This document shows, piece after piece, positions 1 to 64,000 of a DNA stretch of 64,000 bases. Position 1 is the first letter of the stretch. Each line of letters opens with the position of its first letter. Source of the stretch: Herbiconiux sp. L3-i23 (GTDB lineage Bacteria; Actinomycetota; Actinomycetes; Actinomycetales; Microbacteriaceae); contig NZ_AP025737.1 in assembly GCF_023734115.1 (NCBI RefSeq), positions 372,001 through 436,000 of the forward strand. Reading direction: 5' to 3'. The notes beneath the pieces were generated by a model, which saw nothing but the letters and a program-made list of their open reading frames with translations, was not told the DNA's origin and did not search any database. Position numbers and translations under genes: made by a program.

Positions 1-1
1 C

Positions 2-1306
2 GCCGTTCTCACCGACGTGGTCCCGTCGAAGACGCTCATCGCGACCGCCGAAGCGACGACCGCCATCGGCGAGTCCGGCGACCTCGGGGTGCAGTACTTC
101 ACCCGCAACGACTCAGGCCGTTCGGTCCGCCCCGAACTCGCTGTCAACCTCTCCGCGGTGAACAAGCGCCTCACCGGACTGGCGCGTCAGCAGTCCGAGG
201 ATATGAAGGCGAACCTGAAGCGGGCCGGCGTGCGTATCGTCACCGGTGAGGGGCGGCTCGAGGGACCGAACAAGATCGTCGTCTCGACCGCTCGTGGCAA
301 GGCGGGACGCGACTTCGACGAGGTCGAGGTCGACACCGTCGTCGTCTCGGTCGGGGCGAGCCCGCGGATGCTCCCGTCGGCGATGCCGGACGGCAAGCGC
401 ATCTTCACCTGGACCCAGCTCTACGCGCTCGACGAGGTCCCCGAGCAACTCATCGTCGTCGGGTCCGGTGTCACCGGTGCCGAGTTCGCCTCCGCCTACT
501 CGGCGCTCGGTGCCGACGTCACGCTCATCTCGAGCCGCGACCAGGTGCTGCCCGGCGAGGATGCCGACGCCGCGGCCGTCATCGAAGAGGTCTTCACCCG
601 CGGCGGTATGACCGTGCTGTCGAAGAGCCGCGCCGAGAAGGTCGAAGTGAGAGGCGACGGCGTCGTCGCGACGCTCTCCGACGGGCGGGAGGTCAGTGGC
701 AGCCACTGCCTGATGGCCGTCGGCAGCATCCCGAACACCGACGGCATCGGCCTCGAGGAGGCGGGAGTCCAGCTCACCGCGTCCGGCCACATCCGGGTCA
801 ACCGTGTGGCGCGCACCTCGGTGCCCTCGATCTACGCCGCCGGTGACTGCACGACGTTCCTTCCACTGGCGTCGGTGGCTTCGATGCAGGGACGCTCGGC
901 CGTGTTCCACGCGATGGGCGACGCGGTCACCCCGACCGAGCTGCGCAACGTCGCGAGCAACGTCTTCACCCAGCCGGAGATCGCGACCGTCGGCTGGTCG
1001 CAGAAGCAGATCGAAGAGGGCATCGCGCAGGGCGAGATCTACAAGCTGCCGCTCGCGAGCAACCCGCGGGCGAAGATGCAGGGCGTGCGCGACGGTTTCG
1101 TGAAGCTGTTCGCACGCACCGGATCGGGCACGGTCATCGGCGGGGTCATCGTCGCCCCGCGCGCGTCCGAACTCATCCTGCCGATCGCGATGGCGGTCGA
1201 GCACCGCCTCACCGTCGACCAGTTGGCACGCGCCTTCAGCGTCTACCCGAGCCTCTCGGGCAGCATCACCGAGGCGGCGAGAGCCATGCACATCGTCGAA
1301 GACTGA
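2..1306 (+). CDS. lpdA: NAD(P)H-quinone dehydrogenase / LpdA-like flavoprotein disulfide reductase (5' truncated)
   Basis: Pyridine nucleotide-disulfide oxidoreductase family. The window edge removes the N-terminal FAD-binding GxGxxG; the readable frame opens with AVLTDVVPSKT, which aligns with the active-site segment of mycobacterial LpdA (from memory AVLDDCVPSKT). A second Rossmann motif for NAD(P)H, VVGSGVTGAEFASAYSALG, lies around residue 150. The FAD-contact motif YAAGDCT follows near residue 278, and a C-terminal dimerisation domain ends in PSLSGSITEAAR. LpdA-type proteins reduce quinones with NAD(P)H and are not true lipoamide dehydrogenases. Oddity: the position of the remaining redox cysteine reads Val here, so no redox-active disulfide can form. 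The gene ends 15 bp before a strong palindrome that could terminate it. Family is clear; substrate is inferred. Confidence 0.85.
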   Translation, partial: AVLTDVVPSKTLIATAEATTAIGESGDLGVQYFTRNDSGRSVRPELAVNLSAVNKRLTGLARQQSEDMKANLKRAGVRIVTGEGRLEGPNKIVVSTARGKAGRDFDEVEVDTVVVSVGASPRMLPSAMPDGKRIFTWTQLYALDEVPEQLIVVGSGVTGAEFASAYSALGADVTLISSRDQVLPGEDADAAAVIEEVFTRGGMTVLSKSRAEKVEVRGDGVVATLSDGREVSGSHCLMAVGSIPNTDGIGLEEAGVQLTASGHIRVNRVARTSVPSIYAAGDCTTFLPLASVASMQGRSAVFHAMGDAVTPTELRNVASNVFTQPEIATVGWSQKQIEEGIAQGEIYKLPLASNPRAKMQGVRDGFVKLFARTGSGTVIGGVIVAPRASELILPIAMAVEHRLTVDQLARAFSVYPSLSGSITEAARAMHIVED

Positions 1307-1320
1307 CCCCCCGTTCCCCC

Positions 1321-1390
1321 GCGAGCGCGGTGTGTCGCTGCGAGCGCGGGTGTTCAAACAGCAGCGCTCGCAGCAACACACCGCGCTCGC
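1321..1390. repeat. 70-bp palindromic repeat, copy 1
   Basis: Two 27-nt arms (1321-1347 and 1364-1390) are inverted repeats with 26 of 27 positions pairing, around a 16-nt loop that contains TGTTCAAACA. Copy 2 (2457-2526) has the same length and outer sequence GCGAGCGCGGTGTGT. The loops are in the same orientation, so the two copies form a direct pair around the AbiEi-like gene. A terminator role for the upstream gene is possible, but there is no U-run. It looks like a REP/MITE-type element. Confidence 0.85.
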
Positions 1391-1492
1391 ATTGGTGAGG
1401 GCGGTTCCTCCCCAGAGAGGCCGCAGCTCCTGAGGTCCACGGGAAGCGAGGCCGGCGGACGCTGAAGCGTGCAGGCGTGTCAGGTTGGCGCG

Positions 1493-2437
1493 ATGACGCT
1501 TGCCCTCGTATCCAACTGGCGCGACGAGTTCGTTCTGGCCCGCGATGCACGGAACATTCACTCGCCGCGTGACCTCGCGCGCATGGTGCGTAGCGGCGAC
1601 CTCGTGCGCATCGCGCGGGGTGTGTATCGGCGGCGGGCGGCGATGCCCGACGTCATCGACGATGACGACCGGTACCTCGCCCTCCTGCGCGCGACCCAGC
1701 TCGTCGCCGACGGGCCGCTCGTGCTGTCGCACCTCTCGGCAGCTCGCCTCTGGGGATTGCCGGTCCCCAGCCGGTGGCCCGAATCGGTGCACGCCATCCA
1801 GCCGCCGGAGGCCGGCGGGCGTTTCGGCAGCCTGGTGGTGCGACACGGGGTCCCACTGCCGACTCCGCCGGTCCACCGCGACGGACTCTGGTGCACCGAC
1901 CTCGCTCGGACGGTTGTCGATGTGCTGCGGGTGTCGCCGCCGCACGTTGGCATCGTGGTCGCCGACGCCGCGATGAGGGGCGACGCCGACATCGGCCGCG
2001 ATCCGCTCGATCGTGACGAGGCGGAGCGTATCCTCCGCGCAGTGACCGGAGGGCGAGGCACGAGGCGGGCGGCCAACGTCCTCGCGGCCGCCGACGGACG
2101 GGCGGAGTCTCCGGGCGAATCACTCAGCCGGTGGGCGATCAAGGCCGCTGGGCTGCCGACCCCCGAACTGCAGAAGGTCTTCTCGGATTCGCGTGGCCAG
2201 ATGATCGTCGACTTCTGGTGGCCGCAGTTCAACCTGATCGGTGAGTTCGACGGCGCCATCAAGTATCAGAAGGACGACCTGCTCAAAGGCAGGACCGCAT
2301 CGGAGGCCGTGATCGCCGAGAAGAACCGCGAAGACCGGCTGCGTGCCCTCGGCCCGCGCGTCGCCCGCTGGGACTGGTCGACGACCAACACCCCGGGCGC
2401 CCTCGTGGCCCTGCTCAGATCTTTCGGCGTCCACTGA
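1493..2437 (+). CDS. AbiEi-like antitoxin-domain protein with C-terminal nuclease-like (DUF559/Vsr-type) domain
   Basis: Predicted 314 aa from ATG 1493; an in-frame GTG at 1469 gives a less natural N-terminus. The N-terminal part (residues about 15-50, ending RIARGVYRRR) resembles the winged-helix AbiEi_4 type IV antitoxin domain. The C-terminal part (about 220-314) has MIVDFWWPQFNLIGEFDG followed by K, matching the D...ExD...K spacing of PD-(D/E)XK or Vsr-like nuclease folds. Such fused proteins are common in actinobacteria and usually stand alone. No AbiEii nucleotidyltransferase toxin lies next to it, so a classical toxin-antitoxin role is not supported. The gene sits exactly between two 70-bp palindromes, 103 bp after one and 20 bp before the other, which suggests a mobile or domesticated cassette. 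Function unknown. Confidence 0.7.
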   Translation: MTLALVSNWRDEFVLARDARNIHSPRDLARMVRSGDLVRIARGVYRRRAAMPDVIDDDDRYLALLRATQLVADGPLVLSHLSAARLWGLPVPSRWPESVHAIQPPEAGGRFGSLVVRHGVPLPTPPVHRDGLWCTDLARTVVDVLRVSPPHVGIVVADAAMRGDADIGRDPLDRDEAERILRAVTGGRGTRRAANVLAAADGRAESPGESLSRWAIKAAGLPTPELQKVFSDSRGQMIVDFWWPQFNLIGEFDGAIKYQKDDLLKGRTASEAVIAEKNREDRLRALGPRVARWDWSTTNTPGALVALLRSFGVH

Positions 2438-2456
2438 CAGGGCATCTCTTACCCCG

Positions 2457-2526
2457 GCGAGCGCGGTGTGTTGCTGCGAGCGCGCTTGTACAAACACCCG
2501 CGGTGGGAGCAACACACCGCGCTCGC
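2457..2526. repeat. 70-bp palindromic repeat, copy 2
   Basis: Same length and outline as copy 1. The outer stem is a perfect 19 bp (GCGAGCGCGGTGTGTTGCT); the inner stem has diverged on the right side (CGGTGGG instead of CGCTCGC). The loop reads TGTACAAACA. It lies between the convergent ends of the AbiEi-like gene (stop 2437) and accA3 (stop 2541), so it may also act as a bidirectional transcription barrier. Confidence 0.85.
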
Positions 2527-2540
2527 GGGGGTGGGGAGGG

Positions 2541-4364
2541 TCAGCCGATGATGTCGAGGAGGACCGTGCCCGAGGAGACGGTTGCGCCGACCGGGGCGCC
2601 GATGTTCGCCACACGGCCGTCGCGGTGCGCGGTGAGCGGCTGCTCCATCTTCATCGCCTCGAGGACGACGACCAGGTCGCCCTTCACCACGGTGTCGCCC
2701 TCGCCGACCGCGAGCTTCACGATCGTCGCCTGCATCGGAGCCTTCACCGAGTCACCGGTCGCGGTCACGACACCGGCCGGCGCGTGGCCGCGACGTCGCG
2801 GGGCCGACGGGCGGGTCGCGGCGGCGGGTCCTGCGAACAGGCGGCCGGGCAGGCTCACCTCGAGGCGCTTGCCGCCGACCTCGACGACCACCTCCTGGCG
2901 TGCGGGCTCGGCGGGAGTGTCCTCGTCGGCGACGATCGATCCGCTCCATGGCTCGATCCCGCCGGCGAACTCCGTCTCGATCCAGCGCGTGTACACCGAG
3001 AACGCGTCGCCGTTCTGCGGAGCGAATGCCGGGTCGCGGACGATCGCGCGATGGAACGGCAGCACCGTCGGCAGACCCGCGACCTCGAACTCGTCGAGGG
3101 CCCGGCGCGAGCGCTCGAGCGCATCCGCCCGGTCGGAGCCGGTGACGATCAGCTTCGCGAGCAGCGAGTCGAACGCGCCGGAAATGACGTCGCCCGCACG
3201 GACGCCGGAGTCGACGCGGACGCCGGGGCCGCCGGGCGCCTGGAACACGTGCACCGGGCCGGGGGCGGGGAAGAAGTTGCGTCCCGGGTCCTCACCGTTG
3301 ATGCGGAACTCGATGGAGTGGCCGCGCGGCTCGGGGTCCGGGTAGTCGATGCTGCCGCCGGCGGCGAGACGGAACTGCTCGCGCACCAGGTCGATTCCGG
3401 TCACCTCTTCGCTGACAGGGTGCTCGACCTGGAGACGCGTGTTGACCTCGAGGAACGAGATGGTGCCGTCGCGGGCGACGAGGAACTCGCAGGTGCCGGC
3501 GCCGACGTAGCCGACCTCCTTGAGGATCGCCTTCGACGCGGCGTAGAGGCCCGCGTTCTGCTCGTCGGTGAGGAACGGCGCGGGCGCCTCCTCGACGAGC
3601 TTCTGGTGGCGGCGCTGCAGCGAGCAGTCGCGGGTCGAGACGACGACGACATTGCCGTACTCGTCGGCGAGGCACTGGGTCTCGACGTGGCGCGGCTGGT
3701 CGAGGTACTTCTCGACGAAGCACTCGCCGCGACCGAAGGCGGCGATGGCCTCACGGGTGGCCGACTCGAACAGCTCGGGCACCTCGTCACGGGTGCGGGC
3801 CACCTTGAGTCCGCGTCCGCCGCCGCCGAACGCGGCCTTGATCGCGACCGGCAACCCGTACTCGTCGACGAACGCGAGCACCTCGGAGGCGTCAGCGACA
3901 GGCTCCAGCGTTCCCGGCGCGAGCGGGGCGCCGACGCGCTCGGCGACGTGACGCGCGGTCACCTTGTCGCCCAGCTGCTCGATCGCACTGGGCGGCGGGC
4001 CGATCCAGACGAGACCGGCGTCGATCACCGCGCGGGCGAAGTCGGCGTTCTCGGCGAGGAAGCCATAGCCCGGGTGCACCGCGTCGGCGCCGGAACGGCG
4101 GGCGATCGACAGCAGCTTCTCGATGGAGAGGTAGGTCTCGGCGCTCGTGGCGCCGTCGAGGGCGTACGCCTCGTCGGCGAGGGACGCGTGCAGCGCGTTC
4201 CGATCCTGGTCGGCGTAGACCGCGACGGAGAGGATCCCCGCGTCCTTCGCGGCGCGGACGACGCGCACGGCGATCTCGCCGCGATTGGCGATCAGGACCT
4301 TGGTGATCGGACGCGTGGTCGTCTTCGAGGGCGTGGTCGACGGTCCCGCGGCAGTGCTCGGCAT
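2541..4364 (-). CDS. accA3: Acyl-CoA carboxylase alpha subunit (biotin carboxylase + BCCP)
   Basis: 607 aa. Carboxylates its own biotin using ATP and bicarbonate, then serves beta subunits such as AccD to make malonyl- or methylmalonyl-CoA for fatty acid synthesis. Domains in order: biotin carboxylase N-domain ([14 protein letters not shown] from residue 22), ATP-grasp ([14 protein letters not shown], then [14 protein letters not shown]), biotin carboxylase C-domain, and a C-terminal biotinyl domain with the canonical EAMKME whose lysine is the biotin site. The length fits actinobacterial AccA3. The start ATG 4364 has little leader: TAGGCT stands a few bases upstream and could be a -10 box of a leaderless mRNA. 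birA and accD-accE lie 6-8 kb away. Assignment is firm; acyl-CoA preference depends on the beta subunit. Confidence 0.95.
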
Positions 4365-4450
4365 CCTCTTAGCCTACGGACGAGCCCCCGTCGGCCGTTG
4401 GTTGCTCCGTACAAAGATCGGCTCGGGTGTCTTGGGTGCCCTACAAAACC

Positions 4451-5113
4451 TCAGCCGCCCGCGAGTGCTCCGCCCCGATTCCAGAGGTCGGTGACGGGCA
4501 CCTCGAAGCGGCCGAGCAGCCGACGGAAGGTGGGCAGCGACAGCCCGACGACGGTCGACGGGTCGCCGTCGATGCGCTCGATGAACGGGCCGCCGAGACT
4601 GTCGATGGTGAAGGCGCCCGCGACCTCGAGCGGCTCGCCGCTCGCGAGGTAGGCCTCGAGCTCGCCGTCGGTCATGTCGTCGACGAAGGTGACGCCGGCG
4701 CGCGCGACCGCGCCCTCGCCCCGCGGCTCGCCGGAGCTGCGGCGCGCGTCGATGAGCCAGTGACCCGAGGCGAGCACCCCGGAGCGGCCGCGCTGGGCGA
4801 GCCACCTCGTGCGCGCGGTCCCGACCTCGTGCGGCTTGCCGTAGACCACCCCGTCGATCTCGAATGCGGAGTCGCCGCCGAGCACGAAGCCGTCGAGTTC
4901 GGCGCCGTGCTGGGCGAGCACCGCTTCGGCCTTCGCGCGCGCCAGCAGCAGGACCATCTCGTCGGTCGACAGCGACCGGCCTTCCGCGACCTCGGCGGCG
5001 GCGACGGCGGCAGGCTCGTCGACCGACGAGGCGAGCACGACCGGCTCGATCCCCGCGGCGCGCAGCAGCGCGAGTCGGGCGGGAGAGGTGGAGGCCAGGT
5101 ACAGGGTGGGCAT
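4451..5113 (-). CDS. maf: Maf-like nucleoside triphosphate pyrophosphatase
   Basis: 220 aa from ATG 5113 (MPTLYLASTSPARLALLR). Hydrolyses non-canonical or methylated (d)NTPs to the monophosphate plus pyrophosphate. Family motifs seen: LASTSPARLALLRAAG at the N-terminus, DEPA near residue 32, LARAKAEAV, the catalytic GGDSAFEIDG near residue 79-88 and KPHEVGTAR after it. The start is chosen because this N-terminus matches the family; longer in-frame extension is non-conserved. The gene is divergent from the TRAM methyltransferase with only 14 bp between starts, so the promoters must overlap the genes or be very compact. Confidence 0.92.
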   Translation of the reverse strand: MPTLYLASTSPARLALLRAAGIEPVVLASSVDEPAAVAAAEVAEGRSLSTDEMVLLLARAKAEAVLAQHGAELDGFVLGGDSAFEIDGVVYGKPHEVGTARTRWLAQRGRSGVLASGHWLIDARRSSGEPRGEGAVARAGVTFVDDMTDGELEAYLASGEPLEVAGAFTIDSLGGPFIERIDGDPSTVVGLSLPTFRRLLGRFEVPVTDLWNRGGALAGG

Positions 5114-5127
5114 GAACGTACTGTGAC

Positions 5128-6393
5128 ATGCTCGAACGGATGTCCGCTTCCAGCCCGACCCCCGCCGACACCCTCGAACTCGAGGTGACGAATATCGCGC
5201 ACGGCGGCGTCGCGGTCGCGAGGCACGAGGGCCGTGTGGTGTTCGTGGCGGACACCCTCCCCGGCGAGCGGGTGCTCGCCCGCGTGGCGGACACCACCCA
5301 CGACCGGTTCTGGCGGGCGGAGACCGTCCGCGTCCTCGACGCATCCGCCGACCGGCAGGACCACGTCTGGTCGGCCGCCTCGGTGCAGAACGACCCCGAC
5401 GAGCGTCCGGGAGGCGCAGAGTTCGGTCACATCCGGCTCGACCGCCAGCGAGCACTCAAGCGCGACGTCCTCGTCGACGGGATGCGTCGCTTCGGCGGCG
5501 TCGACGACGCCGAGACCAGCGTTCCGCCGGTCGAGCCCGTCGCGGGTCGCGCGGACGGCACCGGATGGCGCACCCGCATCCGCCTGCACGTCTCCGAGAC
5601 GGGCGAGGTCGGCCCCTTCGCCGCCCGCTCCCACCGCGTCATCCCCGTCGCCGACCTGCCCCTCGCGGAGAACGCCGTCGCCGCGGCCGCTCCGACGACC
5701 GTCCCCGCCGGCACGGATACCGCGATCGAGGTCATCGCTACCTCGGCCGGCGACGTGCGCGTGCTCGGCGACGGTGGCTCCGGCGACCGGGCGCCGGTCG
5801 TCGAGAAGGTGGGTGACCGCGCGTTCCGACTCGCGGCGGGCGGGTTCTGGCAGGTGCACACCGCCGCCGCGCGCACCCTGACCGACGCGGTGGGCGACGC
5901 GCTCGACGTCACCCGGTTCGACGCCGACGCCCGCAATCTCGACCTGTACGGCGGAGTGGGCCTGCTCGCGGCCGCCGTCGCGGACCGCTTCGACGGCGCC
6001 GTGTCGATCGAGACCGTCGAGGCCGACCGGAGGGCGACCTCGTTCGCCGCCGAGAACCTCGCGGATGTCCGGGGCGCCCGTGCCACCACCGCCCGCGTCG
6101 ACCGGTTCCTGAACGGGCTCGAACGGCGCTCCTCCGACCGTGACCGCGACGCGCTCCGCCGCGCGAGCGTCGTGCTCGACCCGCCGCGCTCCGGCGCCGG
6201 ACGGGAGGTCATGGCGAGCCTCGGCCGCCTGGCACCCGCCCAGCTCGTGTACGTGGCCTGCGATCCCATCGCCCTCGCCCGCGACACCGGATACGCGGCG
6301 AAGGCGGGGTACCGGCTCGCGTCGCTGCGCGCCTTCGACCTGTTCCCGCACACCCATCACCTGGAGGCGGTCGCGACGTTCGTGCGCGACTGA
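5128..6393 (+). CDS. TRAM-domain class I SAM-dependent RNA (uracil-5-) methyltransferase
   Basis: 421 aa. TrmA/RumA (RlmD) family: transfers a methyl group from SAM to C5 of uridine in rRNA or tRNA. The N-terminal TRAM RNA-binding domain (LELEVTNIAHGGVAVARHEG) covers residues about 12-75. The SAM site DLYGGVGLLAAAVADRF is near 272, followed by the DPPRSGAG motif and the catalytic nucleophile region YVACDPIALARD. It ends HTHHLEAVATFVRD as in the family. I see no Cys cluster of the kind that binds Fe-S in RumA, which is usual in actinobacterial members. Start: ATG 5128 or ATG 5140. The exact target base is not predictable here. Confidence 0.88.
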   Translation: MLERMSASSPTPADTLELEVTNIAHGGVAVARHEGRVVFVADTLPGERVLARVADTTHDRFWRAETVRVLDASADRQDHVWSAASVQNDPDERPGGAEFGHIRLDRQRALKRDVLVDGMRRFGGVDDAETSVPPVEPVAGRADGTGWRTRIRLHVSETGEVGPFAARSHRVIPVADLPLAENAVAAAAPTTVPAGTDTAIEVIATSAGDVRVLGDGGSGDRAPVVEKVGDRAFRLAAGGFWQVHTAAARTLTDAVGDALDVTRFDADARNLDLYGGVGLLAAAVADRFDGAVSIETVEADRRATSFAAENLADVRGARATTARVDRFLNGLERRSSDRDRDALRRASVVLDPPRSGAGREVMASLGRLAPAQLVYVACDPIALARDTGYAAKAGYRLASLRAFDLFPHTHHLEAVATFVRD

Positions 6394-6601
6394 ACCGGCG
6401 GCTCCGACCGAACGGGTGACGTTTTCCGGGCGGAGGCGACAGGTCTGTCCACTCCCCGACGAGGGCGCAACCGGGGCGGAAAAACGCCACTCGCCCCGCG
6501 CGCCGCGAATTGGGGGCGTCCCGCCGGGGTACATTTCTCGCGTCGCGCCCTACCATGGTCAGCAGAACCAGGGGACGGGTTCGGGGGAGAACAGGTTCAC
6601 C

Positions 6602-7336
6602 GTGATCGAAACGATGGAACGACGGACGGGCATGCACGCCGATGACACGACAGAGGGCGCCGAGGCGACTCCTCTGGTCGCTGTCCGGGTCGCGGCGGTC
6701 GACGACCACGAGTCGGTCCGACTCGGACTGCGCGCCGCCTGCATCGACTCCGGCTACACCTTCATCGAGGAGGCCGCCAACGTCGACGACCTGGTGAAGG
6801 CACTCGGCGGACGCGAAGTCGACGTCGTCGTGCTCGACCTCTCGCTCGGAGACGGGTCCGTCGTGACCGAGAACGTGAAGAAGATCCAGGCCACCGGCGC
6901 CGGAGTGCTGGTGCACAGCATCGCCGACCGGGTCGGCAGCGTCCGGGAGGCGCTCGCCGCCGGCGCGGCCGGCGTGATCCCGAAGTCCGCCGCCACCCAG
7001 ACCGTCATGTCGGCGATCCGCTCGGTGGCGCACGGCGAAGTGCTCAACAACCTCGAATGGGCGAGCGCGATCGACGCGGACGCCGACTTCGCGAAGGCTC
7101 AGCTCGGGCGTCGCGAGCGCGACGTGCTGCACCTCTACGCTTCGGGACTGCCGCTCAAGATGGTGGCCCAGCAGCTCGGCATCGCCGCCTCGACGGCGCG
7201 CGAATACCTCGACCGCATCCGCGTGAAGTACGTCGAGGTCGGCCGTCCGGCGCCGACGAAGGTGGATCTGCTGCGTCGTGCTGTCGAGGACGGCATCCTG
7301 CCGGGGCTCGACCCCGACGCGATCGATGAGCGCTGA
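6602..7336 (+). CDS. LuxR/NarL-type response regulator
   Basis: About 244 aa. The receiver domain (residues about 27-145) has the acidic pair AAVDDHE, phospho-acceptor Asp in VVLDLSLGDG (residue 79), switch Ser in VLVHSIA and Lys in VIPKSA. The C-terminal helix-turn-helix is LGRRERDVLHLYASGLPL through STAREYLDRIRVKY. Start: GTG 6602 is preferred because GGGGGAG (6583-6589) stands 12 nt upstream; ATG 6614 and 6632 are alternatives. It overlaps the histidine kinase gene by 11 bp, and the three genes to 9664 form one operon. The regulon is unknown, but palindromes resembling a regulator site lie just beyond the operon. Confidence 0.9.
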   Translation: MIETMERRTGMHADDTTEGAEATPLVAVRVAAVDDHESVRLGLRAACIDSGYTFIEEAANVDDLVKALGGREVDVVVLDLSLGDGSVVTENVKKIQATGAGVLVHSIADRVGSVREALAAGAAGVIPKSAATQTVMSAIRSVAHGEVLNNLEWASAIDADADFAKAQLGRRERDVLHLYASGLPLKMVAQQLGIAASTAREYLDRIRVKYVEVGRPAPTKVDLLRRAVEDGILPGLDPDAIDER

Positions 7337-8630
7337 CGAGCCTGCTCGTCCCGGGCCGGGCCTCAGACGCCCGCCCAACCCCATCACGTCCAGCCAGGTC
7401 GAGGTCCTCGCCTCGACGGCGGGAACGGTGCTCGGAGTCGTCTTCGGTCTGCAGACGCTCGGTCCGCTGATCGAGCAGTGGCCGCTCATGACCACGCCGA
7501 TCGGACTCACCATCGTCGTCGGGGTGCTCGGCACGCTGGCATTGGCGGGCCTCGCCGCTCTTTTCCGGCAGTGGACGGCCCCGATCTTCGGACTCTTCGC
7601 CGGCGTGTACCTCCTTGCGCTGCTGTGCTGGCCGATCGCCGTCGGACCATTGCCCGCCTCGCAGGACGTGCCGTGGATCTACTACCTCTGCAACGTGGCC
7701 ACCGGCTACGCCGTCGTCGCCTTCCCGCGGCGCTGGGTCTTCGCGCTGGCGTACACGATCGTCGCCACCGCGACGCTCGGCCTGATCCGCAGCGTCCCGA
7801 GCGGCGGGTCCGCCACGCCGCTCGCTGCCAGCCTCGATGCGATCTACTGCTTCCTCATCGGGCTCGTGATGCTCGTCATCATCGTCTCCCTGCGTCAGGC
7901 GGCCCGGGCGGTCGACCAGGCGCAGGGCTACGCGCTCGAAAGCTACGCCACCGCGGTCAGGCATCACGCCACCGAGAACGAGCGCGTCCGAGTCGACGCC
8001 CTGGTGCATGACAACGTGCTCATCACCCTGCTGTCGGCCGCCCGCGCCCGCACCGCCGAGACGAAGGCGCTCGCCGTGCGGATGGCCAAGGGTGCGATCG
8101 ACCATCTGAACGAGGCGCAGAGCACCTTCCCGTCGGTGCGCACGGACGTGCGGATCGAGGAGCTCGTCGGGCGTCTGCGCCTCGCGGTGGCGGAGCAGAC
8201 GAAGGCGTTCGATGTGCACATCCGCGTGCAGGACGACATCGTCATGGCGTCCGTCGTGGCCGACGCCCTCGCCGAGGCGGCGACCCAGGCCATGGTGAAC
8301 AGCGTCATCCACGCCGGCAGGCCCGAGCGCCCGGTGTCGCGGTCGGTGCGGCTCACGACCCGCGGTGGTGTCGACCCGGAGATCCGCATCGAGGTGTCCG
8401 ACGACGGTGCGGGCTTCGACATGGCGCGTGTGCCCGCCGAGCGTCTCGGCGTGCGCACCTCGATCATCGAGCGGGTCGTCCACGTGGGCGGGGACGCCGG
8501 GGTCGACTCCACGCCCGGCGTCGGGACGACGGTGACGCTGCGCTGGCCGGCCGAGCCCGCGATCGAGGTCGTCCCGGGGGCTCCGGTCGTCTCGGAACTC
8601 ATCGCCGAGAGCCGGGGTGACCGCTCATGA
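7326..8630 (+). CDS. Membrane sensor histidine kinase
   Basis: 434 aa from ATG 7326, which overlaps the response regulator stop. Six hydrophobic segments span residues about 25-190, with no large extracellular loop. A helix then carries the likely phospho-acceptor His in ALVHDNVLITLLSAAR (H228). The C-terminal HATPase domain has the N-box region EAATQAMVNSVIHAG, DDGAGFDM and the G-rich TPGVGTTVTLRWP end. It therefore belongs with NarX/DesK-like kinases (HisKA_3 type) and should phosphorylate the regulator encoded before it. The next gene begins inside its stop codon (ATGA). Signal unknown; the intramembrane sensor layout suggests envelope or lipid stress, but that is inference. Confidence 0.88.
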   Translation: MSADEPARPGPGLRRPPNPITSSQVEVLASTAGTVLGVVFGLQTLGPLIEQWPLMTTPIGLTIVVGVLGTLALAGLAALFRQWTAPIFGLFAGVYLLALLCWPIAVGPLPASQDVPWIYYLCNVATGYAVVAFPRRWVFALAYTIVATATLGLIRSVPSGGSATPLAASLDAIYCFLIGLVMLVIIVSLRQAARAVDQAQGYALESYATAVRHHATENERVRVDALVHDNVLITLLSAARARTAETKALAVRMAKGAIDHLNEAQSTFPSVRTDVRIEELVGRLRLAVAEQTKAFDVHIRVQDDIVMASVVADALAEAATQAMVNSVIHAGRPERPVSRSVRLTTRGGVDPEIRIEVSDDGAGFDMARVPAERLGVRTSIIERVVHVGGDAGVDSTPGVGTTVTLRWPAEPAIEVVPGAPVVSELIAESRGDRS

Positions 8631-9664
8631 TGTCGGTCTCCCGGACCACGATCCTCGCCGTCGGCGCACTGTTCTCGGCGTACCACATCGTCCTCGGCAG
8701 CTTCGCCCTGCGCGGTGAGGCGAACCCGTGGGCGCCCGTGGTCGCGATGGTGCTCTACGGCGTCGCGACCCTGCTGAGCCTGTGGCCCCTCAGCCCCATC
8801 GCCATGACCACGCCGCTCGCGGCGTTCAACGTCGGCGTCGTCGCGGCGGACTGCTTCCTCGTCACCTCGCAGCTCGAGCCGGGCACCGCGACAGGGTACG
8901 AGACCTGGCATGTCGCCGCAGCCGGCACTCTGATGACGATCACGGCGGTGCGGCGCCAGTACGTCCTCGGCTGGGTGGGCATCGCCATCCTCGTCCTGCA
9001 GTCCGTCGTGTGGGGCGGACTCGGCAAGGCCGCCGACATGGGCGTGCTCGGCAGTGTGGTGTGGGTGGCCCTCGCCAACATGGTCGCCTACGCGCTCGCG
9101 AAGGCGGCGCGCGACGCCCGCCAGTTCGCGCTCGCTGAGCGGGAGGCGGTCGACTGGCAGGCGGCCCAGGAGGCGCATCTCTACGAACGCCAGTTCCGGC
9201 TCGTGCAGACGAGCAAGACCGCCGAGAGCATGCTTCAGCGCATCGTGCTGACCGGCGGCAACATCAGCGAGCAGGACCGCGCAGAGTGCTTCATCCTCGA
9301 GGGCGCCCTGCGTGACGAGATCCGCGGGCGTCGCCTGCTGAACGACGCCGTGCGCCGCGAGATCATGGCGGCGCGGCGGCGCGGCGCGAGCGTGCAGCTG
9401 CTCGACGAAGGCGGCGTGGACGACTTGGACGAGTCGGACCTGCAGCGGGTCCTCGCCGGCATCGAGGACGCGTTGCACGGTTCGAGCGCCGACCGCATCA
9501 TCATCCGCACGGTGCCCTCCGACTCGGACACCGCCGTCACCATCGTCGGTCTGCGCTCGGCGGGCGACGGCGTCGGGATGTCGGACGACGACGAGGACGA
9601 CGACGAGCTCGACCTGTGGCTCGAGATCCCTCGTCACGCCGAGGCGACGGCCGTGGCGGGGTGA
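8627..9664 (+). CDS. Membrane protein with degenerate kinase-like C-terminus, third gene of the two-component operon
   Basis: 345 aa. Starts ATG 8627 with ATGA overlap of the kinase stop, so translation is coupled. About five hydrophobic segments (residues 5-165) are followed by a charged helical stretch (about 165-260) and a mixed alpha/beta C-terminal part. That part carries REIMAARRRGASVQLLDE, IEDALHGSSADRIIIR and an LDLWLEIPR end. The architecture mimics the kinase before it, yet I find no conserved His box, no N-box and no glycine-rich ATP lid, so it looks like a pseudokinase or kinase partner. An acidic run (DDDEDDDELD) precedes the last strand. Not assigned to a named family; real gene by context. 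Confidence 0.75.
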   Translation: MMSVSRTTILAVGALFSAYHIVLGSFALRGEANPWAPVVAMVLYGVATLLSLWPLSPIAMTTPLAAFNVGVVAADCFLVTSQLEPGTATGYETWHVAAAGTLMTITAVRRQYVLGWVGIAILVLQSVVWGGLGKAADMGVLGSVVWVALANMVAYALAKAARDARQFALAEREAVDWQAAQEAHLYERQFRLVQTSKTAESMLQRIVLTGGNISEQDRAECFILEGALRDEIRGRRLLNDAVRREIMAARRRGASVQLLDEGGVDDLDESDLQRVLAGIEDALHGSSADRIIIRTVPSDSDTAVTIVGLRSAGDGVGMSDDDEDDDELDLWLEIPRHAEATAVAG

Positions 9665-9676
9665 CGTCCCCATCCA

Positions 9677-9798
9677 AGGGGTGTACCCCTATGGACAGAT
9701 CGTTCCAGATGAGCGATCCGCATGTTTCCGGGCGGAACCGGGGTAACTGTACCCCGGGTGTCCCCCCAAATGCCGACTTATGGTCGGAGATGGGGGAC
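9677..9798. promoter_or_regulatory. Cluster of GGGGT/ACCCC palindromes and a nested hairpin
   Basis: Three inverted repeats follow the two-component operon. First, AGGGGT-GT-ACCCCT at 9677-9690. Second, CCGGGGTA-ACTG-TACCCCGG at 9738-9757 (8-bp arms). Third, GTCCCCC 9760-9766 with GGGGGAC 9792-9798, enclosing CCGAC/GTCGG (9773-9777 with 9783-9787). The first two share a GGGGT...ACCCC core, and a half-site CCGGGGTA occurs at 6524-6531 upstream of the response regulator gene. They look like operator sites or RNA hairpins; binding by the adjacent regulator is inference. Confidence 0.5.
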
Positions 9799-9849
9799 TG
9801 CATTATTGATGTTGCTAGGTGTCTCTTCCAAGGACACCACCGGGCACTC

Positions 9850-9971
9850 GCCGACTAGGGTAAGCGGGCGAGTGATCTGGGGGCGAGTCAAGGCGGTATT
9901 CGGGTTACTACCTTGACTCGGGGTTTACGAGGGCCGGTTCAGGGGTGGACCGGCCCTCATTCCTTTTCTCC
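9850..9971 (+). ncRNA. Candidate small RNA of about 100 nt in the 9665-10068 intergenic region
   Basis: The 404-bp gap between the operon end (9664) and accE (stop 10069) holds no convincing protein gene. Its last part has a 10-bp perfect hairpin, CGAGTCAAGG (9884-9893) with CCTTGACTCG (9911-9920) and a 17-nt loop, followed 8 nt later by a strong intrinsic terminator. A TAGGGT box at about 9855-9860 could be a -10 element, giving a roughly 100-nt transcript. Two stable hairpins followed by a U-rich tail is typical of bacterial sRNAs. I could not match it to a named Rfam family. Bases 9972-10068 show nothing recognisable. Confidence 0.4.
9929..9971 (+). terminator. Intrinsic terminator
   Basis: Perfect 10-bp stem GAGGGCCGGT (9929-9938) with ACCGGCCCTC (9949-9958), loop of 10 nt, followed by ATTCCTTTTCTCC. 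It can end the candidate small RNA or read-through from the two-component operon. Confidence 0.8.
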
Positions 9972-10068
9972 CGGCCTCGCGTCTGGCATGCGCCGTCTCG
10001 GGCGGCCGACTGCGACGATCGGCGCGAGTTATCAGCGCCCGCGTCTCGATACCGGAGGCGCTACGGCG

Positions 10069-10299
10069 TCAGCGCCAGCGCGCGTCGGGCGACCAGCTAC
10101 GCAGCGGGCGCTGAGACAGCTCCCACGCGCTCCTCGGGATGTCCACCTCGGGGGGTGCCGCGGGCTGCTCGGCCGCTGCGGCGCTGAGCACGGCGATGAC
10201 GGCGGCGAGTTCGTCGTCGTCGGGATTGCCGGTGAGCACGCGGATCGACGCGTCGGCGTCGGGGAGCGGCGTCGCCCCCTCGTGGCGCTGACCGCTCAC
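10069..10299 (-). CDS. accE: Acyl-CoA carboxylase epsilon subunit
   Basis: 76 aa, GTG start at 10299 overlapping the accD stop (GTGA), so it is co-translated with accD. The N-terminal strand region [20 protein letters not shown] and a C-terminal tail rich in W, P and R ([13 protein letters not shown], ending DARWR) match the small epsilon subunits that bridge alpha and beta subunits of actinobacterial acyl-CoA carboxylases. Epsilon subunits stabilise the AccA3-AccD complex and raise its activity. The gene is easily missed because it is short, but position directly after accD supports it. Confidence 0.85.
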
Positions 10300-11888
10300 A
10301 GCGGGATGTTCCCGTGCTTCTTCGGCGGCAGGCTGGCGCGCTTCGTGCGGAGAGCGCGCAGCGCCTTGACGACGACGACGCGCGTGGCGGCGGGTTCGAT
10401 GACCCCGTCGAGCTCGCCGCGCTCGGCGGCGAGGAACGGGCTCGCGACGTTGTAGGTGTACTCGCTCGCGAGCCGGTTGCGCACGGCGGCGACGTCTTCG
10501 CCGGCCTCCTCGGCGCGCTTGATCTCGCCCCGGTACAGGATGTTGACCGCGCCCTGGCCGCCCATGACGGCGATCTCGGCGGTGGGCCACGCGTAGTTGA
10601 GGTCAGCGCCCAGCTGCTTCGACCCCATCACGATGTACGCGCCGCCGTACGCCTTGCGGGTGATGACGGTGACGAGCGGGACGGTCGCCTCGGCGTAGGC
10701 GTAGAGCAGCTTGGCTCCACGGCGGATGACGCCCGTCCACTCCTGATCGGTGCCCGGCAGGTAGCCGGGGACGTCGACGAGGGTGAGGATCGGTATGGAG
10801 AACGAATCGCAGAAGCGGACGAACCGGGCCGCCTTCTCGCCGGCGTCGATGTTGAGCGTGCCCGCCATCGCGCTCGGCTGGTTGGCGATGATGCCGACAC
10901 TGCGTCCCTCGACGCGGCCGAAGCCGACGACGATGTTCGGGGCGTAGAGCGGCTGGGTCTCGAGGAACTCGCCGTCGTCGACGATGTGCTCGATCACGGT
11001 GTGCACGTCGTACGGCTGGTTGGGGCTGTCGGGGATGATCGTGTTGAGGCGACGATCGGCGTCGGTGATCTCGAGCTCGGCCTCGGCCGCGTACACCGGG
11101 GCGTCGGACATGTTGTTGTCGGGGAGGAACGCGAGCAGCGCGCGGGCGTAGTCGAGTGCGTCGTCCTCGTCGTTGGCGAGGTAGTGCGCGACACCGGAGC
11201 GGGTGTTATGCGTGAGCGCACCGCCGAGCTCCTCCATGCCGACGTCCTCGCCGGTGACGGTCTTGATGACATCGGGGCCGGTCACGAACATCTGGCTGGT
11301 CTTGTCGACCATGATCACGAAGTCGGTGAGGGCGGGGGAGTAGACGGCGCCGCCCGCGGCGGGACCCATCACGATTGAGATCTGCGGGATGACACCCGAC
11401 GCGGCGGTGTTGCGGCGGAAGATCTCGCCGTACTTGCCGAGCGCGACGACGCCTTCCTGAATGCGGGCGCCGCCGGAGTCGAGGATGCCGATGATGGGCA
11501 CGCCGGTCTTGAGGGCGTGCTCCATGACCTTGATGATCTTCTCGCCCGCGACCTCGCCGAGCGAGCCGCCGAAGACGGTGAAGTCCTGCGAGTAGACGGC
11601 GACCTGGCGTCCGTGGATCGTGCCGAGTCCCGTGACGACGGCGTCGCCGTACGGCCGCTTGCTCTCCATGCCGAACGCGTGCGTGCGGTGACGCACGAAC
11701 TCGTCGAGTTCGACGAAGGAGCCCTGGTCGAGCAGCTGCTCGATGCGCTCTCGCGCCGTTTTCTTGCCCTTCGCGTGCTGCTTCTGGGCTGCGGCACCGC
11801 TGCTCGCGGTGACGGCCTCGTGGAAGCGGTCGCGCAGATCCTGCAGTTTGCCGGCGGTCGTCGAGAGGTCGGGGCCCGAGTCGGTCAC
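10296..11888 (-). CDS. accD: Acyl-CoA (propionyl-CoA) carboxylase beta subunit
   Basis: 530 aa from GTG 11888. Carboxyltransferase that moves CO2 from biotin-BCCP to acetyl- or propionyl-CoA. N-terminal crotonase-fold half contains [20 protein letters not shown], the oxyanion motif [10 protein letters not shown] and [17 protein letters not shown]. The C-terminal half has [27 protein letters not shown] and [12 protein letters not shown]. Length matches AccD5-type subunits. The start is chosen where family similarity begins ([15 protein letters not shown]); sequence further upstream in frame is non-conserved. It lies in a two-gene unit with accE and works with AccA3 (2541-4364). Acyl-CoA specificity, short-chain or propionyl, cannot be settled from sequence alone. 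Confidence 0.94.
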
Positions 11889-11956
11889 GGCTTCACCATA
11901 CCTTTCCGCCCTGCGGCCGCCCCGTTGACGTTTCCGACAAAGGACCGCCCTCGGTC

Positions 11957-12766
11957 CTAGCGGCGTCCGGCCACCGGATGCGCCCCGGATCGGCTCCCCG
12001 CCCGCGCGGTTCCGCCTCGGAGGCGTCGCCGCAGACCCCACCAGGTGACCCTCAGCATCGCTTCGGCGACGATCGATCGGCTCATCTTCGACGTGCCCTG
12101 TTCGCGTTCGCGGAAGACGATCGGGATCTCCCGGATCGAGGCGCCGGCGTCGACCGAGCGGAGGGTCATGTCGATCTGGAAGCAGTAGCCGCGCGACTCG
12201 ACGTCATCGAGCGGCAGGCGGCGCAGCAGCTCGGCGCGGTAGGCGCGGAAGCCGGAGGTGGAGTCGCGCACGGGCAGTCCGAGGACGATCCGCGCGTAGC
12301 GGTTGCCGCCGCGGCTGAGGGCCTGACGGGCCCTGGACCAGTCGACGACCCGGCCGCCCGGGACCCATCGGGACCCGACGACGAGGTCGGCTTCGGTCAT
12401 CGCCGCGTGGACGAGTTCGTGCACCTGGGAAGCGGGATGGGAGCCGTCGGCGTCCATCTCGACGACGACGTCGTATCCGGCGTCGAGCGCCTGGTGGAAT
12501 CCGCTGAGGTAGGCGCGCCCCAGCCCGTCCTTGCCTGCGCGGTGCAGCACCGAGATGCGCGGCTCCTGCGCCGCCAGGCGGTCGGCGAGGTCGCCGGTGC
12601 CGTCGGGGGATGCATCGTCGACGACCAGGACGTCGAAGTCGCCCGGGGCGCCGAGCAGCGCGGTGAGCATCGTGGGCAGCGATTCGACCTCGTTGTAGGT
12701 CGGCACGACGACCAGCGCCCTGCGCACGCCGTCGCCGCGCGGGGGAACAGGGGCGGCGTCGGGCAC
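11957..12766 (-). CDS. Polyprenol-phosphate mannosyltransferase (GT2, Dpm/Ppm1-like)
   Basis: 269 aa. Catalyses transfer of mannose from GDP-mannose to polyprenyl phosphate, making the lipid-linked donor for membrane GT-C mannosyltransferases. GT-A fold motifs: [15 protein letters not shown] at residue 16, [15 protein letters not shown] with the nucleotide-binding Asp pair, the metal-binding [11 protein letters not shown], and a C-terminal [15 protein letters not shown] typical of Dpm-type enzymes. No C-terminal membrane domain is present, as in split actinobacterial Ppm1. Start GTG 12766: a TACTAT -10-like box stands about 10 nt before it, so the message may be leaderless. Divergent from birA. 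GT-C candidates that could use its product are at 29141-31144 and 32415-33929. Confidence 0.88.
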
Positions 12767-12818
12767 CCCGCAATAGTAGGGCGCAGGTCGGACCGCGGCC
12801 GTGCACTACCGTGGCCGG

Positions 12819-13592
12819 ATGCAGCTGCCCCGCACCCTCGCCGCCGCGTCCCGACTCGAGTGGCTCGAGCGAGCAGGGTCGACCAACGATGTGCTCGTCG
12901 GGCGGGCGGGTTCGGAAGGGGAGTCGGCCTGGCCTTCGCTGTCGGTGGTGGCGACGGATGAGCAGACGAGCGGCCGCGGCAGGCTGGGGCGAACCTGGAC
13001 CGCGCCGGCGGGCTCCGCGCTCGCCGCCTCCGTGCTCGTGCGGCCCGCTATCCCGGTCGAGGCGTTCGGGTGGCTGCCGCTCGTCGCCGGATTGGCGATG
13101 ACGGGCGCGTTGGAGGAGGCCGGCGCTCGCGCCGAGCTCAAGTGGCCGAACGACGTGCTGATCGGCGGGCGGAAGGTGTGCGGCATCCTGTCCGAACTGC
13201 TGCCTGACCTGTCCGGTGCGGTGATCGGCTCCGGGGTCAACATGGGGATGACGGCGGAGCAGCTTCCGGTGCCGACGGCGACCTCCCTCGCCGTCGAGGG
13301 CGTCGAGGCGTCCGTCGACACGGTCCTCGGCGGCTACCTCGAGCGGCTGCGCGACGAACTCGACGCGCTCTCCGCGACCGGCGGCGACGCGGAGACGAGC
13401 GGCACGAGGCTCCGAGTGGAGCGGGCGTGCGGCACCGTCGGCAGAGCGGTCCGGGTGCTCCTGCCCGACGGGAGCGAGCAGGTCGGCGAGGCGACCGGCA
13501 TCGACGCGTCGGGCCGGCTCGTCGTCGACCGCGGTGCTGCCGGGCCGCCGCTCGTGGTCGCCGCAGGCGATGTGACGCACCTGCGGTATTAA
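12819..13592 (+). CDS. birA: Biotin--[acetyl-CoA-carboxylase] ligase
   Basis: 257 aa from ATG 12819; a GTG at 12801 is an alternative. It activates biotin as biotinyl-AMP and attaches it to the lysine of EAMKME in AccA3 (gene at 2541-4364). Motifs: AGSTNDVL near residue 20, the biotin-binding loop TSGRGRLGRTW near 51-61, LKWPNDVLIGGRKVCGIL near 107, and a C-terminal SH3-like domain. No N-terminal helix-turn-helix is present, so it is a monofunctional (class I) ligase without repressor role. TACCGT about 12 bp upstream of the ATG may be the -10 of a nearly leaderless transcript. Followed 6 bp later by the PH-domain gene. Confidence 0.93.
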   Translation: MQLPRTLAAASRLEWLERAGSTNDVLVGRAGSEGESAWPSLSVVATDEQTSGRGRLGRTWTAPAGSALAASVLVRPAIPVEAFGWLPLVAGLAMTGALEEAGARAELKWPNDVLIGGRKVCGILSELLPDLSGAVIGSGVNMGMTAEQLPVPTATSLAVEGVEASVDTVLGGYLERLRDELDALSATGGDAETSGTRLRVERACGTVGRAVRVLLPDGSEQVGEATGIDASGRLVVDRGAAGPPLVVAAGDVTHLRY

Positions 13593-13598
13593 TGAGTC

Positions 13599-14195
13599 AT
13601 GACGGGCGAACGGGGCAGGAGCGGCGACACGCGACGCCGTGATCGTGGCGCGTCGCCGGGCGCCGACCCCGTGGCACCGGCCGCGCCGGGCAGTGCTGAG
13701 ACCGTCGTCGCGCGGATGCACTCGTCGGCGCGTGTGCTGATGCTCCCCGCCGTCGCGGTCATCGCGGTGTGCGCCGCCGCCGGTTACTTCGCGGGCAACC
13801 TCCCCGAGTCGTGGGAGAACGCGGCCCTGCCCTACGCGGCCGCGTTCCTCGTGCTGGTCCTCGGCGTGCTGCCCCTGCTCCTCTGGGCGTCACGGGTGTA
13901 CGTCATCAGCACGCACCGCGTCGTCGAGAGGCGGGGTCTGTTCAGTCGCCGCCGTCAGGAGCTGCTGCACAGCCGCTCGGGCGAGGTCGTCGTGCGGCGA
14001 GGTCCGCTGCAGATCCTCGCGCGCAGCGGGGATGTCGTCGTCGCGGGGCGGGGCGGCGAGGAGTTCGTGCTGCGCGACGTCCCCGATGCGGTGCTGGTGC
14101 GTCAGACCCTCGCCGACCTGATGCTCCACGGCTCGGGGATGACGGCTCCGCGCAGCAGGCAGCCCGAGGGCACGCGGCGCCCGTTCGACCCCTGA
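13599..14195 (+). CDS. Bacterial PH-domain membrane protein
   Basis: 198 aa. Basic N-terminus (residues 1-40), two hydrophobic segments (about 45-65 and 72-95), then a bPH2-type domain from YVISTHRVVERRGLFSRRR to LVRQTLADLM. The pattern membrane helices plus YxxTxxRxxxxxGxxxxxR is typical of YdbS/YdbT-like proteins, which are envelope proteins of unknown biochemical role. It sits 6 bp after birA, a pairing I recall as common in Microbacteriaceae, and probably shares its transcript. Function beyond membrane association is not known. Confidence 0.82.
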   Translation: MTGERGRSGDTRRRDRGASPGADPVAPAAPGSAETVVARMHSSARVLMLPAVAVIAVCAAAGYFAGNLPESWENAALPYAAAFLVLVLGVLPLLLWASRVYVISTHRVVERRGLFSRRRQELLHSRSGEVVVRRGPLQILARSGDVVVAGRGGEEFVLRDVPDAVLVRQTLADLMLHGSGMTAPRSRQPEGTRRPFDP

Positions 14196-14276
14196 GCCGC
14201 ACGCCGATTCGAACGCTCGGCGAGCACGACGAGCGACGCCCCTCGAAGGCGGGTATTCCTCAATTCTTCGAGGCCC

Positions 14277-14282
14277 CATAAT
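14277..14282 (+). promoter_or_regulatory. Possible -10 element before the GT8-like gene
   Basis: CATAAT lies in an unusually A/T-rich patch (CAATTCTTCGAGGCCCCATAATCTTT) 77 bp before the chosen ATG. No convincing -35 was found at the expected spacing, so this is only a candidate. Confidence 0.3.
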
Positions 14283-14358
14283 CTTTCCGCAGGTCTGCCC
14301 CAACCTGCCCCTCTGCCGCGTCTCCTCGATGTCGGCGTCACCCGAGAGGATCCGATTC

Positions 14359-15453
14359 ATGTCCATGTCGATAGTCACTACCGTCAGTCGCAGTTATCTT
14401 CCATTCGCACGAACGCTGATGGAATCCGTGGCGAGATTGCACCCCGATTCTCGTCGAGTGGTCCTCCTGCTTGACGGTCCTGACGACACAGTCGACGGTG
14501 CTGAGATTGCCCGCCCCGAACACTTGGTCGCGGATCCGCACGAGCTCGCCATCATGCAGAGCATCTACAAGCCGATCGAGTACGCCACCGCGTTCAAGGC
14601 GCTCCTTCTGAAAAGTGAACTCGAGAAATCGGACATCGTCTTCTTCCTCGACCCCGATATGCGGCTGTTTCAGCCCATGTCCGAGGCGATCGAATTGTTG
14701 AGAAACGGCACCGGGACGGTGCTCACTCCGCATCGGCTCACCCCTCCGGCGTACAAAGATCGTCATTTCTACGAATTCACTTTCAAGACTTACGGGATCA
14801 TCAACACCGGTTTCGTGGGTGCAACGCGCGCGTCGTTGCCAGTTCTCGATTGGTGGCACAGCCGCCTCAAGCGCAACTGCATCGACGATCTCCGCGGGTC
14901 CGAGTGGGTGGACCAGCGCGTGATGGACCTCGCTCTGCAGTACTTCGACGTCGATGTCTTGAAGAGTCACGCATACAACGTCGGATGGTGGAACCTCGAG
15001 GAGCGCCCGTTGCATCGAGAAGACGGGGTCTGGTACGTGGGCGACGCGCCGCTTGTGCTGATGCACTACTCGGGTGTCAGGCCCCGAGGTGCGCGGGCAT
15101 CGTCTCCGCAGCTCACTCATTCGCCCGCGAATCCGATCGCGAACGACGCCGCGCACCTCGCTGAGATCCGCTTACTCGAAGACACATACGTGGAGGACTT
15201 GCGCGCCGCAGGATACGACGACTATTCGACTGTGGAGTACGGCTTCCTCCGCACCCCCGGCGGGAGAGAGCTTTCGAACGCGGCTCGCCGCGGCTACCGC
15301 CGGCTCGTCCTGGAGGCGGAGGAACAAGGGAAGATTCCGCCGTCGCCCGATGAGATCTCCTGGTCACTACTCGCACGGATCGAGCGGCGATTGCGTTTGA
15401 TGGAGTCGCCGCGAAGCCTTGTCCGCGACTACCGAGTCCTGCGGAAGCGCTAA
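14359..15453 (+). CDS. GT8-like glycosyltransferase
   Basis: 364 aa from ATG 14359, chosen over ATG 14329 because GAGAGGA (14344-14350) gives a good ribosome site 8 nt upstream. The start of the protein (SIVTTVSRSYLPFARTLMES), the metal-binding VFFLDPDMRLF near residue 98 and IINTGFVGA fit nucleotide-sugar transferases of the GT8 type acting on surface glycans. A late HYSG motif is also like that group. The gene is less GC-rich than its neighbours and uses a rare TTA codon (15171), so it may have been acquired. It lies alone between the PH-domain gene and a convergent GtrA gene. Donor and acceptor unknown. Confidence 0.72.
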   Translation: MSMSIVTTVSRSYLPFARTLMESVARLHPDSRRVVLLLDGPDDTVDGAEIARPEHLVADPHELAIMQSIYKPIEYATAFKALLLKSELEKSDIVFFLDPDMRLFQPMSEAIELLRNGTGTVLTPHRLTPPAYKDRHFYEFTFKTYGIINTGFVGATRASLPVLDWWHSRLKRNCIDDLRGSEWVDQRVMDLALQYFDVDVLKSHAYNVGWWNLEERPLHREDGVWYVGDAPLVLMHYSGVRPRGARASSPQLTHSPANPIANDAAHLAEIRLLEDTYVEDLRAAGYDDYSTVEYGFLRTPGGRELSNAARRGYRRLVLEAEEQGKIPPSPDEISWSLLARIERRLRLMESPRSLVRDYRVLRKR

Positions 15454-15478
15454 GCGCCAGGGCTGCGGAGTAACGGGC

Positions 15479-15964
15479 CTATCGGGAGCGCCTCGAGCGG
15501 CGCGGGTGGTAGACCCAGTGCCGGTAGAGCGCGAAGCGCAGCAGCGAGCCGAGCAGCAACCCGACGACGTTCGACGAGATGTTGTCGGCGAGCAGCGAGG
15601 TGAGGCCGAGCACGTAGTGCGACACCCACAGGCAGAGCAGCCCGACGCCCATGCCCGCCAGGCTGACGACCACGAACTCGAGGGCCTCCACGGCGCTGTC
15701 CGACCGGCGATGCGGTCCGAAGGTCCAGTACCGGTTGCCGATCCAGTTGGCGATGATGGCGAGACTCGTCGAGACCACTTTCGCCACGATGGGGCCTTCA
15801 TGTACCGCGTCCGGGCTCAGCACCGTGAGCCGCAGCAGGTTGAAGACGCCGAAGTCGAGGACGAAGCCGACACCGCCGACGAGCGCGAATTTCCACAGCT
15901 GCCCGAGCAGCACCGAGACGGAGGCTCGGAGCCGCGTCCGCGGGACCGCTTGGTCGGTGGCCAT
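15479..15964 (-). CDS. GtrA family membrane protein
   Basis: 161 aa with four hydrophobic segments (about 22-45, 58-76, 93-112, 122-142) and the GtrA hallmarks FALVGGVGFVLDFGVFNLL and NWIGNRYWTFG. GtrA proteins are thought to flip polyprenyl-phosphate-linked sugars across the membrane for later transfer by GT-C enzymes. Start ATG 15964 has GAGGAG upstream at good spacing. Divergent from purK and convergent with the GT8-like gene. A second GtrA gene is at 31141-31578. Confidence 0.88.
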   Translation of the reverse strand: MATDQAVPRTRLRASVSVLLGQLWKFALVGGVGFVLDFGVFNLLRLTVLSPDAVHEGPIVAKVVSTSLAIIANWIGNRYWTFGPHRRSDSAVEALEFVVVSLAGMGVGLLCLWVSHYVLGLTSLLADNISSNVVGLLLGSLLRFALYRHWVYHPRRSRRSR

Positions 15965-16070
15965 CGACTCCTCGTACTCTAGAGAGGTCGGGGACCGCCG
16001 CTCGGGGCGCCGCGATCCCGTCCAGCTCCGTCGTGCTGGAGTCTAAGCGAATCGAGTAAGGGGACGTGCC

Positions 16071-17180
16071 ATGAGGGTCGGCGTGATCGGAGGCGGGCAG
16101 CTCGCCCGCATGATGGTGCCCGCGGCGGTCGAACTCGGCGTCGAGATCGCGGTCCTCGGTGAGGCCGAGGGCAGCTCCGCGCGCATCGCCGTGACGCAGG
16201 TCGGCGACTACACAGACCTCGACACCGTCCGCCGCTTCGCGCAGACCGTCGACGTCGTCACCTTCGATCACGAGCACGTGCCGCAGGAGATCCTCCGCGC
16301 ACTGGTCTCCGACGGCGTCGCGGTGCGCCCCGGCCCCGACGCGCTGCTCTACGCCCAGGACAAGCTGCTGATGCGCGAGCGTCTCGGGGGACTCGGTCTG
16401 CCGGTGCCCGACTGGGCGCGCGTCGTCGACGCGGACGGCGTCGACGCGTTCCTCGCCGACCACGGCGGACGCGCCGTCCTCAAGACCCCGCGCGGGGGCT
16501 ACGACGGCAAGGGCGTGCGCGTCATCACCACCGCGGTCGACGCCGCCGACTGGCTGGAGCAGCACGACGAACTGCTGATCGAGGAGGCCGTCGACTTCAC
16601 TCGCGAGCTCGCGCAGCTCGTCGCACGCCGCCCGGCGGGGGAGATCTCGGCGTGGCCGGTGGTCGAGACAGTGCAGCGGGGCGGAGTGTGCGCCGAGGTC
16701 ATCGCCCCCGCGCCGCGGTCCGCCGGCCGGATCGCCGACCGTGCGACGGACATCGCCTACGCCGTCGCCGAGGGCATCGGCGTCACCGGCGTCCTCGCGG
16801 TCGAACTCTTCGAGACCGACGACGAGCGCATCCTCATCAACGAACTCGCCATGCGACCGCACAACTCGGGGCACTGGAGCATCGACGGATCGACGACGAG
16901 CCAGTTCGAGCAGCACCTTCGCGCGGTGCTCGACCTGCCGCTCGGGGCGGCCGGGTGCCGCGACGAGTGGAGCGTGATGGTCAACATCCTCGGCGGGCCG
17001 ACCGACGGCGCACTCGTCGACCGTTTCCCCGCCGCGCTCGCCGACCAGCCGACGGTGAAATTCCACACGTACGGCAAAGACCCCCGGCCGGGTCGGAAGG
17101 TCGGCCACGTGACGGCGGGAGGCGACGACCTCGACGACACCGCCTACCGCGCACGAGCGGCAGCGGCGTTCTTCGAGTGA
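16071..17180 (+). CDS. purK: N5-carboxyaminoimidazole ribonucleotide synthase
   Basis: 369 aa. ATP- and bicarbonate-dependent conversion of AIR to N5-CAIR in purine synthesis. N-terminal GVIGGGQLARMM, ATP-grasp region KTPRGGYDGKGVRV, and NELAMRPHNSGHWSID with the metal-binding residues are typical. The start ATG follows AAGGGGACGTGCC. Its partner PurE is encoded at 18350, with an acyltransferase gene between them. All three appear to be one transcript (gaps of 7 and 1 bp). Confidence 0.95.
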   Translation: MRVGVIGGGQLARMMVPAAVELGVEIAVLGEAEGSSARIAVTQVGDYTDLDTVRRFAQTVDVVTFDHEHVPQEILRALVSDGVAVRPGPDALLYAQDKLLMRERLGGLGLPVPDWARVVDADGVDAFLADHGGRAVLKTPRGGYDGKGVRVITTAVDAADWLEQHDELLIEEAVDFTRELAQLVARRPAGEISAWPVVETVQRGGVCAEVIAPAPRSAGRIADRATDIAYAVAEGIGVTGVLAVELFETDDERILINELAMRPHNSGHWSIDGSTTSQFEQHLRAVLDLPLGAAGCRDEWSVMVNILGGPTDGALVDRFPAALADQPTVKFHTYGKDPRPGRKVGHVTAGGDDLDDTAYRARAAAAFFE

Positions 17181-17187
17181 GTCGCGG

Positions 17188-18348
17188 GTGACGGAGTCGA
17201 CGCGACGGCGCGTGGATTGGATCGATGCCGGCCGCGGCGTCAGCATGGTGCTCGTCACCATCTATCACGTCATGTTCGTGGTCGGAGCGGTGCTCGGCGA
17301 CCATTCCGGCGTGTGGCCCGTCATCGACGAGGCGCTGGCGCCGCTGCGCATGCCCTTGTTCTTCTTCATCTCGGGCATGCTGGCGGAGCGGGCGGTGCGA
17401 CGGCCGCTGCGCCTGACGCGGCGCCGGACCATCGGCCTCGCCTATCTCTATGTGCTGTGGTCGGTCATCCAGCTCCTGCACCTGTTGTATTCGGTTCGAG
17501 GACGCGGCGACCCATTCCCCGAGTCGTACGACATCGTCGCGAGTTTCCTCTTCCCCACCGGGCTGTGGTTCTTCTGGGCGCTCGGCCTGTACTTCCTGCT
17601 GAGCCACTTCTTGATCAGATGGATGGGACGTTGGTCGCGCTGGGGCGTGATCCCCCTTCTCGGCGTCGCGATGCTCGCGCCGATCGTCGAAGATCTCACT
17701 CGCGGGTCCGTCAGCACGCTCTTCGGCTCGGTGTTTTTCGGGGCGGTCTGCGCCAATTTCGTCTGGTTCTACGCGGCGCTGCACTTGCGTGCCGCCGTGG
17801 TCCGTCTCGTCGAGGGGGCCTCGTGGGCGTGGACGATCCTGGCGGTGTCGACGTTCCTGCTCCTGACGCTCCTTGCGAGCGCGGCAGGGGTCACGTCGGA
17901 GATCAGGTGGCTGCTGTCCGTGTCCGCGCTGCTCGCCGCATTCCTCGTTCTCGGCAGAGGTCGTTACCAGGGCCGCGTCGCGCAATCCTTGGTGGCGGTC
18001 GGCCGGCGAACACTGCCCATCTACGCACTCCAGTGGGTCGCTCTGCATCTTCTCGCGAAGGCCATCGTCGAAACGCCATGGCTTTCGTCGCTCGGACCCG
18101 CGGATCTCGTTTCCACCGTCGCCACGCCGGCTTTCGCCCTTGTCATCGTGGCCGTCACGTGGTGGGTCGGGGGAGCGCTGCTGAGTTCGCCACTCCGATG
18201 GTTGTTCGTCGCCCCGACGTGGATGGTCGGGTCGACACCGTCCGATCGCTCGAGTGGCATCGAATCCCCTACGAAGGAACCGGGGCGACGGCGAGGCTGG
18301 GGTGACAGGGCGCGCGCCGTACGTCGCAATCGCCGGAAGCGGCTTTAG
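17188..18348 (+). CDS. Acyltransferase 3 family membrane protein
   Basis: 386 aa, GTG start 7 bp after purK. Polytopic: about ten hydrophobic segments, starting with the family motif [21 protein letters not shown], whose final His is the conserved catalytic-region residue. Then come the [11 protein letters not shown] and [11 protein letters not shown] motifs. Acyltransferase 3 proteins O-acetylate or O-succinylate exopolysaccharides, peptidoglycan or glycolipids at the membrane. Located between purK and purE, it is probably co-transcribed but functionally unrelated. The coding sequence is a little less GC-biased than purK or purE. Substrate unknown. Confidence 0.85.
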
Positions 18349-18349
18349 C

Positions 18350-18958
18350 ATGGCCGTCATGTCCGACGAGAGTGCGGTCGCGATCTCGCGCGCCGAAGAA
18401 GCCCGAGATGCCGCCGAGCTGCCCGCCCCCGCGAGGTCCAGCGACGCCAAGTCGGTGCTGGTCGGCGTCGTCATGGGCTCCGACTCCGACTGGTCGGTGA
18501 TGCGCGACGCCGCTCAGGTGCTGACCGAGTTCGGCGTTCCCCACGAGATCGAGGTCGTGAGCGCGCACCGCACGCCCGACAAGATGATCGACTACGGCCG
18601 GAACGCCGAGCGCCGCGGCCTCCGGGTGATCATCGCCGGCGCCGGCGGTGCTGCACACCTCCCCGGCATGCTGGCCGCGGTCACGACCCTTCCCGTCGTG
18701 GGAGTGCCCGTTCCGCTGTCGCGCCTCGATGGGCTCGACTCGCTCCTCTCGATCGTGCAGATGCCGGGCGGCGTCCCCGTTGCGACCGTCTCGATCGGCG
18801 GCGCGAAGAACGCGGGCCTCCTCGCGGTCAAGATCCTCGCCACGGCGGATTCCGGCCTCACCGGCAAGCTGGAGGCGTACATGCAGACCCTCGCGACCCA
18901 GGTCGAGCAGAAGAATGCGGCTCTGAAGGCCGGGCTCGGCGCCGCCGAGGCGCCGTGA
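18350..18958 (+). CDS. purE: N5-CAIR mutase
   Basis: 202 aa from ATG 18350 (one base after the acyltransferase stop); ATG 18359 is equally possible. Rearranges N5-CAIR to CAIR. Motifs: [29 protein letters not shown] and [15 protein letters not shown]. The first 35-40 residues are a poorly conserved extension. The LCP gene starts inside its stop codon (GTGA). Confidence 0.94.
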
Positions 18959-20355
18959 GTAGGGCGATGACTCCGACCCGCTCGGCGGGTACGGATGCAG
19001 GGCTCGGCGCCGGCAGCACCCTGCGCACCCCGAGTCCCATGACCCAACGGGTGATGACGCGTCGCGGCTGGTTCCTCGTCGTGCTGAACCTGCTGGTGCC
19101 CGGTGCCGCTCAGACGCTCGCGGGCAACCGGCGGCTCGGCCGGTTCGCGCTCGGCACCACCCTGGCGCTCTGGGCGCTGGTGGTGCTCACCGTGGCCGTC
19201 TACTTCCTGTGGCCGAGCGTGATCTTCACCGCCGCCACCAACCCGATCGTGCTCTGGGTCGTGCAGATCCTGCTCGTCGGCTACGCGGTGGTGTGGATCG
19301 TCGTCACCCTCGACACGCTGCGACTCGTGCGCTTCGTCCGCGTCCGGCCCCCGATGCGTCCCGCGATCGCCGTGTTCTCCATCGCCGCGCTCGTGCTGCT
19401 CACCGGCACCGCCGCCTACGGCACGATGATCGCCGGAGTGACTCGGGACACCATCTCGAACGTCTTCCAGGCCGCGCCGCCGGAGCCGCCGATCAACGGC
19501 CGGTACAACATCCTGCTGCTCGGCGGCGACGCCGGCCCCGACCGCGAAGGCCTCCGCCCCGACAGCATCTCGGTCGTGAGCATCGAGGACGCGACCGGCA
19601 AGGTGAGCATGTTCGGGCTTCCGCGCGACCTCACGAACATCCCGTTCTCTCCCGAGTCGCCGATGCTCGCGAACTACCCCGACGGTTACGGCTACGACGA
19701 CTACTGCGACGTCGACGTCTGCATGCTGAACTCCATCTACACCGAGGTCACGCTGAAGAGCCCCGACCTCTACCCGAACGCCCTCGCCGAGGGCAGTGAG
19801 CCCGGCATCGAGGCGATGCGCGACGCCGTCGAAGGCGCGCTCGGCATCCAGATCCAGTACTACGTGCTCATCGACATGTACGGCTTCGAGCAGTTGATCA
19901 ACGCGCTCGGCGGCATCACCATCGACGTCAAGGAGCGCATTCCGATCGGCGGTAGCGAGGACCTCTCCGACGTCGAGACGTGGATCGAGCCCGGCGTGCA
20001 GCACCTCGACGGCAACTGGGCGCTATGGTACGCACGGTCGCGTCACGGCAGCGATACCGGCGACTACGCGCGTATGCAGCGTCAGCGCGAGGTGCAGCAG
20101 GCGATGATCCAGCAGATGGATCCCGCCAACGTGCTCGCCCGGTTCCAGGACGTGGCCGCCGCCGGCGCGGACGTGGTGAAGACGGACGTCCCGCAGGGCA
20201 CGCTCGGCCACTTCGTCGAGCTCGCCCTGAAGGCGAAGGGGCAGCCGATCACGGACCTCGAGTTCGTGCCGCCCACCATCGATCCCGAGGCGCCCGACTA
20301 CGCCCTCATCCAGCAGATGACGGCGCAGGCGATGGCGCTCACTCCCGAGGAGTGA
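18955..20355 (+). CDS. LytR-CpsA-Psr (LCP) family ligase
   Basis: 466 aa, GTG start overlapping the purE stop. About three to four hydrophobic segments (residues about 40-150) precede an extracellular LCP domain. The domain begins [19 protein letters not shown] and has [15 protein letters not shown] and the catalytic Arg region MFGLPRDL. A later [19 protein letters not shown] is the usual second Arg-rich motif. LCP enzymes transfer undecaprenyl-diphosphate-linked glycans to peptidoglycan. The position before the glycan clusters fits a role in attaching their products, but which polymer is used cannot be told. Confidence 0.9.
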
Positions 20356-20432
20356 GGCGGCGCTCAGGGGAAGCGAACCACGCGGTTAGCATTGTTGGAG
20401 TCGACCGGTTGGTTCGAGGTGAGGAGGACTTC

Positions 20433-20549
20433 GTGCAGCGGCATCCACCATCCTCCTCCTGGGAGTCGACTGCTCGGCACCTGGTCCGGGCGTTAGAGGC
20501 GCGGCCGTCAGGTCCCGATGCCGCTTGGGTGCGGAGTGGTTCACGTTGA
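20433..20549 (+). CDS. Possible 38-aa leader peptide coupled to the GT9 gene
   Basis: GTG 20433 is preceded by AGGAGG (20422-20427) at ideal spacing, one of the strongest ribosome sites in the window. The frame runs 38 codons to TGA at 20547-20549, which overlaps the TTG start of the GT9 gene (TTGA). It contains one rare TTA codon (codon 21). The peptide is rich in P, S and R, has no membrane segment and resembles nothing I know. A TAGCAT box about 45 bp upstream could be a -10. It could be a coupling or attenuation leader, or the true start region of a frameshifted protein. Confidence 0.4.
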   Translation: MQRHPPSSSWESTARHLVRALEARPSGPDAAWVRSGSR

Positions 20550-21589
20550 AGAACGGCTCATCCGGTGATCGGCTGAAGGAGATCGACAGGAGAGCGACGG
20601 CGCTGATCGCCCCTGCCGTCCGCGCTACCCGCAGTCTGCGGTGGTCGCCTCGACCGCGGAACCGGCTGATCGTCCGGCCGGGCGGTATGGGGGACTTGAT
20701 CCTGTTGCAGCTCGCGTACGAACGTCTAGGGCTGAATCCTGCTGACGCGACGTGGCTGATCGAGAAACGTGCCGCGGTGTGGGCCAAACACGGTGGGCTC
20801 GACGCCGTCTACTACGACCAGAACACCGTCGGCACCCTGCTGAAGGCGACCGGTCGATATCGGACGGTCATCAACTCGGAGCAGCGGTTCGGTCTCGCCG
20901 CCGTGGCATCCGACTGGGCAGTGCGTCGGCGCGGACAACTGGTTGGATTCGACACCAATCGCGGACGCGCCTCATTCACGTCTCGGGTCGGCTACGACTG
21001 GAAGGACGCACACGAACTGCTCGAATTCGCCCGACTGATCTCAGCAGCGGAGGGTGTGCCGGTGCCATCGGACCTGCTCGCAGTGCCGCGCCGACTCGCG
21101 TCCAACGGCCGCTCGGTGGTCGCGCTGGGTGGCACGCACAGCGAGTCGCGCAATCTAAGCGCAGAGGCATGGCTTGGCTGGGTAAGGTCGGTGGCAGGCG
21201 ATGAGCCTCTCGACCTCGTGTTCGGCCCGGCCGAGGAGCGGCTTGGTCTCTCTCTTTTGCAGCTCGCGGCAGGGCAGCTAACACCTCGACCCGGCAGCTT
21301 CCGCGACGTGGTGCAGACGATCGGTGAGGCTGAGCGTCTCATCACGATCGACGGGGGCCTCGTTCACGTGGCGACTTACTACGGTGTCCCCGCCGACGTC
21401 CTGTTCACTGCCGGCCGCGACAAGAAGTGGGCACCGCTCGGCGCGGGTTCGCGGATGCATTTCCGTGCGGACTTGCCCTGTCGCCCTTGCACCGTGTTCG
21501 GTCAGGTGCCCATGTGCCCGATCGCGTTCGAGTGCTCGAAGCACCTCGATACCCGGCTGTCCGTGTTCGATGTCGACGTCGTCGGCTGA
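20546..21589 (+). CDS. Glycosyltransferase family 9 (heptosyltransferase-like)
   Basis: About 347 aa with TTG start 20546, chosen because GGAG stands 9 nt upstream and TTGA couples it to the preceding small frame; TTG 20525 is an alternative. The first Rossmann motif LIVRPGGMGDLILLQLAYER is the GDxxL signature of ADP-heptose:LPS heptosyltransferases. The C-terminal TIDGGLVHVATYYGVP matches their nucleotide-binding D-G-G-x-x-H loop. A Cys-rich tail (LPCRPCTVFGQVPMCPI) is usual in GT9. In this genome the heptose precursors could be supplied by GmhA, GmhB and HldE at 39.1-41.8 kb. Convergent with the flippase gene. Confidence 0.8.
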   Translation: MKNGSSGDRLKEIDRRATALIAPAVRATRSLRWSPRPRNRLIVRPGGMGDLILLQLAYERLGLNPADATWLIEKRAAVWAKHGGLDAVYYDQNTVGTLLKATGRYRTVINSEQRFGLAAVASDWAVRRRGQLVGFDTNRGRASFTSRVGYDWKDAHELLEFARLISAAEGVPVPSDLLAVPRRLASNGRSVVALGGTHSESRNLSAEAWLGWVRSVAGDEPLDLVFGPAEERLGLSLLQLAAGQLTPRPGSFRDVVQTIGEAERLITIDGGLVHVATYYGVPADVLFTAGRDKKWAPLGAGSRMHFRADLPCRPCTVFGQVPMCPIAFECSKHLDTRLSVFDVDVVG

Positions 21590-21593
21590 CCTG

Positions 21594-22853
21594 TCAGGAC
21601 CGCTCAGGTCGTGTCAGCATGATGAGACCGATTGTGAGGAACATCAGGCCGCCGGCCGCGATCGGCAGCACCGAGCGCAACGTCAGGTCTTGGAGCGCGA
21701 GCGCACAGCCGACCGCTACAGCGAGTGAAGCAAACCAGGAGACTGACACCGACCGGTGACGGCCTGCAGCCAGGAGTGCGTCCGATGTCACCATGGCGGT
21801 CAGCAGGATTGCGAAGGCGCCTGCGACGAGTGCGACGGTGCTCGATGGCACGACGTATCGAGTGCCGAAGAAGACCTCGATCAACAATGCGCCGCCGATG
21901 AGCAGCGCGGCGCTCCAGAACATCGCAAGGAGTGCTGCCGCGGCGACTGTCCAGCGAGCAGCTACCACGTAGGCCCTGTGTCCGCGAGCCTGTCCGAGCG
22001 CGATCAGCCTCGGCAGCAGCGCCCCCTGCACGGACTGATACCCGAAGATGGGTACTCGCGCGAGCGAGACGAGCACGAGGAGGAGCCCCGGCGTTGCGCC
22101 GGCGCCGCCTTCGAAGACGAACGCAGCAATCGGTGCGAAGTTGAGCAGTACCTGCAGGACGATCGACGACGCGACCCGGTGGCGCACACTCGTCCCAAAC
22201 CCCTGCGCTGTGTCCTGGCTTCCGTCGGTCGAGTGTTCGGAGCCGGCAGGAGCGCGCCGAGCGCGAGTCAGTAGCGCCAGTCCGCACGCCGCCGAGAGAA
22301 CGGCCGCGACGGGGATAACCGCGACGAAGGCCACCAGCTCACCGCCGCCCATGACGGCGAAGACGGCCGACAACGCGATTCGGAGCACGGCTTCGATCGC
22401 AGTCACGGCCGCATACTCCGAAACCCGCAGCTGTGCGGCAAGTTCACCCTTAACCACGTACTGCAGGGCGTACGCGGCCGACGTCGCCGCCAGGGCCGAG
22501 CAGAGCACGACCGTGTTCGTACCGCGCGCTACCGCGATGGTAATGGCAAGGGCGAGAGCTGCGGAGACAACCGCCACCAGAACGACCGTGGGAAGCGCGG
22601 AGCGGACAGGAACGGCACGTGCGCCGGCGATCGCACCTCGTCGAGCAATCTCTTGCTCGATCGGCAGGAACAGGCCGAGGCCGATCAGTACGACGAGGGA
22701 CCAGAACCAGGAGAAATCCGAGTAATCGGCTTCCGTCAACGATCGCCCGGCGAGGATGACGACGACGTAGGTTCCGACACCGCCGAGGATGCCGGCAGCG
22801 ACCAGGTAGACGAAGGGACCTGCGACAGCACTTGGGAACTTCGCTGCGGTGAT
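21594..22853 (-). CDS. Oligosaccharide flippase (MOP/Wzx-like), probable ATC start
   Basis: About 419 aa, twelve or so hydrophobic segments, beginning AAKFPSAVAGPFVYLVAAGI and with GRSLTEADYSDFSWFW and LGLFLPIEQEIARRGA. These are typical of polysaccharide-biosynthesis flippases, which move lipid-linked repeat units across the membrane. Start: the only canonical upstream start is TTG 22910, without a good ribosome site and giving an Arg/Cys-rich tail unlike the family. In contrast ATC at 22853-22851 has AGGAGG six bases before it and begins just ahead of the first membrane helix. I therefore place the start at the ATC. Stop is five bases from the GT9 stop (convergent). Substrate unknown. Confidence 0.8.
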   Translation of the reverse strand: MTAAKFPSAVAGPFVYLVAAGILGGVGTYVVVILAGRSLTEADYSDFSWFWSLVVLIGLGLFLPIEQEIARRGAIAGARAVPVRSALPTVVLVAVVSAALALAITIAVARGTNTVVLCSALAATSAAYALQYVVKGELAAQLRVSEYAAVTAIEAVLRIALSAVFAVMGGGELVAFVAVIPVAAVLSAACGLALLTRARRAPAGSEHSTDGSQDTAQGFGTSVRHRVASSIVLQVLLNFAPIAAFVFEGGAGATPGLLLVLVSLARVPIFGYQSVQGALLPRLIALGQARGHRAYVVAARWTVAAAALLAMFWSAALLIGGALLIEVFFGTRYVVPSSTVALVAGAFAILLTAMVTSDALLAAGRHRSVSVSWFASLAVAVGCALALQDLTLRSVLPIAAGGLMFLTIGLIMLTRPERS

Positions 22854-22865
22854 GAGCGGCCTCCT
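22851..22865 (-). promoter_or_regulatory. Shine-Dalgarno AGGAGG with ATC start (flippase)
   Basis: On the minus strand AGGAGG (22865-22860), six bases CCGCTC, then ATC ACC GCA (ATC at 22853-22851). The spacing is ideal and no ATG, GTG or TTG occupies the start position. Confidence 0.55.
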
Positions 22866-22945
22866 ACCGACCGGACAGAAGACCAAGGCGCCCCTGCACC
22901 TCGGCCTCAAGTCACCCTACTGACTCGCAGGGCAGCTCTCGTCGC

Positions 22946-25900
22946 TCACAGAGCGGCGCGTTCCCTCTCCCGAGCGACCAACTGGGGGAGAGGTCCGAAC
23001 GGGGAGCTGATGCCATCCACCACCACGGGAGAGGTCGAGACGTCGTATCCGACAGTCTGGACACCGTAGTCGAAGAGGACCAGACGTCCCCATACGGTTC
23101 CCACTTGCGGCATCGAGGAGACGGGAGTGCTGACCGACGCGAGACGCGACGGCCCGACCAGTGTTCCACCTCGGGACTCGACCCAGATGTTGTCCGGGCT
23201 GCCGTTGCCCCACGTCGTGGCATACCGCGGGGGTTCGATGATCCCGTTCGAAATCGCGAGAGGGTTCGCGCAGGGGAGGAGGAAGCTCGACTGCCACGCG
23301 ACGAGAGAAGGCGAGTCGCCGACGACGTCCCGCATGGTTTCGGCGTCGACCAGGCGGGGGGCGCTGAACCCGAACCAGCTTCCCGGGGTGGCGGCCGCGT
23401 CCACGCCGATGAGACGCAGCACCTTTCCCTTGCCAAGGTCCTCGGGACCAAGATCGGTGAGAACCGAGCGCCATCCCGGACGGTCCGCTGTGTCGGTGAT
23501 CCACGACTCTCGCTGGATCTCGACCTCGTTGTCGACGATCTGCCCGACCTGAGCGATGATTCCGTTCCCGGAAGTTGGGGCGGCCGAGCCGGCCACCAAC
23601 GCTGTGATCCTCTGCTCGTCGGTGATCTTGGGCGGCAAGGCGTACCACGCGGTCGCCGATGCACCGGCGGACGAGACGTCGCTGCTCGTCTCCCAAACCG
23701 AGCCCGCCCCGGGCGGTACCGGATCGGCTTCTCCGTCGAGGGGCGACGCGAAGGCTCCGTTGTCGAACAGGTCGATCGCCGGTCGCTGAGCGATAGGGAC
23801 CAAGCCGTCGGCATCCCGAGCGACAGTCACAGATTCCTCTTCGAGCGAAGCTCCTCGAACCGTGTCCCAGACCTCGATCGAGCGCTCAGGAATGCATGCG
23901 GCTCCTGACGGGTCTTCCAGGTTGGCGGCGCCGACGGAGTAGCTGCCGATCCCGCGCACGGCGGCGTTGCCGAAGGTCCCGTACAGGTAGCCGGTGGAGA
24001 GCACCCCGAAGAGCGCGACCACAGCGGTGGTGCTGTACAGAGCGGAGACGGACTTCCAGCGGCCCCGGCCGAGGACGAGTCGAGACCCGACGAAGGCTGC
24101 GATAAGGACCACGGCCCAGATGGCTTGAGAGGCTAACGGCGTGGAGCCGATCCTCGGCGGCTCGCCGCTGGCGTACATGAACTGGTTCCACGAATACGCC
24201 CACGTGTTGGGGCCTCGGAGCGAAACGATGATCGCAGGGACGAAGCTCGTGGCAACGATGATCGGAAGCCAAGCCGGGGGACGCTTGCCCTCCATGATCT
24301 GGCGGGCGACATGGGGACCGACGAACAGGACCGAGGCGATGAGCAATGGGCCGAAAGCCGCCAGGGCTCCGAAGTGATGAGTCCATTTGCTCGTCGTCAC
24401 CCACAGGATTATCAGACCGACGGCGAAGGACCACCCGGCGAGCGCGAGGGGCGAAAGGACGCGGGCCGGCTGCTTCCGGGATCGCGACGCGACCCAGAGG
24501 ACCACGAACCAGATGAGACACACGAGCGCGATGAGTACGACGGCGCGTTTGGCGTACGAGCCCATGGGGTCATTGGCAAGCAGGAAGGAATATCGGGTCC
24601 ACTCGTCCCTCCACCCAAGTGGTTGCTCGACCAGGGAGAAGTACGAGCTGTTGAGCCGCATGTCTCGAATGCTCGCGTCGGCGAAAGCGGCGAACAGGGC
24701 GACCGTCCCGACCGACATCACAGCGGTGGTGCGCAGCAGCGCGCGCCGCAGCGAGGTTCCGTTGCGACGCGCGATACTCCACAAGGCGGGGAGCCCGAGC
24801 AGAAGTGGAGCGAACGCCACTCCGCCCGTCGTGTGCGCAGCGAAACCAAGGGCGGCCGCCAGAGCACCCATCGCCGCGGGAAAGAGCGTCCGCGTCTCGA
24901 TCGCTCGATTGATCAAAGTCAATGCGGCGATCGACGCCAGGGCCCCGATCGCTTCAGGCCGGCTCCCAATGGAGTACGCGCTCCACCACGCGATGAAGAA
25001 CACCCCGAGGAGCAAGCGGGCGGCGAGTGTAAAGCGACGGGAGCGCTGCGGAAGCAGTCGATCGAGGAACGCCCTGCAGAGGAACCAGGCGGCCACCGCC
25101 GCGGCGAATGACGGGATGCGCAGCCACACAGGCGAATGGCCACCGACTTCCTGCCAAGCCCAGAGCGCCTGCCAGAACCACGTGAAAGGCGTGAAGGGGT
25201 GATTGAAGACCTGATAGTAGTTCCCGACGAAACCGGCATTCCCGAAATTCCACGCCATGTGGGCGTAATAGCCGTCGTCGTCTGTCATCGGTCCGATGAA
25301 TATCCATAACAGCAGCGCACCCACGACGACGGCATCAACCCCGGAGGGACGGAAGCGAGCGGCGTTGCGCGGCCGGGTCGCCGACGACGTTCGGTCGTCC
25401 CGCCACAGTCCGATCAGTGCGACGATGAGAGCCACCCACATCACGACCATGAGCGCGATCTTGAGCGGGGTGGGCGAGGTGTCGGAGTCGTTCACGACCA
25501 GCAGCGAGGCCGACAGGGAATCCGCTCCCACCTCGCTAGCAGCGGTGATGAGCGCGTCCACCTGCGGAGGCAGGACGTCCGGCCAGGAGAGCACCTTCTC
25601 TCCATCTGCGTACATCGTCATCCCGTCGACATCGGAATGCAGTTGCCATTCCTCGACGCCGTCGGTGCTGAGCGTCTCGCGCGATCCGCCGGAAGCCAGC
25701 GATAACGAGTCGGGACCGCTTTCGACCGTCAAGCCCAGGAGCGCCGCCTCGTCGTGATCGGGCCGCATCGTCGAGAACAGGACACCCCCCTGGGCCGCAT
25801 CGACTGCCGCGTCATCGAAGGTGAGATCGAGGGAGTGCGGGTTCTGGTTCGCGAGGAGCAGAGCGGTGGATCGGGTCGACTCCGGATCCGATGGCCAATT

Positions 25901-26074
25901 CACTACCGTCTTCTGCATAGTGACGGGCGCGACCGCGAGAGCTGCGCCCGAGAGGATCGCGATCAGCGCCGAGATTCCGGCGGTCACCGCCCCCGGGCGA
26001 GCGATCGCGTCGCTCCACCATGCCGGGAGCCCCCGGCGTCGGGTCTGCGATTGCGCTGCTTTCGCTGTGGCCAC
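22946..26074 (-). CDS. Emb-like arabinosyltransferase (GT53, GT-C fold)
   Basis: 1042 aa. N-terminal membrane segment (about 27-52), extracytoplasmic jelly-roll-like domain (about 55-200) and some ten further membrane segments (205-680) are followed by a large C-terminal extracytoplasmic domain. This is the layout of mycobacterial EmbA/B/C. The catalytic-loop motif IGPMTDDDGYY (Asp 265-267) corresponds to the conserved Asp motif of Emb proteins, followed by NYYQVFNHPFTPFTWFWQ. Emb enzymes add arabinofuranose from decaprenyl-phospho-arabinose to a galactan. A DPPR synthase candidate is 80 bp away. Start GTG 26074 has no Shine-Dalgarno, but TACTCT 8 nt upstream could be a -10 for a leaderless mRNA. 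Family firm; sugar inferred. Confidence 0.85.
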   Translation of the reverse strand: MATAKAAQSQTRRRGLPAWWSDAIARPGAVTAGISALIAILSGAALAVAPVTMQKTVVNWPSDPESTRSTALLLANQNPHSLDLTFDDAAVDAAQGGVLFSTMRPDHDEAALLGLTVESGPDSLSLASGGSRETLSTDGVEEWQLHSDVDGMTMYADGEKVLSWPDVLPPQVDALITAASEVGADSLSASLLVVNDSDTSPTPLKIALMVVMWVALIVALIGLWRDDRTSSATRPRNAARFRPSGVDAVVVGALLLWIFIGPMTDDDGYYAHMAWNFGNAGFVGNYYQVFNHPFTPFTWFWQALWAWQEVGGHSPVWLRIPSFAAAVAAWFLCRAFLDRLLPQRSRRFTLAARLLLGVFFIAWWSAYSIGSRPEAIGALASIAALTLINRAIETRTLFPAAMGALAAALGFAAHTTGGVAFAPLLLGLPALWSIARRNGTSLRRALLRTTAVMSVGTVALFAAFADASIRDMRLNSSYFSLVEQPLGWRDEWTRYSFLLANDPMGSYAKRAVVLIALVCLIWFVVLWVASRSRKQPARVLSPLALAGWSFAVGLIILWVTTSKWTHHFGALAAFGPLLIASVLFVGPHVARQIMEGKRPPAWLPIIVATSFVPAIIVSLRGPNTWAYSWNQFMYASGEPPRIGSTPLASQAIWAVVLIAAFVGSRLVLGRGRWKSVSALYSTTAVVALFGVLSTGYLYGTFGNAAVRGIGSYSVGAANLEDPSGAACIPERSIEVWDTVRGASLEEESVTVARDADGLVPIAQRPAIDLFDNGAFASPLDGEADPVPPGAGSVWETSSDVSSAGASATAWYALPPKITDEQRITALVAGSAAPTSGNGIIAQVGQIVDNEVEIQRESWITDTADRPGWRSVLTDLGPEDLGKGKVLRLIGVDAAATPGSWFGFSAPRLVDAETMRDVVGDSPSLVAWQSSFLLPCANPLAISNGIIEPPRYATTWGNGSPDNIWVESRGGTLVGPSRLASVSTPVSSMPQVGTVWGRLVLFDYGVQTVGYDVSTSPVVVDGISSPFGPLPQLVARERERAAL

Positions 26075-26154
26075 GGATCACGAGAGTAGCCGAGAGCCGC
26101 CCTGTTCCAAGCGCCTCGTGCACCTCGCGGCTGTGCTACGCCACTAGTGCCGAC

Positions 26155-27069
26155 TCAGCTCGGAAGGTAGATGCCGACCGCGACGAGAACGAGCCAGGCA
26201 GCGGCGAAGGCTTGCAGCATCCGGTCGTGTATCGCGATGTCCTCCGGCGCCTCGGCATCACCACGATCGATGTGCTGCGTGTAGCGCAGCACAGCCAATA
26301 CGAACGGAGCCACCGAGATCGAGAGCCAGAGATCCACCGAGCCGGTCGCCGGATCGAACGCCCACAGGCTGTAACCCAGGACGAGGATTGTGGCGGCGGT
26401 GTGCCACATGAAGGCGAGGTAGGTTCGTGAGTAACCCTTGAGCGATCCGCGCACTTCGCCCTGTAGGTCGGGGTTCGCGAGGATCTCGGCATAGCGCTTA
26501 CCGGACACCATCAGCAGCGAGCCGAAGACTGCGACGAGCAGGAACCACTGACTGAGCTCGATGCCTGTCGCCGCGCCGCCCGCGATCATACGAAGCAGGA
26601 AGCCCGAGGACACGACGGCGATGTCGAGGATCGGCTGGTGTTTCAGCCAGAAGCAGTAGGCGATCTGAATGGTGTCGTACACGGCGACCACGACGAGTAG
26701 CTCCCACCCGCCCGCGAGGGCCAGACCGAGCCCGCCCAGAAGCAGTATGACCGCAGTCGCGATTGCGGCGGGGATGCGGACGATACCCGCGGCGATGGGG
26801 CGATTCCTCTTGCGCGGATGGGCGCGGTCCGCCTTCACGTCGAGCGTGTCGTTGATGAAGTAGACGGCCGACGCCGAAGCGCAGAACGCGAGAAAGGCGA
26901 GCAGCGAGTCGAGCAGGATCGATGCTTCGAGGAAGCGAGCAGAAGCTAGTGGAGCGGCGAATACGAGCACATTCTTCAGCCATTGCCGCGGTCGCGCCGT
27001 CCGGGCGATCCCGCCGATCGTGCTCGACACCCGGGGAACCTGGTCTGGGATCAGATCGGGATCGGTGAT
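26155..27069 (-). CDS. Decaprenyl-phosphate phosphoribosyltransferase (UbiA family), probable ATC start
   Basis: About 304 aa, about eight membrane helices. Matches Rv3806c-type enzymes: TARPRQWLKNVLVFAAPLAS, the Mg-binding FINDTLDVKADRAHP and RKRNRPIAAG, and a second Asp motif VYDTIQIAYCFWLKHQPILD. It makes decaprenyl-phosphoryl-phosphoribose, precursor of the arabinose donor DPA used by Emb enzymes. The start codon is unusual: GTG 27030 has no ribosome site. ATC at 27069-27067, 13 codons upstream and in frame, follows AAGGAG by seven bases. No dprE1/dprE2 epimerase genes are in the window. Confidence 0.87.
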   Translation of the reverse strand: MTDPDLIPDQVPRVSSTIGGIARTARPRQWLKNVLVFAAPLASARFLEASILLDSLLAFLAFCASASAVYFINDTLDVKADRAHPRKRNRPIAAGIVRIPAAIATAVILLLGGLGLALAGGWELLVVVAVYDTIQIAYCFWLKHQPILDIAVVSSGFLLRMIAGGAATGIELSQWFLLVAVFGSLLMVSGKRYAEILANPDLQGEVRGSLKGYSRTYLAFMWHTAATILVLGYSLWAFDPATGSVDLWLSISVAPFVLAVLRYTQHIDRGDAEAPEDIAIHDRMLQAFAAAWLVLVAVGIYLPS

Positions 27070-27082
27070 GACCGTGCTCCTT
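27067..27082 (-). promoter_or_regulatory. Shine-Dalgarno AAGGAG with ATC start (UbiA gene)
   Basis: Minus strand AAGGAG (27082-27077), CACGGTC, then ATC ACC GAT (ATC 27069-27067). The frame stays open into the conserved protein. The next canonical in-frame start, GTG 27030, lacks a ribosome site. Confidence 0.45.
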
Positions 27083-27157
27083 CGTGCGAATGTCGGCGTC
27101 GGGGCGGCCCTGCGAGAACCTCAAGCGTAGCCGCCGAGTGCCGCGAGCCTAGAGTAG

Positions 27158-27802
27158 GTGGTCGTGACCGCCTCCCGACTGCACCTCGTCCGCCACGGCG
27201 AAGTCGCCAACCCCGACGGCCTGCTGTACGGGCGGCTGCCCGGGTTCACCCTCTCCGCGAAGGGCGTGCAGACCGCGCGGGCCGCCGCCGATCACCTCGT
27301 CGCCGAGGGGCGCACCGTGACCCGGGTCATCTCGTCGCCGCTGGAGCGCGCGGTGCAGTCGGCCGAGCCGATCGCCGCCGCGTACAGGCTCGGGATTGAG
27401 ATTCGCGAGGGCCTGCTCGAGGCGACGAGTCTGCTCGAGGGCGGGCAGTACCGGATGGACCTCAGCATCCTCGGCAAGCCGGCCGCCTGGCGCTACCTCA
27501 TGAATCCGATGCGTCCAAGCTGGGGCGAACCGTTCAAGGACGTCGCCCGCCGCGTCCTCACCGAGATGGACAAGGTGCGCGAGAGCGTCGCGAGCGGCGA
27601 CGTCGTGATGGTCAGCCATCAGCTCCCAATCTGGATGGCGCACCGAGCGGTCACCGGTCAGCGGCTGTTCCACGACCCGCGCAAACGGCGGTGCACTCTG
27701 TCGAGCATCACCAGCTTTGAACTTGCCGGAGACCGTTGGCGCGAGGTCGAGTACGCCGAGCCCGCCCGCGGCCTCGGCCTCAGGGACGTCGGAGCGGTCT
27801 GA
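27158..27802 (+). CDS. Histidine phosphatase family protein (phosphoglycerate-mutase-like)
   Basis: 214 aa. The catalytic motif LHLVRHGEVANPDG is at residue 8-21 with the phospho-His in RHG, and the second catalytic His is in VVMVSHQLPIW. SSPLERAVQSAEPIA supplies the usual phosphate-binding Arg. Cytosolic phosphatase; members act on phosphosugars, alpha-ribazole phosphate or other small phosphates. Start GTG 27158 or GTG 27164; TAGAGT just before it could be a -10 of a leaderless mRNA. Divergent from the DPPR synthase gene. Substrate not predictable. Confidence 0.85.
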   Translation: MVVTASRLHLVRHGEVANPDGLLYGRLPGFTLSAKGVQTARAAADHLVAEGRTVTRVISSPLERAVQSAEPIAAAYRLGIEIREGLLEATSLLEGGQYRMDLSILGKPAAWRYLMNPMRPSWGEPFKDVARRVLTEMDKVRESVASGDVVMVSHQLPIWMAHRAVTGQRLFHDPRKRRCTLSSITSFELAGDRWREVEYAEPARGLGLRDVGAV

Positions 27803-27935
27803 GCCGCTTCTCGGTACGGCTTCAGTCCGGTCGTCGAGTAGAGACGGAGGAGCCTATCGAGTCCCTGGCGCAAGCGTGCGCTATGGGCCCAGGGTCGAGT
27901 AAGCGGAGTGCACCGAGACCATTCCGCCGCAATGG

Positions 27936-29093
27936 TCACAGGTCGGCGTGGAGTTGCCAGACGCGCTCCGCCGAGTCGCGCCAGCTGAATGCCCTTGCTC
28001 GATCGCGGGCTTCGATGCCGAGACGCTCGAGCAGGGCGGTGTCGCCGACGGTGTCCGCGATCGCCTCCGCGAGACGCTCCGCGTAGTCGTTCACGCCTGC
28101 TGCGCCTGCGTCGGAGCGGTCGACCTCGACGCCCGCGCCCGCGACGACCTCGAGCAGAGCCGGGGCATCCGAGTGCACCAGCGGGCGCCCGAAGTGCAGT
28201 GCCTCGACAGCGGTGAGGCCGAATCCCTCAAGCACGCTCGGCACCACGACGACGGTGGCGCGCGAGAACACGACCGCCAACTCCGCGTCGGGCAACGGGT
28301 CGAGATGGCGGATGCGGCCCTCCGGCGCACCCGACTCGAAGATCGCGCGCTCCACCGACTGTTCCCGCCAGGTCGACGGACCCACGTGCAGCAGCGGCAG
28401 GTCCGGGAACCGCGGCGAGGCGGCGGCTCGGAACAGCGACTCGATGCCCCGGCGCGGGTCAAGGGTGCCGACGGTCAGTGCGTACTCATCGGGCAGCTGC
28501 AGGCGCTCTGCGATCGCATCGGCCTCCGCGGCGGTAGGAACCGTGAGGCTCGATGAGACCGCGCCACCGATCACTCGGATGCGGTCGCCGAAGTCGATGA
28601 ACCGCGACAGGTCTTCCGCCACAGCATGGGTCGGCACCACGATCGCGTCGGCGTGCTTACGCGCCCGCTTCGCCATGCGGCGCACCCACGGCTGATTCGG
28701 GTCGTTCGAGTCGGGGAACAGCCACGGAGCGGCATCGTGGATGGTCACCACCGTCTGCTCGCCGGGGGTCTCGTGCCGGTCGTGCCTCGACAGGGGCGCG
28801 AGCAGCGTGGGGGAATGGATCATGCCGCCGAGCGGGCGGGTGGTGAAACCGCTCTGCCAGGCCAAGGCGAGCTCGCGGTGCCCGAGGCTCGTGTGGTGCA
28901 CCTGTTCGAGCTCGGGCAGACGCTCCGCAAGGGCGTCCCGCTGGGCGTCGTCGAGCGCCGACGCGATGCCCTCGACCTCGCAATCGGCGGGTGCGTTCGC
29001 TATCAGGGCTCGGGTCAGCTCGACGCTGTAGCGGGCGGTGCCGCGCGGGGAGCTCGTGAGGGCCGGGTCGACCACCACTCGTAAAGTGACCAC
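27936..29093 (-). CDS. Glycosyltransferase family 4 (GT-B)
   Basis: 385 aa. Typical GT4: N-terminal VVVDPALTSSPRGTARYSVE and a middle HDAAPWLFPDSNDPNQ. The C-terminal donor domain begins YALTVGTLDPRRGIESL and carries VVVPSVLEGFGLTAVEAL, the E-x7-E motif that holds the nucleotide sugar, plus HSDAPALLEV. Retaining transferase, probably mannosyl or similar, acting at the cytosolic membrane face. Start GTG 29093 with TAGGCT 5-10 nt before it; leaderless expression is possible. Lies 47 bp after the DUF6541 gene on the same strand and likely in one unit with it and the GtrA gene. Confidence 0.87.
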   Translation of the reverse strand: MVTLRVVVDPALTSSPRGTARYSVELTRALIANAPADCEVEGIASALDDAQRDALAERLPELEQVHHTSLGHRELALAWQSGFTTRPLGGMIHSPTLLAPLSRHDRHETPGEQTVVTIHDAAPWLFPDSNDPNQPWVRRMAKRARKHADAIVVPTHAVAEDLSRFIDFGDRIRVIGGAVSSSLTVPTAAEADAIAERLQLPDEYALTVGTLDPRRGIESLFRAAASPRFPDLPLLHVGPSTWREQSVERAIFESGAPEGRIRHLDPLPDAELAVVFSRATVVVVPSVLEGFGLTAVEALHFGRPLVHSDAPALLEVVAGAGVEVDRSDAGAAGVNDYAERLAEAIADTVGDTALLERLGIEARDRARAFSWRDSAERVWQLHADL

Positions 29094-29140
29094 CGCTCGA
29101 GCCTATCCATGCAGGCCTGAAGGCCCACGGAGCGACGTGC

Positions 29141-31144
29141 TCAGTCGCAGGCGGAGATGCGGAACAGCCGGCTGCCGCCCTCTTCGGCGACGAGGGTGAA
29201 TCCGGGCGCATCGGCGGCGCGCGAGATCGCCGCGAACTCCTCGGCCTGCGGATCCCCGTTCCAGAGGAGGCCATCGGAGGCGAAGAGATAGTGAGCGTCG
29301 AGTCGGTCGAGAGCGGCGCAGATCGCGGGGTCGAGGCTCACCCTGTCGACCCAGAGGCGCACGAAGTCGCGGTCCTCGTCCCACTCGCCGGTGAGGTGCG
29401 GGAACAGCGACTCTCGTCCTCCGATCGCCCAGGTGAGGGTCGACCCGTTCCACGGATCGCCGACGATCACGGATCCGGGGGGTGTCAGTTCGGCGAGGCG
29501 GCCGAACAGCGCGACCTCGTCGGTGTCGAGCAGTCGACCGTCCTTCTGCGCGGCGAGCTCGTAGTTGCGCGCGACCGCGTCGCGCATGCCGCCCAGGGTC
29601 GGACCGAACCAGCTCGCGACAGTGACGACGACGAGGACCACCGACGCGGCGATCAGACCGCCGCGGCGACCCCACCGCCGCACCCGGGCGAGCGATGCGG
29701 TGAGCGTTGCGGCAGCGGCGGCGAGGAGCGGCGGTGCGAGCACGCCGAGCAGCGCGAACAACCGGAACTTGTCCTTGTACCAGAAGCCGGTCGCGAGCTT
29801 CGCGAAGTCGGAGTTCGACCCGGCGGCGAGCGCGTAGAGCACGACCGTGAGCAGATACGCGACCGCGGCCCAGCGAAGCCCCTTCACCCGGAACGCGAGG
29901 ACGAGCGCCACGAGGATACTCGCCGCCAGCACTCCCGTCACGGGCAGGGTGCTCTCGTCCGGCCCTGACGGCGGCGCGAGCAGCAGCCCCTGCAGCAGCG
30001 ACTCCCCGAGACTCTGCCGAGCCGTCGCCGGTCCGCCGTTGAGGCGATCGGAGATGGGCCTGACGTCTGCGGCGAAGTAGCGGAGCACCGCCATGCTGCC
30101 GATCGCGGCGGCCGCTGCGGTCGCGACGACGACACCCGCCAGGATCACGATCGTGCGACGGCGCCGTGCCGCATCGCGCAGCTCGCCGCGAGCCCACGAC
30201 GCGAGGGCCGCGACGAGCAGCGGCAGCACCAGCAGGGCGAAGCTGATGAGGGAGCGCGGATGCGCGAAGACGCTCGCCGCCAACCAGACGGCGACGAGGA
30301 GCACAGGCAGGACGACTTCGCGGGAGGCGACCCGCCGGAGCACCAGCACGGCGAGAGCGAGCCCCGCGGGCAGCAGGGCGTAGGCGAGTCCGGTCGGGTA
30401 GAGGACGCCCCACTGCAGCAGCAGGTACGGCCCCGCCGCCGTCAGCGACCCGGCGAGGGCCCCGACCACCGGCACGACGACTCGGACGCGCTGAACGGGG
30501 ACCACGACGGCCGCGAACCACGCGCTGCCGAGCGCGAAGACGGCGCCGGTCACCGCGATCCAGACCGCGCTGGTGGCGAGCCCGATCGACGAACCGGTCA
30601 TCTGCACCACGAGCGCGACGATCGCGTGCCACGCGGCGGGATAGAACTCGATGCCGTCGCCCGGATGGGTCATCCGATACAGATGGAACGAGGACGCGTC
30701 GCCGGTCTGCAGCACGGAGGCGACGGCGTTCAGGTGGAAGACGCCGTCGTAGGTCTGGCTGACCAGATCGGGGGATGCGACCGAGCCGAAGGCGATCGCG
30801 GCGGTCGCGATCGTGGCGACAAGGGCTGCGCCGCTGACGAGCAGCAACGGCCCGCGCGCGAACCCCTCGCGGAGGGCGGGGGAGGCGGGCAGCCATCGCC
30901 CGGCGGCCCACGCGAGAGCCGCGACGACGACGGTGGCGACGGCCACGGTGGGGATTCCGAACGGCACGCCGATCGCGCCGGTGACCACAGCGGCAGCCCC
31001 GATGATCGCGAGGGAGACAGGGGCGGAGAGCGCGAGAAGAGCGAGTCCGCGCACGCGGGCGAGGAAGGCGGCGACGCCGCCGGGGATCACGAGGATGAGG
31101 ACGGCGACCAGCACAGCCGGCACCACGGAGATCCACTCGCTCAC
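29141..31144 (-). CDS. DUF6541-like polytopic membrane protein (putative GT-C)
   Basis: 667 aa. Hydrophobic from residue 5 on, about 14 segments, and a soluble C-terminal part of about 150 aa. An acidic-plus-aromatic loop after the third segment (SQTYDGVFHLNAVASVL) and WWRAT-like distribution of charged loops resemble actinobacterial DUF6541 proteins, thought to be GT-C type transferases using polyprenyl-phosphate sugars. GTG start overlaps the stop of the GtrA gene (GTGA), so the two are translationally coupled: a flippase-like GtrA plus a GT-C enzyme is a sensible functional pair. Substrate unknown. Confidence 0.78.
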   Translation of the reverse strand: MSEWISVVPAVLVAVLILVIPGGVAAFLARVRGLALLALSAPVSLAIIGAAAVVTGAIGVPFGIPTVAVATVVVAALAWAAGRWLPASPALREGFARGPLLLVSGAALVATIATAAIAFGSVASPDLVSQTYDGVFHLNAVASVLQTGDASSFHLYRMTHPGDGIEFYPAAWHAIVALVVQMTGSSIGLATSAVWIAVTGAVFALGSAWFAAVVVPVQRVRVVVPVVGALAGSLTAAGPYLLLQWGVLYPTGLAYALLPAGLALAVLVLRRVASREVVLPVLLVAVWLAASVFAHPRSLISFALLVLPLLVAALASWARGELRDAARRRRTIVILAGVVVATAAAAAIGSMAVLRYFAADVRPISDRLNGGPATARQSLGESLLQGLLLAPPSGPDESTLPVTGVLAASILVALVLAFRVKGLRWAAVAYLLTVVLYALAAGSNSDFAKLATGFWYKDKFRLFALLGVLAPPLLAAAAATLTASLARVRRWGRRGGLIAASVVLVVVTVASWFGPTLGGMRDAVARNYELAAQKDGRLLDTDEVALFGRLAELTPPGSVIVGDPWNGSTLTWAIGGRESLFPHLTGEWDEDRDFVRLWVDRVSLDPAICAALDRLDAHYLFASDGLLWNGDPQAEEFAAISRAADAPGFTLVAEEGGSRLFRISACD

Positions 31145-31578
31145 GACGCCCCCTCCTGTGCGGCGGCGGCCGCGGCGACCGGCTGCTCGCGGAAGACCAC
31201 GGAGTGGTAGAGCACGAACCGGAGCACGACCACGATGCCGATGCTCACGACGTTGACGGCGTTGACGACGAGCGGCCCGTCACCGAGCAGCGCGGTGCCG
31301 AGCGCGACGATGCCCGCACCGAGTGCTGTGCAGACGACGTTCACGGCGATGAAGAGTGCCGCCTCCCGTCCTCGATGGCCGCGAGGCCTGCCCCGGAACG
31401 CCCACTCGCGGTTGCCGACGTAGGCGCTGATCAGCGCGACAAGCGACGACACGACCTTCGCGGCGACAGGAGACCAGCCGAGACCGACGAGGAAGAGGTT
31501 GAACAGCGACAGCTCGATCGCCGTGCTGATCGCCCCCACGAGCAGGAAACGAGCACCGGAATGTAGCAGCGTCCGCAT
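31141..31578 (-). CDS. GtrA family membrane protein, second copy
   Basis: 145 aa from ATG 31578, with GGGGAG just upstream. Four hydrophobic segments; GtrA motifs GARFLLVGAISTAIELSLFN and AYVGNREWAFRG. Presumed flippase for polyprenyl-phosphate-linked sugar. Its stop overlaps the start of the DUF6541 gene. It is divergent from the Dpm-like GT2 gene (31651), which would make the lipid-linked sugar, so the three genes form a plausible synthesis-flip-transfer module. Confidence 0.87.
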   Translation of the reverse strand: MRTLLHSGARFLLVGAISTAIELSLFNLFLVGLGWSPVAAKVVSSLVALISAYVGNREWAFRGRPRGHRGREAALFIAVNVVCTALGAGIVALGTALLGDGPLVVNAVNVVSIGIVVVLRFVLYHSVVFREQPVAAAAAAQEGAS

Positions 31579-31650
31579 GTCTCCCCGCCGCTCGATCGCC
31601 TCCCTTACGCTACTACCAGTCGCCCACCCGTGGGCCCTGGGAGAGGTTGC

Positions 31651-32418
31651 ATGGACATCGCGGTCGTCATGCCGGCGCATAACGAGGCCGAGGGCATCGG
31701 GGAGTTCCTCGCCGAGATCGAGGGCTCGCTGGCGGGCCGGTTCGAGCATCTCTACATCGTCGTCGACGACTGCTCCTCCGACGAGACGGCGGACCGCGCG
31801 CGCGCCGCGGCCGCGGCCGGCGGCTTCTCCGTCGACGTCATCCCCAACCCCCGCAACCTCGGGCACGGGCCCAGCGCCCTGCGGGCCTACCGAGCCGGGC
31901 TGACGACCGCGGCCTCCGTCGTCGTGCACGTCGACGGCGACGGGCAGTTCCGCGGCGAAGACGTGCTCGCGGTGGTGCAGGCGCTCGACGGCAACGACGT
32001 CGTCCACGGCATCCGACGCGGCCGCACCGACGCGTGGTACCGGCGAGTGCTCACCGGAACGCTCGGCGCGGTGATCCGCAACCTCGCGGGCGGGCAGGTG
32101 TTCGACGCCAACACGCCCCTGCGCGCCTACCGACGCGAGGCGCTCCGCTCCGTCTGCGACGAGGTGCCGGACGATGCGCTCGTCCCGCACGTGCATTTCT
32201 CGGTGCTCGAACGCCGTCTCGGCCTCCGAGTCGTCGGCGTCGACGTCGACAGCCTCCCGCGACGGGGGAGCACCAGCACGGGCACCATGTGGGGTCGCGC
32301 GCGATTCCAGCACCTGCTGCCGCCCGCCCGGCTGGTGAGCTTCACCTCGCGCGCCGCACGGGAACTCTTGACCCTCAACCAGAAGGGCCGGCGCGCGGCC
32401 GTCGAGACCCTTCCGTGA
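31651..32418 (+). CDS. Glycosyltransferase family 2 (polyprenyl-phosphate sugar transferase-like)
   Basis: 255 aa from ATG 31651, with GGGAGAGG upstream. GT-A motifs: DIAVVMPAHNEAEGIG at the N-terminus, VVDDCSSDETAD, the metal site VHVDGDGQF and GIRRGRTDAWYRR. No membrane helices at the C-terminus. The layout resembles Dpm/ArnC-like enzymes that charge polyprenyl phosphate with a sugar. The next gene, a GT-C protein, begins within its stop (GTGA). Confidence 0.83.
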   Translation: MDIAVVMPAHNEAEGIGEFLAEIEGSLAGRFEHLYIVVDDCSSDETADRARAAAAAGGFSVDVIPNPRNLGHGPSALRAYRAGLTTAASVVVHVDGDGQFRGEDVLAVVQALDGNDVVHGIRRGRTDAWYRRVLTGTLGAVIRNLAGGQVFDANTPLRAYRREALRSVCDEVPDDALVPHVHFSVLERRLGLRVVGVDVDSLPRRGSTSTGTMWGRARFQHLLPPARLVSFTSRAARELLTLNQKGRRAAVETLP

Positions 32419-33929
32419 CGACCGCCTCCGCAACGGCCGCTTCCACGCCGGCTCCCGCTGCGCGCCGCCATGCCGTTCCCGCGATCGCCGCCGCCATCGC
32501 GGTCGGGGCCGCGTTCACCGCCCTCGTCGTCGCCGGTCTGCTGCGCACACGGCTCTGGGAGGACGAGGCGTACAACCTCTCCGTGCCGCTGAACCTCGCG
32601 CTCGGCCGCGGCTACCTCAGCGCGGGCATCCTGAACGACGGCGTTCCCGCCCTGTTCGATCCCAAGGTCTCGACGGGACCCGCGGTGCTCGCGCCCATCG
32701 CACCGCTGATCGCGGCCGGAGTGGACCCGGTCACCGCCGGACGACTGGTCGGCGCCGCGTTCGCCCTCGCCCTCGCGGCGGGGCTTCTCCTCTTCGGCAG
32801 ACGCATCGCCGGAATGTGGGGCGGCATCGCCGCCGTCTCGGCGCTCGTCCTCTTCACCGCCGCCGACTCGGCATCCCCGATCCAGGGACTCACCGACGTG
32901 TTGGGCGAGCTTCCCGCCGCCGCGTTCCTCGTCTTCGCCGTGCTGACGCTCCGACGCCACCCGCTCGCAGCGGGTGCGCTCATCGGGCTCGCGTTCGAGA
33001 GCAAGAATCTCAGCGTGTTGGCCATCCCCGCCCTCGTCGTCGGCGCCGTGCTCTCCGGTGACGCAACGCGGCAGCGGATCCGACATGTGCTGCTCCTCGC
33101 CGCCGGTGCCGCCATCCCGGTCGCGGTATTCGAGATGGTGCGCCTCGTCGCCCTCGGCCCTGGCGGCTACCTGACCTCGGTGCGCGCGCTCGGCCGCTTC
33201 CTGCTCTCCGGGGGGCAGAGCGGGTTCAGCTCGCCGTGGTGGGAGAAGGCGGGCGCAGCGCTCGCCGCATGGTCGCTGCCCGCCTGGGTGCCCGCTATCC
33301 TGCTCGCCGCCGCGATGGCGGTCCTCGTCGTCGCGCGCCGGTCGCCGCTACTCGGACGCGCGCTCGGGCGGGTGCGGATCGAACTGATCGTTGTCGCATC
33401 GCTCTTCGTGCTGTGGACCGTATGGTGGTGGGTCTCGTCGAGCACCCCGGTGTGGGTACGTCACCCGGCGCCGGCGCTCGTCCTCGCGGGAGCCGTCGTG
33501 GCCGCTCTGCTCGTGCTCGCCGTGCGCGCCCTCGCGGCCGGGCGCCGTGCGTCGCGGATCGCATCGTGGAGCGTCGCCGTCGCGCTCTGCCTCGCCGTCG
33601 CGGGAGGCGCCGTCGTGCGGCTGGCCGACGTGTACGACCCACGCCGCGAGAGCCTCGCCCAGCAGCGTGCCACCGCCGAGGCCATCGCCCTCGACGACGG
33701 AACCGACCGTGTCCACGGCTCGTGGGGCCCGCCGGTGAGCATCGCCTTCCTGCAGGGCAAACGTCTCGTGCTTCCCGGCGAGGGTGGTGGGCAGGACGGC
33801 GTGTGGACGTTCCCGCCCGGAATCGACGACCTCGTCGCGGGCGGCGACGCAGTCGGCGTCGAATCGTGCGCCGACCCGGTCGAAAACCGGGGATACCGCT
33901 CGTGCCTTCTTCGCGGCGTCTCGGGCTGA
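32415..33929 (+). CDS. GT39-like polytopic glycosyltransferase (GT-C)
   Basis: 504 aa from GTG 32415 (GTGA with the GT2 stop). About ten to eleven membrane segments. The first loop contains TRLWEDEAYNLSVPLNL; the acidic pair E-D-E after the first helix is the catalytic signature of PMT/ArnT-type GT-C enzymes. A short extracytoplasmic C-terminus follows. It should use the polyprenyl-phosphate sugar made by the preceding enzyme on the outer side of the membrane. Acceptor unknown. High GC; ends 80 bp before the next GT2 gene. Confidence 0.82.
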   Translation: MTTASATAASTPAPAARRHAVPAIAAAIAVGAAFTALVVAGLLRTRLWEDEAYNLSVPLNLALGRGYLSAGILNDGVPALFDPKVSTGPAVLAPIAPLIAAGVDPVTAGRLVGAAFALALAAGLLLFGRRIAGMWGGIAAVSALVLFTAADSASPIQGLTDVLGELPAAAFLVFAVLTLRRHPLAAGALIGLAFESKNLSVLAIPALVVGAVLSGDATRQRIRHVLLLAAGAAIPVAVFEMVRLVALGPGGYLTSVRALGRFLLSGGQSGFSSPWWEKAGAALAAWSLPAWVPAILLAAAMAVLVVARRSPLLGRALGRVRIELIVVASLFVLWTVWWWVSSSTPVWVRHPAPALVLAGAVVAALLVLAVRALAAGRRASRIASWSVAVALCLAVAGGAVVRLADVYDPRRESLAQQRATAEAIALDDGTDRVHGSWGPPVSIAFLQGKRLVLPGEGGGQDGVWTFPPGIDDLVAGGDAVGVESCADPVENRGYRSCLLRGVSG

Positions 33930-34035
33930 CTTCCGAGCGAACGCCGCGAGCTCCCGGCCCGCCGGTGCGGGCGACGCCCGTGGGATGGCCTCCCGGTAGA
34001 ATCGCACGGTCATCGACCGCTTCGCGCACGACCCC

Positions 34036-34050
34036 GGAGGATCCGCCATC
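34036..34050 (+). promoter_or_regulatory. Shine-Dalgarno GGAGGA with ATC start (GT2 gene)
   Basis: GGAGGA (34036-34041), six bases TCCGCC, then ATC TCG AAG ATC. Reading upstream in frame from the ATC to the stop codon at 33997 no ATG, GTG or TTG occurs, and the next canonical start downstream (GTG 34153) would delete the conserved core. Confidence 0.6.
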
Positions 34051-34989
34051 TCGAAGATCGTCGCCGTCGTCGTCGCCTACAACCGGCGCGAACTGCTCAC
34101 CGAGACGCTGAAGGCGCTGCTCGGACAGAGCCGTCCGCTCGACCGGATCGTCGTGGTCGACAACGCCTCCGACGACGGATCGGGCGAACTCGCCCGCGAG
34201 ATCGCCCCGCAGGCCGACGTCGTCTCCCTCTCCCGCAACACCGGCGGTGCCGGGGGCTTCGCCGTCGGCATCGAGCGCGCCGTCTCCGCGCACGGCGCCG
34301 ATTACGTGTGGGTCATGGACGACGACACCGTCCCCACCGCCACGGCCGCCGAGGAGCTCGAGGCCATGGCGAAGCGCCTTCCGGGCGCCCGGCTGCTCGC
34401 CTCACGCGTGGTGTGGACCGACGGACGCGACCACCCCATGAACACGCCGCGCCCGTGGCGGCTGCGATCCAAGCGCGTGGACGAGGCGCTCCGCGGCGTC
34501 GACGGCTTCCCGTTCCGCTCGGCCTCGTTCGTCTCGCTCTTCATGCCCGCCGCGCTCGTGCGCACGCTCGGGCTGCCGATCGCCGACTACTTCCTCTGGA
34601 ACGACGACTTCGAATACTCGACCCGTCTCGTGCGGGGCGGCGTCGGCGTGTACTGCGCCCGCAGCGTCGTCGAGCACCGCACCAAGGCGTTCGGGGACAC
34701 CGCCGTCGACCCCGGCGAACGCTTCTACTTCGAGGTGCGCAACAAGATCTGGATGTTCCGCCATTCGCGTTCGCTGTCGCTTCCCGAGAAGGGGCTGTAC
34801 GGCGGCGCGACGCTGCTGCGTTGGGTCCGCACCTACCTGAACTCGCCGGGGAGAGCAGTGCTCCGATCGGCGTTCACGCGCGGGGTGCGCGACGGGTTCC
34901 AGGCGCCGCCGCGGTCGAACGCGGAGGTGCTCGACGGCTTCGGCGAGGTGTCCGACGCCATCGCACGCTTCGAGGCGAGTCGTGGCTGA
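34048..34989 (+). CDS. Glycosyltransferase family 2 (GlfT1-like?), probable ATC start
   Basis: About 313 aa. The N-terminal strand KIVAVVVAYNRRELL, followed by VVDNASDDGSGELA, LSRNTGGAGGFAVG and the metal motif VWVMDDDTVP, is the standard GT2 core. NTGGAGGF is frequent in rhamnosyl- and galactofuranosyltransferases. A FLWNDDFEYSTRL motif supplies the acid/base region. The start must lie before VVVAYNR, yet the only possible codon there with a ribosome site is ATC 34048. Because glf and a GlfT2-like gene follow in the same run of overlapping genes, a GlfT1-like role (first Galf residues) is plausible but unproven. Confidence 0.82.
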   Translation: MSKIVAVVVAYNRRELLTETLKALLGQSRPLDRIVVVDNASDDGSGELAREIAPQADVVSLSRNTGGAGGFAVGIERAVSAHGADYVWVMDDDTVPTATAAEELEAMAKRLPGARLLASRVVWTDGRDHPMNTPRPWRLRSKRVDEALRGVDGFPFRSASFVSLFMPAALVRTLGLPIADYFLWNDDFEYSTRLVRGGVGVYCARSVVEHRTKAFGDTAVDPGERFYFEVRNKIWMFRHSRSLSLPEKGLYGGATLLRWVRTYLNSPGRAVLRSAFTRGVRDGFQAPPRSNAEVLDGFGEVSDAIARFEASRG

Positions 34990-35845
34990 CACGGCACCGT
35001 TCTCACTCCTGCTCCCGGTCTACCGCGGCGACGATGCCCGATTCCTGCGCCGCGCCTTCACCAGCTCGGTGCACGACCAGACCCTGCGCCCCGACGAGGT
35101 CATCGTGGTCCGCGACGGGCCCGTCCCCGACGAGGTCGAAGCGGTGCTGCGCGATCTCGAGACCGAGTCGCCGGTGCCCACCACCGTGCTGCGTCTGCCC
35201 GATAACATCGGCCTCGCCCATGCGCTGCGCAAGGGACTCGCCGCCTGCACGCACGAGATCGTCGCCCGCATGGACGCCGACGACATTTCCCTGCCCGAAC
35301 GTTTCGAGCGTCAACTCGCCGCGATGACCGCCGACGGCCTCGACATGGTCGGCGCCGGCATGTTCGAGTTCCTCGAGGACAACGGCAAGGTGCTCGGTAG
35401 GCGCACCCCGCCGTCGGGGCTCGAACGCATCCGCAGCTACTCGCGCTTCCACGACCCCTTCAACCACCCGACCGTCGTGTACCGCAAGCAGGCCGTGCAC
35501 AAGGCGGGCGGGTACCAGGAGCTCGGCCTCATGGAGGACTACTGGCTCTTCGTGCGGATGATCCACTCCGGCGCCATCGTCGACAACGTGCCCGCGCCGC
35601 TGCTGATGTACCGGGTCGGGGCCGGGGCGTACCGCCGCCGCGGCGGCTACAAGCAGTTGGTCGCCGAGCTGCGCCTCCAGCGCGAGTTCCGGCGGATCCA
35701 CTTCACCACCCGCCGGCAGATGCTGCGCAACATCGGCATCCGGGCCAGCTACCGTCTCGTCCCCGTGGGCATCCGCCAGGTGATCTACCGGGCTTTCATC
35801 GCCAATCCAGGTGCCCGCAAGACCCGCTCAGCACGGGTCGAATAG
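34982..35845 (+). CDS. Glycosyltransferase family 2
   Basis: 287 aa, GTG start inside the end of the previous gene (8-bp overlap). GT-A motifs: SLLLPVYRGDDARFL, the Asp in VVRDGPVPDE, IVARMDADDISLPERF as metal site and LMEDYWLFVRMI as the late acidic motif. No membrane segments. It resembles amylovoran/colanic-acid-type transferases (AmsE-like). Lies directly upstream of glf and probably in the same transcript. Sugar unknown. Confidence 0.87.
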   Translation: MADTAPFSLLLPVYRGDDARFLRRAFTSSVHDQTLRPDEVIVVRDGPVPDEVEAVLRDLETESPVPTTVLRLPDNIGLAHALRKGLAACTHEIVARMDADDISLPERFERQLAAMTADGLDMVGAGMFEFLEDNGKVLGRRTPPSGLERIRSYSRFHDPFNHPTVVYRKQAVHKAGGYQELGLMEDYWLFVRMIHSGAIVDNVPAPLLMYRVGAGAYRRRGGYKQLVAELRLQREFRRIHFTTRRQMLRNIGIRASYRLVPVGIRQVIYRAFIANPGARKTRSARVE

Positions 35846-35881
35846 GGTTTAGCGTCGTCCCGGAGTCTTCCGGGGCAGTGA

Positions 35882-39051
<3,170 letters not shown>

Positions 39052-39070
39052 ACACGGTGAGCGTGCATAC

Positions 39071-39667
39071 GTGAGCGATTCCCGGATCGAAGCTGCTGTC
39101 CGAGACCGGGACGGGAAAGCATGGTGCCTGTTCATCGATCGCGATGGTGTGATCAACACCCGGATCATGGATGGTTACGTCCGCTCCTGGGAGGAGTTCG
39201 ACTTCGAGCCCGGAGCGCTGGAGGCCATCGCGAGCCTATCCTCGTGGGCACCTCGGGTGGTCATCGTGACCAATCAGCAAGGCATCGGCAAAGGCGTGAT
39301 GACCATGGCCCAGCTCGCCGCGATCCACGATCGGATGCTCGAGTCCATCACGGCGGCGGGCGGTCGAATCGATGAGGTGAGGTTCTGTCCCCACCTGGCT
39401 CGCGTCGGATGCGACTGCCGTAAGCCGAACCCCGGCATGGCTCTGTCATATCTGGCCGCGCATGACGAGCTCGACCAATCGTTGTCCGTCATGGTCGGCG
39501 ACACCGATTCGGACATGGAGATGGCGCGTCGTCTCGCTCTCGCAACCGGGGGAGCTATCAGCGTGCGCATCGACACGACGGAGGACCTCAGCGCTGATGC
39601 GACGTTCGCCAGCCTCTCGGAGTTCGCAGGAGCCGTGAGATCGGTCCGCGGCGGCGACCGTCTGTGA
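39071..39667 (+). CDS. gmhB: D-glycero-D-manno-heptose-1,7-bisphosphate 7-phosphatase
   Basis: 198 aa from GTG 39071. HAD phosphatase of the histidinol-phosphate/GmhB group: FIDRDGVIN (nucleophile Asp 23, acid Asp 25), VTNQQGIGKG, the zinc loop CPHLARVGCDC (Cys 106, His 108, Cys 114, Cys 116), RKPNPGM and VGDTDSDMEMA. The zinc loop and the neighbouring gmhA and hldE argue for GmhB rather than histidinol phosphatase. Removes the 7-phosphate between the kinase and nucleotidyl-transfer steps of HldE. Convergent with gmhA; the two stop codons are one base apart. Confidence 0.88.
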   Translation: MSDSRIEAAVRDRDGKAWCLFIDRDGVINTRIMDGYVRSWEEFDFEPGALEAIASLSSWAPRVVIVTNQQGIGKGVMTMAQLAAIHDRMLESITAAGGRIDEVRFCPHLARVGCDCRKPNPGMALSYLAAHDELDQSLSVMVGDTDSDMEMARRLALATGGAISVRIDTTEDLSADATFASLSEFAGAVRSVRGGDRL

Positions 39668-39668
39668 A

Positions 39669-40250
39669 TTACTCGGTGGAATACCCGAGTTCGTCCTCGA
39701 TGGACTGCATCAAGGAGTGGATGACCACGAGTTCGGACTCCTGAATGCGGTCGGCCCATCGGCCGGTGCCAAGCGCGATCGCAACGTCGGCGACGGACGC
39801 GATCGCATTGTCGCTCGTGCCGGAGGATGACACCACCGTTCCGCCCGCAGCCTTCATCGCCTCTGCTGCGCGCAGCACGTTGGCCGACTTACCGCTCGTG
39901 CTGAGAGCGAGGAGCACATCACCCGGACGAGCCAGAGCCTCGATGAACTTCGAGAATACGAACTCGTAGCCGTAGTCGTTCGCCACGCACGTGAGATGTG
40001 AGGGATCGGAGATGGCGATCGCCCGAAGTGGGGGGCGGTCGCCTCGGAAACGGCCGGTCAGCTCCTCTGCGAAATGCTGCGCATTCGTCATCGAACCGCC
40101 GTTACCGCACGCGAACAGTGTTCCCCCCTGTCGTAGGGAGGTGGCCATCACCGTCGCCGCTCGCTCGAACGCCTCGATGAACTCGGCATCCTCGGCGAGG
40201 GCGGCCATCCGGCGTGCGTTCTCAGCGAGGTTCTCTTTGATGACACTCAT
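39669..40250 (-). CDS. gmhA: Sedoheptulose-7-phosphate isomerase
   Basis: 193 aa from ATG 40250. SIS-domain isomerase making D-glycero-D-manno-heptose 7-phosphate, the first heptose step. LFACGNGGSMTNAQHFAEEL (His 59, Glu 62/63) and RFRGDRPPLRAIAISD match GmhA closely. STSGKSANVLRA is the phosphate loop, and the C-terminal RIQESELVVIHSLMQ supplies the catalytic His region. Lies 29 bp downstream of hldE on the same strand, so one operon hldE-gmhA is likely. Confidence 0.92.
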   Translation of the reverse strand: MSVIKENLAENARRMAALAEDAEFIEAFERAATVMATSLRQGGTLFACGNGGSMTNAQHFAEELTGRFRGDRPPLRAIAISDPSHLTCVANDYGYEFVFSKFIEALARPGDVLLALSTSGKSANVLRAAEAMKAAGGTVVSSSGTSDNAIASVADVAIALGTGRWADRIQESELVVIHSLMQSIEDELGYSTE

Positions 40251-40279
40251 GCTGCTGATCCTTCCATCGCTATTCGACC

Positions 40280-41764
40280 TCAGCCGCGTCGGACCTGCTG
40301 GCCCTGCGACAGGCGTGTTGTGGATACGCCGTCGAGCAGAGTGACAATGTGGACGCGCCCGCCCCACGCTTTCGCGTCGTCGCCGCCCACCACCTGGTCG
40401 GGGCGGTAGTCGGATCCCTTCACGATCACGTCGGGCTTGATCGCCTGGATCAACTCTCGAGGGGTGTCCTGCTCGAAAACGGTGACGAAGTCGACGTAGC
40501 GGACAGCCTCGAGTACAGTCATCCGGTCGCTCTGAGGTTGGAGCGGCCGCGCTGGACCCTTGAGCCGGGCCGTCGAGGCGTCCGAGTTGACTCCGACAAC
40601 GAGAACATCGCCCAATGCTCGAGCCTCCTTGAGCAACGCGACGTGGCCCGCATGCAAGAGGTCGAAGACACCGTTCGCGAAGACGACACGCTTGCCCGCC
40701 TGCTTCTCCACGGCAACCAAGCGGGCGAGCTCGATCCAGTCCTCGATGGTGCTCGGGCGTTGCTCGGGTGACAGCTCGACGAGTAGTTCGTTCAGCAGAT
40801 CTGCGCTGGTCACGATCGCAGTACCAGGGCGTCCGCAGGCGATCCCCGCTGCCATATTGCCCACCTGCACCGCTTGAAGGTTCGAGAGGCCGCTCGCGAG
40901 CGCGGCGGCGATGCCGGCGATCATCGAGTCGCCCGCGCCTGAGACGTCAGCGACCAGCCGTGCGCGGGTCGGGATGCGCGTGCGGTCGTCGCCCTCGATG
41001 ACCTCGACCCCGACGGCGGAGAGCGAGACTGCCAGCGCGCCGATCCCGTCGACCTGCAGCCGCTGCGCAATTCGATCGAGGGTCGCCTCATCAGGGCTCT
41101 CTGCATGCAACCCAGCCATCTGCAACGCTTCGGCGAAGTTCGGCTTGACGATGGAGGCACCCCGGTACTTGCGGATGTCGGAGGATTTCGGGTCGACGAC
41201 CACCGGGATCGAATGGCGCGAGGCGGAGGCGATGATCCTCGCCACCAGGTCGTCGGTCAACATCCCCTTGGCGTAGTCGGAGATGACGACAGCAGTCGAC
41301 TCGGGTCGGCTCAGCAGGGCCTCATCCAGCGCCGCCATCACGGAGTCCGCTCCCGCAGAGTCGAGCTCGACCGTGTCTTCACGGTCGACTCGGACGATCT
41401 GCTGCTGCCCCGCCACCACTCTCAGCTTCTCGATCGTCGGGGCGGCTCCCCGCTGCACGGATTTTGCGGTAACACCGGCATCGTCGAGAAGTCGCTTCAA
41501 CTCGGCTCCCGCCTCGTCGTCCGCCCAGGACGCGATGAGAGTCGTGGTCGCCCCGAGAGCGGCGACGTTGATCGCCGCATTGGCGGCGCCTCCGGCGACG
41601 CTGCGGTCCTCCCGTACCTGCATCACGGGAATCGGAGCTTCGGGTGAGATCCGATTCACCGTCCCATTCACGTACCGGTCGAGCATCGCGTCCCCGATGA
41701 CCACGACGTGTGCCGTGTCGAAGCCGAGGATGTGTTGAGGCGAGATCGGCGAGATATCAGGCAT
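40280..41764 (-). CDS. hldE: Bifunctional heptose 7-phosphate kinase / heptose 1-phosphate adenylyltransferase
   Basis: 494 aa. N-terminal ribokinase-like domain (residues about 15-330): VVIGDAMLDRYVNG, SVAGGAANAAIN, and the catalytic GAGDS (276-280). C-terminal cytidylyltransferase-like domain (about 355-490): FANGVFDLLHAGHVALL with HAGH at 371-374, then VNSDASTARLKG. Produces ADP-D-glycero-beta-D-manno-heptose together with GmhA and GmhB. This full-length fusion is standard in Gram-negative LPS biosynthesis and less usual in a Gram-positive. No hldD epimerase is in the window. Start ATG 41764 has only a weak ribosome site. Confidence 0.93.
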   Translation of the reverse strand: MPDISPISPQHILGFDTAHVVVIGDAMLDRYVNGTVNRISPEAPIPVMQVREDRSVAGGAANAAINVAALGATTTLIASWADDEAGAELKRLLDDAGVTAKSVQRGAAPTIEKLRVVAGQQQIVRVDREDTVELDSAGADSVMAALDEALLSRPESTAVVISDYAKGMLTDDLVARIIASASRHSIPVVVDPKSSDIRKYRGASIVKPNFAEALQMAGLHAESPDEATLDRIAQRLQVDGIGALAVSLSAVGVEVIEGDDRTRIPTRARLVADVSGAGDSMIAGIAAALASGLSNLQAVQVGNMAAGIACGRPGTAIVTSADLLNELLVELSPEQRPSTIEDWIELARLVAVEKQAGKRVVFANGVFDLLHAGHVALLKEARALGDVLVVGVNSDASTARLKGPARPLQPQSDRMTVLEAVRYVDFVTVFEQDTPRELIQAIKPDVIVKGSDYRPDQVVGGDDAKAWGGRVHIVTLLDGVSTTRLSQGQQVRRG

Positions 41765-41827
41765 TGAGAAATCCAGACGTGGGACGAGCGGGATTGACGC
41801 GATCCGACCGAACGAGAGTATCCGATC

Positions 41828-43066
41828 TCACTCGCGGCCGAGTTCGAGCAGATGCTCGGCGGCGGCGACGGCTTCCACCGCATGAACCGCGCGGATGCAA
41901 TGGGGTTCGCTGGCGGTGCATTCGTCGGTGCAGCCCTCGGCGGGGTGAGGCGGCTGCAGAACGACGCTACGGCGAGACCAGGGGCCGAAGCGCTCGGGGG
42001 CGTTATCGCTCCACGGTGAGCCGTTCGCCGGATGGCAGGTGACGACGATCGTGGCGACATCGAGGCTGCTCGCGATGTGCTGCAACCCGGAGTCGTTGCC
42101 GAGGAACAGCTGGCATCGGGAGATTGCCGCTGCGCTCTCGCTGAGAGTCAGTCTGCCCGCGAGATTGGCAGCATGAACCCCCTGGTCCGCGAGCCGAGTG
42201 ACCAGCGCGCCGGCCCGCCCGATGTCCACGTCGCCTCCGAGCACTTGAACGGCGAGCGACCGCGATCGGGACAGTTCGGTGAGCGTCTGAACGAGCTCCT
42301 CCGTCGGCCATTGACGCTTCGCGTCGCGGGCGCCGATCCCCACTCCGACGATCAGGTCAGATCGAGTGCTCAGTTCGGCAGCCCGGTCTGCCTTCCCGCG
42401 GTCGCTGGCGTTGAAGAGGGCATATCCGACCGCAGGGTCAGGACGAGGCAGCCAAGGCACGCCCAGGTGCTCGGCCACTCGCCGCAGCTGCTCGACAGAC
42501 AGCATCGGCGAGTCGCCGCGCGCGATGACGTCGGTGAGTAGACGCGTCTGCTCACCGAGCCATATCGGTTCACGCTCGGCTACAGGCGCGAATCCGACGA
42601 CGGAACGCGCGCGGGACGCTGAGGCGAGATAACGCAACGGCGTGTCGTCGAAATCCCACCGAGGCAGCACGGCGAGGTCGTAGCCGCGTAGCCCGAACCG
42701 GCGGAGCGCTTGACGTGCGGTGAGGAGCTGTCGCTTGAGGGCCGACCCCTCGACGACGGGGGACCAGGGGATCACCCGGTCGACGTAACCGGCGGCATGG
42801 AAGATGGTCGCCGGTACCGGCTTCACGACGAGGTCCAATCGAGCTTTCGGCCATTGGGCGCGCATCGACGCGAGCAGGGTAAGAGTCGTAACAGTGTCCC
42901 CGATCTCGTCGCTCCGCAGGACCAGTACGCGTCGTGGGGTGAAACGCGCGTCCCACGCACGAGGCCGCCACGAGCCGAACAACCTGGCGTACGCGGAGGG
43001 CGATAGCGGGTCTCGATGACGAATCGCGTTGATTCGCCATTCGATCCGCTGCAGGAGGCTCTTCAT
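41828..43066 (-). CDS. Glycosyltransferase family 9 (heptosyltransferase-like)
   Basis: 412 aa from ATG 43066, with GAGGAGCG about 10 nt upstream. The first motif, RVLVLRSDEIGDTVTTLTLL, carries the GDxxxT/L signature of heptosyltransferases. The C-terminal donor site is LFLGNDSGLQHIASSLDVAT (GNDSG...H). A Cys/His-rich stretch near the end (CTDECTASEPHC) may bind metal. It precedes hldE-gmhA on the same strand with 63 bp between, so it most likely uses the ADP-heptose made by them. Follows a GT2 gene by 15 bp. Confidence 0.87.
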   Translation of the reverse strand: MKSLLQRIEWRINAIRHRDPLSPSAYARLFGSWRPRAWDARFTPRRVLVLRSDEIGDTVTTLTLLASMRAQWPKARLDLVVKPVPATIFHAAGYVDRVIPWSPVVEGSALKRQLLTARQALRRFGLRGYDLAVLPRWDFDDTPLRYLASASRARSVVGFAPVAEREPIWLGEQTRLLTDVIARGDSPMLSVEQLRRVAEHLGVPWLPRPDPAVGYALFNASDRGKADRAAELSTRSDLIVGVGIGARDAKRQWPTEELVQTLTELSRSRSLAVQVLGGDVDIGRAGALVTRLADQGVHAANLAGRLTLSESAAAISRCQLFLGNDSGLQHIASSLDVATIVVTCHPANGSPWSDNAPERFGPWSRRSVVLQPPHPAEGCTDECTASEPHCIRAVHAVEAVAAAEHLLELGRE

Positions 43067-43081
43067 CGTGCTACTCGCTCC

Positions 43082-44023
43082 TCAGCGTCGACGACGCCAG
43101 AGATCGACCAGGAACCGCGCCCCATGGGAGAACGGTCGCAGGACGGAGGTCTCGCGTCGGAGTTGATTGACCAGGTTCGTGTACCGCTTGTCCAGTTCTT
43201 CGATTCTCTCGCCGAGCCGGCGTTCGGATGCCGCGATCGCGAGAGGGAGGGCAGTACCGTGCTCGTCGATCCATTGCGCGAGCGCTCGGTCGCGGACAAC
43301 GGCATCGTCCCGAGCATGCTCTCCTGACAGCTCGAACATGCTGTTCGCCGCTGCTCCTCGAACACCGGGACGCTGCGTCCATAGTGCGAGCGGGCGGGCC
43401 GACAGGTATCCGATCTCCCGATGGGGTAGGACGCGGAGGTAGAAGTCCCAGTCCTCGACTGCGTCGAGAGACTCGTCGTACCCACCGAAACGGTCATGCA
43501 GCTCCCGCCGGTAGAGGAACGAGATCGGCACGATCCGGTTGACGACGAGCATTTCGCCGAGCGAAATTCGGCTCATGCCCTGCCAGAAGGGGGCTCGGCC
43601 GCTTTCCGTCCAGACGCCGTTCCGGAGTTCCTCGTAGACGATCGTGGTGGCGGCCGACACGCCGCCAGCGTCGGGGTGGTTCTCGAGCCACCCCACCGTG
43701 TCCGCAAGGAAGTCGGGATCCCAGAGATCGTCGTCGTCGTGCAGAACCACGAACTCGCTCGCCGCCGCAGCGACGCCCCTGTTGGCCGCCGCGCAGCGGC
43801 CGCCCTCTCCTGGAGGCAGATGGATCACTTCTGCTCGGTCGGCGTGCTCCCACGATTCGACGACATCGTCGACGGCGGAGGTGGCACCACCATCGTTCAC
43901 GACGATCACCCGCCACTCGGCAGATGTCTGGGCGCCGATGTCTCGGAGAGCTCGAGCGAGGAAAGCGGGTCGTTCTTTGGTGCGAACGATGACGCCGACG
44001 CGAGGAGGCACGACTCCCAGCAT
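43082..44023 (-). CDS. Glycosyltransferase family 2
   Basis: 313 aa. GT-A core: VGVIVRTKERPAFLARAL, VVNDGG, VVLHDDDDLWDPDFL as metal site, DAVEDWDFYLRVLPH as the late acidic motif. The last 60 residues are helical and basic, probably membrane-associating. First gene of a minus-strand run GT2-GT9-hldE-gmhA. Start ATG 44023, or GTG eighteen bases further in where GGGAG lies close. Divergent from the lipoprotein gene. Sugar unknown. Confidence 0.87.
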   Translation of the reverse strand: MLGVVPPRVGVIVRTKERPAFLARALRDIGAQTSAEWRVIVVNDGGATSAVDDVVESWEHADRAEVIHLPPGEGGRCAAANRGVAAAASEFVVLHDDDDLWDPDFLADTVGWLENHPDAGGVSAATTIVYEELRNGVWTESGRAPFWQGMSRISLGEMLVVNRIVPISFLYRRELHDRFGGYDESLDAVEDWDFYLRVLPHREIGYLSARPLALWTQRPGVRGAAANSMFELSGEHARDDAVVRDRALAQWIDEHGTALPLAIAASERRLGERIEELDKRYTNLVNQLRRETSVLRPFSHGARFLVDLWRRRR

Positions 44024-44138
44024 AGGACGAGGGAGATCACAGCCGATCGAGGTGGCGCCGCAGCACGGCAGTTCCGTGCACGCGGCGGCGTCCGTGTCGC
44101 TCGTCGCCGCTCACCATGACTGCGTCAATACTTGAGAG

Positions 44139-44675
44139 GTGAACCAAGGTGCAGGCAGATCGACGCAACCCGGCAGACGTCGAGGACCGAGTTCGTTGGC
44201 GCAGAACGCTGTCCCGACACTGCTCGCTATGAGCCTGCTGCTGACCGGTTGCGCTGCTTCTGCGCCGTCGCCCACCTCCTCGTCGGCGTCGCCGAGCGCC
44301 GCGGCGCAACCGACCCCGGCGCGCACATCGGCTCCGACTCCGACGGTGACCGACTCCGTTGAGCCGGAGCCTGCTCCCGTGACCGACGGTCCTATCACGG
44401 TGACCATCGTCAACTGGGGCGCCGATGGTCGTACGCTTTCGGCGTCCGGACTCGTGACCGGCACCGACGACGCTGATGGCGTCTGCACTCTCACTGCACT
44501 CGCTGCCACGGGCGAGTCGCTCACCGGCACCGTCGCCCCGATCGCGACCCCGGAAGCGGTCAACTGCGGTGTTATCGATATCACGGCTCCGGCGGGTGAG
44601 TGGACCCTCGTGCTCGCCTACGAGTCGCCCAGAGCTAGTGGGAAGTCCGCTCCCCTCGAGGTGGTTCAGCCGTGA
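44139..44675 (+). CDS. Secreted lipoprotein of unknown function
   Basis: 178 aa, GTG start. A basic N-terminus and hydrophobic stretch end in the lipobox LLLTGCAAS (Cys 38), so it should be lipid-anchored outside the membrane. A Ser/Thr/Pro/Ala-rich linker (about 40-80) is followed by a small beta-rich domain (82-178) with two cysteines, ITVTIVNWGADGRTLSASG through TLVLAYESP. The domain looks like a bacterial Ig-like or carbohydrate-exposed fold, but I cannot name it. The LGFP protein gene starts inside its stop (GTGA), so both are made together, suggesting a joint wall-associated role. Confidence 0.75.
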   Translation: MNQGAGRSTQPGRRRGPSSLAQNAVPTLLAMSLLLTGCAASAPSPTSSSASPSAAAQPTPARTSAPTPTVTDSVEPEPAPVTDGPITVTIVNWGADGRTLSASGLVTGTDDADGVCTLTALAATGESLTGTVAPIATPEAVNCGVIDITAPAGEWTLVLAYESPRASGKSAPLEVVQP

Positions 44676-47347
44676 TCACGCGTTGGAGCCGATCGAGGTC
44701 GTTCGCGGCGTCCGCCGTCGTCGTCGCCCTCGGGGTTGTGATCGGACTCCTTACCGCGGTTGCGCCTCAGAACGCTCCGGCGGCGTCCGCTGCGAACGCG
44801 AGCGACTTTCAGCCGGGCTATCTGATCTCCGACTACAACTTCTTCGACTCGGGGTCGATGACGGCGGGGGAGATTCAGAACTTCCTGAACTCGAAGATCT
44901 CGGGATGCCGCGGCAGCAACGGGATGCCGTGCCTCAAGGACTATGTCGCTCAATCGACCCCTTCGCTCAGCGCGAACTCGTACTGTCGAGCCTTCCCCGG
45001 GGGAACAATGAGCGCCGCTTCGCTCATCGCCGCGGTATCGCAGGCGTGCGGGATCAGTCCCAAGGTGATTCTCGTCATGCTGCAGAAGGAGCAGGGGCTG
45101 GTCACCGATACCGCGCCCACTCCGCGGTCGTACTCCGCTGCATTGGGGCAGGGGTGCCCGGACGGCGCCGCTTGCGATCCCAGCTTCGCGGGCTTCTTCT
45201 ACCAGGTCTACGGTGCCGCTCGCCAGTTCCAGATCTACATGCAGAATCCGCGGTCGTTCAGCTACCAGCTGGGTTGGAACAACATCCTCTATCAGGCGAC
45301 ACCCCCGGACACCAACCGTGTCTGCGGCACCAGGTCCGTGTACATCCAGAACGACGCCACTCGCGCCTTGTACGTGTACACCCCGTACACGCCCAATCAA
45401 GCGGCCCTCAACAACCTGTACGGCACCGGCGATTTCTGCTCGGCGTATGGCAACCGGAACTTCTGGAGGCTTTACACCGACTGGTTCGGCGACCCGACGG
45501 GAAGTCCCGTCGTCGGCGAGTACGCCAAGGTTTGGGCCGCCATCGGCGGTGCGTCCGGGCTGCTCGGCGGACCGACGGGCATCGAAGAGTGCAACGGGCG
45601 ATACTGCCTGCAGACGTTCCGCGGCGGCACCATCTTCTGGTTCCCCGGTCGAGGCGTCTTCGCAGTGCCGTCGGTGGTCGAGGGCATCTGGCGCAACCTG
45701 GGCTTCGTCGACGGTGCGGCGGGTGCACCGACGGGAGTCGTCGTCTGCGAGTCCGACGGAACCTGCACCCAATCGTTCGACGGTGGCGTCATCGCGGCGG
45801 ACGGCAACGGCGGTTCGCTCGTCGGTCGTCACCTCGAGTCGGCATGGCTGGGCAACGGAGCGATCCGGCTCGGCGGTGCACGAGGCCCTGAAGTCTGCGC
45901 TGATGGCCGCTGCGCCCAGCTCTTCGCGCGAGGTGCGCTCTTCTCGGGCGGCCCTGCCACGGCCGTCACCGGGGCCATCTTCTCGGCCTGGAACTCAGCT
46001 GGACTCACCTCGGGCCAGCTCGGGTATCCGATCGCCAATGCGGTGTGCTCGTCCTCCGGTTGCACGCAGACCTTCGGTGGCGGCCTCATCGCATCGGCCG
46101 GGGGACGAGCCGAGGTCGTTCCCGAGCCCATCGCCACGAAATATCTGGCGCTCGGCGGACCGGCTCGACTCGGAGGCCCCGCGGGTCCCGCGGCCTGCGA
46201 TTCCGCTGGGGCCTGCAGTCAGACCTTCGGTGGCGGGCGGATCGACGTGACCGCACAGGGCGCCGCAGTGACCGAACGCTGGTTCCTCGAAGCGTGGGCG
46301 ACGGCGGGATACGAGCAGGGCAGGCTCGGTCGACCGCTCGCGGATATGACATGCTCCCCGGCGACCTGCTATCAGTCCTTCGCGGGCGGGATCCTCTCGG
46401 GTTCACCGTCTGGCAACGTCGTCGCGGTGTTCGGCGCATACCGGGATTCGTGGTTGGCGGCGGGTGGTCCGTCCGGTTCGCTCGGGCTGCCGTTGAGCGG
46501 CGAGTCTTGCAATGGTCGTGACTGTTCGCAGCCCTTCCAGGGTGGTGTCGTGGTGTGGACTCCGGCGAACGGCGCGGTGATCGTGTCGAGCTGGTTCGTG
46601 TCGCCATGGCAGTCGCAGGGGTCGGGTCTCGGCCGCCTTGGGGCGCCGGTCTCGGGTATGGTGTGCGAGCCGGCGACCTGCTATCAGTCCTTCGAGGGAG
46701 GGATCCTTTCGGGTTCGCCGTCCGGCGCGATCCTTCCGGTGTTCGGCGCGTATCGGGATTCGTGGTTGGCGGCGGGTGGTCCGTCCGGTTCGCTCGGGCT
46801 GCCGTTGAGCGGCGAGTCTTGCAATGGTCGTGACTGTTCGCAGCCCTTCCAGGGTGGTGTCGTGGTGTGGACTCCGGCGAACGGCGCGGTGATCGTGTCG
46901 AGCTGGTTCGTGTCGCCATGGCAGTCGCAGGGGTCGGGTCTCGGCCGCCTTGGGGCGCCGGTCTCGGGTATGGTGTGCGAGCCGGCGACCTGCTATCAGT
47001 CCTTCGAGGGAGGGATCCTTTCGGGGTCGCCGTCCGGCGCGATCCTTCCGGTGTTCGGCGCGTATCGGGATTCGTGGTTGGCGGCGGGTGGTCCGTCCGG
47101 TTCGCTCGGGCTGCCGACTCGTGCAGAGGCATGTCGCGTCACGTGGTGTGACACGGAGTTCCAGCGCGGCGTGATCACCTGGACTCCATCGATGGGGGCG
47201 CTCCCCGTCGCGCAACCCGTCTTCGGTCGGTGGAGCCAGGCCGGCGGCGTCGATGGCCAATACGGACTTCCCGTGGCTCCCGCGGTCGCGAGCGGAAACG
47301 CCGTGACTCAGCAGTTCCAGCGGGGGACCGTCTCGGTGAGCGGATGA
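44672..47347 (+). CDS. Secreted LGFP-repeat cell-wall protein
   Basis: 891 aa, GTG start. Signal peptide (about 1-42). Residues 43-275 form a Cys-containing domain with FFDSGSMTAGEIQNFLNSKI and ILVMLQKEQGLVTDTAP, which recalls lysozyme-like glycan hydrolases (possible catalytic Glu in KEQGLV; inference). Then come twelve LGFP-type repeats of about 52 aa; eleven of them carry a paired Cys motif CxxxxC or CxxxC followed by QxF. LGFP repeats occur in wall-bound actinobacterial proteins and are thought to anchor them to wall polysaccharide. Repeats 7-10 come from a 312-bp tandem duplication. The next gene starts in its stop codon (ATGA). Confidence 0.85.
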   Translation: MITRWSRSRSFAASAVVVALGVVIGLLTAVAPQNAPAASAANASDFQPGYLISDYNFFDSGSMTAGEIQNFLNSKISGCRGSNGMPCLKDYVAQSTPSLSANSYCRAFPGGTMSAASLIAAVSQACGISPKVILVMLQKEQGLVTDTAPTPRSYSAALGQGCPDGAACDPSFAGFFYQVYGAARQFQIYMQNPRSFSYQLGWNNILYQATPPDTNRVCGTRSVYIQNDATRALYVYTPYTPNQAALNNLYGTGDFCSAYGNRNFWRLYTDWFGDPTGSPVVGEYAKVWAAIGGASGLLGGPTGIEECNGRYCLQTFRGGTIFWFPGRGVFAVPSVVEGIWRNLGFVDGAAGAPTGVVVCESDGTCTQSFDGGVIAADGNGGSLVGRHLESAWLGNGAIRLGGARGPEVCADGRCAQLFARGALFSGGPATAVTGAIFSAWNSAGLTSGQLGYPIANAVCSSSGCTQTFGGGLIASAGGRAEVVPEPIATKYLALGGPARLGGPAGPAACDSAGACSQTFGGGRIDVTAQGAAVTERWFLEAWATAGYEQGRLGRPLADMTCSPATCYQSFAGGILSGSPSGNVVAVFGAYRDSWLAAGGPSGSLGLPLSGESCNGRDCSQPFQGGVVVWTPANGAVIVSSWFVSPWQSQGSGLGRLGAPVSGMVCEPATCYQSFEGGILSGSPSGAILPVFGAYRDSWLAAGGPSGSLGLPLSGESCNGRDCSQPFQGGVVVWTPANGAVIVSSWFVSPWQSQGSGLGRLGAPVSGMVCEPATCYQSFEGGILSGSPSGAILPVFGAYRDSWLAAGGPSGSLGLPTRAEACRVTWCDTEFQRGVITWTPSMGALPVAQPVFGRWSQAGGVDGQYGLPVAPAVASGNAVTQQFQRGTVSVSG
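46429..47113 (+). repeat. 312-bp tandem repeat inside the LGFP gene
   Basis: Unit A 46429-46740, unit B 46741-47052 and a 61-bp start of a third unit at 47053-47113. A and B differ at about three positions (for example CATACC versus CGTATC at the unit start). Each unit encodes 104 aa, two LGFP repeats. Such identity implies a recent duplication or gene conversion and predicts length variation by slippage or recombination. Confidence 0.92.
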
Positions 47348-49422
47348 CTGCGCCCGTGCGCTCGATCGGGGCCGTCTTGAGGTCGACGTGGCGCAGAGCG
47401 CGAGCGGTGCCCTTGATCGGCCCGGCTATCGGGTTCGGAGACGCACTGCTCTGGGCGCGGACGGTGGAGCGTTCCGGCGAGGTTGATGCCGATTTCGTCG
47501 CCGCGCAACTGGGACGCGCGTCGATGTCGGTAGGCGCAGCGTCACGGGCCTATGCATTCGGTGCGTTCCGACGCGGCGTCTCGGTACGCCCCGACTTCGA
47601 CGAGGTCTTCGCACGCGCCCATCTTCCCGAAGGTGCCCGGGTTCCGGCGTTCTATTCCTATCTGCGCAACCGGTCGAGCGGAGCGCGTCCGCTGCTGATA
47701 CGGCCAGCCGACATCCCCTCCATTTCGCGGGATGCGGCGTTGGCCGCGGCGCGACAGTGGGCAGTCGGTACGGGAGCTCTCGGCGGAGACGCGGAGGGCG
47801 ATGATCCTGACCGCAGCACCGTCGTACTGATCGCTCGGGGCGGCGACGCCCGACTGGGCTATCGCATCCGCTCCGCCGCGGATGCGGGCGATCGAGTGGT
47901 CATCATCGCTCACGGCGTCGAGTCGAGCGAATGGACTCTGATTGCCGCGTCGGCGAATGACCCGCGCGTCTCCGCCCGCCTTGCGGCCGCATCGGAGGAC
48001 CTTGAGACGGCCGTAGGACAGCAGCTGCCGAGAACCGGCCGCTATCTCGTCGTCGACCCTCGCGCCGCGCCCACCCCCGCGCAGATGGGTGAACTTCTCG
48101 CGGCGGCCCGTCCAGGTCGAATCACCGTGCCGATAGAGCGGGCCTCGGATGACACCGTTGCCTCGGTGGGCGCCGGTACGGTCGCGGGGCAGGTGATTTC
48201 GATCTTCGCCGGGCTGCCGGTCGAAGACGTGGAGAGATTGGGGAGCCAGCCGTTTCGAGTCCCATCTCGAGCCGGGTGGAGCTTCGCGGTTCAGGCTGGC
48301 GCGACCCAGCCGACGGAGGTCTGGGTCGACCCGACGGTGCGATTCCGCAATGGAGTGGACTTCAGCGATCGGACGCAACCGCGGCGGAGCGTGGTCGGGG
48401 ACGACCGGGAGGCGATCGAGGCGCTCTACCAGCGCGCAGGGTACAGCGTCGATGCCTGGGGTCCAAAAGCGCCCGTGCTCCGACGGGTGACCGCTGAGCG
48501 TCGCTGGGCCGTGAAGGTCGCTTCCTTGGCGGGTCCCGAGGGCGACGTCTGGGGGGACACGCACTTCGGTGACGCACTCGCGGCCGCGCTGCGCCGACTC
48601 GGACACGATGCTGTGGTCGATCGACGCGAGGCCGCTGCTCGAGCGAGCGCCTCACTCGACGATGTGCATGTGATCGTCCGAGGTCCGACACGTATCCGTC
48701 CCCCACGTGGCGGCATCCGAGTGCTGTGGATCATCAGTCACCCCCATCAGATCACCGCGGCGGAAATCGACGACTTCGACCTGATCTTCGCGGCGTCCGC
48801 GTCATGGGCCGCCTCAGCAACGCAGCGATTCGGAAGACCTGTCGCACCGCTGTTCGAATGCACCGACGCCACTCTGTATCGGCCGCACGGACTGAGCCGC
48901 GGGTCCGACATCCTCTTCGTGGGGAAGTCGCGCGACGTGCCGAGGCGGGTGGTGATGGCTCCGATCGAAGCGGGCATCGACGTCAAGGTGTACGGACCCG
49001 ACTGGGCCTCGTACATCCCTACGAGCTCGGTCGTCGCTCCATTCGTCCCCGTCTCCGCGCTGCCCGCGATGTACGAGCAGGCCGGCGTCGTTCTCAACGA
49101 CCAGTGGGCCGAGATGCGTGAGGCAGGTTTTCCGGCGATGAGACCATTCGATGTCGTCGCCGCCGGTGGTCGCGTCATCAGTGAGGACGTCGAGGGTCTC
49201 ACCGAGCTGCTAGGACCAGGAGTGATAACGTATCGGGACGAAGCGGAACTCGTGGCGCTCCTCGAGGAGACCAGCCTCGACCGCCTCTTTCCGTCCGATG
49301 CCGTGCTGCGAGAGAACGCAGAGCGAGTGCGTCGTGATCATTCCTTCGATGCGAGGGCTGCTGACATCGAGCGGGCCGTCGCACAGTACGAGTCGAATGC
49401 TGTACGAGATGAGAGAGGGTAG
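47344..49422 (+). CDS. Large protein with C-terminal CgeB-type glycosyltransferase domain
   Basis: 692 aa from ATG 47344. The first about 370 residues have no motif I recognise; they include a Rossmann-like STVVLIARGGDARLGYRI region and a possible second transferase-like domain. From about 390 on the sequence matches GT-B enzymes of the CgeB/Glyco_trans_1_2 kind: VKVASLAGPEGDVWGDTHFG, RVLWIISHPHQ, ILFVGKSRDVPRRVV, and the donor loop EMREAGFPAMRPFDVVAAGG. No membrane helices or signal peptide. Follows the LGFP gene with ATGA overlap and precedes a coiled-coil protein and a GT2, so it may be part of a glycosyltransferase complex. Confidence 0.72.
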   Translation: MTAPVRSIGAVLRSTWRRARAVPLIGPAIGFGDALLWARTVERSGEVDADFVAAQLGRASMSVGAASRAYAFGAFRRGVSVRPDFDEVFARAHLPEGARVPAFYSYLRNRSSGARPLLIRPADIPSISRDAALAAARQWAVGTGALGGDAEGDDPDRSTVVLIARGGDARLGYRIRSAADAGDRVVIIAHGVESSEWTLIAASANDPRVSARLAAASEDLETAVGQQLPRTGRYLVVDPRAAPTPAQMGELLAAARPGRITVPIERASDDTVASVGAGTVAGQVISIFAGLPVEDVERLGSQPFRVPSRAGWSFAVQAGATQPTEVWVDPTVRFRNGVDFSDRTQPRRSVVGDDREAIEALYQRAGYSVDAWGPKAPVLRRVTAERRWAVKVASLAGPEGDVWGDTHFGDALAAALRRLGHDAVVDRREAAARASASLDDVHVIVRGPTRIRPPRGGIRVLWIISHPHQITAAEIDDFDLIFAASASWAASATQRFGRPVAPLFECTDATLYRPHGLSRGSDILFVGKSRDVPRRVVMAPIEAGIDVKVYGPDWASYIPTSSVVAPFVPVSALPAMYEQAGVVLNDQWAEMREAGFPAMRPFDVVAAGGRVISEDVEGLTELLGPGVITYRDEAELVALLEETSLDRLFPSDAVLRENAERVRRDHSFDARAADIERAVAQYESNAVRDERG

Positions 49423-49427
49423 CTGTA

Positions 49428-49694
49428 GTGGGGGAGAACTCCGAACTGACTTCCGCGGTGGTGGACGCGGTCTCGCTCGAACGGGCGCTGAAAGACGCTG
49501 AGGTTGCGAACCAACGAGTCATCACGCTGACCAAGGAGCTGCTCGACCGCGAGGAGAAGATCGCGAAACTGCACGCGACGATCGTGGCGATGAAGCGGGT
49601 GATGGACCCGAAGCGCCGGGCGGAGTACGTGCTGCGGAAGAATCACGCCGTTCTCGCCATAGCCCGTCGGACCAAGAGGATGATCGGGCGGTGA
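49428..49694 (+). CDS. Small coiled-coil protein
   Basis: 88 aa, GTG start five bases after the previous stop; its own stop overlaps the next start (GTGA). Residues about 15-60 (ALKDAEVANQRVITLTKELL, then DREEKIAKLHATIVAMKRV) form heptads of a coiled coil, and the end is strongly basic (RRTKRMIGR). No enzyme motif. Strict coupling to two glycosyltransferase genes suggests a scaffold or oligomerisation partner. Similar coiled coils occur fused to surface-glycan transferases, where they set chain length; that role here is only a guess. Confidence 0.7.
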   Translation: MGENSELTSAVVDAVSLERALKDAEVANQRVITLTKELLDREEKIAKLHATIVAMKRVMDPKRRAEYVLRKNHAVLAIARRTKRMIGR

Positions 49695-50818
49695 CCGCCT
49701 CGCGTCAGCCACGAGTGCTGCTCGCCGTCACTTTCTACAACGGGCGCGACTTCGCGCGCCGCACCATGGCATCGATAGCGCACTTGGCGCACGAGGGATT
49801 CGAGCTCGATGTGCTCGTCCTCGACGACGCCAGCCCGGAGCCCGGCTTCAGTGAGCTGCTGTCCCAGCTGTCCGCCGAGTTCGGCGCAACCTACTATCGG
49901 TCGCCGAGGAACATCGGGATTCCGCGGAACGTCAATCTGGGCCTCGCGACAGCTCAGCGTATGGGGTACGACTACGTCGTCGTGTCGAACTCCGACGTGA
50001 TTTACGCCGAGAATTCGGTGCAAGTCCTCGTGGACGTCATCAGCGCTTCGACGGGGGCGGCGTCGGCGACCGCATGGTCCACCAACGTCGACCCCTACTC
50101 GCTGCCGAACGCGCCGGAGATCTATCCGGAGACCCAAGAGGTCGCCGACCTGATCGGGGCCACACTAGCGGCCGAGTTCGGCCCTCGGACCCTCGACATC
50201 CCCGCCGGCATCTCCTTCGCGATGATCGTACCGATACCGGTGCTCGACACTGTAGGCCTCATGGATCCCGTCTTCGGGCGCGGGTACGGCGAGGAGTCGG
50301 ATTGGTCAGCCCGCGCGGTGAGCGCGGGCTACCGCCATCTGCTCGCCGAGGGCGCCTACGTCTATCACGCTGGCAGAGGCTCGACGTTGGCGGCCGGCGT
50401 CGTGCTCAAGAACGCGATCGCCGACTGGAGCAATCAGCGAATAGTGAATCATCGCTCGCCGATGTTCCATCTGAGCGTCGACGGCTTCCTACGATCCGGC
50501 GAACTCGAGGACGCGCAGATCGCGGCGGCTCGCGCTCTCGTGATCGCCGGAGCGGCGAAGTCGGGCTACGCAGTGATCGATGCATCTCGCGACTGGGACG
50601 ACCTCGCTGAGGATGTGGTCACCGTCGCTCTTCGATCCGGTCCGCACGAAATCTGCACCGCGCAATGGTGCGGATTCGTCATCGATATCGACACGGACTC
50701 CACCGACGTCTTGGAGCGCATCCGGTCCTTCTTCGGCGGCGCGGCCCCGATCTACACGAATCTCGCCGACCCCACCTGGGAGGGTTCATCGCGCTTCGGT
50801 TATCCGGTGGACGTGTGA
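49691..50818 (+). CDS. Glycosyltransferase family 2
   Basis: 375 aa, GTG start. GT-A core: RVLLAVTFYNGRDFARRTM, VLVLDDASPEPGFSE, YRSPRNIGIPRNVNLGLA, VVVSNSDVIY as metal site, FGRGYGEESDWSARAVSAGY as late acidic motif. The C-terminal 100 residues are an extra domain without recognisable motif. The family resembles rhamnosyl- and other O-antigen-type transferases. dTDP-rhamnose-type donors could come from the rml genes 2-5 kb downstream. Two bases separate it from the acyltransferase start. Confidence 0.86.
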   Translation: MTASRQPRVLLAVTFYNGRDFARRTMASIAHLAHEGFELDVLVLDDASPEPGFSELLSQLSAEFGATYYRSPRNIGIPRNVNLGLATAQRMGYDYVVVSNSDVIYAENSVQVLVDVISASTGAASATAWSTNVDPYSLPNAPEIYPETQEVADLIGATLAAEFGPRTLDIPAGISFAMIVPIPVLDTVGLMDPVFGRGYGEESDWSARAVSAGYRHLLAEGAYVYHAGRGSTLAAGVVLKNAIADWSNQRIVNHRSPMFHLSVDGFLRSGELEDAQIAAARALVIAGAAKSGYAVIDASRDWDDLAEDVVTVALRSGPHEICTAQWCGFVIDIDTDSTDVLERIRSFFGGAAPIYTNLADPTWEGSSRFGYPVDV

Positions 50819-50819
50819 G

Positions 50820-52088
50820 GTGACGGTACGAACCCTCGGCGATGCCTTCGATCCGCGCAATAATTCGATCGGTTTCCTGCGCTGGGTGATGGCCTTCATG
50901 GTCATCTTCTCCCATGCGGGTCCGGTCGCCGGCCTCTTCCACGGCGCTGACATCGGTGAGCAGTGGGGAGCTGAGACCTCCCTCGGAGGGGTGGCGGTCA
51001 CCGGCTTCTTCTTCCTGTCGGGCATGTTGATCACTCGCAGCATGATGACTTCGCGGTCGCCGGCCCGCTTCCTCTGGCACCGTGTCGTCCGAATCTTCCC
51101 TGCCTGGTTCGCCATCCTCATCGTCACCGCGTTCGTGCTGGCCCCCATCGCGTGGATCCATGATCGGGGAACCATCAGCGGCTTCTCGTCGGCTCAGCCG
51201 GACTCGCCCTGGGACTACGTCTACAACAACGTGACCCTGGTCCTGAATCAGTGGGCCATCGCCGGTACCGGTGCCGACACGCCCGCGGTGCAGTTCGGTT
51301 ACAACACCTGGAACGGTTCCGCCTGGACGCTGATGTACGAGTTCGCGTGTTACCTCGCGGTGCTCGTTCTCGGCCTCATCGGCGCTCTCACGGGTCGACT
51401 CGTCGGAGCCATCATCGCCGCTGGTGTTCTCGTGCTGAGCACGCTGCAGGCGGTGGATGCCGGTGACCTTGCAACCGTCTTCGGCACCCTCGGTAATCCT
51501 CAGGTTCTGCAGCTCGCCGCGCCCTTCGCATTCGGCACGCTCGTACAACTCTTCATCGACAAGATCCCCTACAGCGATCGGCTCGGCGTCGGGATGATCA
51601 TCGTCGCTGGATTGAGCTGGTGGCTCGGCGGATGGTTCCTCGTCGGTCAGTACGCGTTCGGCTACGGGCTGATCTGGTTCGGTACTCGTGTACGCGCCCT
51701 CGCCTGGTGGGGTCGTCGAGTCGATCTCTCGTACGGGATCTACATCGCCGGATGGCCGGTCATGTTCCTTGCGGCGGACCTGCGCCTGCAGGAAGCCGGA
51801 TGGTTCACCTATCTGCTGGTTGTGACGGTCGCCGTTCACGTCTATGGGTATCTCAGCTGGACTCTGATCGAGAAGCCGGCGCTCGACCTGAAGAACTGGC
51901 GCCCTCGACTTCTGGCGTCGGCGACGAGCAGCCCGCCCGTGCCGCCGAAGGGACTCGGAGCGAGCGGCGCGATCAGCGAAGCTGGCGGTGGGCTCCGCAC
52001 CCAGATCCTCGCCCGGGCACGCTTCGTGCCGTTGGCGATCCTGATGGTCGCGACCGCTGCGTTGGTCGTAGTCGGTGCGATCCGCTGA
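50820..52088 (+). CDS. Acyltransferase 3 family membrane protein, second copy
   Basis: 422 aa from GTG 50820. About ten membrane segments. NSIGFLRWVMAFMVIFSHAG contains the conserved early Arg and His, and GFFFLSGMLITRSMMTS and RIFPAWFAIL follow as in OafA/NodX-like proteins. A cytosolic tail (about 380-400) and a last helix near the end complete it. Probably O-acetylates the glycan built by the neighbouring transferases. Not closely similar to the copy at 17188. Confidence 0.86.
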   Translation: MTVRTLGDAFDPRNNSIGFLRWVMAFMVIFSHAGPVAGLFHGADIGEQWGAETSLGGVAVTGFFFLSGMLITRSMMTSRSPARFLWHRVVRIFPAWFAILIVTAFVLAPIAWIHDRGTISGFSSAQPDSPWDYVYNNVTLVLNQWAIAGTGADTPAVQFGYNTWNGSAWTLMYEFACYLAVLVLGLIGALTGRLVGAIIAAGVLVLSTLQAVDAGDLATVFGTLGNPQVLQLAAPFAFGTLVQLFIDKIPYSDRLGVGMIIVAGLSWWLGGWFLVGQYAFGYGLIWFGTRVRALAWWGRRVDLSYGIYIAGWPVMFLAADLRLQEAGWFTYLLVVTVAVHVYGYLSWTLIEKPALDLKNWRPRLLASATSSPPVPPKGLGASGAISEAGGGLRTQILARARFVPLAILMVATAALVVVGAIR

Positions 52089-52105
52089 TCGAGGTAAGGA
52101 GCGAG

Positions 52106-52969
52106 ATGACCAAGACCGTTGTGGTGACGGGCGCCGGAGGCTACGTCGGCCGACATGTCGTGAGCGCCGTTGCGGATCTCGGCTACAGGGCGGTTGCTCT
52201 GGCGAGACGAGTCGATGGAGCCGACCTCGATGAGAGGGCCGAGGTCGTCGAGGCCGATGTCCTCGGCGCCGATTTCGACGTCACCACCCTCGAACCCGTC
52301 GAGGAGATCGCCGCAGTGATCCACCTCGCATGGGAGGACGGCTTCGTTCACAATTCCCCGTCGCACATGAGCAACCTCTCCGCTCACTACCGATTCCTGA
52401 CTGGGCTCGCCGACCAGGGGATAGCCCGCGTCGCCGCCCTCGGCACCATGCACGAGGTCGGCTATTGGGAGGGGGCGGTGACGGCCGGAACGCCCACCGA
52501 CCCGATCAATCTCTACGGTGTCGCGAAGGACGCGCTTCGCCGGTCGAGCACTCTCGCAATCGGCGATCGCGCCGATTACGTGTGGCTTCGAGCCTTCTAC
52601 ATCCTCGGAGATGACCGACGGAACCGCTCGATCTTCGCGAAACTGCTCGAAGCCGCGGAGAGAGGTGAGACGACTTTCCCCTTCACCACGGGTCGGACGC
52701 TGTACGACTTCATCGACGTGCGCGAACTCGGTCAGCAGATCGCACTGGCTGCGACGACGGCAGGTGTGACCGGTGTGGTGAATGTCTGCTCGGGACAGCC
52801 GCAAACGCTTGCGGCGCGGGTCGAGCAGTTCATCGTCGACAACGACTTGGACATGACGCTGCAGTACGGCGCCTTCCCCGACCGGCCTTATGATTCTCCC
52901 GGCATCTGGGGCGATGCAACGCAGATCACCGCGTTGATGGCCGGGTCGATCTTCGCAGGAGGGAAGTAA
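52106..52969 (+). CDS. NAD-dependent epimerase/dehydratase (extended SDR), possible dTDP-4-keto-sugar reductase
   Basis: 287 aa from ATG 52106 with AAGGAG upstream. Cofactor motif VVVTGAGGYVGRHVV and the catalytic NLYGVAKDALRRSS (Tyr-x3-Lys) mark an extended SDR; FTTGRTLYDFIDVRELG is typical of sugar-nucleotide members. It overlaps rmlC (TAATG), so it acts with it. Since no rmlD is seen, it may reduce the 4-keto sugar left by RmlC to a dTDP-6-deoxyhexose (rhamnose or 6-deoxytalose). Stereochemistry cannot be predicted. Confidence 0.8.
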   Translation: MTKTVVVTGAGGYVGRHVVSAVADLGYRAVALARRVDGADLDERAEVVEADVLGADFDVTTLEPVEEIAAVIHLAWEDGFVHNSPSHMSNLSAHYRFLTGLADQGIARVAALGTMHEVGYWEGAVTAGTPTDPINLYGVAKDALRRSSTLAIGDRADYVWLRAFYILGDDRRNRSIFAKLLEAAERGETTFPFTTGRTLYDFIDVRELGQQIALAATTAGVTGVVNVCSGQPQTLAARVEQFIVDNDLDMTLQYGAFPDRPYDSPGIWGDATQITALMAGSIFAGGK

Positions 52970-53532
52970 TGGGTCTCGAGTACGGAAAGCCGCTCGCGGT
53001 GCGCCAGACGGCGATCCCCGGCGTACTGCTGTTCGATCTGCCGGTCCACGGCGACAATCGAGGCTGGTTCAAGGAGAATTGGCAGCGCGAGAAGATGCTG
53101 GCACTGGGGTTGCCGGATTTCGGACCCGTTCAGAACAACATCTCTTTCAACAACGACATCGGCACCACACGCGGGATACACGCCGAGCCGTGGGACAAGT
53201 TCATCTCGATCGCTGTCGGCAGTGTTTTCGGCGCGTGGGTAGACCTTCGTGCCGGCGAGGCTTTCGGGACTGTCCTCACGGCGGAGCTCGATCCATCGAC
53301 GGCGATCTTCGTGCCGCGCGGTGTCGGCAACGCATACCAGACCCTCGAGACGAACACCGCGTACACCTACTTGGTGAACGACCATTGGAGCGCCGCACGC
53401 GTCGGTGGTTACTCGTTCCTCAACGCAGCCGATGAGACGGTCGCGATTCCGTGGCCCATCCCTCTTGATCGTGCGGAACTGTCAGAGAAAGACCGAAATC
53501 ACCCGCGCTTGGCAGATGTCGTCCCCGTCTAG
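52969..53532 (+). CDS. rmlC: dTDP-4-dehydrorhamnose 3,5-epimerase family protein
   Basis: 187 aa. Cupin epimerase: GDNRGWFKENW, TTRGIHAEPWDKFISIA with the catalytic His and the conserved Lys, FGAWVDLRAGEAFGTVLTAE, and YTYLVNDHWSA. The variant GVGNAYQTLE replaces the FAHGF motif of enterobacterial RmlC. I associate it with actinobacterial RmlC, where this domain is often fused to an RmlD domain; here it stands alone. Start ATG 52969 shares bases with the SDR stop (TAATG). Convergent with rmlA. Confidence 0.85.
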   Translation: MGLEYGKPLAVRQTAIPGVLLFDLPVHGDNRGWFKENWQREKMLALGLPDFGPVQNNISFNNDIGTTRGIHAEPWDKFISIAVGSVFGAWVDLRAGEAFGTVLTAELDPSTAIFVPRGVGNAYQTLETNTAYTYLVNDHWSAARVGGYSFLNAADETVAIPWPIPLDRAELSEKDRNHPRLADVVPV

Positions 53533-53570
53533 CCCGACTACGCGGGGGTCATCCCGATGAGTCCCGGACC

Positions 53571-55508
<1,938 letters not shown>

Positions 55509-55546
55509 CCGTTCCAGGCGGCCCGGGCCAGTAACCTCAGAACCCT

Positions 55547-55578
55547 CGATGCCCGATGTCTAGAGTCATCCGGCATCG
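55547..55578. terminator. Hairpin between convergent rmlB and wzt
   Basis: CGATGCCCGAT (55547-55557) pairs with ATCCGGCATCG (55568-55578) with one mismatch, loop GTCTAGAGTC. No U-run, but the position between two convergent stops suggests a bidirectional terminator. Confidence 0.5.
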
Positions 55579-55592
55579 CGAGACACCGGAGC

Positions 55593-56840
55593 TCACGCTG
55601 CGGGGCGTCCCGACTTTGCCGTCGCGCTGCCGTCGACTGCGATTCGAATGTAGCCAGTGGCACTCGGATCGGAGTCCACGTTGAAGGACGTGGCTTGCAT
55701 GATGTTGAACAGGTCGGCGCCGTCGCCGTCGATGAGCGTGGCATTGATGAAGTACTTGCCGCCGCCGAGCGCTGGATTCTTGAGCAGGAGGACAACCTCG
55801 CCATCGCCGCTGATCGGCGGGGTGGGGATGTTCAGCCAGTCAGTGCCTGTGACGAACATCTTCTGCCCGGTGCGGTCGTCGATCTGAATGCGGCAGCCCC
55901 ACGCTTCGAGGTGGGGGGCACTGATAGTGAGCTTGACCTCGAGGTCGTCGCCGGGTCGCAGCGTCTCCCCGACCGCTCGTCCGACGACGGTCGCGCTCAC
56001 CTTCGTCACCGCTCCGGTGCGACGAGCGTCGCCGAGGTCGATCGAGTCGCGCTCGGCGATGCGGCGCTCTTCGAGAAGGTCCCGGAACTTCGCCACCGCC
56101 GGTGCCGGTGCGCCGTCGAAGAGGACCTCCCCTTCATGCAGGAGCACACATCTGTTGCAGAGATCGACCACCTGATCAAGCGAGTGACTGACGAGGATGA
56201 TGGTCCTACCCTGCCGTTGGAAGTCCCGGATCCGGTCCATGCACTTGCGCTGGAATGCCTCGTCGCCGACCGCGAGAACCTCGTCGACGAGCAGGATGTC
56301 GGGGTCCGTGTGCACGGCCACCGCGAAGGCGAGCCTGACGTACATTCCCGAGGAGTAGAACTTCACCTGGGTATCGATGAAGTCGCCGATCGAAGCGAAC
56401 GCCACGATGTCATCGAATTGAGCCTCGGTCTCTCTCCGACTGAGCCCGAGAACGGCGGCATTGAGGAAGACGTTCTCGCGCCCGGTTAGATCGGGGTGAA
56501 AGCCTGCTCCGAGCTCGAGCAGGGCGGCGAGCCGACCGCGTTCGTGCACGGTGCCCTCCGTCGGATCGACGATGCCGCCGATGACCTTGAGAAGGGTGCT
56601 CTTGCCGGATCCGTTGTGCCCGATGAGCCCGATGGTCTCGCCCGCGTGGATCTGCAGGTCGATTCCGTGCAGCGCCCAGAAGTCCTTCTTGTGTCGACGT
56701 CCTGCTTTACCGAGCGTGACGATGCGCTCCTTGAGCGAGGAGTCCTTACGGATAGTGAACCGCTTGGACAATCCACGAATCTCTGCGATCACCGGACGCG
56801 AATTGCTGTCTACGGCTACAGCCGTCGAGGGATGCGTCAT
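55593..56840 (-). CDS. wzt: Polysaccharide ABC transporter ATP-binding protein with C-terminal substrate-binding domain
   Basis: 415 aa. ABC domain (about 18-260): Walker A GHNGSGKST (74-82), signature YSSGMYVRLAFAVA, Walker B DILLVDEVLAVGDE. The remaining about 150 residues form a beta-rich Wzt-C-like domain that in O9a-type systems recognises the finished glycan terminus. Pairs with the permease gene, whose stop lies three bases before its ATG. It exports a lipid-linked polymer made in the cytosol. Confidence 0.93.
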   Translation of the reverse strand: MTHPSTAVAVDSNSRPVIAEIRGLSKRFTIRKDSSLKERIVTLGKAGRRHKKDFWALHGIDLQIHAGETIGLIGHNGSGKSTLLKVIGGIVDPTEGTVHERGRLAALLELGAGFHPDLTGRENVFLNAAVLGLSRRETEAQFDDIVAFASIGDFIDTQVKFYSSGMYVRLAFAVAVHTDPDILLVDEVLAVGDEAFQRKCMDRIRDFQRQGRTIILVSHSLDQVVDLCNRCVLLHEGEVLFDGAPAPAVAKFRDLLEERRIAERDSIDLGDARRTGAVTKVSATVVGRAVGETLRPGDDLEVKLTISAPHLEAWGCRIQIDDRTGQKMFVTGTDWLNIPTPPISGDGEVVLLLKNPALGGGKYFINATLIDGDGADLFNIMQATSFNVDSDPSATGYIRIAVDGSATAKSGRPAA

Positions 56841-56843
56841 TCT

Positions 56844-57755
56844 TTAGAGCTCCTGAGCGAAGTTTCCCTGCAACCGGATGAAGGTCCGGTGGCAGACGAG
56901 AAGGAGGACGAGACCGATGACGAGCGCAATCCCCAAACGAACGAGGAGGCCTCCGGGCCATTCGGCGCCGTCGCCGGCAACCCAGAACGCGCGCTGGAAT
57001 CCGAGCACGGCCAGGGTCAACGGATTGTTCGTGTAAAGCTCCAGCAGGAACGGGGACGCCACGAGCGACTTGACCATCTGCCAGGAGTACACGATCGGGC
57101 TCGCCCAGAAGAGCAGCATGGTGATCACTTCGACTAGGTACTGGACGTCGCGGAGATAGACGTTGATGGCACTGAACAGAAGGGCGAATGCCGTCCCGTA
57201 GACGACCAGCACGGCAACCGCCGGAATGGCGTACAACAGCTGCCAGTGCACGGGAGGCTTCGCGACGACCAGTGTCGCTCCGATCAGGACCACCAGCTGT
57301 ATGCCGAAGTTGAACAGTGCCGAGCCAGCACTCGAGAGGGGAAACACCTCTCTCGGGAGATAGACCTTCTTGACGAGTCCGCCGTTGGTCACCACCGAAC
57401 CGGTACCGCCGACGACGATCTCGGTGAAGAGACCGACAGCGGAGAGCCCCGCGAATACGTATACGGCGAAATCGGGGATCGAGCGAGCAGCCCCGAGGAA
57501 CTGCCCCATCACTATGAAGTAAACGGCGAGCTGGATCAGGGGACGGATCAGCGACCAGAAGAAGCCGAGGGCCGAGTCTTTGTAACGCGCCTTCAGGTCC
57601 CGGCGGATGAGAAGATCGAGCATCTCTCGGTGAGAGACAATGCTGCGGATCGCCTCCCACCAGGCCCCACGGCCGGTGGCCGCGCCGACCGGATTCAGCG
57701 GGATTGCCGCCAGCCGCTGCATGCGTGTAGCAGCCTGCTCATCTGCACTAGACAT
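56844..57755 (-). CDS. wzm: Polysaccharide ABC transporter permease
   Basis: 303 aa, six hydrophobic segments. LLIRRDLKARYKDSALGFFW and LRDVQYLVEVITMLLFWASP are typical of ABC-2 type Wzm/TagG permeases. ATG 57755 is preceded by AGGA; TAGGAT just upstream could serve as a -10. First gene of the wzm-wzt pair. Coexistence with a flippase (21594-22853) implies two separate export routes in this window. Confidence 0.93.
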   Translation of the reverse strand: MSSADEQAATRMQRLAAIPLNPVGAATGRGAWWEAIRSIVSHREMLDLLIRRDLKARYKDSALGFFWSLIRPLIQLAVYFIVMGQFLGAARSIPDFAVYVFAGLSAVGLFTEIVVGGTGSVVTNGGLVKKVYLPREVFPLSSAGSALFNFGIQLVVLIGATLVVAKPPVHWQLLYAIPAVAVLVVYGTAFALLFSAINVYLRDVQYLVEVITMLLFWASPIVYSWQMVKSLVASPFLLELYTNNPLTLAVLGFQRAFWVAGDGAEWPGGLLVRLGIALVIGLVLLLVCHRTFIRLQGNFAQEL

Positions 57756-57872
57756 CTTTGCGATCCTACCGTGCGCCTTCCGTGGACGCGTCTGATGGCG
57801 GCGTCGGCACCGAACACGAACCCTTCTGGGCTCGGAGGAACATCGGGGCTCGCAAGGCCGGAGCGGGCAGGG

Positions 57873-59150
57873 TCAGCGCAGGCCGCGACGCCAGCTGAGC
57901 TCCTGCGCGGCCTTAACCGCGCAGATCACCAGCAGGAACCAGCAGTACTCGACGAGCGCTGAGCTCTCGGCCATCGAGATCGCCGCGAGGGCCACGAGCA
58001 CCAACGCCGGCCAGGTGTGAGTCACCCCGCGCCGGTTCGACGCCACGATCCAGGCGCGCACCAGGGCGAGCCCGAGGAACGCGACGAACAGTGCGAAACC
58101 GACGACCCCGAGCTGGAACCAGACGTCGAGGTACGCGTTCAGCGCCGAGGTGGGGAGACGTCCGTTCGCCGAGCGCAGCGCGATGAACGGCAGCAGGTCG
58201 GGCCGCCACGACCCGACGAAGCCCCACCCCTCGGTGAAGTTCGCCGACGTGAGGGTCCACGTCTGGCGCCACAGGTCGAGGCGCACGAGCAGCTCGCCGC
58301 GAGCATTGAACGCGTTGATGAGAGGCGTTTGCAGGAACCAGGCGGCGATGCCGCCGACGACGGCGAGACCGCCGAAGCCGAACTGCCACGCCGGCCGGTT
58401 CTCCTTCGGGGCGCGGCGCACCAGGATCAGCGCGATCGCCGCGAGCGACACCACCACACCGACCAGCGAGGCCACCGGCGAGCTGGTGAAGACGAAGACG
58501 ATTCCGGCGAGGATCAGCGACGCGATCGCCGTGTTGCGGCGGACCGACCGGGTCGACGCCTCGACGAAGAAGGTGATCACCGCGATGAGGGTGACGACGC
58601 CCAGCATGTTGCGGCTGCCCATGAGGCCCTGGATGGGGCCGCCGTTGGCGAGGCTGCCCGTCACACCGAGGAAGCGGATCGGGACGTCGAAGATGATGCC
58701 CGAGAGCACCTCGACGACGAGCGAGGCGGCGAGCAGAGTGCGCAGCACGTCGCCGAAGGCGCGCACGATCTGGATGAGGTCGCGGGCGAGCGCCACGAAG
58801 ACGGCCAGCAGCCCGACGGCGAGCTGATAGACGATCCCCGAGAGCGTGGCCCACTGGTACTGCGACCAGATCAGCGACAGTGCGCTCCATCCGACGAAGG
58901 CCAGCAGCGAGACGGGCAGGATGCCCTGCCATTCGAATTGGTCGCGCCGCACCACGAGCACCGATCCGGCGAGGACGACGAGCACGCTGAGGCAGGCGAT
59001 CAGCCCAGGCCAGCCGATGACGCTGCGGATCGCGTGGCTGAGGAACACCGTCGCGATGGTGGTCAGCGTCAGCGATGCGGAGAACGCGGCCGATTCGAGC
59101 ACCGCGCGCAGCTCGCCGAGGAGGCGGTGGTGCGGAGGCGGCGTGCTCAT
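57873..59150 (-). CDS. O-antigen ligase-like (Wzy/WaaL type) membrane protein
   Basis: 425 aa from ATG 59150, about eleven to twelve membrane segments. The large periplasmic-side loop between late segments (RLDLWRQTWTLTSANFTEGW, then NGRLPTSALNAYLDVWFQLG) fits the Wzy_C/O-antigen-ligase family, where an Arg in the RxxLW motif and a following His or Asn-rich loop bind the lipid diphosphate. In a Gram-positive it may polymerise or attach a glycan to lipid or protein. Divergent from the DUF4012 gene. Confidence 0.8.
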   Translation of the reverse strand: MSTPPPHHRLLGELRAVLESAAFSASLTLTTIATVFLSHAIRSVIGWPGLIACLSVLVVLAGSVLVVRRDQFEWQGILPVSLLAFVGWSALSLIWSQYQWATLSGIVYQLAVGLLAVFVALARDLIQIVRAFGDVLRTLLAASLVVEVLSGIIFDVPIRFLGVTGSLANGGPIQGLMGSRNMLGVVTLIAVITFFVEASTRSVRRNTAIASLILAGIVFVFTSSPVASLVGVVVSLAAIALILVRRAPKENRPAWQFGFGGLAVVGGIAAWFLQTPLINAFNARGELLVRLDLWRQTWTLTSANFTEGWGFVGSWRPDLLPFIALRSANGRLPTSALNAYLDVWFQLGVVGFALFVAFLGLALVRAWIVASNRRGVTHTWPALVLVALAAISMAESSALVEYCWFLLVICAVKAAQELSWRRGLR

Positions 59151-59265
59151 CGTGTCGACAACGCTACCGGCGCGGTGGAAGAGGGAGCGGAGCCTCACCG
59201 CGTCAGCCGCTGGCCCGCGAACGCGGGCGAGAGGGTCGGCGCACCGCTCGGGTACCGTTGCCCGG

Positions 59266-61065
59266 ATGGCCATCTCCGAGACGGACGACCGCGCCGCGCC
59301 CCGTGCGCCGCGCGGCGCGGTCCTGCGGTGGAGGCGCCCGACGCCGTGGATCGTTTTCGCGCTCGTCGTCGTCGCCGTACTGCTCGCCGCCGCGGCGACG
59401 TGGATCGGCGTGCGCGCCGTGCTCGCGAAGGACGCCCTGGACCGGGCGCAGGCCCTCGTCTCGGAACTGCGGTCGTCGATCTCGTCCGATCCCACCTCGG
59501 CCCCTGCGCTTGCGACGCGCATCGTCGCCGAGACGCGGACGGCCCGCGACCTCACGAGCGACCCGATCTGGGCCGCCGGCGAAGCCGTGCCGTTCGTCGG
59601 CGCGAACCTCGCCGTCGTCCGCGAACTGGCGGGCACCGTCGACGAGGTCGCGACCGGTGCCATCGCGCCACTCGCCGGTGTCGTCGCCGCCCTCGACCCG
59701 TCCGCGCTCCGACCGGTCGACGGTCGGATCGATCTCGCGCCGATCGCCGCCGCCGCCGGACCGGCGGCCGAAGCCGACGACGCGGTCACGGCGGCACGCG
59801 AGCGGCTGCGGGCGCTCGACTCCGAGGGGGTCATCGGGCAGGTGCGCGACGCGAGAAACCAGCTGCTCGGCCTCCTCGACGAAGCGGCGCCGCTCACCGG
59901 GGCGGCACGCACCCTCACCGAGCTGGCCCCGTCGATGCTCGGAGCAGACGGGCCCCGCGACTACCTGCTCATGTTCCAGAACAACGCGGAGGCGCGCTCG
60001 CTCGGCGGCAACCCCGCTGCGTTCGTGCTGCTGCATGTCGATCAGGGCGCCATCGGTATCGCGGCGGAGGCGTCGAGCCTCGACTTCCCGCGCGACGGCG
60101 AACCGCCGCTCGAACTCGACCCCAACCTCTACTCCGTCTACTACGCGGACTTCAGTCGCTACGTCATGGACATCACGACGCGGCCCGACTTCCCGACCGC
60201 CGCCTCGCTCGCGAAGGCCTACTGGGAGCGTCGGTTCGGGGGCACGGTGGACGGCGTGGTCTCGATGGACCCCGTCGCGCTGTCGTATCTGCTGCGCGCG
60301 ACCGGCCCTGTTCCGCTCGCCACCGGCGACGAGCTGACCGCCGACAACGCGGTCGCGCTCCTGCTCTCCGAGGTCTACGCGCGCTACACCGACCCCGCCG
60401 TTCAGGACGCCTTCTTCGCCTCGGCGGCCTCCGCGGTCTTCGGCGCGGTGACGACCGGGGCGTTCGACCCCGCCGTGGCCCTGCCCGAACTGACGAGGGC
60501 GGTCGACGAGCGCCGCCTCTTGTTGTGGAGCGCCGATTCAAAGGAGCAGGCGATCATCGCGACGACGCCGCTCAGCGGCATCCTCCCGACGATGAACGAC
60601 GACGAGACGGCCGTCGGCGTGTTCTTCATGGACCAGTCGTCGTCGAAGATGGACTACTACCTCGGCACCTCCGTGACCGCGTCCTCCGACCAGTGCGAGG
60701 CCGACGCTCCGACCTTCGAGGTGGGGGCGAGCCTCACCTCGAAGCTCACGCAGGAGCAGGCGGACGCCCTTCCCGCCTACGTGACGAGCACGTGGTGGGG
60801 GAGCGAGAAGTTCGTGACCGACGTGTACCTCGTCGGGCCGGTCGGTGCGACCTTCGCCGGGGTCGCCGGTGACGGGACGGTGGTGAGCAGCGGCACCGAC
60901 CTCGGTCGTCCCGTCGTCCGGGTTCAGATCGAGTTGCGCCCCGGCGAGACGAAGTCGGTGAATGGCACCTTCGCGGCGCCGGCCGGGGACTTCGGTCCGC
61001 TCGCGGTGATCGGCACGCCGATGGTCGTCCCGACGACCGTGACGACCTCGACGCCCGGCTGCTGA
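59266..61065 (+). CDS. DUF4012-domain membrane-anchored protein
   Basis: 599 aa from ATG 59266. One N-terminal membrane helix (about 28-52), then an extracellular helical region and a DUF4012 domain from about 215 on: YLLMFQNNAEARSLGGNPAAF, DVSRYV-like YADFSRYVMDITTRPDFPTA, DGVVSMDPVALSYLL. DUF4012 proteins are frequent next to glycan clusters of actinobacteria and are remotely LCP-like in their NNxExRxxGG motif; biochemical role unknown. TACCGT about 14 nt before the ATG hints at a nearly leaderless mRNA. Confidence 0.85.
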   Translation: MAISETDDRAAPRAPRGAVLRWRRPTPWIVFALVVVAVLLAAAATWIGVRAVLAKDALDRAQALVSELRSSISSDPTSAPALATRIVAETRTARDLTSDPIWAAGEAVPFVGANLAVVRELAGTVDEVATGAIAPLAGVVAALDPSALRPVDGRIDLAPIAAAAGPAAEADDAVTAARERLRALDSEGVIGQVRDARNQLLGLLDEAAPLTGAARTLTELAPSMLGADGPRDYLLMFQNNAEARSLGGNPAAFVLLHVDQGAIGIAAEASSLDFPRDGEPPLELDPNLYSVYYADFSRYVMDITTRPDFPTAASLAKAYWERRFGGTVDGVVSMDPVALSYLLRATGPVPLATGDELTADNAVALLLSEVYARYTDPAVQDAFFASAASAVFGAVTTGAFDPAVALPELTRAVDERRLLLWSADSKEQAIIATTPLSGILPTMNDDETAVGVFFMDQSSSKMDYYLGTSVTASSDQCEADAPTFEVGASLTSKLTQEQADALPAYVTSTWWGSEKFVTDVYLVGPVGATFAGVAGDGTVVSSGTDLGRPVVRVQIELRPGETKSVNGTFAAPAGDFGPLAVIGTPMVVPTTVTTSTPGC

Positions 61066-61071
61066 CCTGCG

Positions 61072-61530
61072 TCAGTCCCGCGCGGTCGCGTCGGAGCGTC
61101 GCGATCGCTCCACGAGCACGCCCACGCCCGTGCCGATCGCGACGCCGATCATCCCGGCGACGACGTCGCGCGGATCCGGCACCCGGTCGGGGAGGAACAG
61201 GCCCTGGCCCACCTCGGCGACGAGCGGGGCGAGGAAGGCGAGGATCACCGGCGTCCACAGCCCGAGCACCCGGGCGGCCCACCACATCAGGGCTCCGAGC
61301 GGTACGAAGACGGCGATGTTGGCGATGAACTCGATCGTCGAGTAGATCGACCCGGCACCCGGCGCATCCGCGCCGGCGTCCCGCAGCCACCCTTCGACGA
61401 TCGGGCGCACCCCGGTGTCGAGCTTCACCGGCCAGAACACGATGAGCACGATGCCGACGAGGTACAGGCCACCGGTGACGAGCACCGCCGGAGAATCCCG
61501 TGCGGCCCGCCAGAGCGAGGGAGTGCTCAC
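61072..61530 (-). CDS. VanZ family membrane protein
   Basis: 152 aa from GTG 61530, overlapping the Fic gene stop (GTGA). Four hydrophobic segments; EFIANIAVFVPLGALMWW and the acidic EVGQGLFLPDRVPDPRDVVA are the VanZ hallmarks. VanZ-like proteins can raise teicoplanin resistance in enterococci, but most chromosomal members have unknown envelope roles. Convergent with the DUF4012 gene (stops six bases apart). Confidence 0.83.
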   Translation of the reverse strand: MSTPSLWRAARDSPAVLVTGGLYLVGIVLIVFWPVKLDTGVRPIVEGWLRDAGADAPGAGSIYSTIEFIANIAVFVPLGALMWWAARVLGLWTPVILAFLAPLVAEVGQGLFLPDRVPDPRDVVAGMIGVAIGTGVGVLVERSRRSDATARD

Positions 61531-61961
61531 TGCCCCGGCGGGGGCCACGGCATCAGACGCGACTGGATGCGCGACGCCAGCTCCTGCGTCGAGACGTATC
61601 CCTGCGCCACCTCGCGCAGCAGCGAGAAGGTCTCGTTGTCACCGAACTCGATCGCGGCGTGGTTGAGCTCGAGGAACACGTTGGTGGCCAGCCAGGCGAG
61701 GCGCTTGTTGCCGTCGAACAGGGCGTTGTTGCGGGCGAGGCTCTCCATCAACGCGGCGGCCTTGACCGACAGCGGCGAGTAGACGTCGCGACCTTTGTAC
61801 CGCATCGCCGGGCGCTCCACGGCGCCGATCAGGAGGCCGAGGTCGCGCACGGTCTCGCGCAGCGGGGCGTCCATGAACGCCTCGATGATCTGGACGACGT
61901 CGTCGACGCTGAGGTACTCGGTGTGCGTCTCGTCCGGCTCGGAGGGTGCGGTCCCGGTCAT
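61527..61961 (-). CDS. Fic/Doc family protein, catalytic His replaced
   Basis: 144 aa from ATG 61961; TTG 61982 would add seven residues. Doc-like fold: YLSVDDVVQIIEAF, the YSPLSVKAAALMESLARN helix and the Fic loop. The loop reads NALFDGNKRLAW, where active members have H in the first place (HxFxDGNKR); here Asn 79 stands there. The anion-hole and Mg residues (D83, G84, N85, K86, R87) are kept. Loss of the His should abolish AMPylation or phosphorylation activity. No antitoxin gene lies upstream. It may be an inactive remnant or have a non-classical role. Confidence 0.8.
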   Translation of the reverse strand: MTGTAPSEPDETHTEYLSVDDVVQIIEAFMDAPLRETVRDLGLLIGAVERPAMRYKGRDVYSPLSVKAAALMESLARNNALFDGNKRLAWLATNVFLELNHAAIEFGDNETFSLLREVAQGYVSTQELASRIQSRLMPWPPPGQ

Positions 61962-62118
61962 GCGCAGCGCCTCATCGCTCAAGCATAGGCAGGCGCCGCG
62001 GCAGAGCCCGACGCCGCTCGTGATGTCCCCCCTTTATGGGCGAGACAGCAGGCGGCCGGATGCCTAGCCTGGGAGGAGGCATTCGCCGCACCCTGCTACC
62101 CGAAGGATGCTCAACGAG

Positions 62119-62850
62119 ATGGTCGCCATCGGTCCCTTCGAGGTGATCGACCTTCCTCAGCGCGAGGTCATCGACCTCATCGCGTCCTCCGAGGACCCCA
62201 AACCGGTCGCGTTCGCGCTGCACGTCGGCGGTCTGAACCACCGCCACGACCGCGAGTTCGTCCAGGCGATGAGTTCCACGCCCCTCGTCTACGCCGACGG
62301 CGCCGCCACGGTGCTGCTCGCGAAGCTCGGCGGTGCTCGCCGAATCGAACGCGCCGCCACCACGGACATCGGCATCCCGACCATGGTCCAGCGCGCCAAG
62401 CTGCTCGGCCGGTCGGCGCGGGTCGCCATCGTGGGCGGACCTCCCGGACTCGCCGAGCGCTCGGGCGATGCCCTCGAGGCCGCATCGCATCTGCTGCGCG
62501 TCCCGTATGTGACGCACGGCTACCACGACGACTTCACCGAGGTCCTCGCCGAACTACGCTCCGTGCAGCCCGACATCATCGTCGTCGGACTGGGGATGCC
62601 GCGCGAGGCGATCTGGGTGGAGCAGCACCTCGCCGAGCTGCCGGATTCGCTCATCATCACCTGCGGGGGATGGCTCGGCTTCCTCGCCGGGGACGAGCAG
62701 CGTGCGCCGAAGGTGATGCAGAACTCGGGCACCGAGTGGGTCTACCGGCTGGCGCAGAGCCCCGGCCGCCTCGCGAAGCGGTACGGCAGCGGCCTGCTCA
62801 CCGTCGCGAAGATGGCGGTCGGTCAGCTCCGCTCGCGCCGCGCCGCCTGA
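62119..62850 (+). CDS. WecB/TagA/CpsF family glycosyltransferase (GT26)
   Basis: About 243 aa. ATG 62119 is preferred because GAAGGA (62102-62107) can serve as ribosome site; ATG 62107 lies inside that motif. GT26 motifs: FALHVGGLNHRHDREFV, the catalytic-Asp region VYADGAATVLLAKLGG, VAIVGGPPGLAERSG, VVGLGMPREAIWVEQH, and CGGWLGFLAGDEQRAP. GT26 enzymes transfer ManNAc(A) or similar to a lipid-linked GlcNAc acceptor in teichoic acid or polysaccharide synthesis. TAGCCT at about 62064 could be a -10. Confidence 0.88.
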   Translation: MVAIGPFEVIDLPQREVIDLIASSEDPKPVAFALHVGGLNHRHDREFVQAMSSTPLVYADGAATVLLAKLGGARRIERAATTDIGIPTMVQRAKLLGRSARVAIVGGPPGLAERSGDALEAASHLLRVPYVTHGYHDDFTEVLAELRSVQPDIIVVGLGMPREAIWVEQHLAELPDSLIITCGGWLGFLAGDEQRAPKVMQNSGTEWVYRLAQSPGRLAKRYGSGLLTVAKMAVGQLRSRRAA

Positions 62851-62868
62851 GGGCGCCGGCGTCGAAAC

Positions 62869-63912
62869 TCAGCGCGCGCCGGCGAGCGTCTCGACGGTGC
62901 GCCACCGCTCGGCCCAGGTCGGCGCGGTCCCGCCTGTCGCGGGGGCCGTTCCCGTTCGTTCGAGCACCGCGGCGACCGCCGCGTCGGCGCCCTCGGGGAG
63001 CTGCACGAGGTTCGGGGCGTCGATGCCGAGGTCGAGGCCCGACGCGATGACCCAGCGGCCGCTCGCCAGGGCGTTCCACGTCTTCGCCGGAGCCAGGGTC
63101 GCGCTCCGAGAACCGCGGTAGGGCAGCAGCACGAACTCGTGCCGGGCGACGAGGGACGCCAGCGTGGCGACGTCGACGGGCGGATGCACGGGGATGCCGG
63201 CTGCCTCGAGCGCGGCACGATCCTCAGTCGAATCGACGACGCCGACGACCTCGACCGTGACGCCGTTCGCGGCGAGGGCGGTCATCACGGTGATATCGGT
63301 CTCCGCGCGCACAGCGCCGAAGTAGATCGCCGAACGCGGGGCGGGCGCCTCATCGACGGCGGTCTCGAACGGAGCATCGGCGGCGGGCGGCACGACGGTC
63401 GCGTCGATGCCGCGCTGCTGGAGGGTCCGACGCATGCCGTCGGCGTCGGTGATGACGGCGGAGGCCGAGGCGGAGATCCGTCGTTCGGCCGACCGCCAGC
63501 CGATCGGCGGATACCAGGTCGCCGGCACCGTGGCCCAGTCGAGCACCGCGTCGTACACCACGACGGGCGCCCCGGTGCGGGCGACGTACCACTCGGTCCA
63601 GCGGTCGGGGATGTAGGCGAGCACCATGTCGTAGTCGACGGGGCGCTTCAGCCACGCCGACATCGGCAGCAGCCGCACACCGTCGGGGGTGGGCGGCGCT
63701 AGGGAGGGAGTCTCCGCATCACGGCCGAGCGCCCCACGGAGTCCGCTCATCAGGTGGGCGGCGTTGCGCGGATGCGGCGGCAGGAAGTCGACCTGCCACC
63801 CGGCCTCTGCCGCGGCGACGGTGAGGGCGTGGTGGCGCTGCCACAGGTAGTCCCAGCGCACGCTCGACGCCACGAGCAGACGCCGTGCAGGCGCGGTGCG
63901 GTCCGCCGTCAT
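62869..63912 (-). CDS. Glycosyltransferase, GT4-like
   Basis: 347 aa from ATG 63912, which overlaps the stop of the gene before it (ATGA). GT-B layout: N-terminal RRLLVASSVRWDYLWQRHHA, middle VVVYDAVLDWATVPATW, and a C-terminal donor domain with SAIYFGAVRAETDITVM and FVLLPYRGSRSATLAPAKTW, which replaces the usual E-x7-E loop. Similar to transferases of UDP-galactopyranose-mutase-linked or teichuronic clusters. Convergent with the WecB-like gene (18 bp). Confidence 0.78.
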   Translation of the reverse strand: MTADRTAPARRLLVASSVRWDYLWQRHHALTVAAAEAGWQVDFLPPHPRNAAHLMSGLRGALGRDAETPSLAPPTPDGVRLLPMSAWLKRPVDYDMVLAYIPDRWTEWYVARTGAPVVVYDAVLDWATVPATWYPPIGWRSAERRISASASAVITDADGMRRTLQQRGIDATVVPPAADAPFETAVDEAPAPRSAIYFGAVRAETDITVMTALAANGVTVEVVGVVDSTEDRAALEAAGIPVHPPVDVATLASLVARHEFVLLPYRGSRSATLAPAKTWNALASGRWVIASGLDLGIDAPNLVQLPEGADAAVAAVLERTGTAPATGGTAPTWAERWRTVETLAGAR

Positions 63913-64000
63913 CGCGATCCGCCGACGGGTCGCGGACGGGAGCCCCACGTGCGTGCGTACACGAGGACGACGGCGAGGGGAAGCAGGTGCCCGGGGTCGA
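63909..64000 (-). CDS. 3' end of a further gene cut by the window edge
   Basis: An open minus-strand frame enters from the right edge and ends at TGA 63911-63909, overlapping the next ATG (ATGA). The visible 29 residues include PGHLLPLAVVLVYARTW and a basic tail, consistent with the last helix of a membrane protein. Product unknown. Confidence 0.5.
   Translation of the reverse strand, partial: DPGHLLPLAVVLVYARTWGSRPRPVGGSR

Follow-up and report, generated by a model that had tools for sequence, protein, structure and literature searches.

Genes and candidate start sites at the locus

As seen in Table 1, three genes of Herbiconiux sp. L3-i23 show an ATC codon behind a Shine-Dalgarno (SD) sequence within the window, which here means the whole stretch of DNA analysed, 64,000 nucleotides of contig NZ_AP025737.1. 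The preliminary description placed such sites before a GT2 glycosyltransferase gene, ubiA and a membrane protein gene, and all three are present within 11.2 kb (22853 to 34048). The identity of UbiA (PF01040) is secured by an equivalog model, and from gene order and strand ubiA is probably the first gene of a ubiA-emb-membrane protein operon. The GT2 frame is open over 313 codons; its product scores 96 bits against the NCBIfam equivalog model for GlfT1 (NF050113), below the cut-off of 330, and is termed GlfT1-like only. The membrane protein has no match in Pfam or NCBIfam, and the name flippase is a label of the preliminary description.

Table 1. Positions of the genes, start codons and initiation signals discussed in the text (window coordinates, except for guaA)
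Feature	Position	Strand	Remarks
Membrane protein gene (earlier labelled flippase), probable AUC start	21594..22853	-	419-codon open frame
ATC, probable start codon of the membrane gene	22851..22853	-	Coding score of the upstream 15 codons -7.1, of the next 35 codons +11.8
AGGAGG, SD of the membrane gene	22860..22865	-	
EmbC-like arabinosyltransferase gene, GTG start	22946..26074	-	Downstream of ubiA; PF04602, PF14896, PF17689
ubiA, decaprenyl-phosphate phosphoribosyltransferase, predicted AUC start	26155..27069	-	NF008978, 392.5 bits against a cut-off of 207; PDB 8j8j, E 4e-78
ATC, predicted start codon of ubiA	27067..27069	-	Aligned AT[CT] in the clade
AAGGAG, SD of ubiA	27077..27082	-	
TAGAAT	33997..34002	+	In-frame stop TAG (33997-33999) of the GT2 frame and -10-like hexamer; putative promoter role
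GTC	34009..34011	+	In the GT2 frame, 6 nt past TAGAAT; rival leaderless start
GGAGGA	34036..34041	+	SD-like; doubles as two in-frame Gly codons
ATC	34048..34050	+	Start codon put forward in the preliminary description; 6-nt spacer after GGAGGA
GT2 glycosyltransferase gene, GlfT1-like	34048..34989	+	PF00535, 74.5 bits
GTG	34153..34155	+	Earliest canonical in-frame codon, inside the domain; a start here loses the first 35 residues including the VVVAYNR strand
guaA (GMP synthase), ATC/ATT behind GGAGG	G000:C1:2729571, G001:C1:783937, L158:14185	-	Start overlaps the preceding gene's stop

In this Microbacteriaceae genome, the region from 21594 to 39051 holds a Mycobacterium-like arabinan/galactan set (Emb-like, ubiA, UDP-galactopyranose mutase, GlfT2-like). 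Several other features of the window are also worth recording. Genes for a SIS-domain protein, a PfkB and cytidylyltransferase fusion and a GT9 protein are consecutive at 39669-43081, with lower third-position GC; they resemble an ADP-heptose-type set, here in an actinobacterium. An LGFP-repeat protein is encoded at 44639-47344. At 57873-61065, opposite strands carry two long frames that share about 1.1 kb, and the third-position GC of both exceeds 0.9.

A conserved, probable AUC/AUU start in ubiA

Homologues of ubiA were sought in 60 genomes of relatives, 398 genomes drawn from the family, 18 of the genus of G195 and 396 drawn from the order, at cut-offs from 1e-40 to 1e-85. The resulting set comprises 41 distinct loci including that of the window, and all were examined. 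Ten loci, whose alignment extends to residue 1, form a single clade (support 99/98), in which the aligned start is ATC (8) or ATT (2) in every member and ATG, GTG or TTG in none. The members are the present genome and its congeners G001 and G003, five sequences of genus g56, G071 (g62) and G164 (g93), representing four genera. Because the five g56 sequences are nearly identical, the clade counts about six independent lineages rather than ten. An SD match of 5-6 nt lies 4-6 nt from the start in 10/10 members. Canonical codons occur close to the start in each of the remaining 31 homologues. On the 41-row tree, the start label requires one change, and 0/500 shuffles were as low. A sequencing error behind the ATC of ubiA is excluded by the ten genomes.

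In seven of the ten clade members, no canonical codon is found upstream as far as the stop or 45 codons, and likewise in 7/10 the earliest downstream canonical codon is at residue 31 or later, beyond the RQW motif. Counter-evidence is found in G164, where in-frame GTG and ATG codons lie 9 and 6 codons upstream of the ATT, and in G003 and G195, where an ATG occurs further upstream. As a caveat, the present ubiA also has an in-frame GTG at residue 14. The conserved Ile might alternatively be an internal residue of a longer protein, as the frame is open for at least 48 codons upstream in 7/10 members and Ile codons would likewise read ATC or ATT. We regard this as very improbable, since in-frame stops lie 18 (present genome), 14 (G001) and 8 (G071) codons upstream with no canonical codon between; in these three species the internal position is refuted unless another non-canonical start codon is used. 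Also against it, no upstream peptide common to the clade members can be seen, the SD is correctly spaced in 10/10, and a -10-like TACGCT or TACGGT lies 28-54 nt upstream in the present genome, G071 and the five g56 sequences.

The leader of ubiA reads AAGGAG-CACGGTC-ATC-ACC-GAT-CCC and that of infC in the same genome AAGGAG-CAGCGC-ATC-AGC-GAT-CCC. Several ubiA leaders resemble the infC leader, the initiation regions in several species consisting of AAGGAGCA, a few bases and AUC-AGC/ACC-GA-CC. After SD-led canonical starts, AGC and ACC are the most frequent second codons (9/79 and 7/79), and the full A[CG]C-GAN-CCN occurs in 0/79. Convergence towards a shared N-terminus may explain the likeness. 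When folded as RNA, the ten ubiA leaders gave no common structure by eye. In these same clusters, the glf start codon does alternate between GTG and ATG.

In sum, ubiA shares both sequence features of infC-type start genes, a non-canonical start without a canonical alternative and conservation of that start across species with a strong SD. Among the three genes for which AUC initiation had been proposed, ubiA is the strong case, and on these comparisons initiation at AUC/AUU is well supported. For the membrane gene the proposal is plausible, and for the GT2 gene it is less certain.

The membrane gene and the GT2 gene

Homologues of the membrane protein were found in 11 other genomes of the 60 searched, with 24-44% identity, and none aligned to residue 1. 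Five of them (G031, G053, G003, G043, G011; six loci viewed) reach the N-terminal part and have canonical codons, with residue 1 unaligned. Two in-frame TTG codons, at 22910 and 22886, lie upstream of the ATC and are a caveat. The AUC start of this gene is plausible from its sequence context, and its conservation is not apparent among these homologues.

The description given earlier of the GT2 start region is accurate in its particulars: GGAGGA stands six bases before ATC 34048, no ATG, GTG or TTG occurs in frame between the stop at 33997 and GTG 34153, and the VVVAYNRR strand is encoded between the ATC and that GTG. The family was compared over 85 loci (87 listed, with duplicates L012 and L027 removed). 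From codon -40 to codon +4 relative to the aligned start, a canonical codon is absent in the window alone (1/85) and present in the other 84; a conserved non-canonical start was consequently not found in this set. Among the nine listed orthologues from congeners and from g56/g62, none has an SD-led ATC or ATT at the GT2 start, and canonical codons are nearby.

The GT2 gene is the least certain of the three AUC candidates. It had been presented as the best of them, a ranking that does not hold, as the upstream codons look coding and the leaderless GTC 34009 competes with ATC 34048. A start at AUC 34048 is a tentative assignment, to which we give somewhat less than an even chance. The gene could instead be leaderless from GUC 34009, corresponding to the leaderless GTG of relatives with its last base changed, so that GGA-GGA at 34036 would be coding and not an SD; this reading falls just short of an even chance. 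It is favoured by the 15 codons from 34003 to 34047, which score +4.49, near the coding median and higher than all 68 control stretches, taken upstream of canonical starts with an SD (mean -5.1, sd 4.2), whereas the corresponding stretches of ubiA and the membrane gene score -4.8 and -7.1. Moreover, TANNNT lies 5-9 nt ahead of the canonical start in 24/85 loci (19 GTG, 3 ATG, 2 TTG), a raw count uncorrected for chance matches, and the N-terminal extensions in these loci are at most 15 residues in 22 and 25 residues in two. However, the coding signal covers 15 codons only, a loose SD (at least 4 bases) precedes the canonical codon in 33/85 loci, and the closest orthologue, in G003, has a GTG start without a TANNNT-type hexamer. 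Leaderless initiation is generally considered to favour AUG, which also speaks against GUC 34009.

Sequencing or assembly error, or recent decay, might also have removed a canonical start from the GT2 and membrane genes. In its favour, this genome is the only one of the 85 loci to lack a canonical codon at the GT2 start, and the membrane gene is without a close orthologue for comparison. Nevertheless, it is unlikely, as the two genes keep open frames of 313 and 419 codons and the source contig spans 3.14 Mb of a 3.18-Mb genome of completeness 99.99. Given that the upstream codons score as coding and that TAGAAT-N6-GTC is present, AUC 34048 is no more probable than a leaderless GUC or the loss of a GTG through mutation or error.

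Apparent scarcity of AUC/AUU starts in the genome

The preliminary description suggested that AUC initiation is regular in this organism, at least in glycan genes. Start codons were surveyed in 464 kb of the organism's own DNA, made up of 20 stretches of 20 kb (some placed for tRNA genes and infC) and the window, with 394 called genes. An SD match of at least 5 bases precedes 52/341 ATG and 35/435 GTG codons near coding starts and 14/447 ATC codons (3.1%), the last being like many other codons and no commoner than background. SD plus ATC alone is thus uninformative, and therefore conservation was used as the test.

The pattern AGGAG-N4-9-ATC-A[CG]C has 49 matches in the genome, and the reversed pattern used as control has 16. 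Scoring covered every one of the 49, in 30 loci and 19 further stretches, and five passed. Reading upheld infC, ubiA and the membrane gene and led to rejection of the other two: L292 is a histidine kinase gene with a later ATG, and L314 a short frame with upstream ATGs. With ATT in place of ATC, the same pattern gave 3 matches in the genome and no gene start among them.

A strict scan, with score limits of 15 in one scan and 8 in another, was also applied. In 13 genomes, over 654 kb surrounding the glycan clusters, it found 4 ATC/ATT sites, all of them ubiA (G001, G003, G323, G071). It passed over ubiA of the present genome, G195, G380 and G164, as well as the remaining two sites of the window. 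In 800 kb of other DNA of the organism (400 kb sampled over the contig and a further 400 kb), the sole convincing case was infC, on a stretch chosen for that gene. Three strict matches were rejected: in the 2.66-2.86 Mb stretch, 98753, presumably ribosomal protein L13, has a GTG upstream, and 168105 was likewise dismissed by eye; L135:15123 has a likely GTG start 18 codons in. A match at 3003805 is weak. The number of strict AT[CT] sites does not rise above that of control codons (in the clusters, for instance, 4 compared with 3-8), so an SD followed by ATC in unconserved genes may be chance.

Near the clusters, orthologues of glf, emb and GT4 have canonical start codons in nearly all cases. 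In the G001 cluster (L206-L209), the emb, glfT1 and hisphos homologues match in pieces, as if frameshifted; these may be assembly errors. In 24 of 280 well-scoring sampled genes, the earliest canonical codon lies at least 8 codons inside the score boundary. One frame with coding signal, L142:7782-8336 on the plus strand, has its earliest canonical codon 86 codons inside the score boundary and CTG ACC CAT TCG near the likely start.

That AUC is a regular start codon of the organism or of its glycan genes is hardly credible, despite three SD-ATC sites in 11.2 kb. The SD stands before ATC at background level in 464 kb, the glycan clusters yielded ubiA alone, and the 800 kb of other DNA gave infC only, beside some genes that lack a clear start. 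Neither the claim of regular usage nor its narrower form for glycan genes is supported. With approximately a third of the genome scanned, the results suggest that AUC/AUU starts are confined to a handful of genes and follow no glycan-gene rule.

infC, the tRNA set and guaA

As a positive control, infC starts with AT[CT] in 30/30 loci examined (ATC 27, ATT 3; 59 genomes with a match). Unusual residues in IF3, a possibility raised with the original proposal, are not seen by identity, the first 170 residues being 86-99% identical to those of 29 relatives. All 45 tRNA genes from the Rfam search were typed and include one Ile-GAT and three Met-CAT, one of the latter presumably with initiator features. 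The set is ordinary, so no special tRNA is seen, and a mutant initiator tRNA reading AUC was considered and dropped, with no sign of one among the 45.

A further case, outside the window, is guaA, which first surfaced in the strict scan of 180 kb of the congener G005. Its SD and start read GGAGG-CATCCC-ATC-AGT in the present genome, GGAGG-TCCGCC-ATT-AGC in G001 and GGAGG-CCCGTC-ATT-AGC in G005, and the conserved non-canonical start with SD occurs in all three same-genus genomes in which guaA was located. A synteny-based search did not find the gene in the stretches taken from G195 and G323. Counted from the upstream stop, the earliest in-frame canonical codon is a GTG at residue 50 in G005, 40 in G001 and 32 in the present genome. 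This GTG lies inside the DFGAQYAQL core in G005 and G001. A canonical start is less strictly excluded in the present genome, where GTG 32 stands just ahead of LVVDFG; it has no visible SD there, and the preceding SGT[DE]ARP is nearly common to the three species (SGTDARP in the present genome and G005). Since the guaA start and the preceding gene's stop overlap (ATTAG in two species, by sight), translational coupling may help initiation.

Proposed mechanism and comparison with known systems

These results point to a real but small class of genes with AUC/AUU starts, to which we assign a probability of about 0.82. It would include ubiA in the ten known clade members, its initiation complex held in place by the SD and destabilised by IF3, and the GT2 start would be either AUC 34048 or the leaderless GUC 34009. 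The initiator tRNA (anticodon CAU) would pair with the first two bases of AUC or AUU and mispair at the third. A strong SD would keep the 30S complex in place, offsetting this weak pairing, and IF3, judging from infC and sigR, would destabilise the complex. Translation would consequently be low and track free IF3. As ubiA and guaA encode enzymes and not IF3, there would be no feedback loop as in infC.

In an in vitro survey, IF3 disfavours weak third-base pairs (PMC10158994). The infC gene for IF3 itself starts with AUU, AUC or AUA and is autoregulated by IF3 (PMC5472188, PMC13009471). Both infC and ubiA have a conserved AT[CT] start with a strong SD, and with ubiA of the present genome, G003 and g56, infC has codons two to four, A[CG]C-GA-CC, in common. 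An actinobacterial parallel is sigR of Streptomyces, whose GTC start was shown by experiment to be repressed by IF3 (Feeney 2017, PMC5472188). It resembles ubiA in that a strong SD precedes a conserved non-canonical start which annotation misplaces, and differs in using GUC rather than AUC, in encoding a Streptomyces sigma factor and in having experimentally shown regulation. The earlier remark that standard gene callers overlook such starts is in line with the account of infC and sigR given by Feeney et al. In Staphylococcus aureus, ribosome profiling and reporters identified non-canonical starts of cvfC1 (AUU) and ccpN (AUA) (PMC13009471). These are conserved and accompanied by an SD as in ubiA, extended in S. 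aureus with expression below that from AUG, although the phylum and the genes are different. Borrelia pncA has an AUU start and a truncated annotation (PMC13398362); like ubiA and guaA it encodes a metabolic enzyme, but it is a spirochaete gene.

The kind of start is therefore already known, and ubiA and guaA appear, from their aligned sequences, to be new members. No earlier report of AUC/AUU starts in either gene was found among titles and abstract openings, a search that mostly left out subscription papers and so is not proof of absence. It can be further speculated that Microbacteriaceae possess a small IF3 regulon with AUC/AUU starts (infC, ubiA, guaA and a few others), and that free IF3 would thereby set the GMP supply and the use of polyprenyl phosphate in wall arabinan synthesis alongside ribosome capacity; we consider a regulon of this scope improbable at present.

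Conserved non-canonical starts have been documented in few bacterial genes besides infC. SD plus ATC in a single genome is insufficient evidence for such a start, whereas comparison of start codons among orthologues can reveal non-canonical starts where gene callers cannot. The AUC/AUU start of ubiA across four genera, together with that of guaA in three species, provides evolutionary evidence that such starts are retained, perhaps for dosage or regulation.
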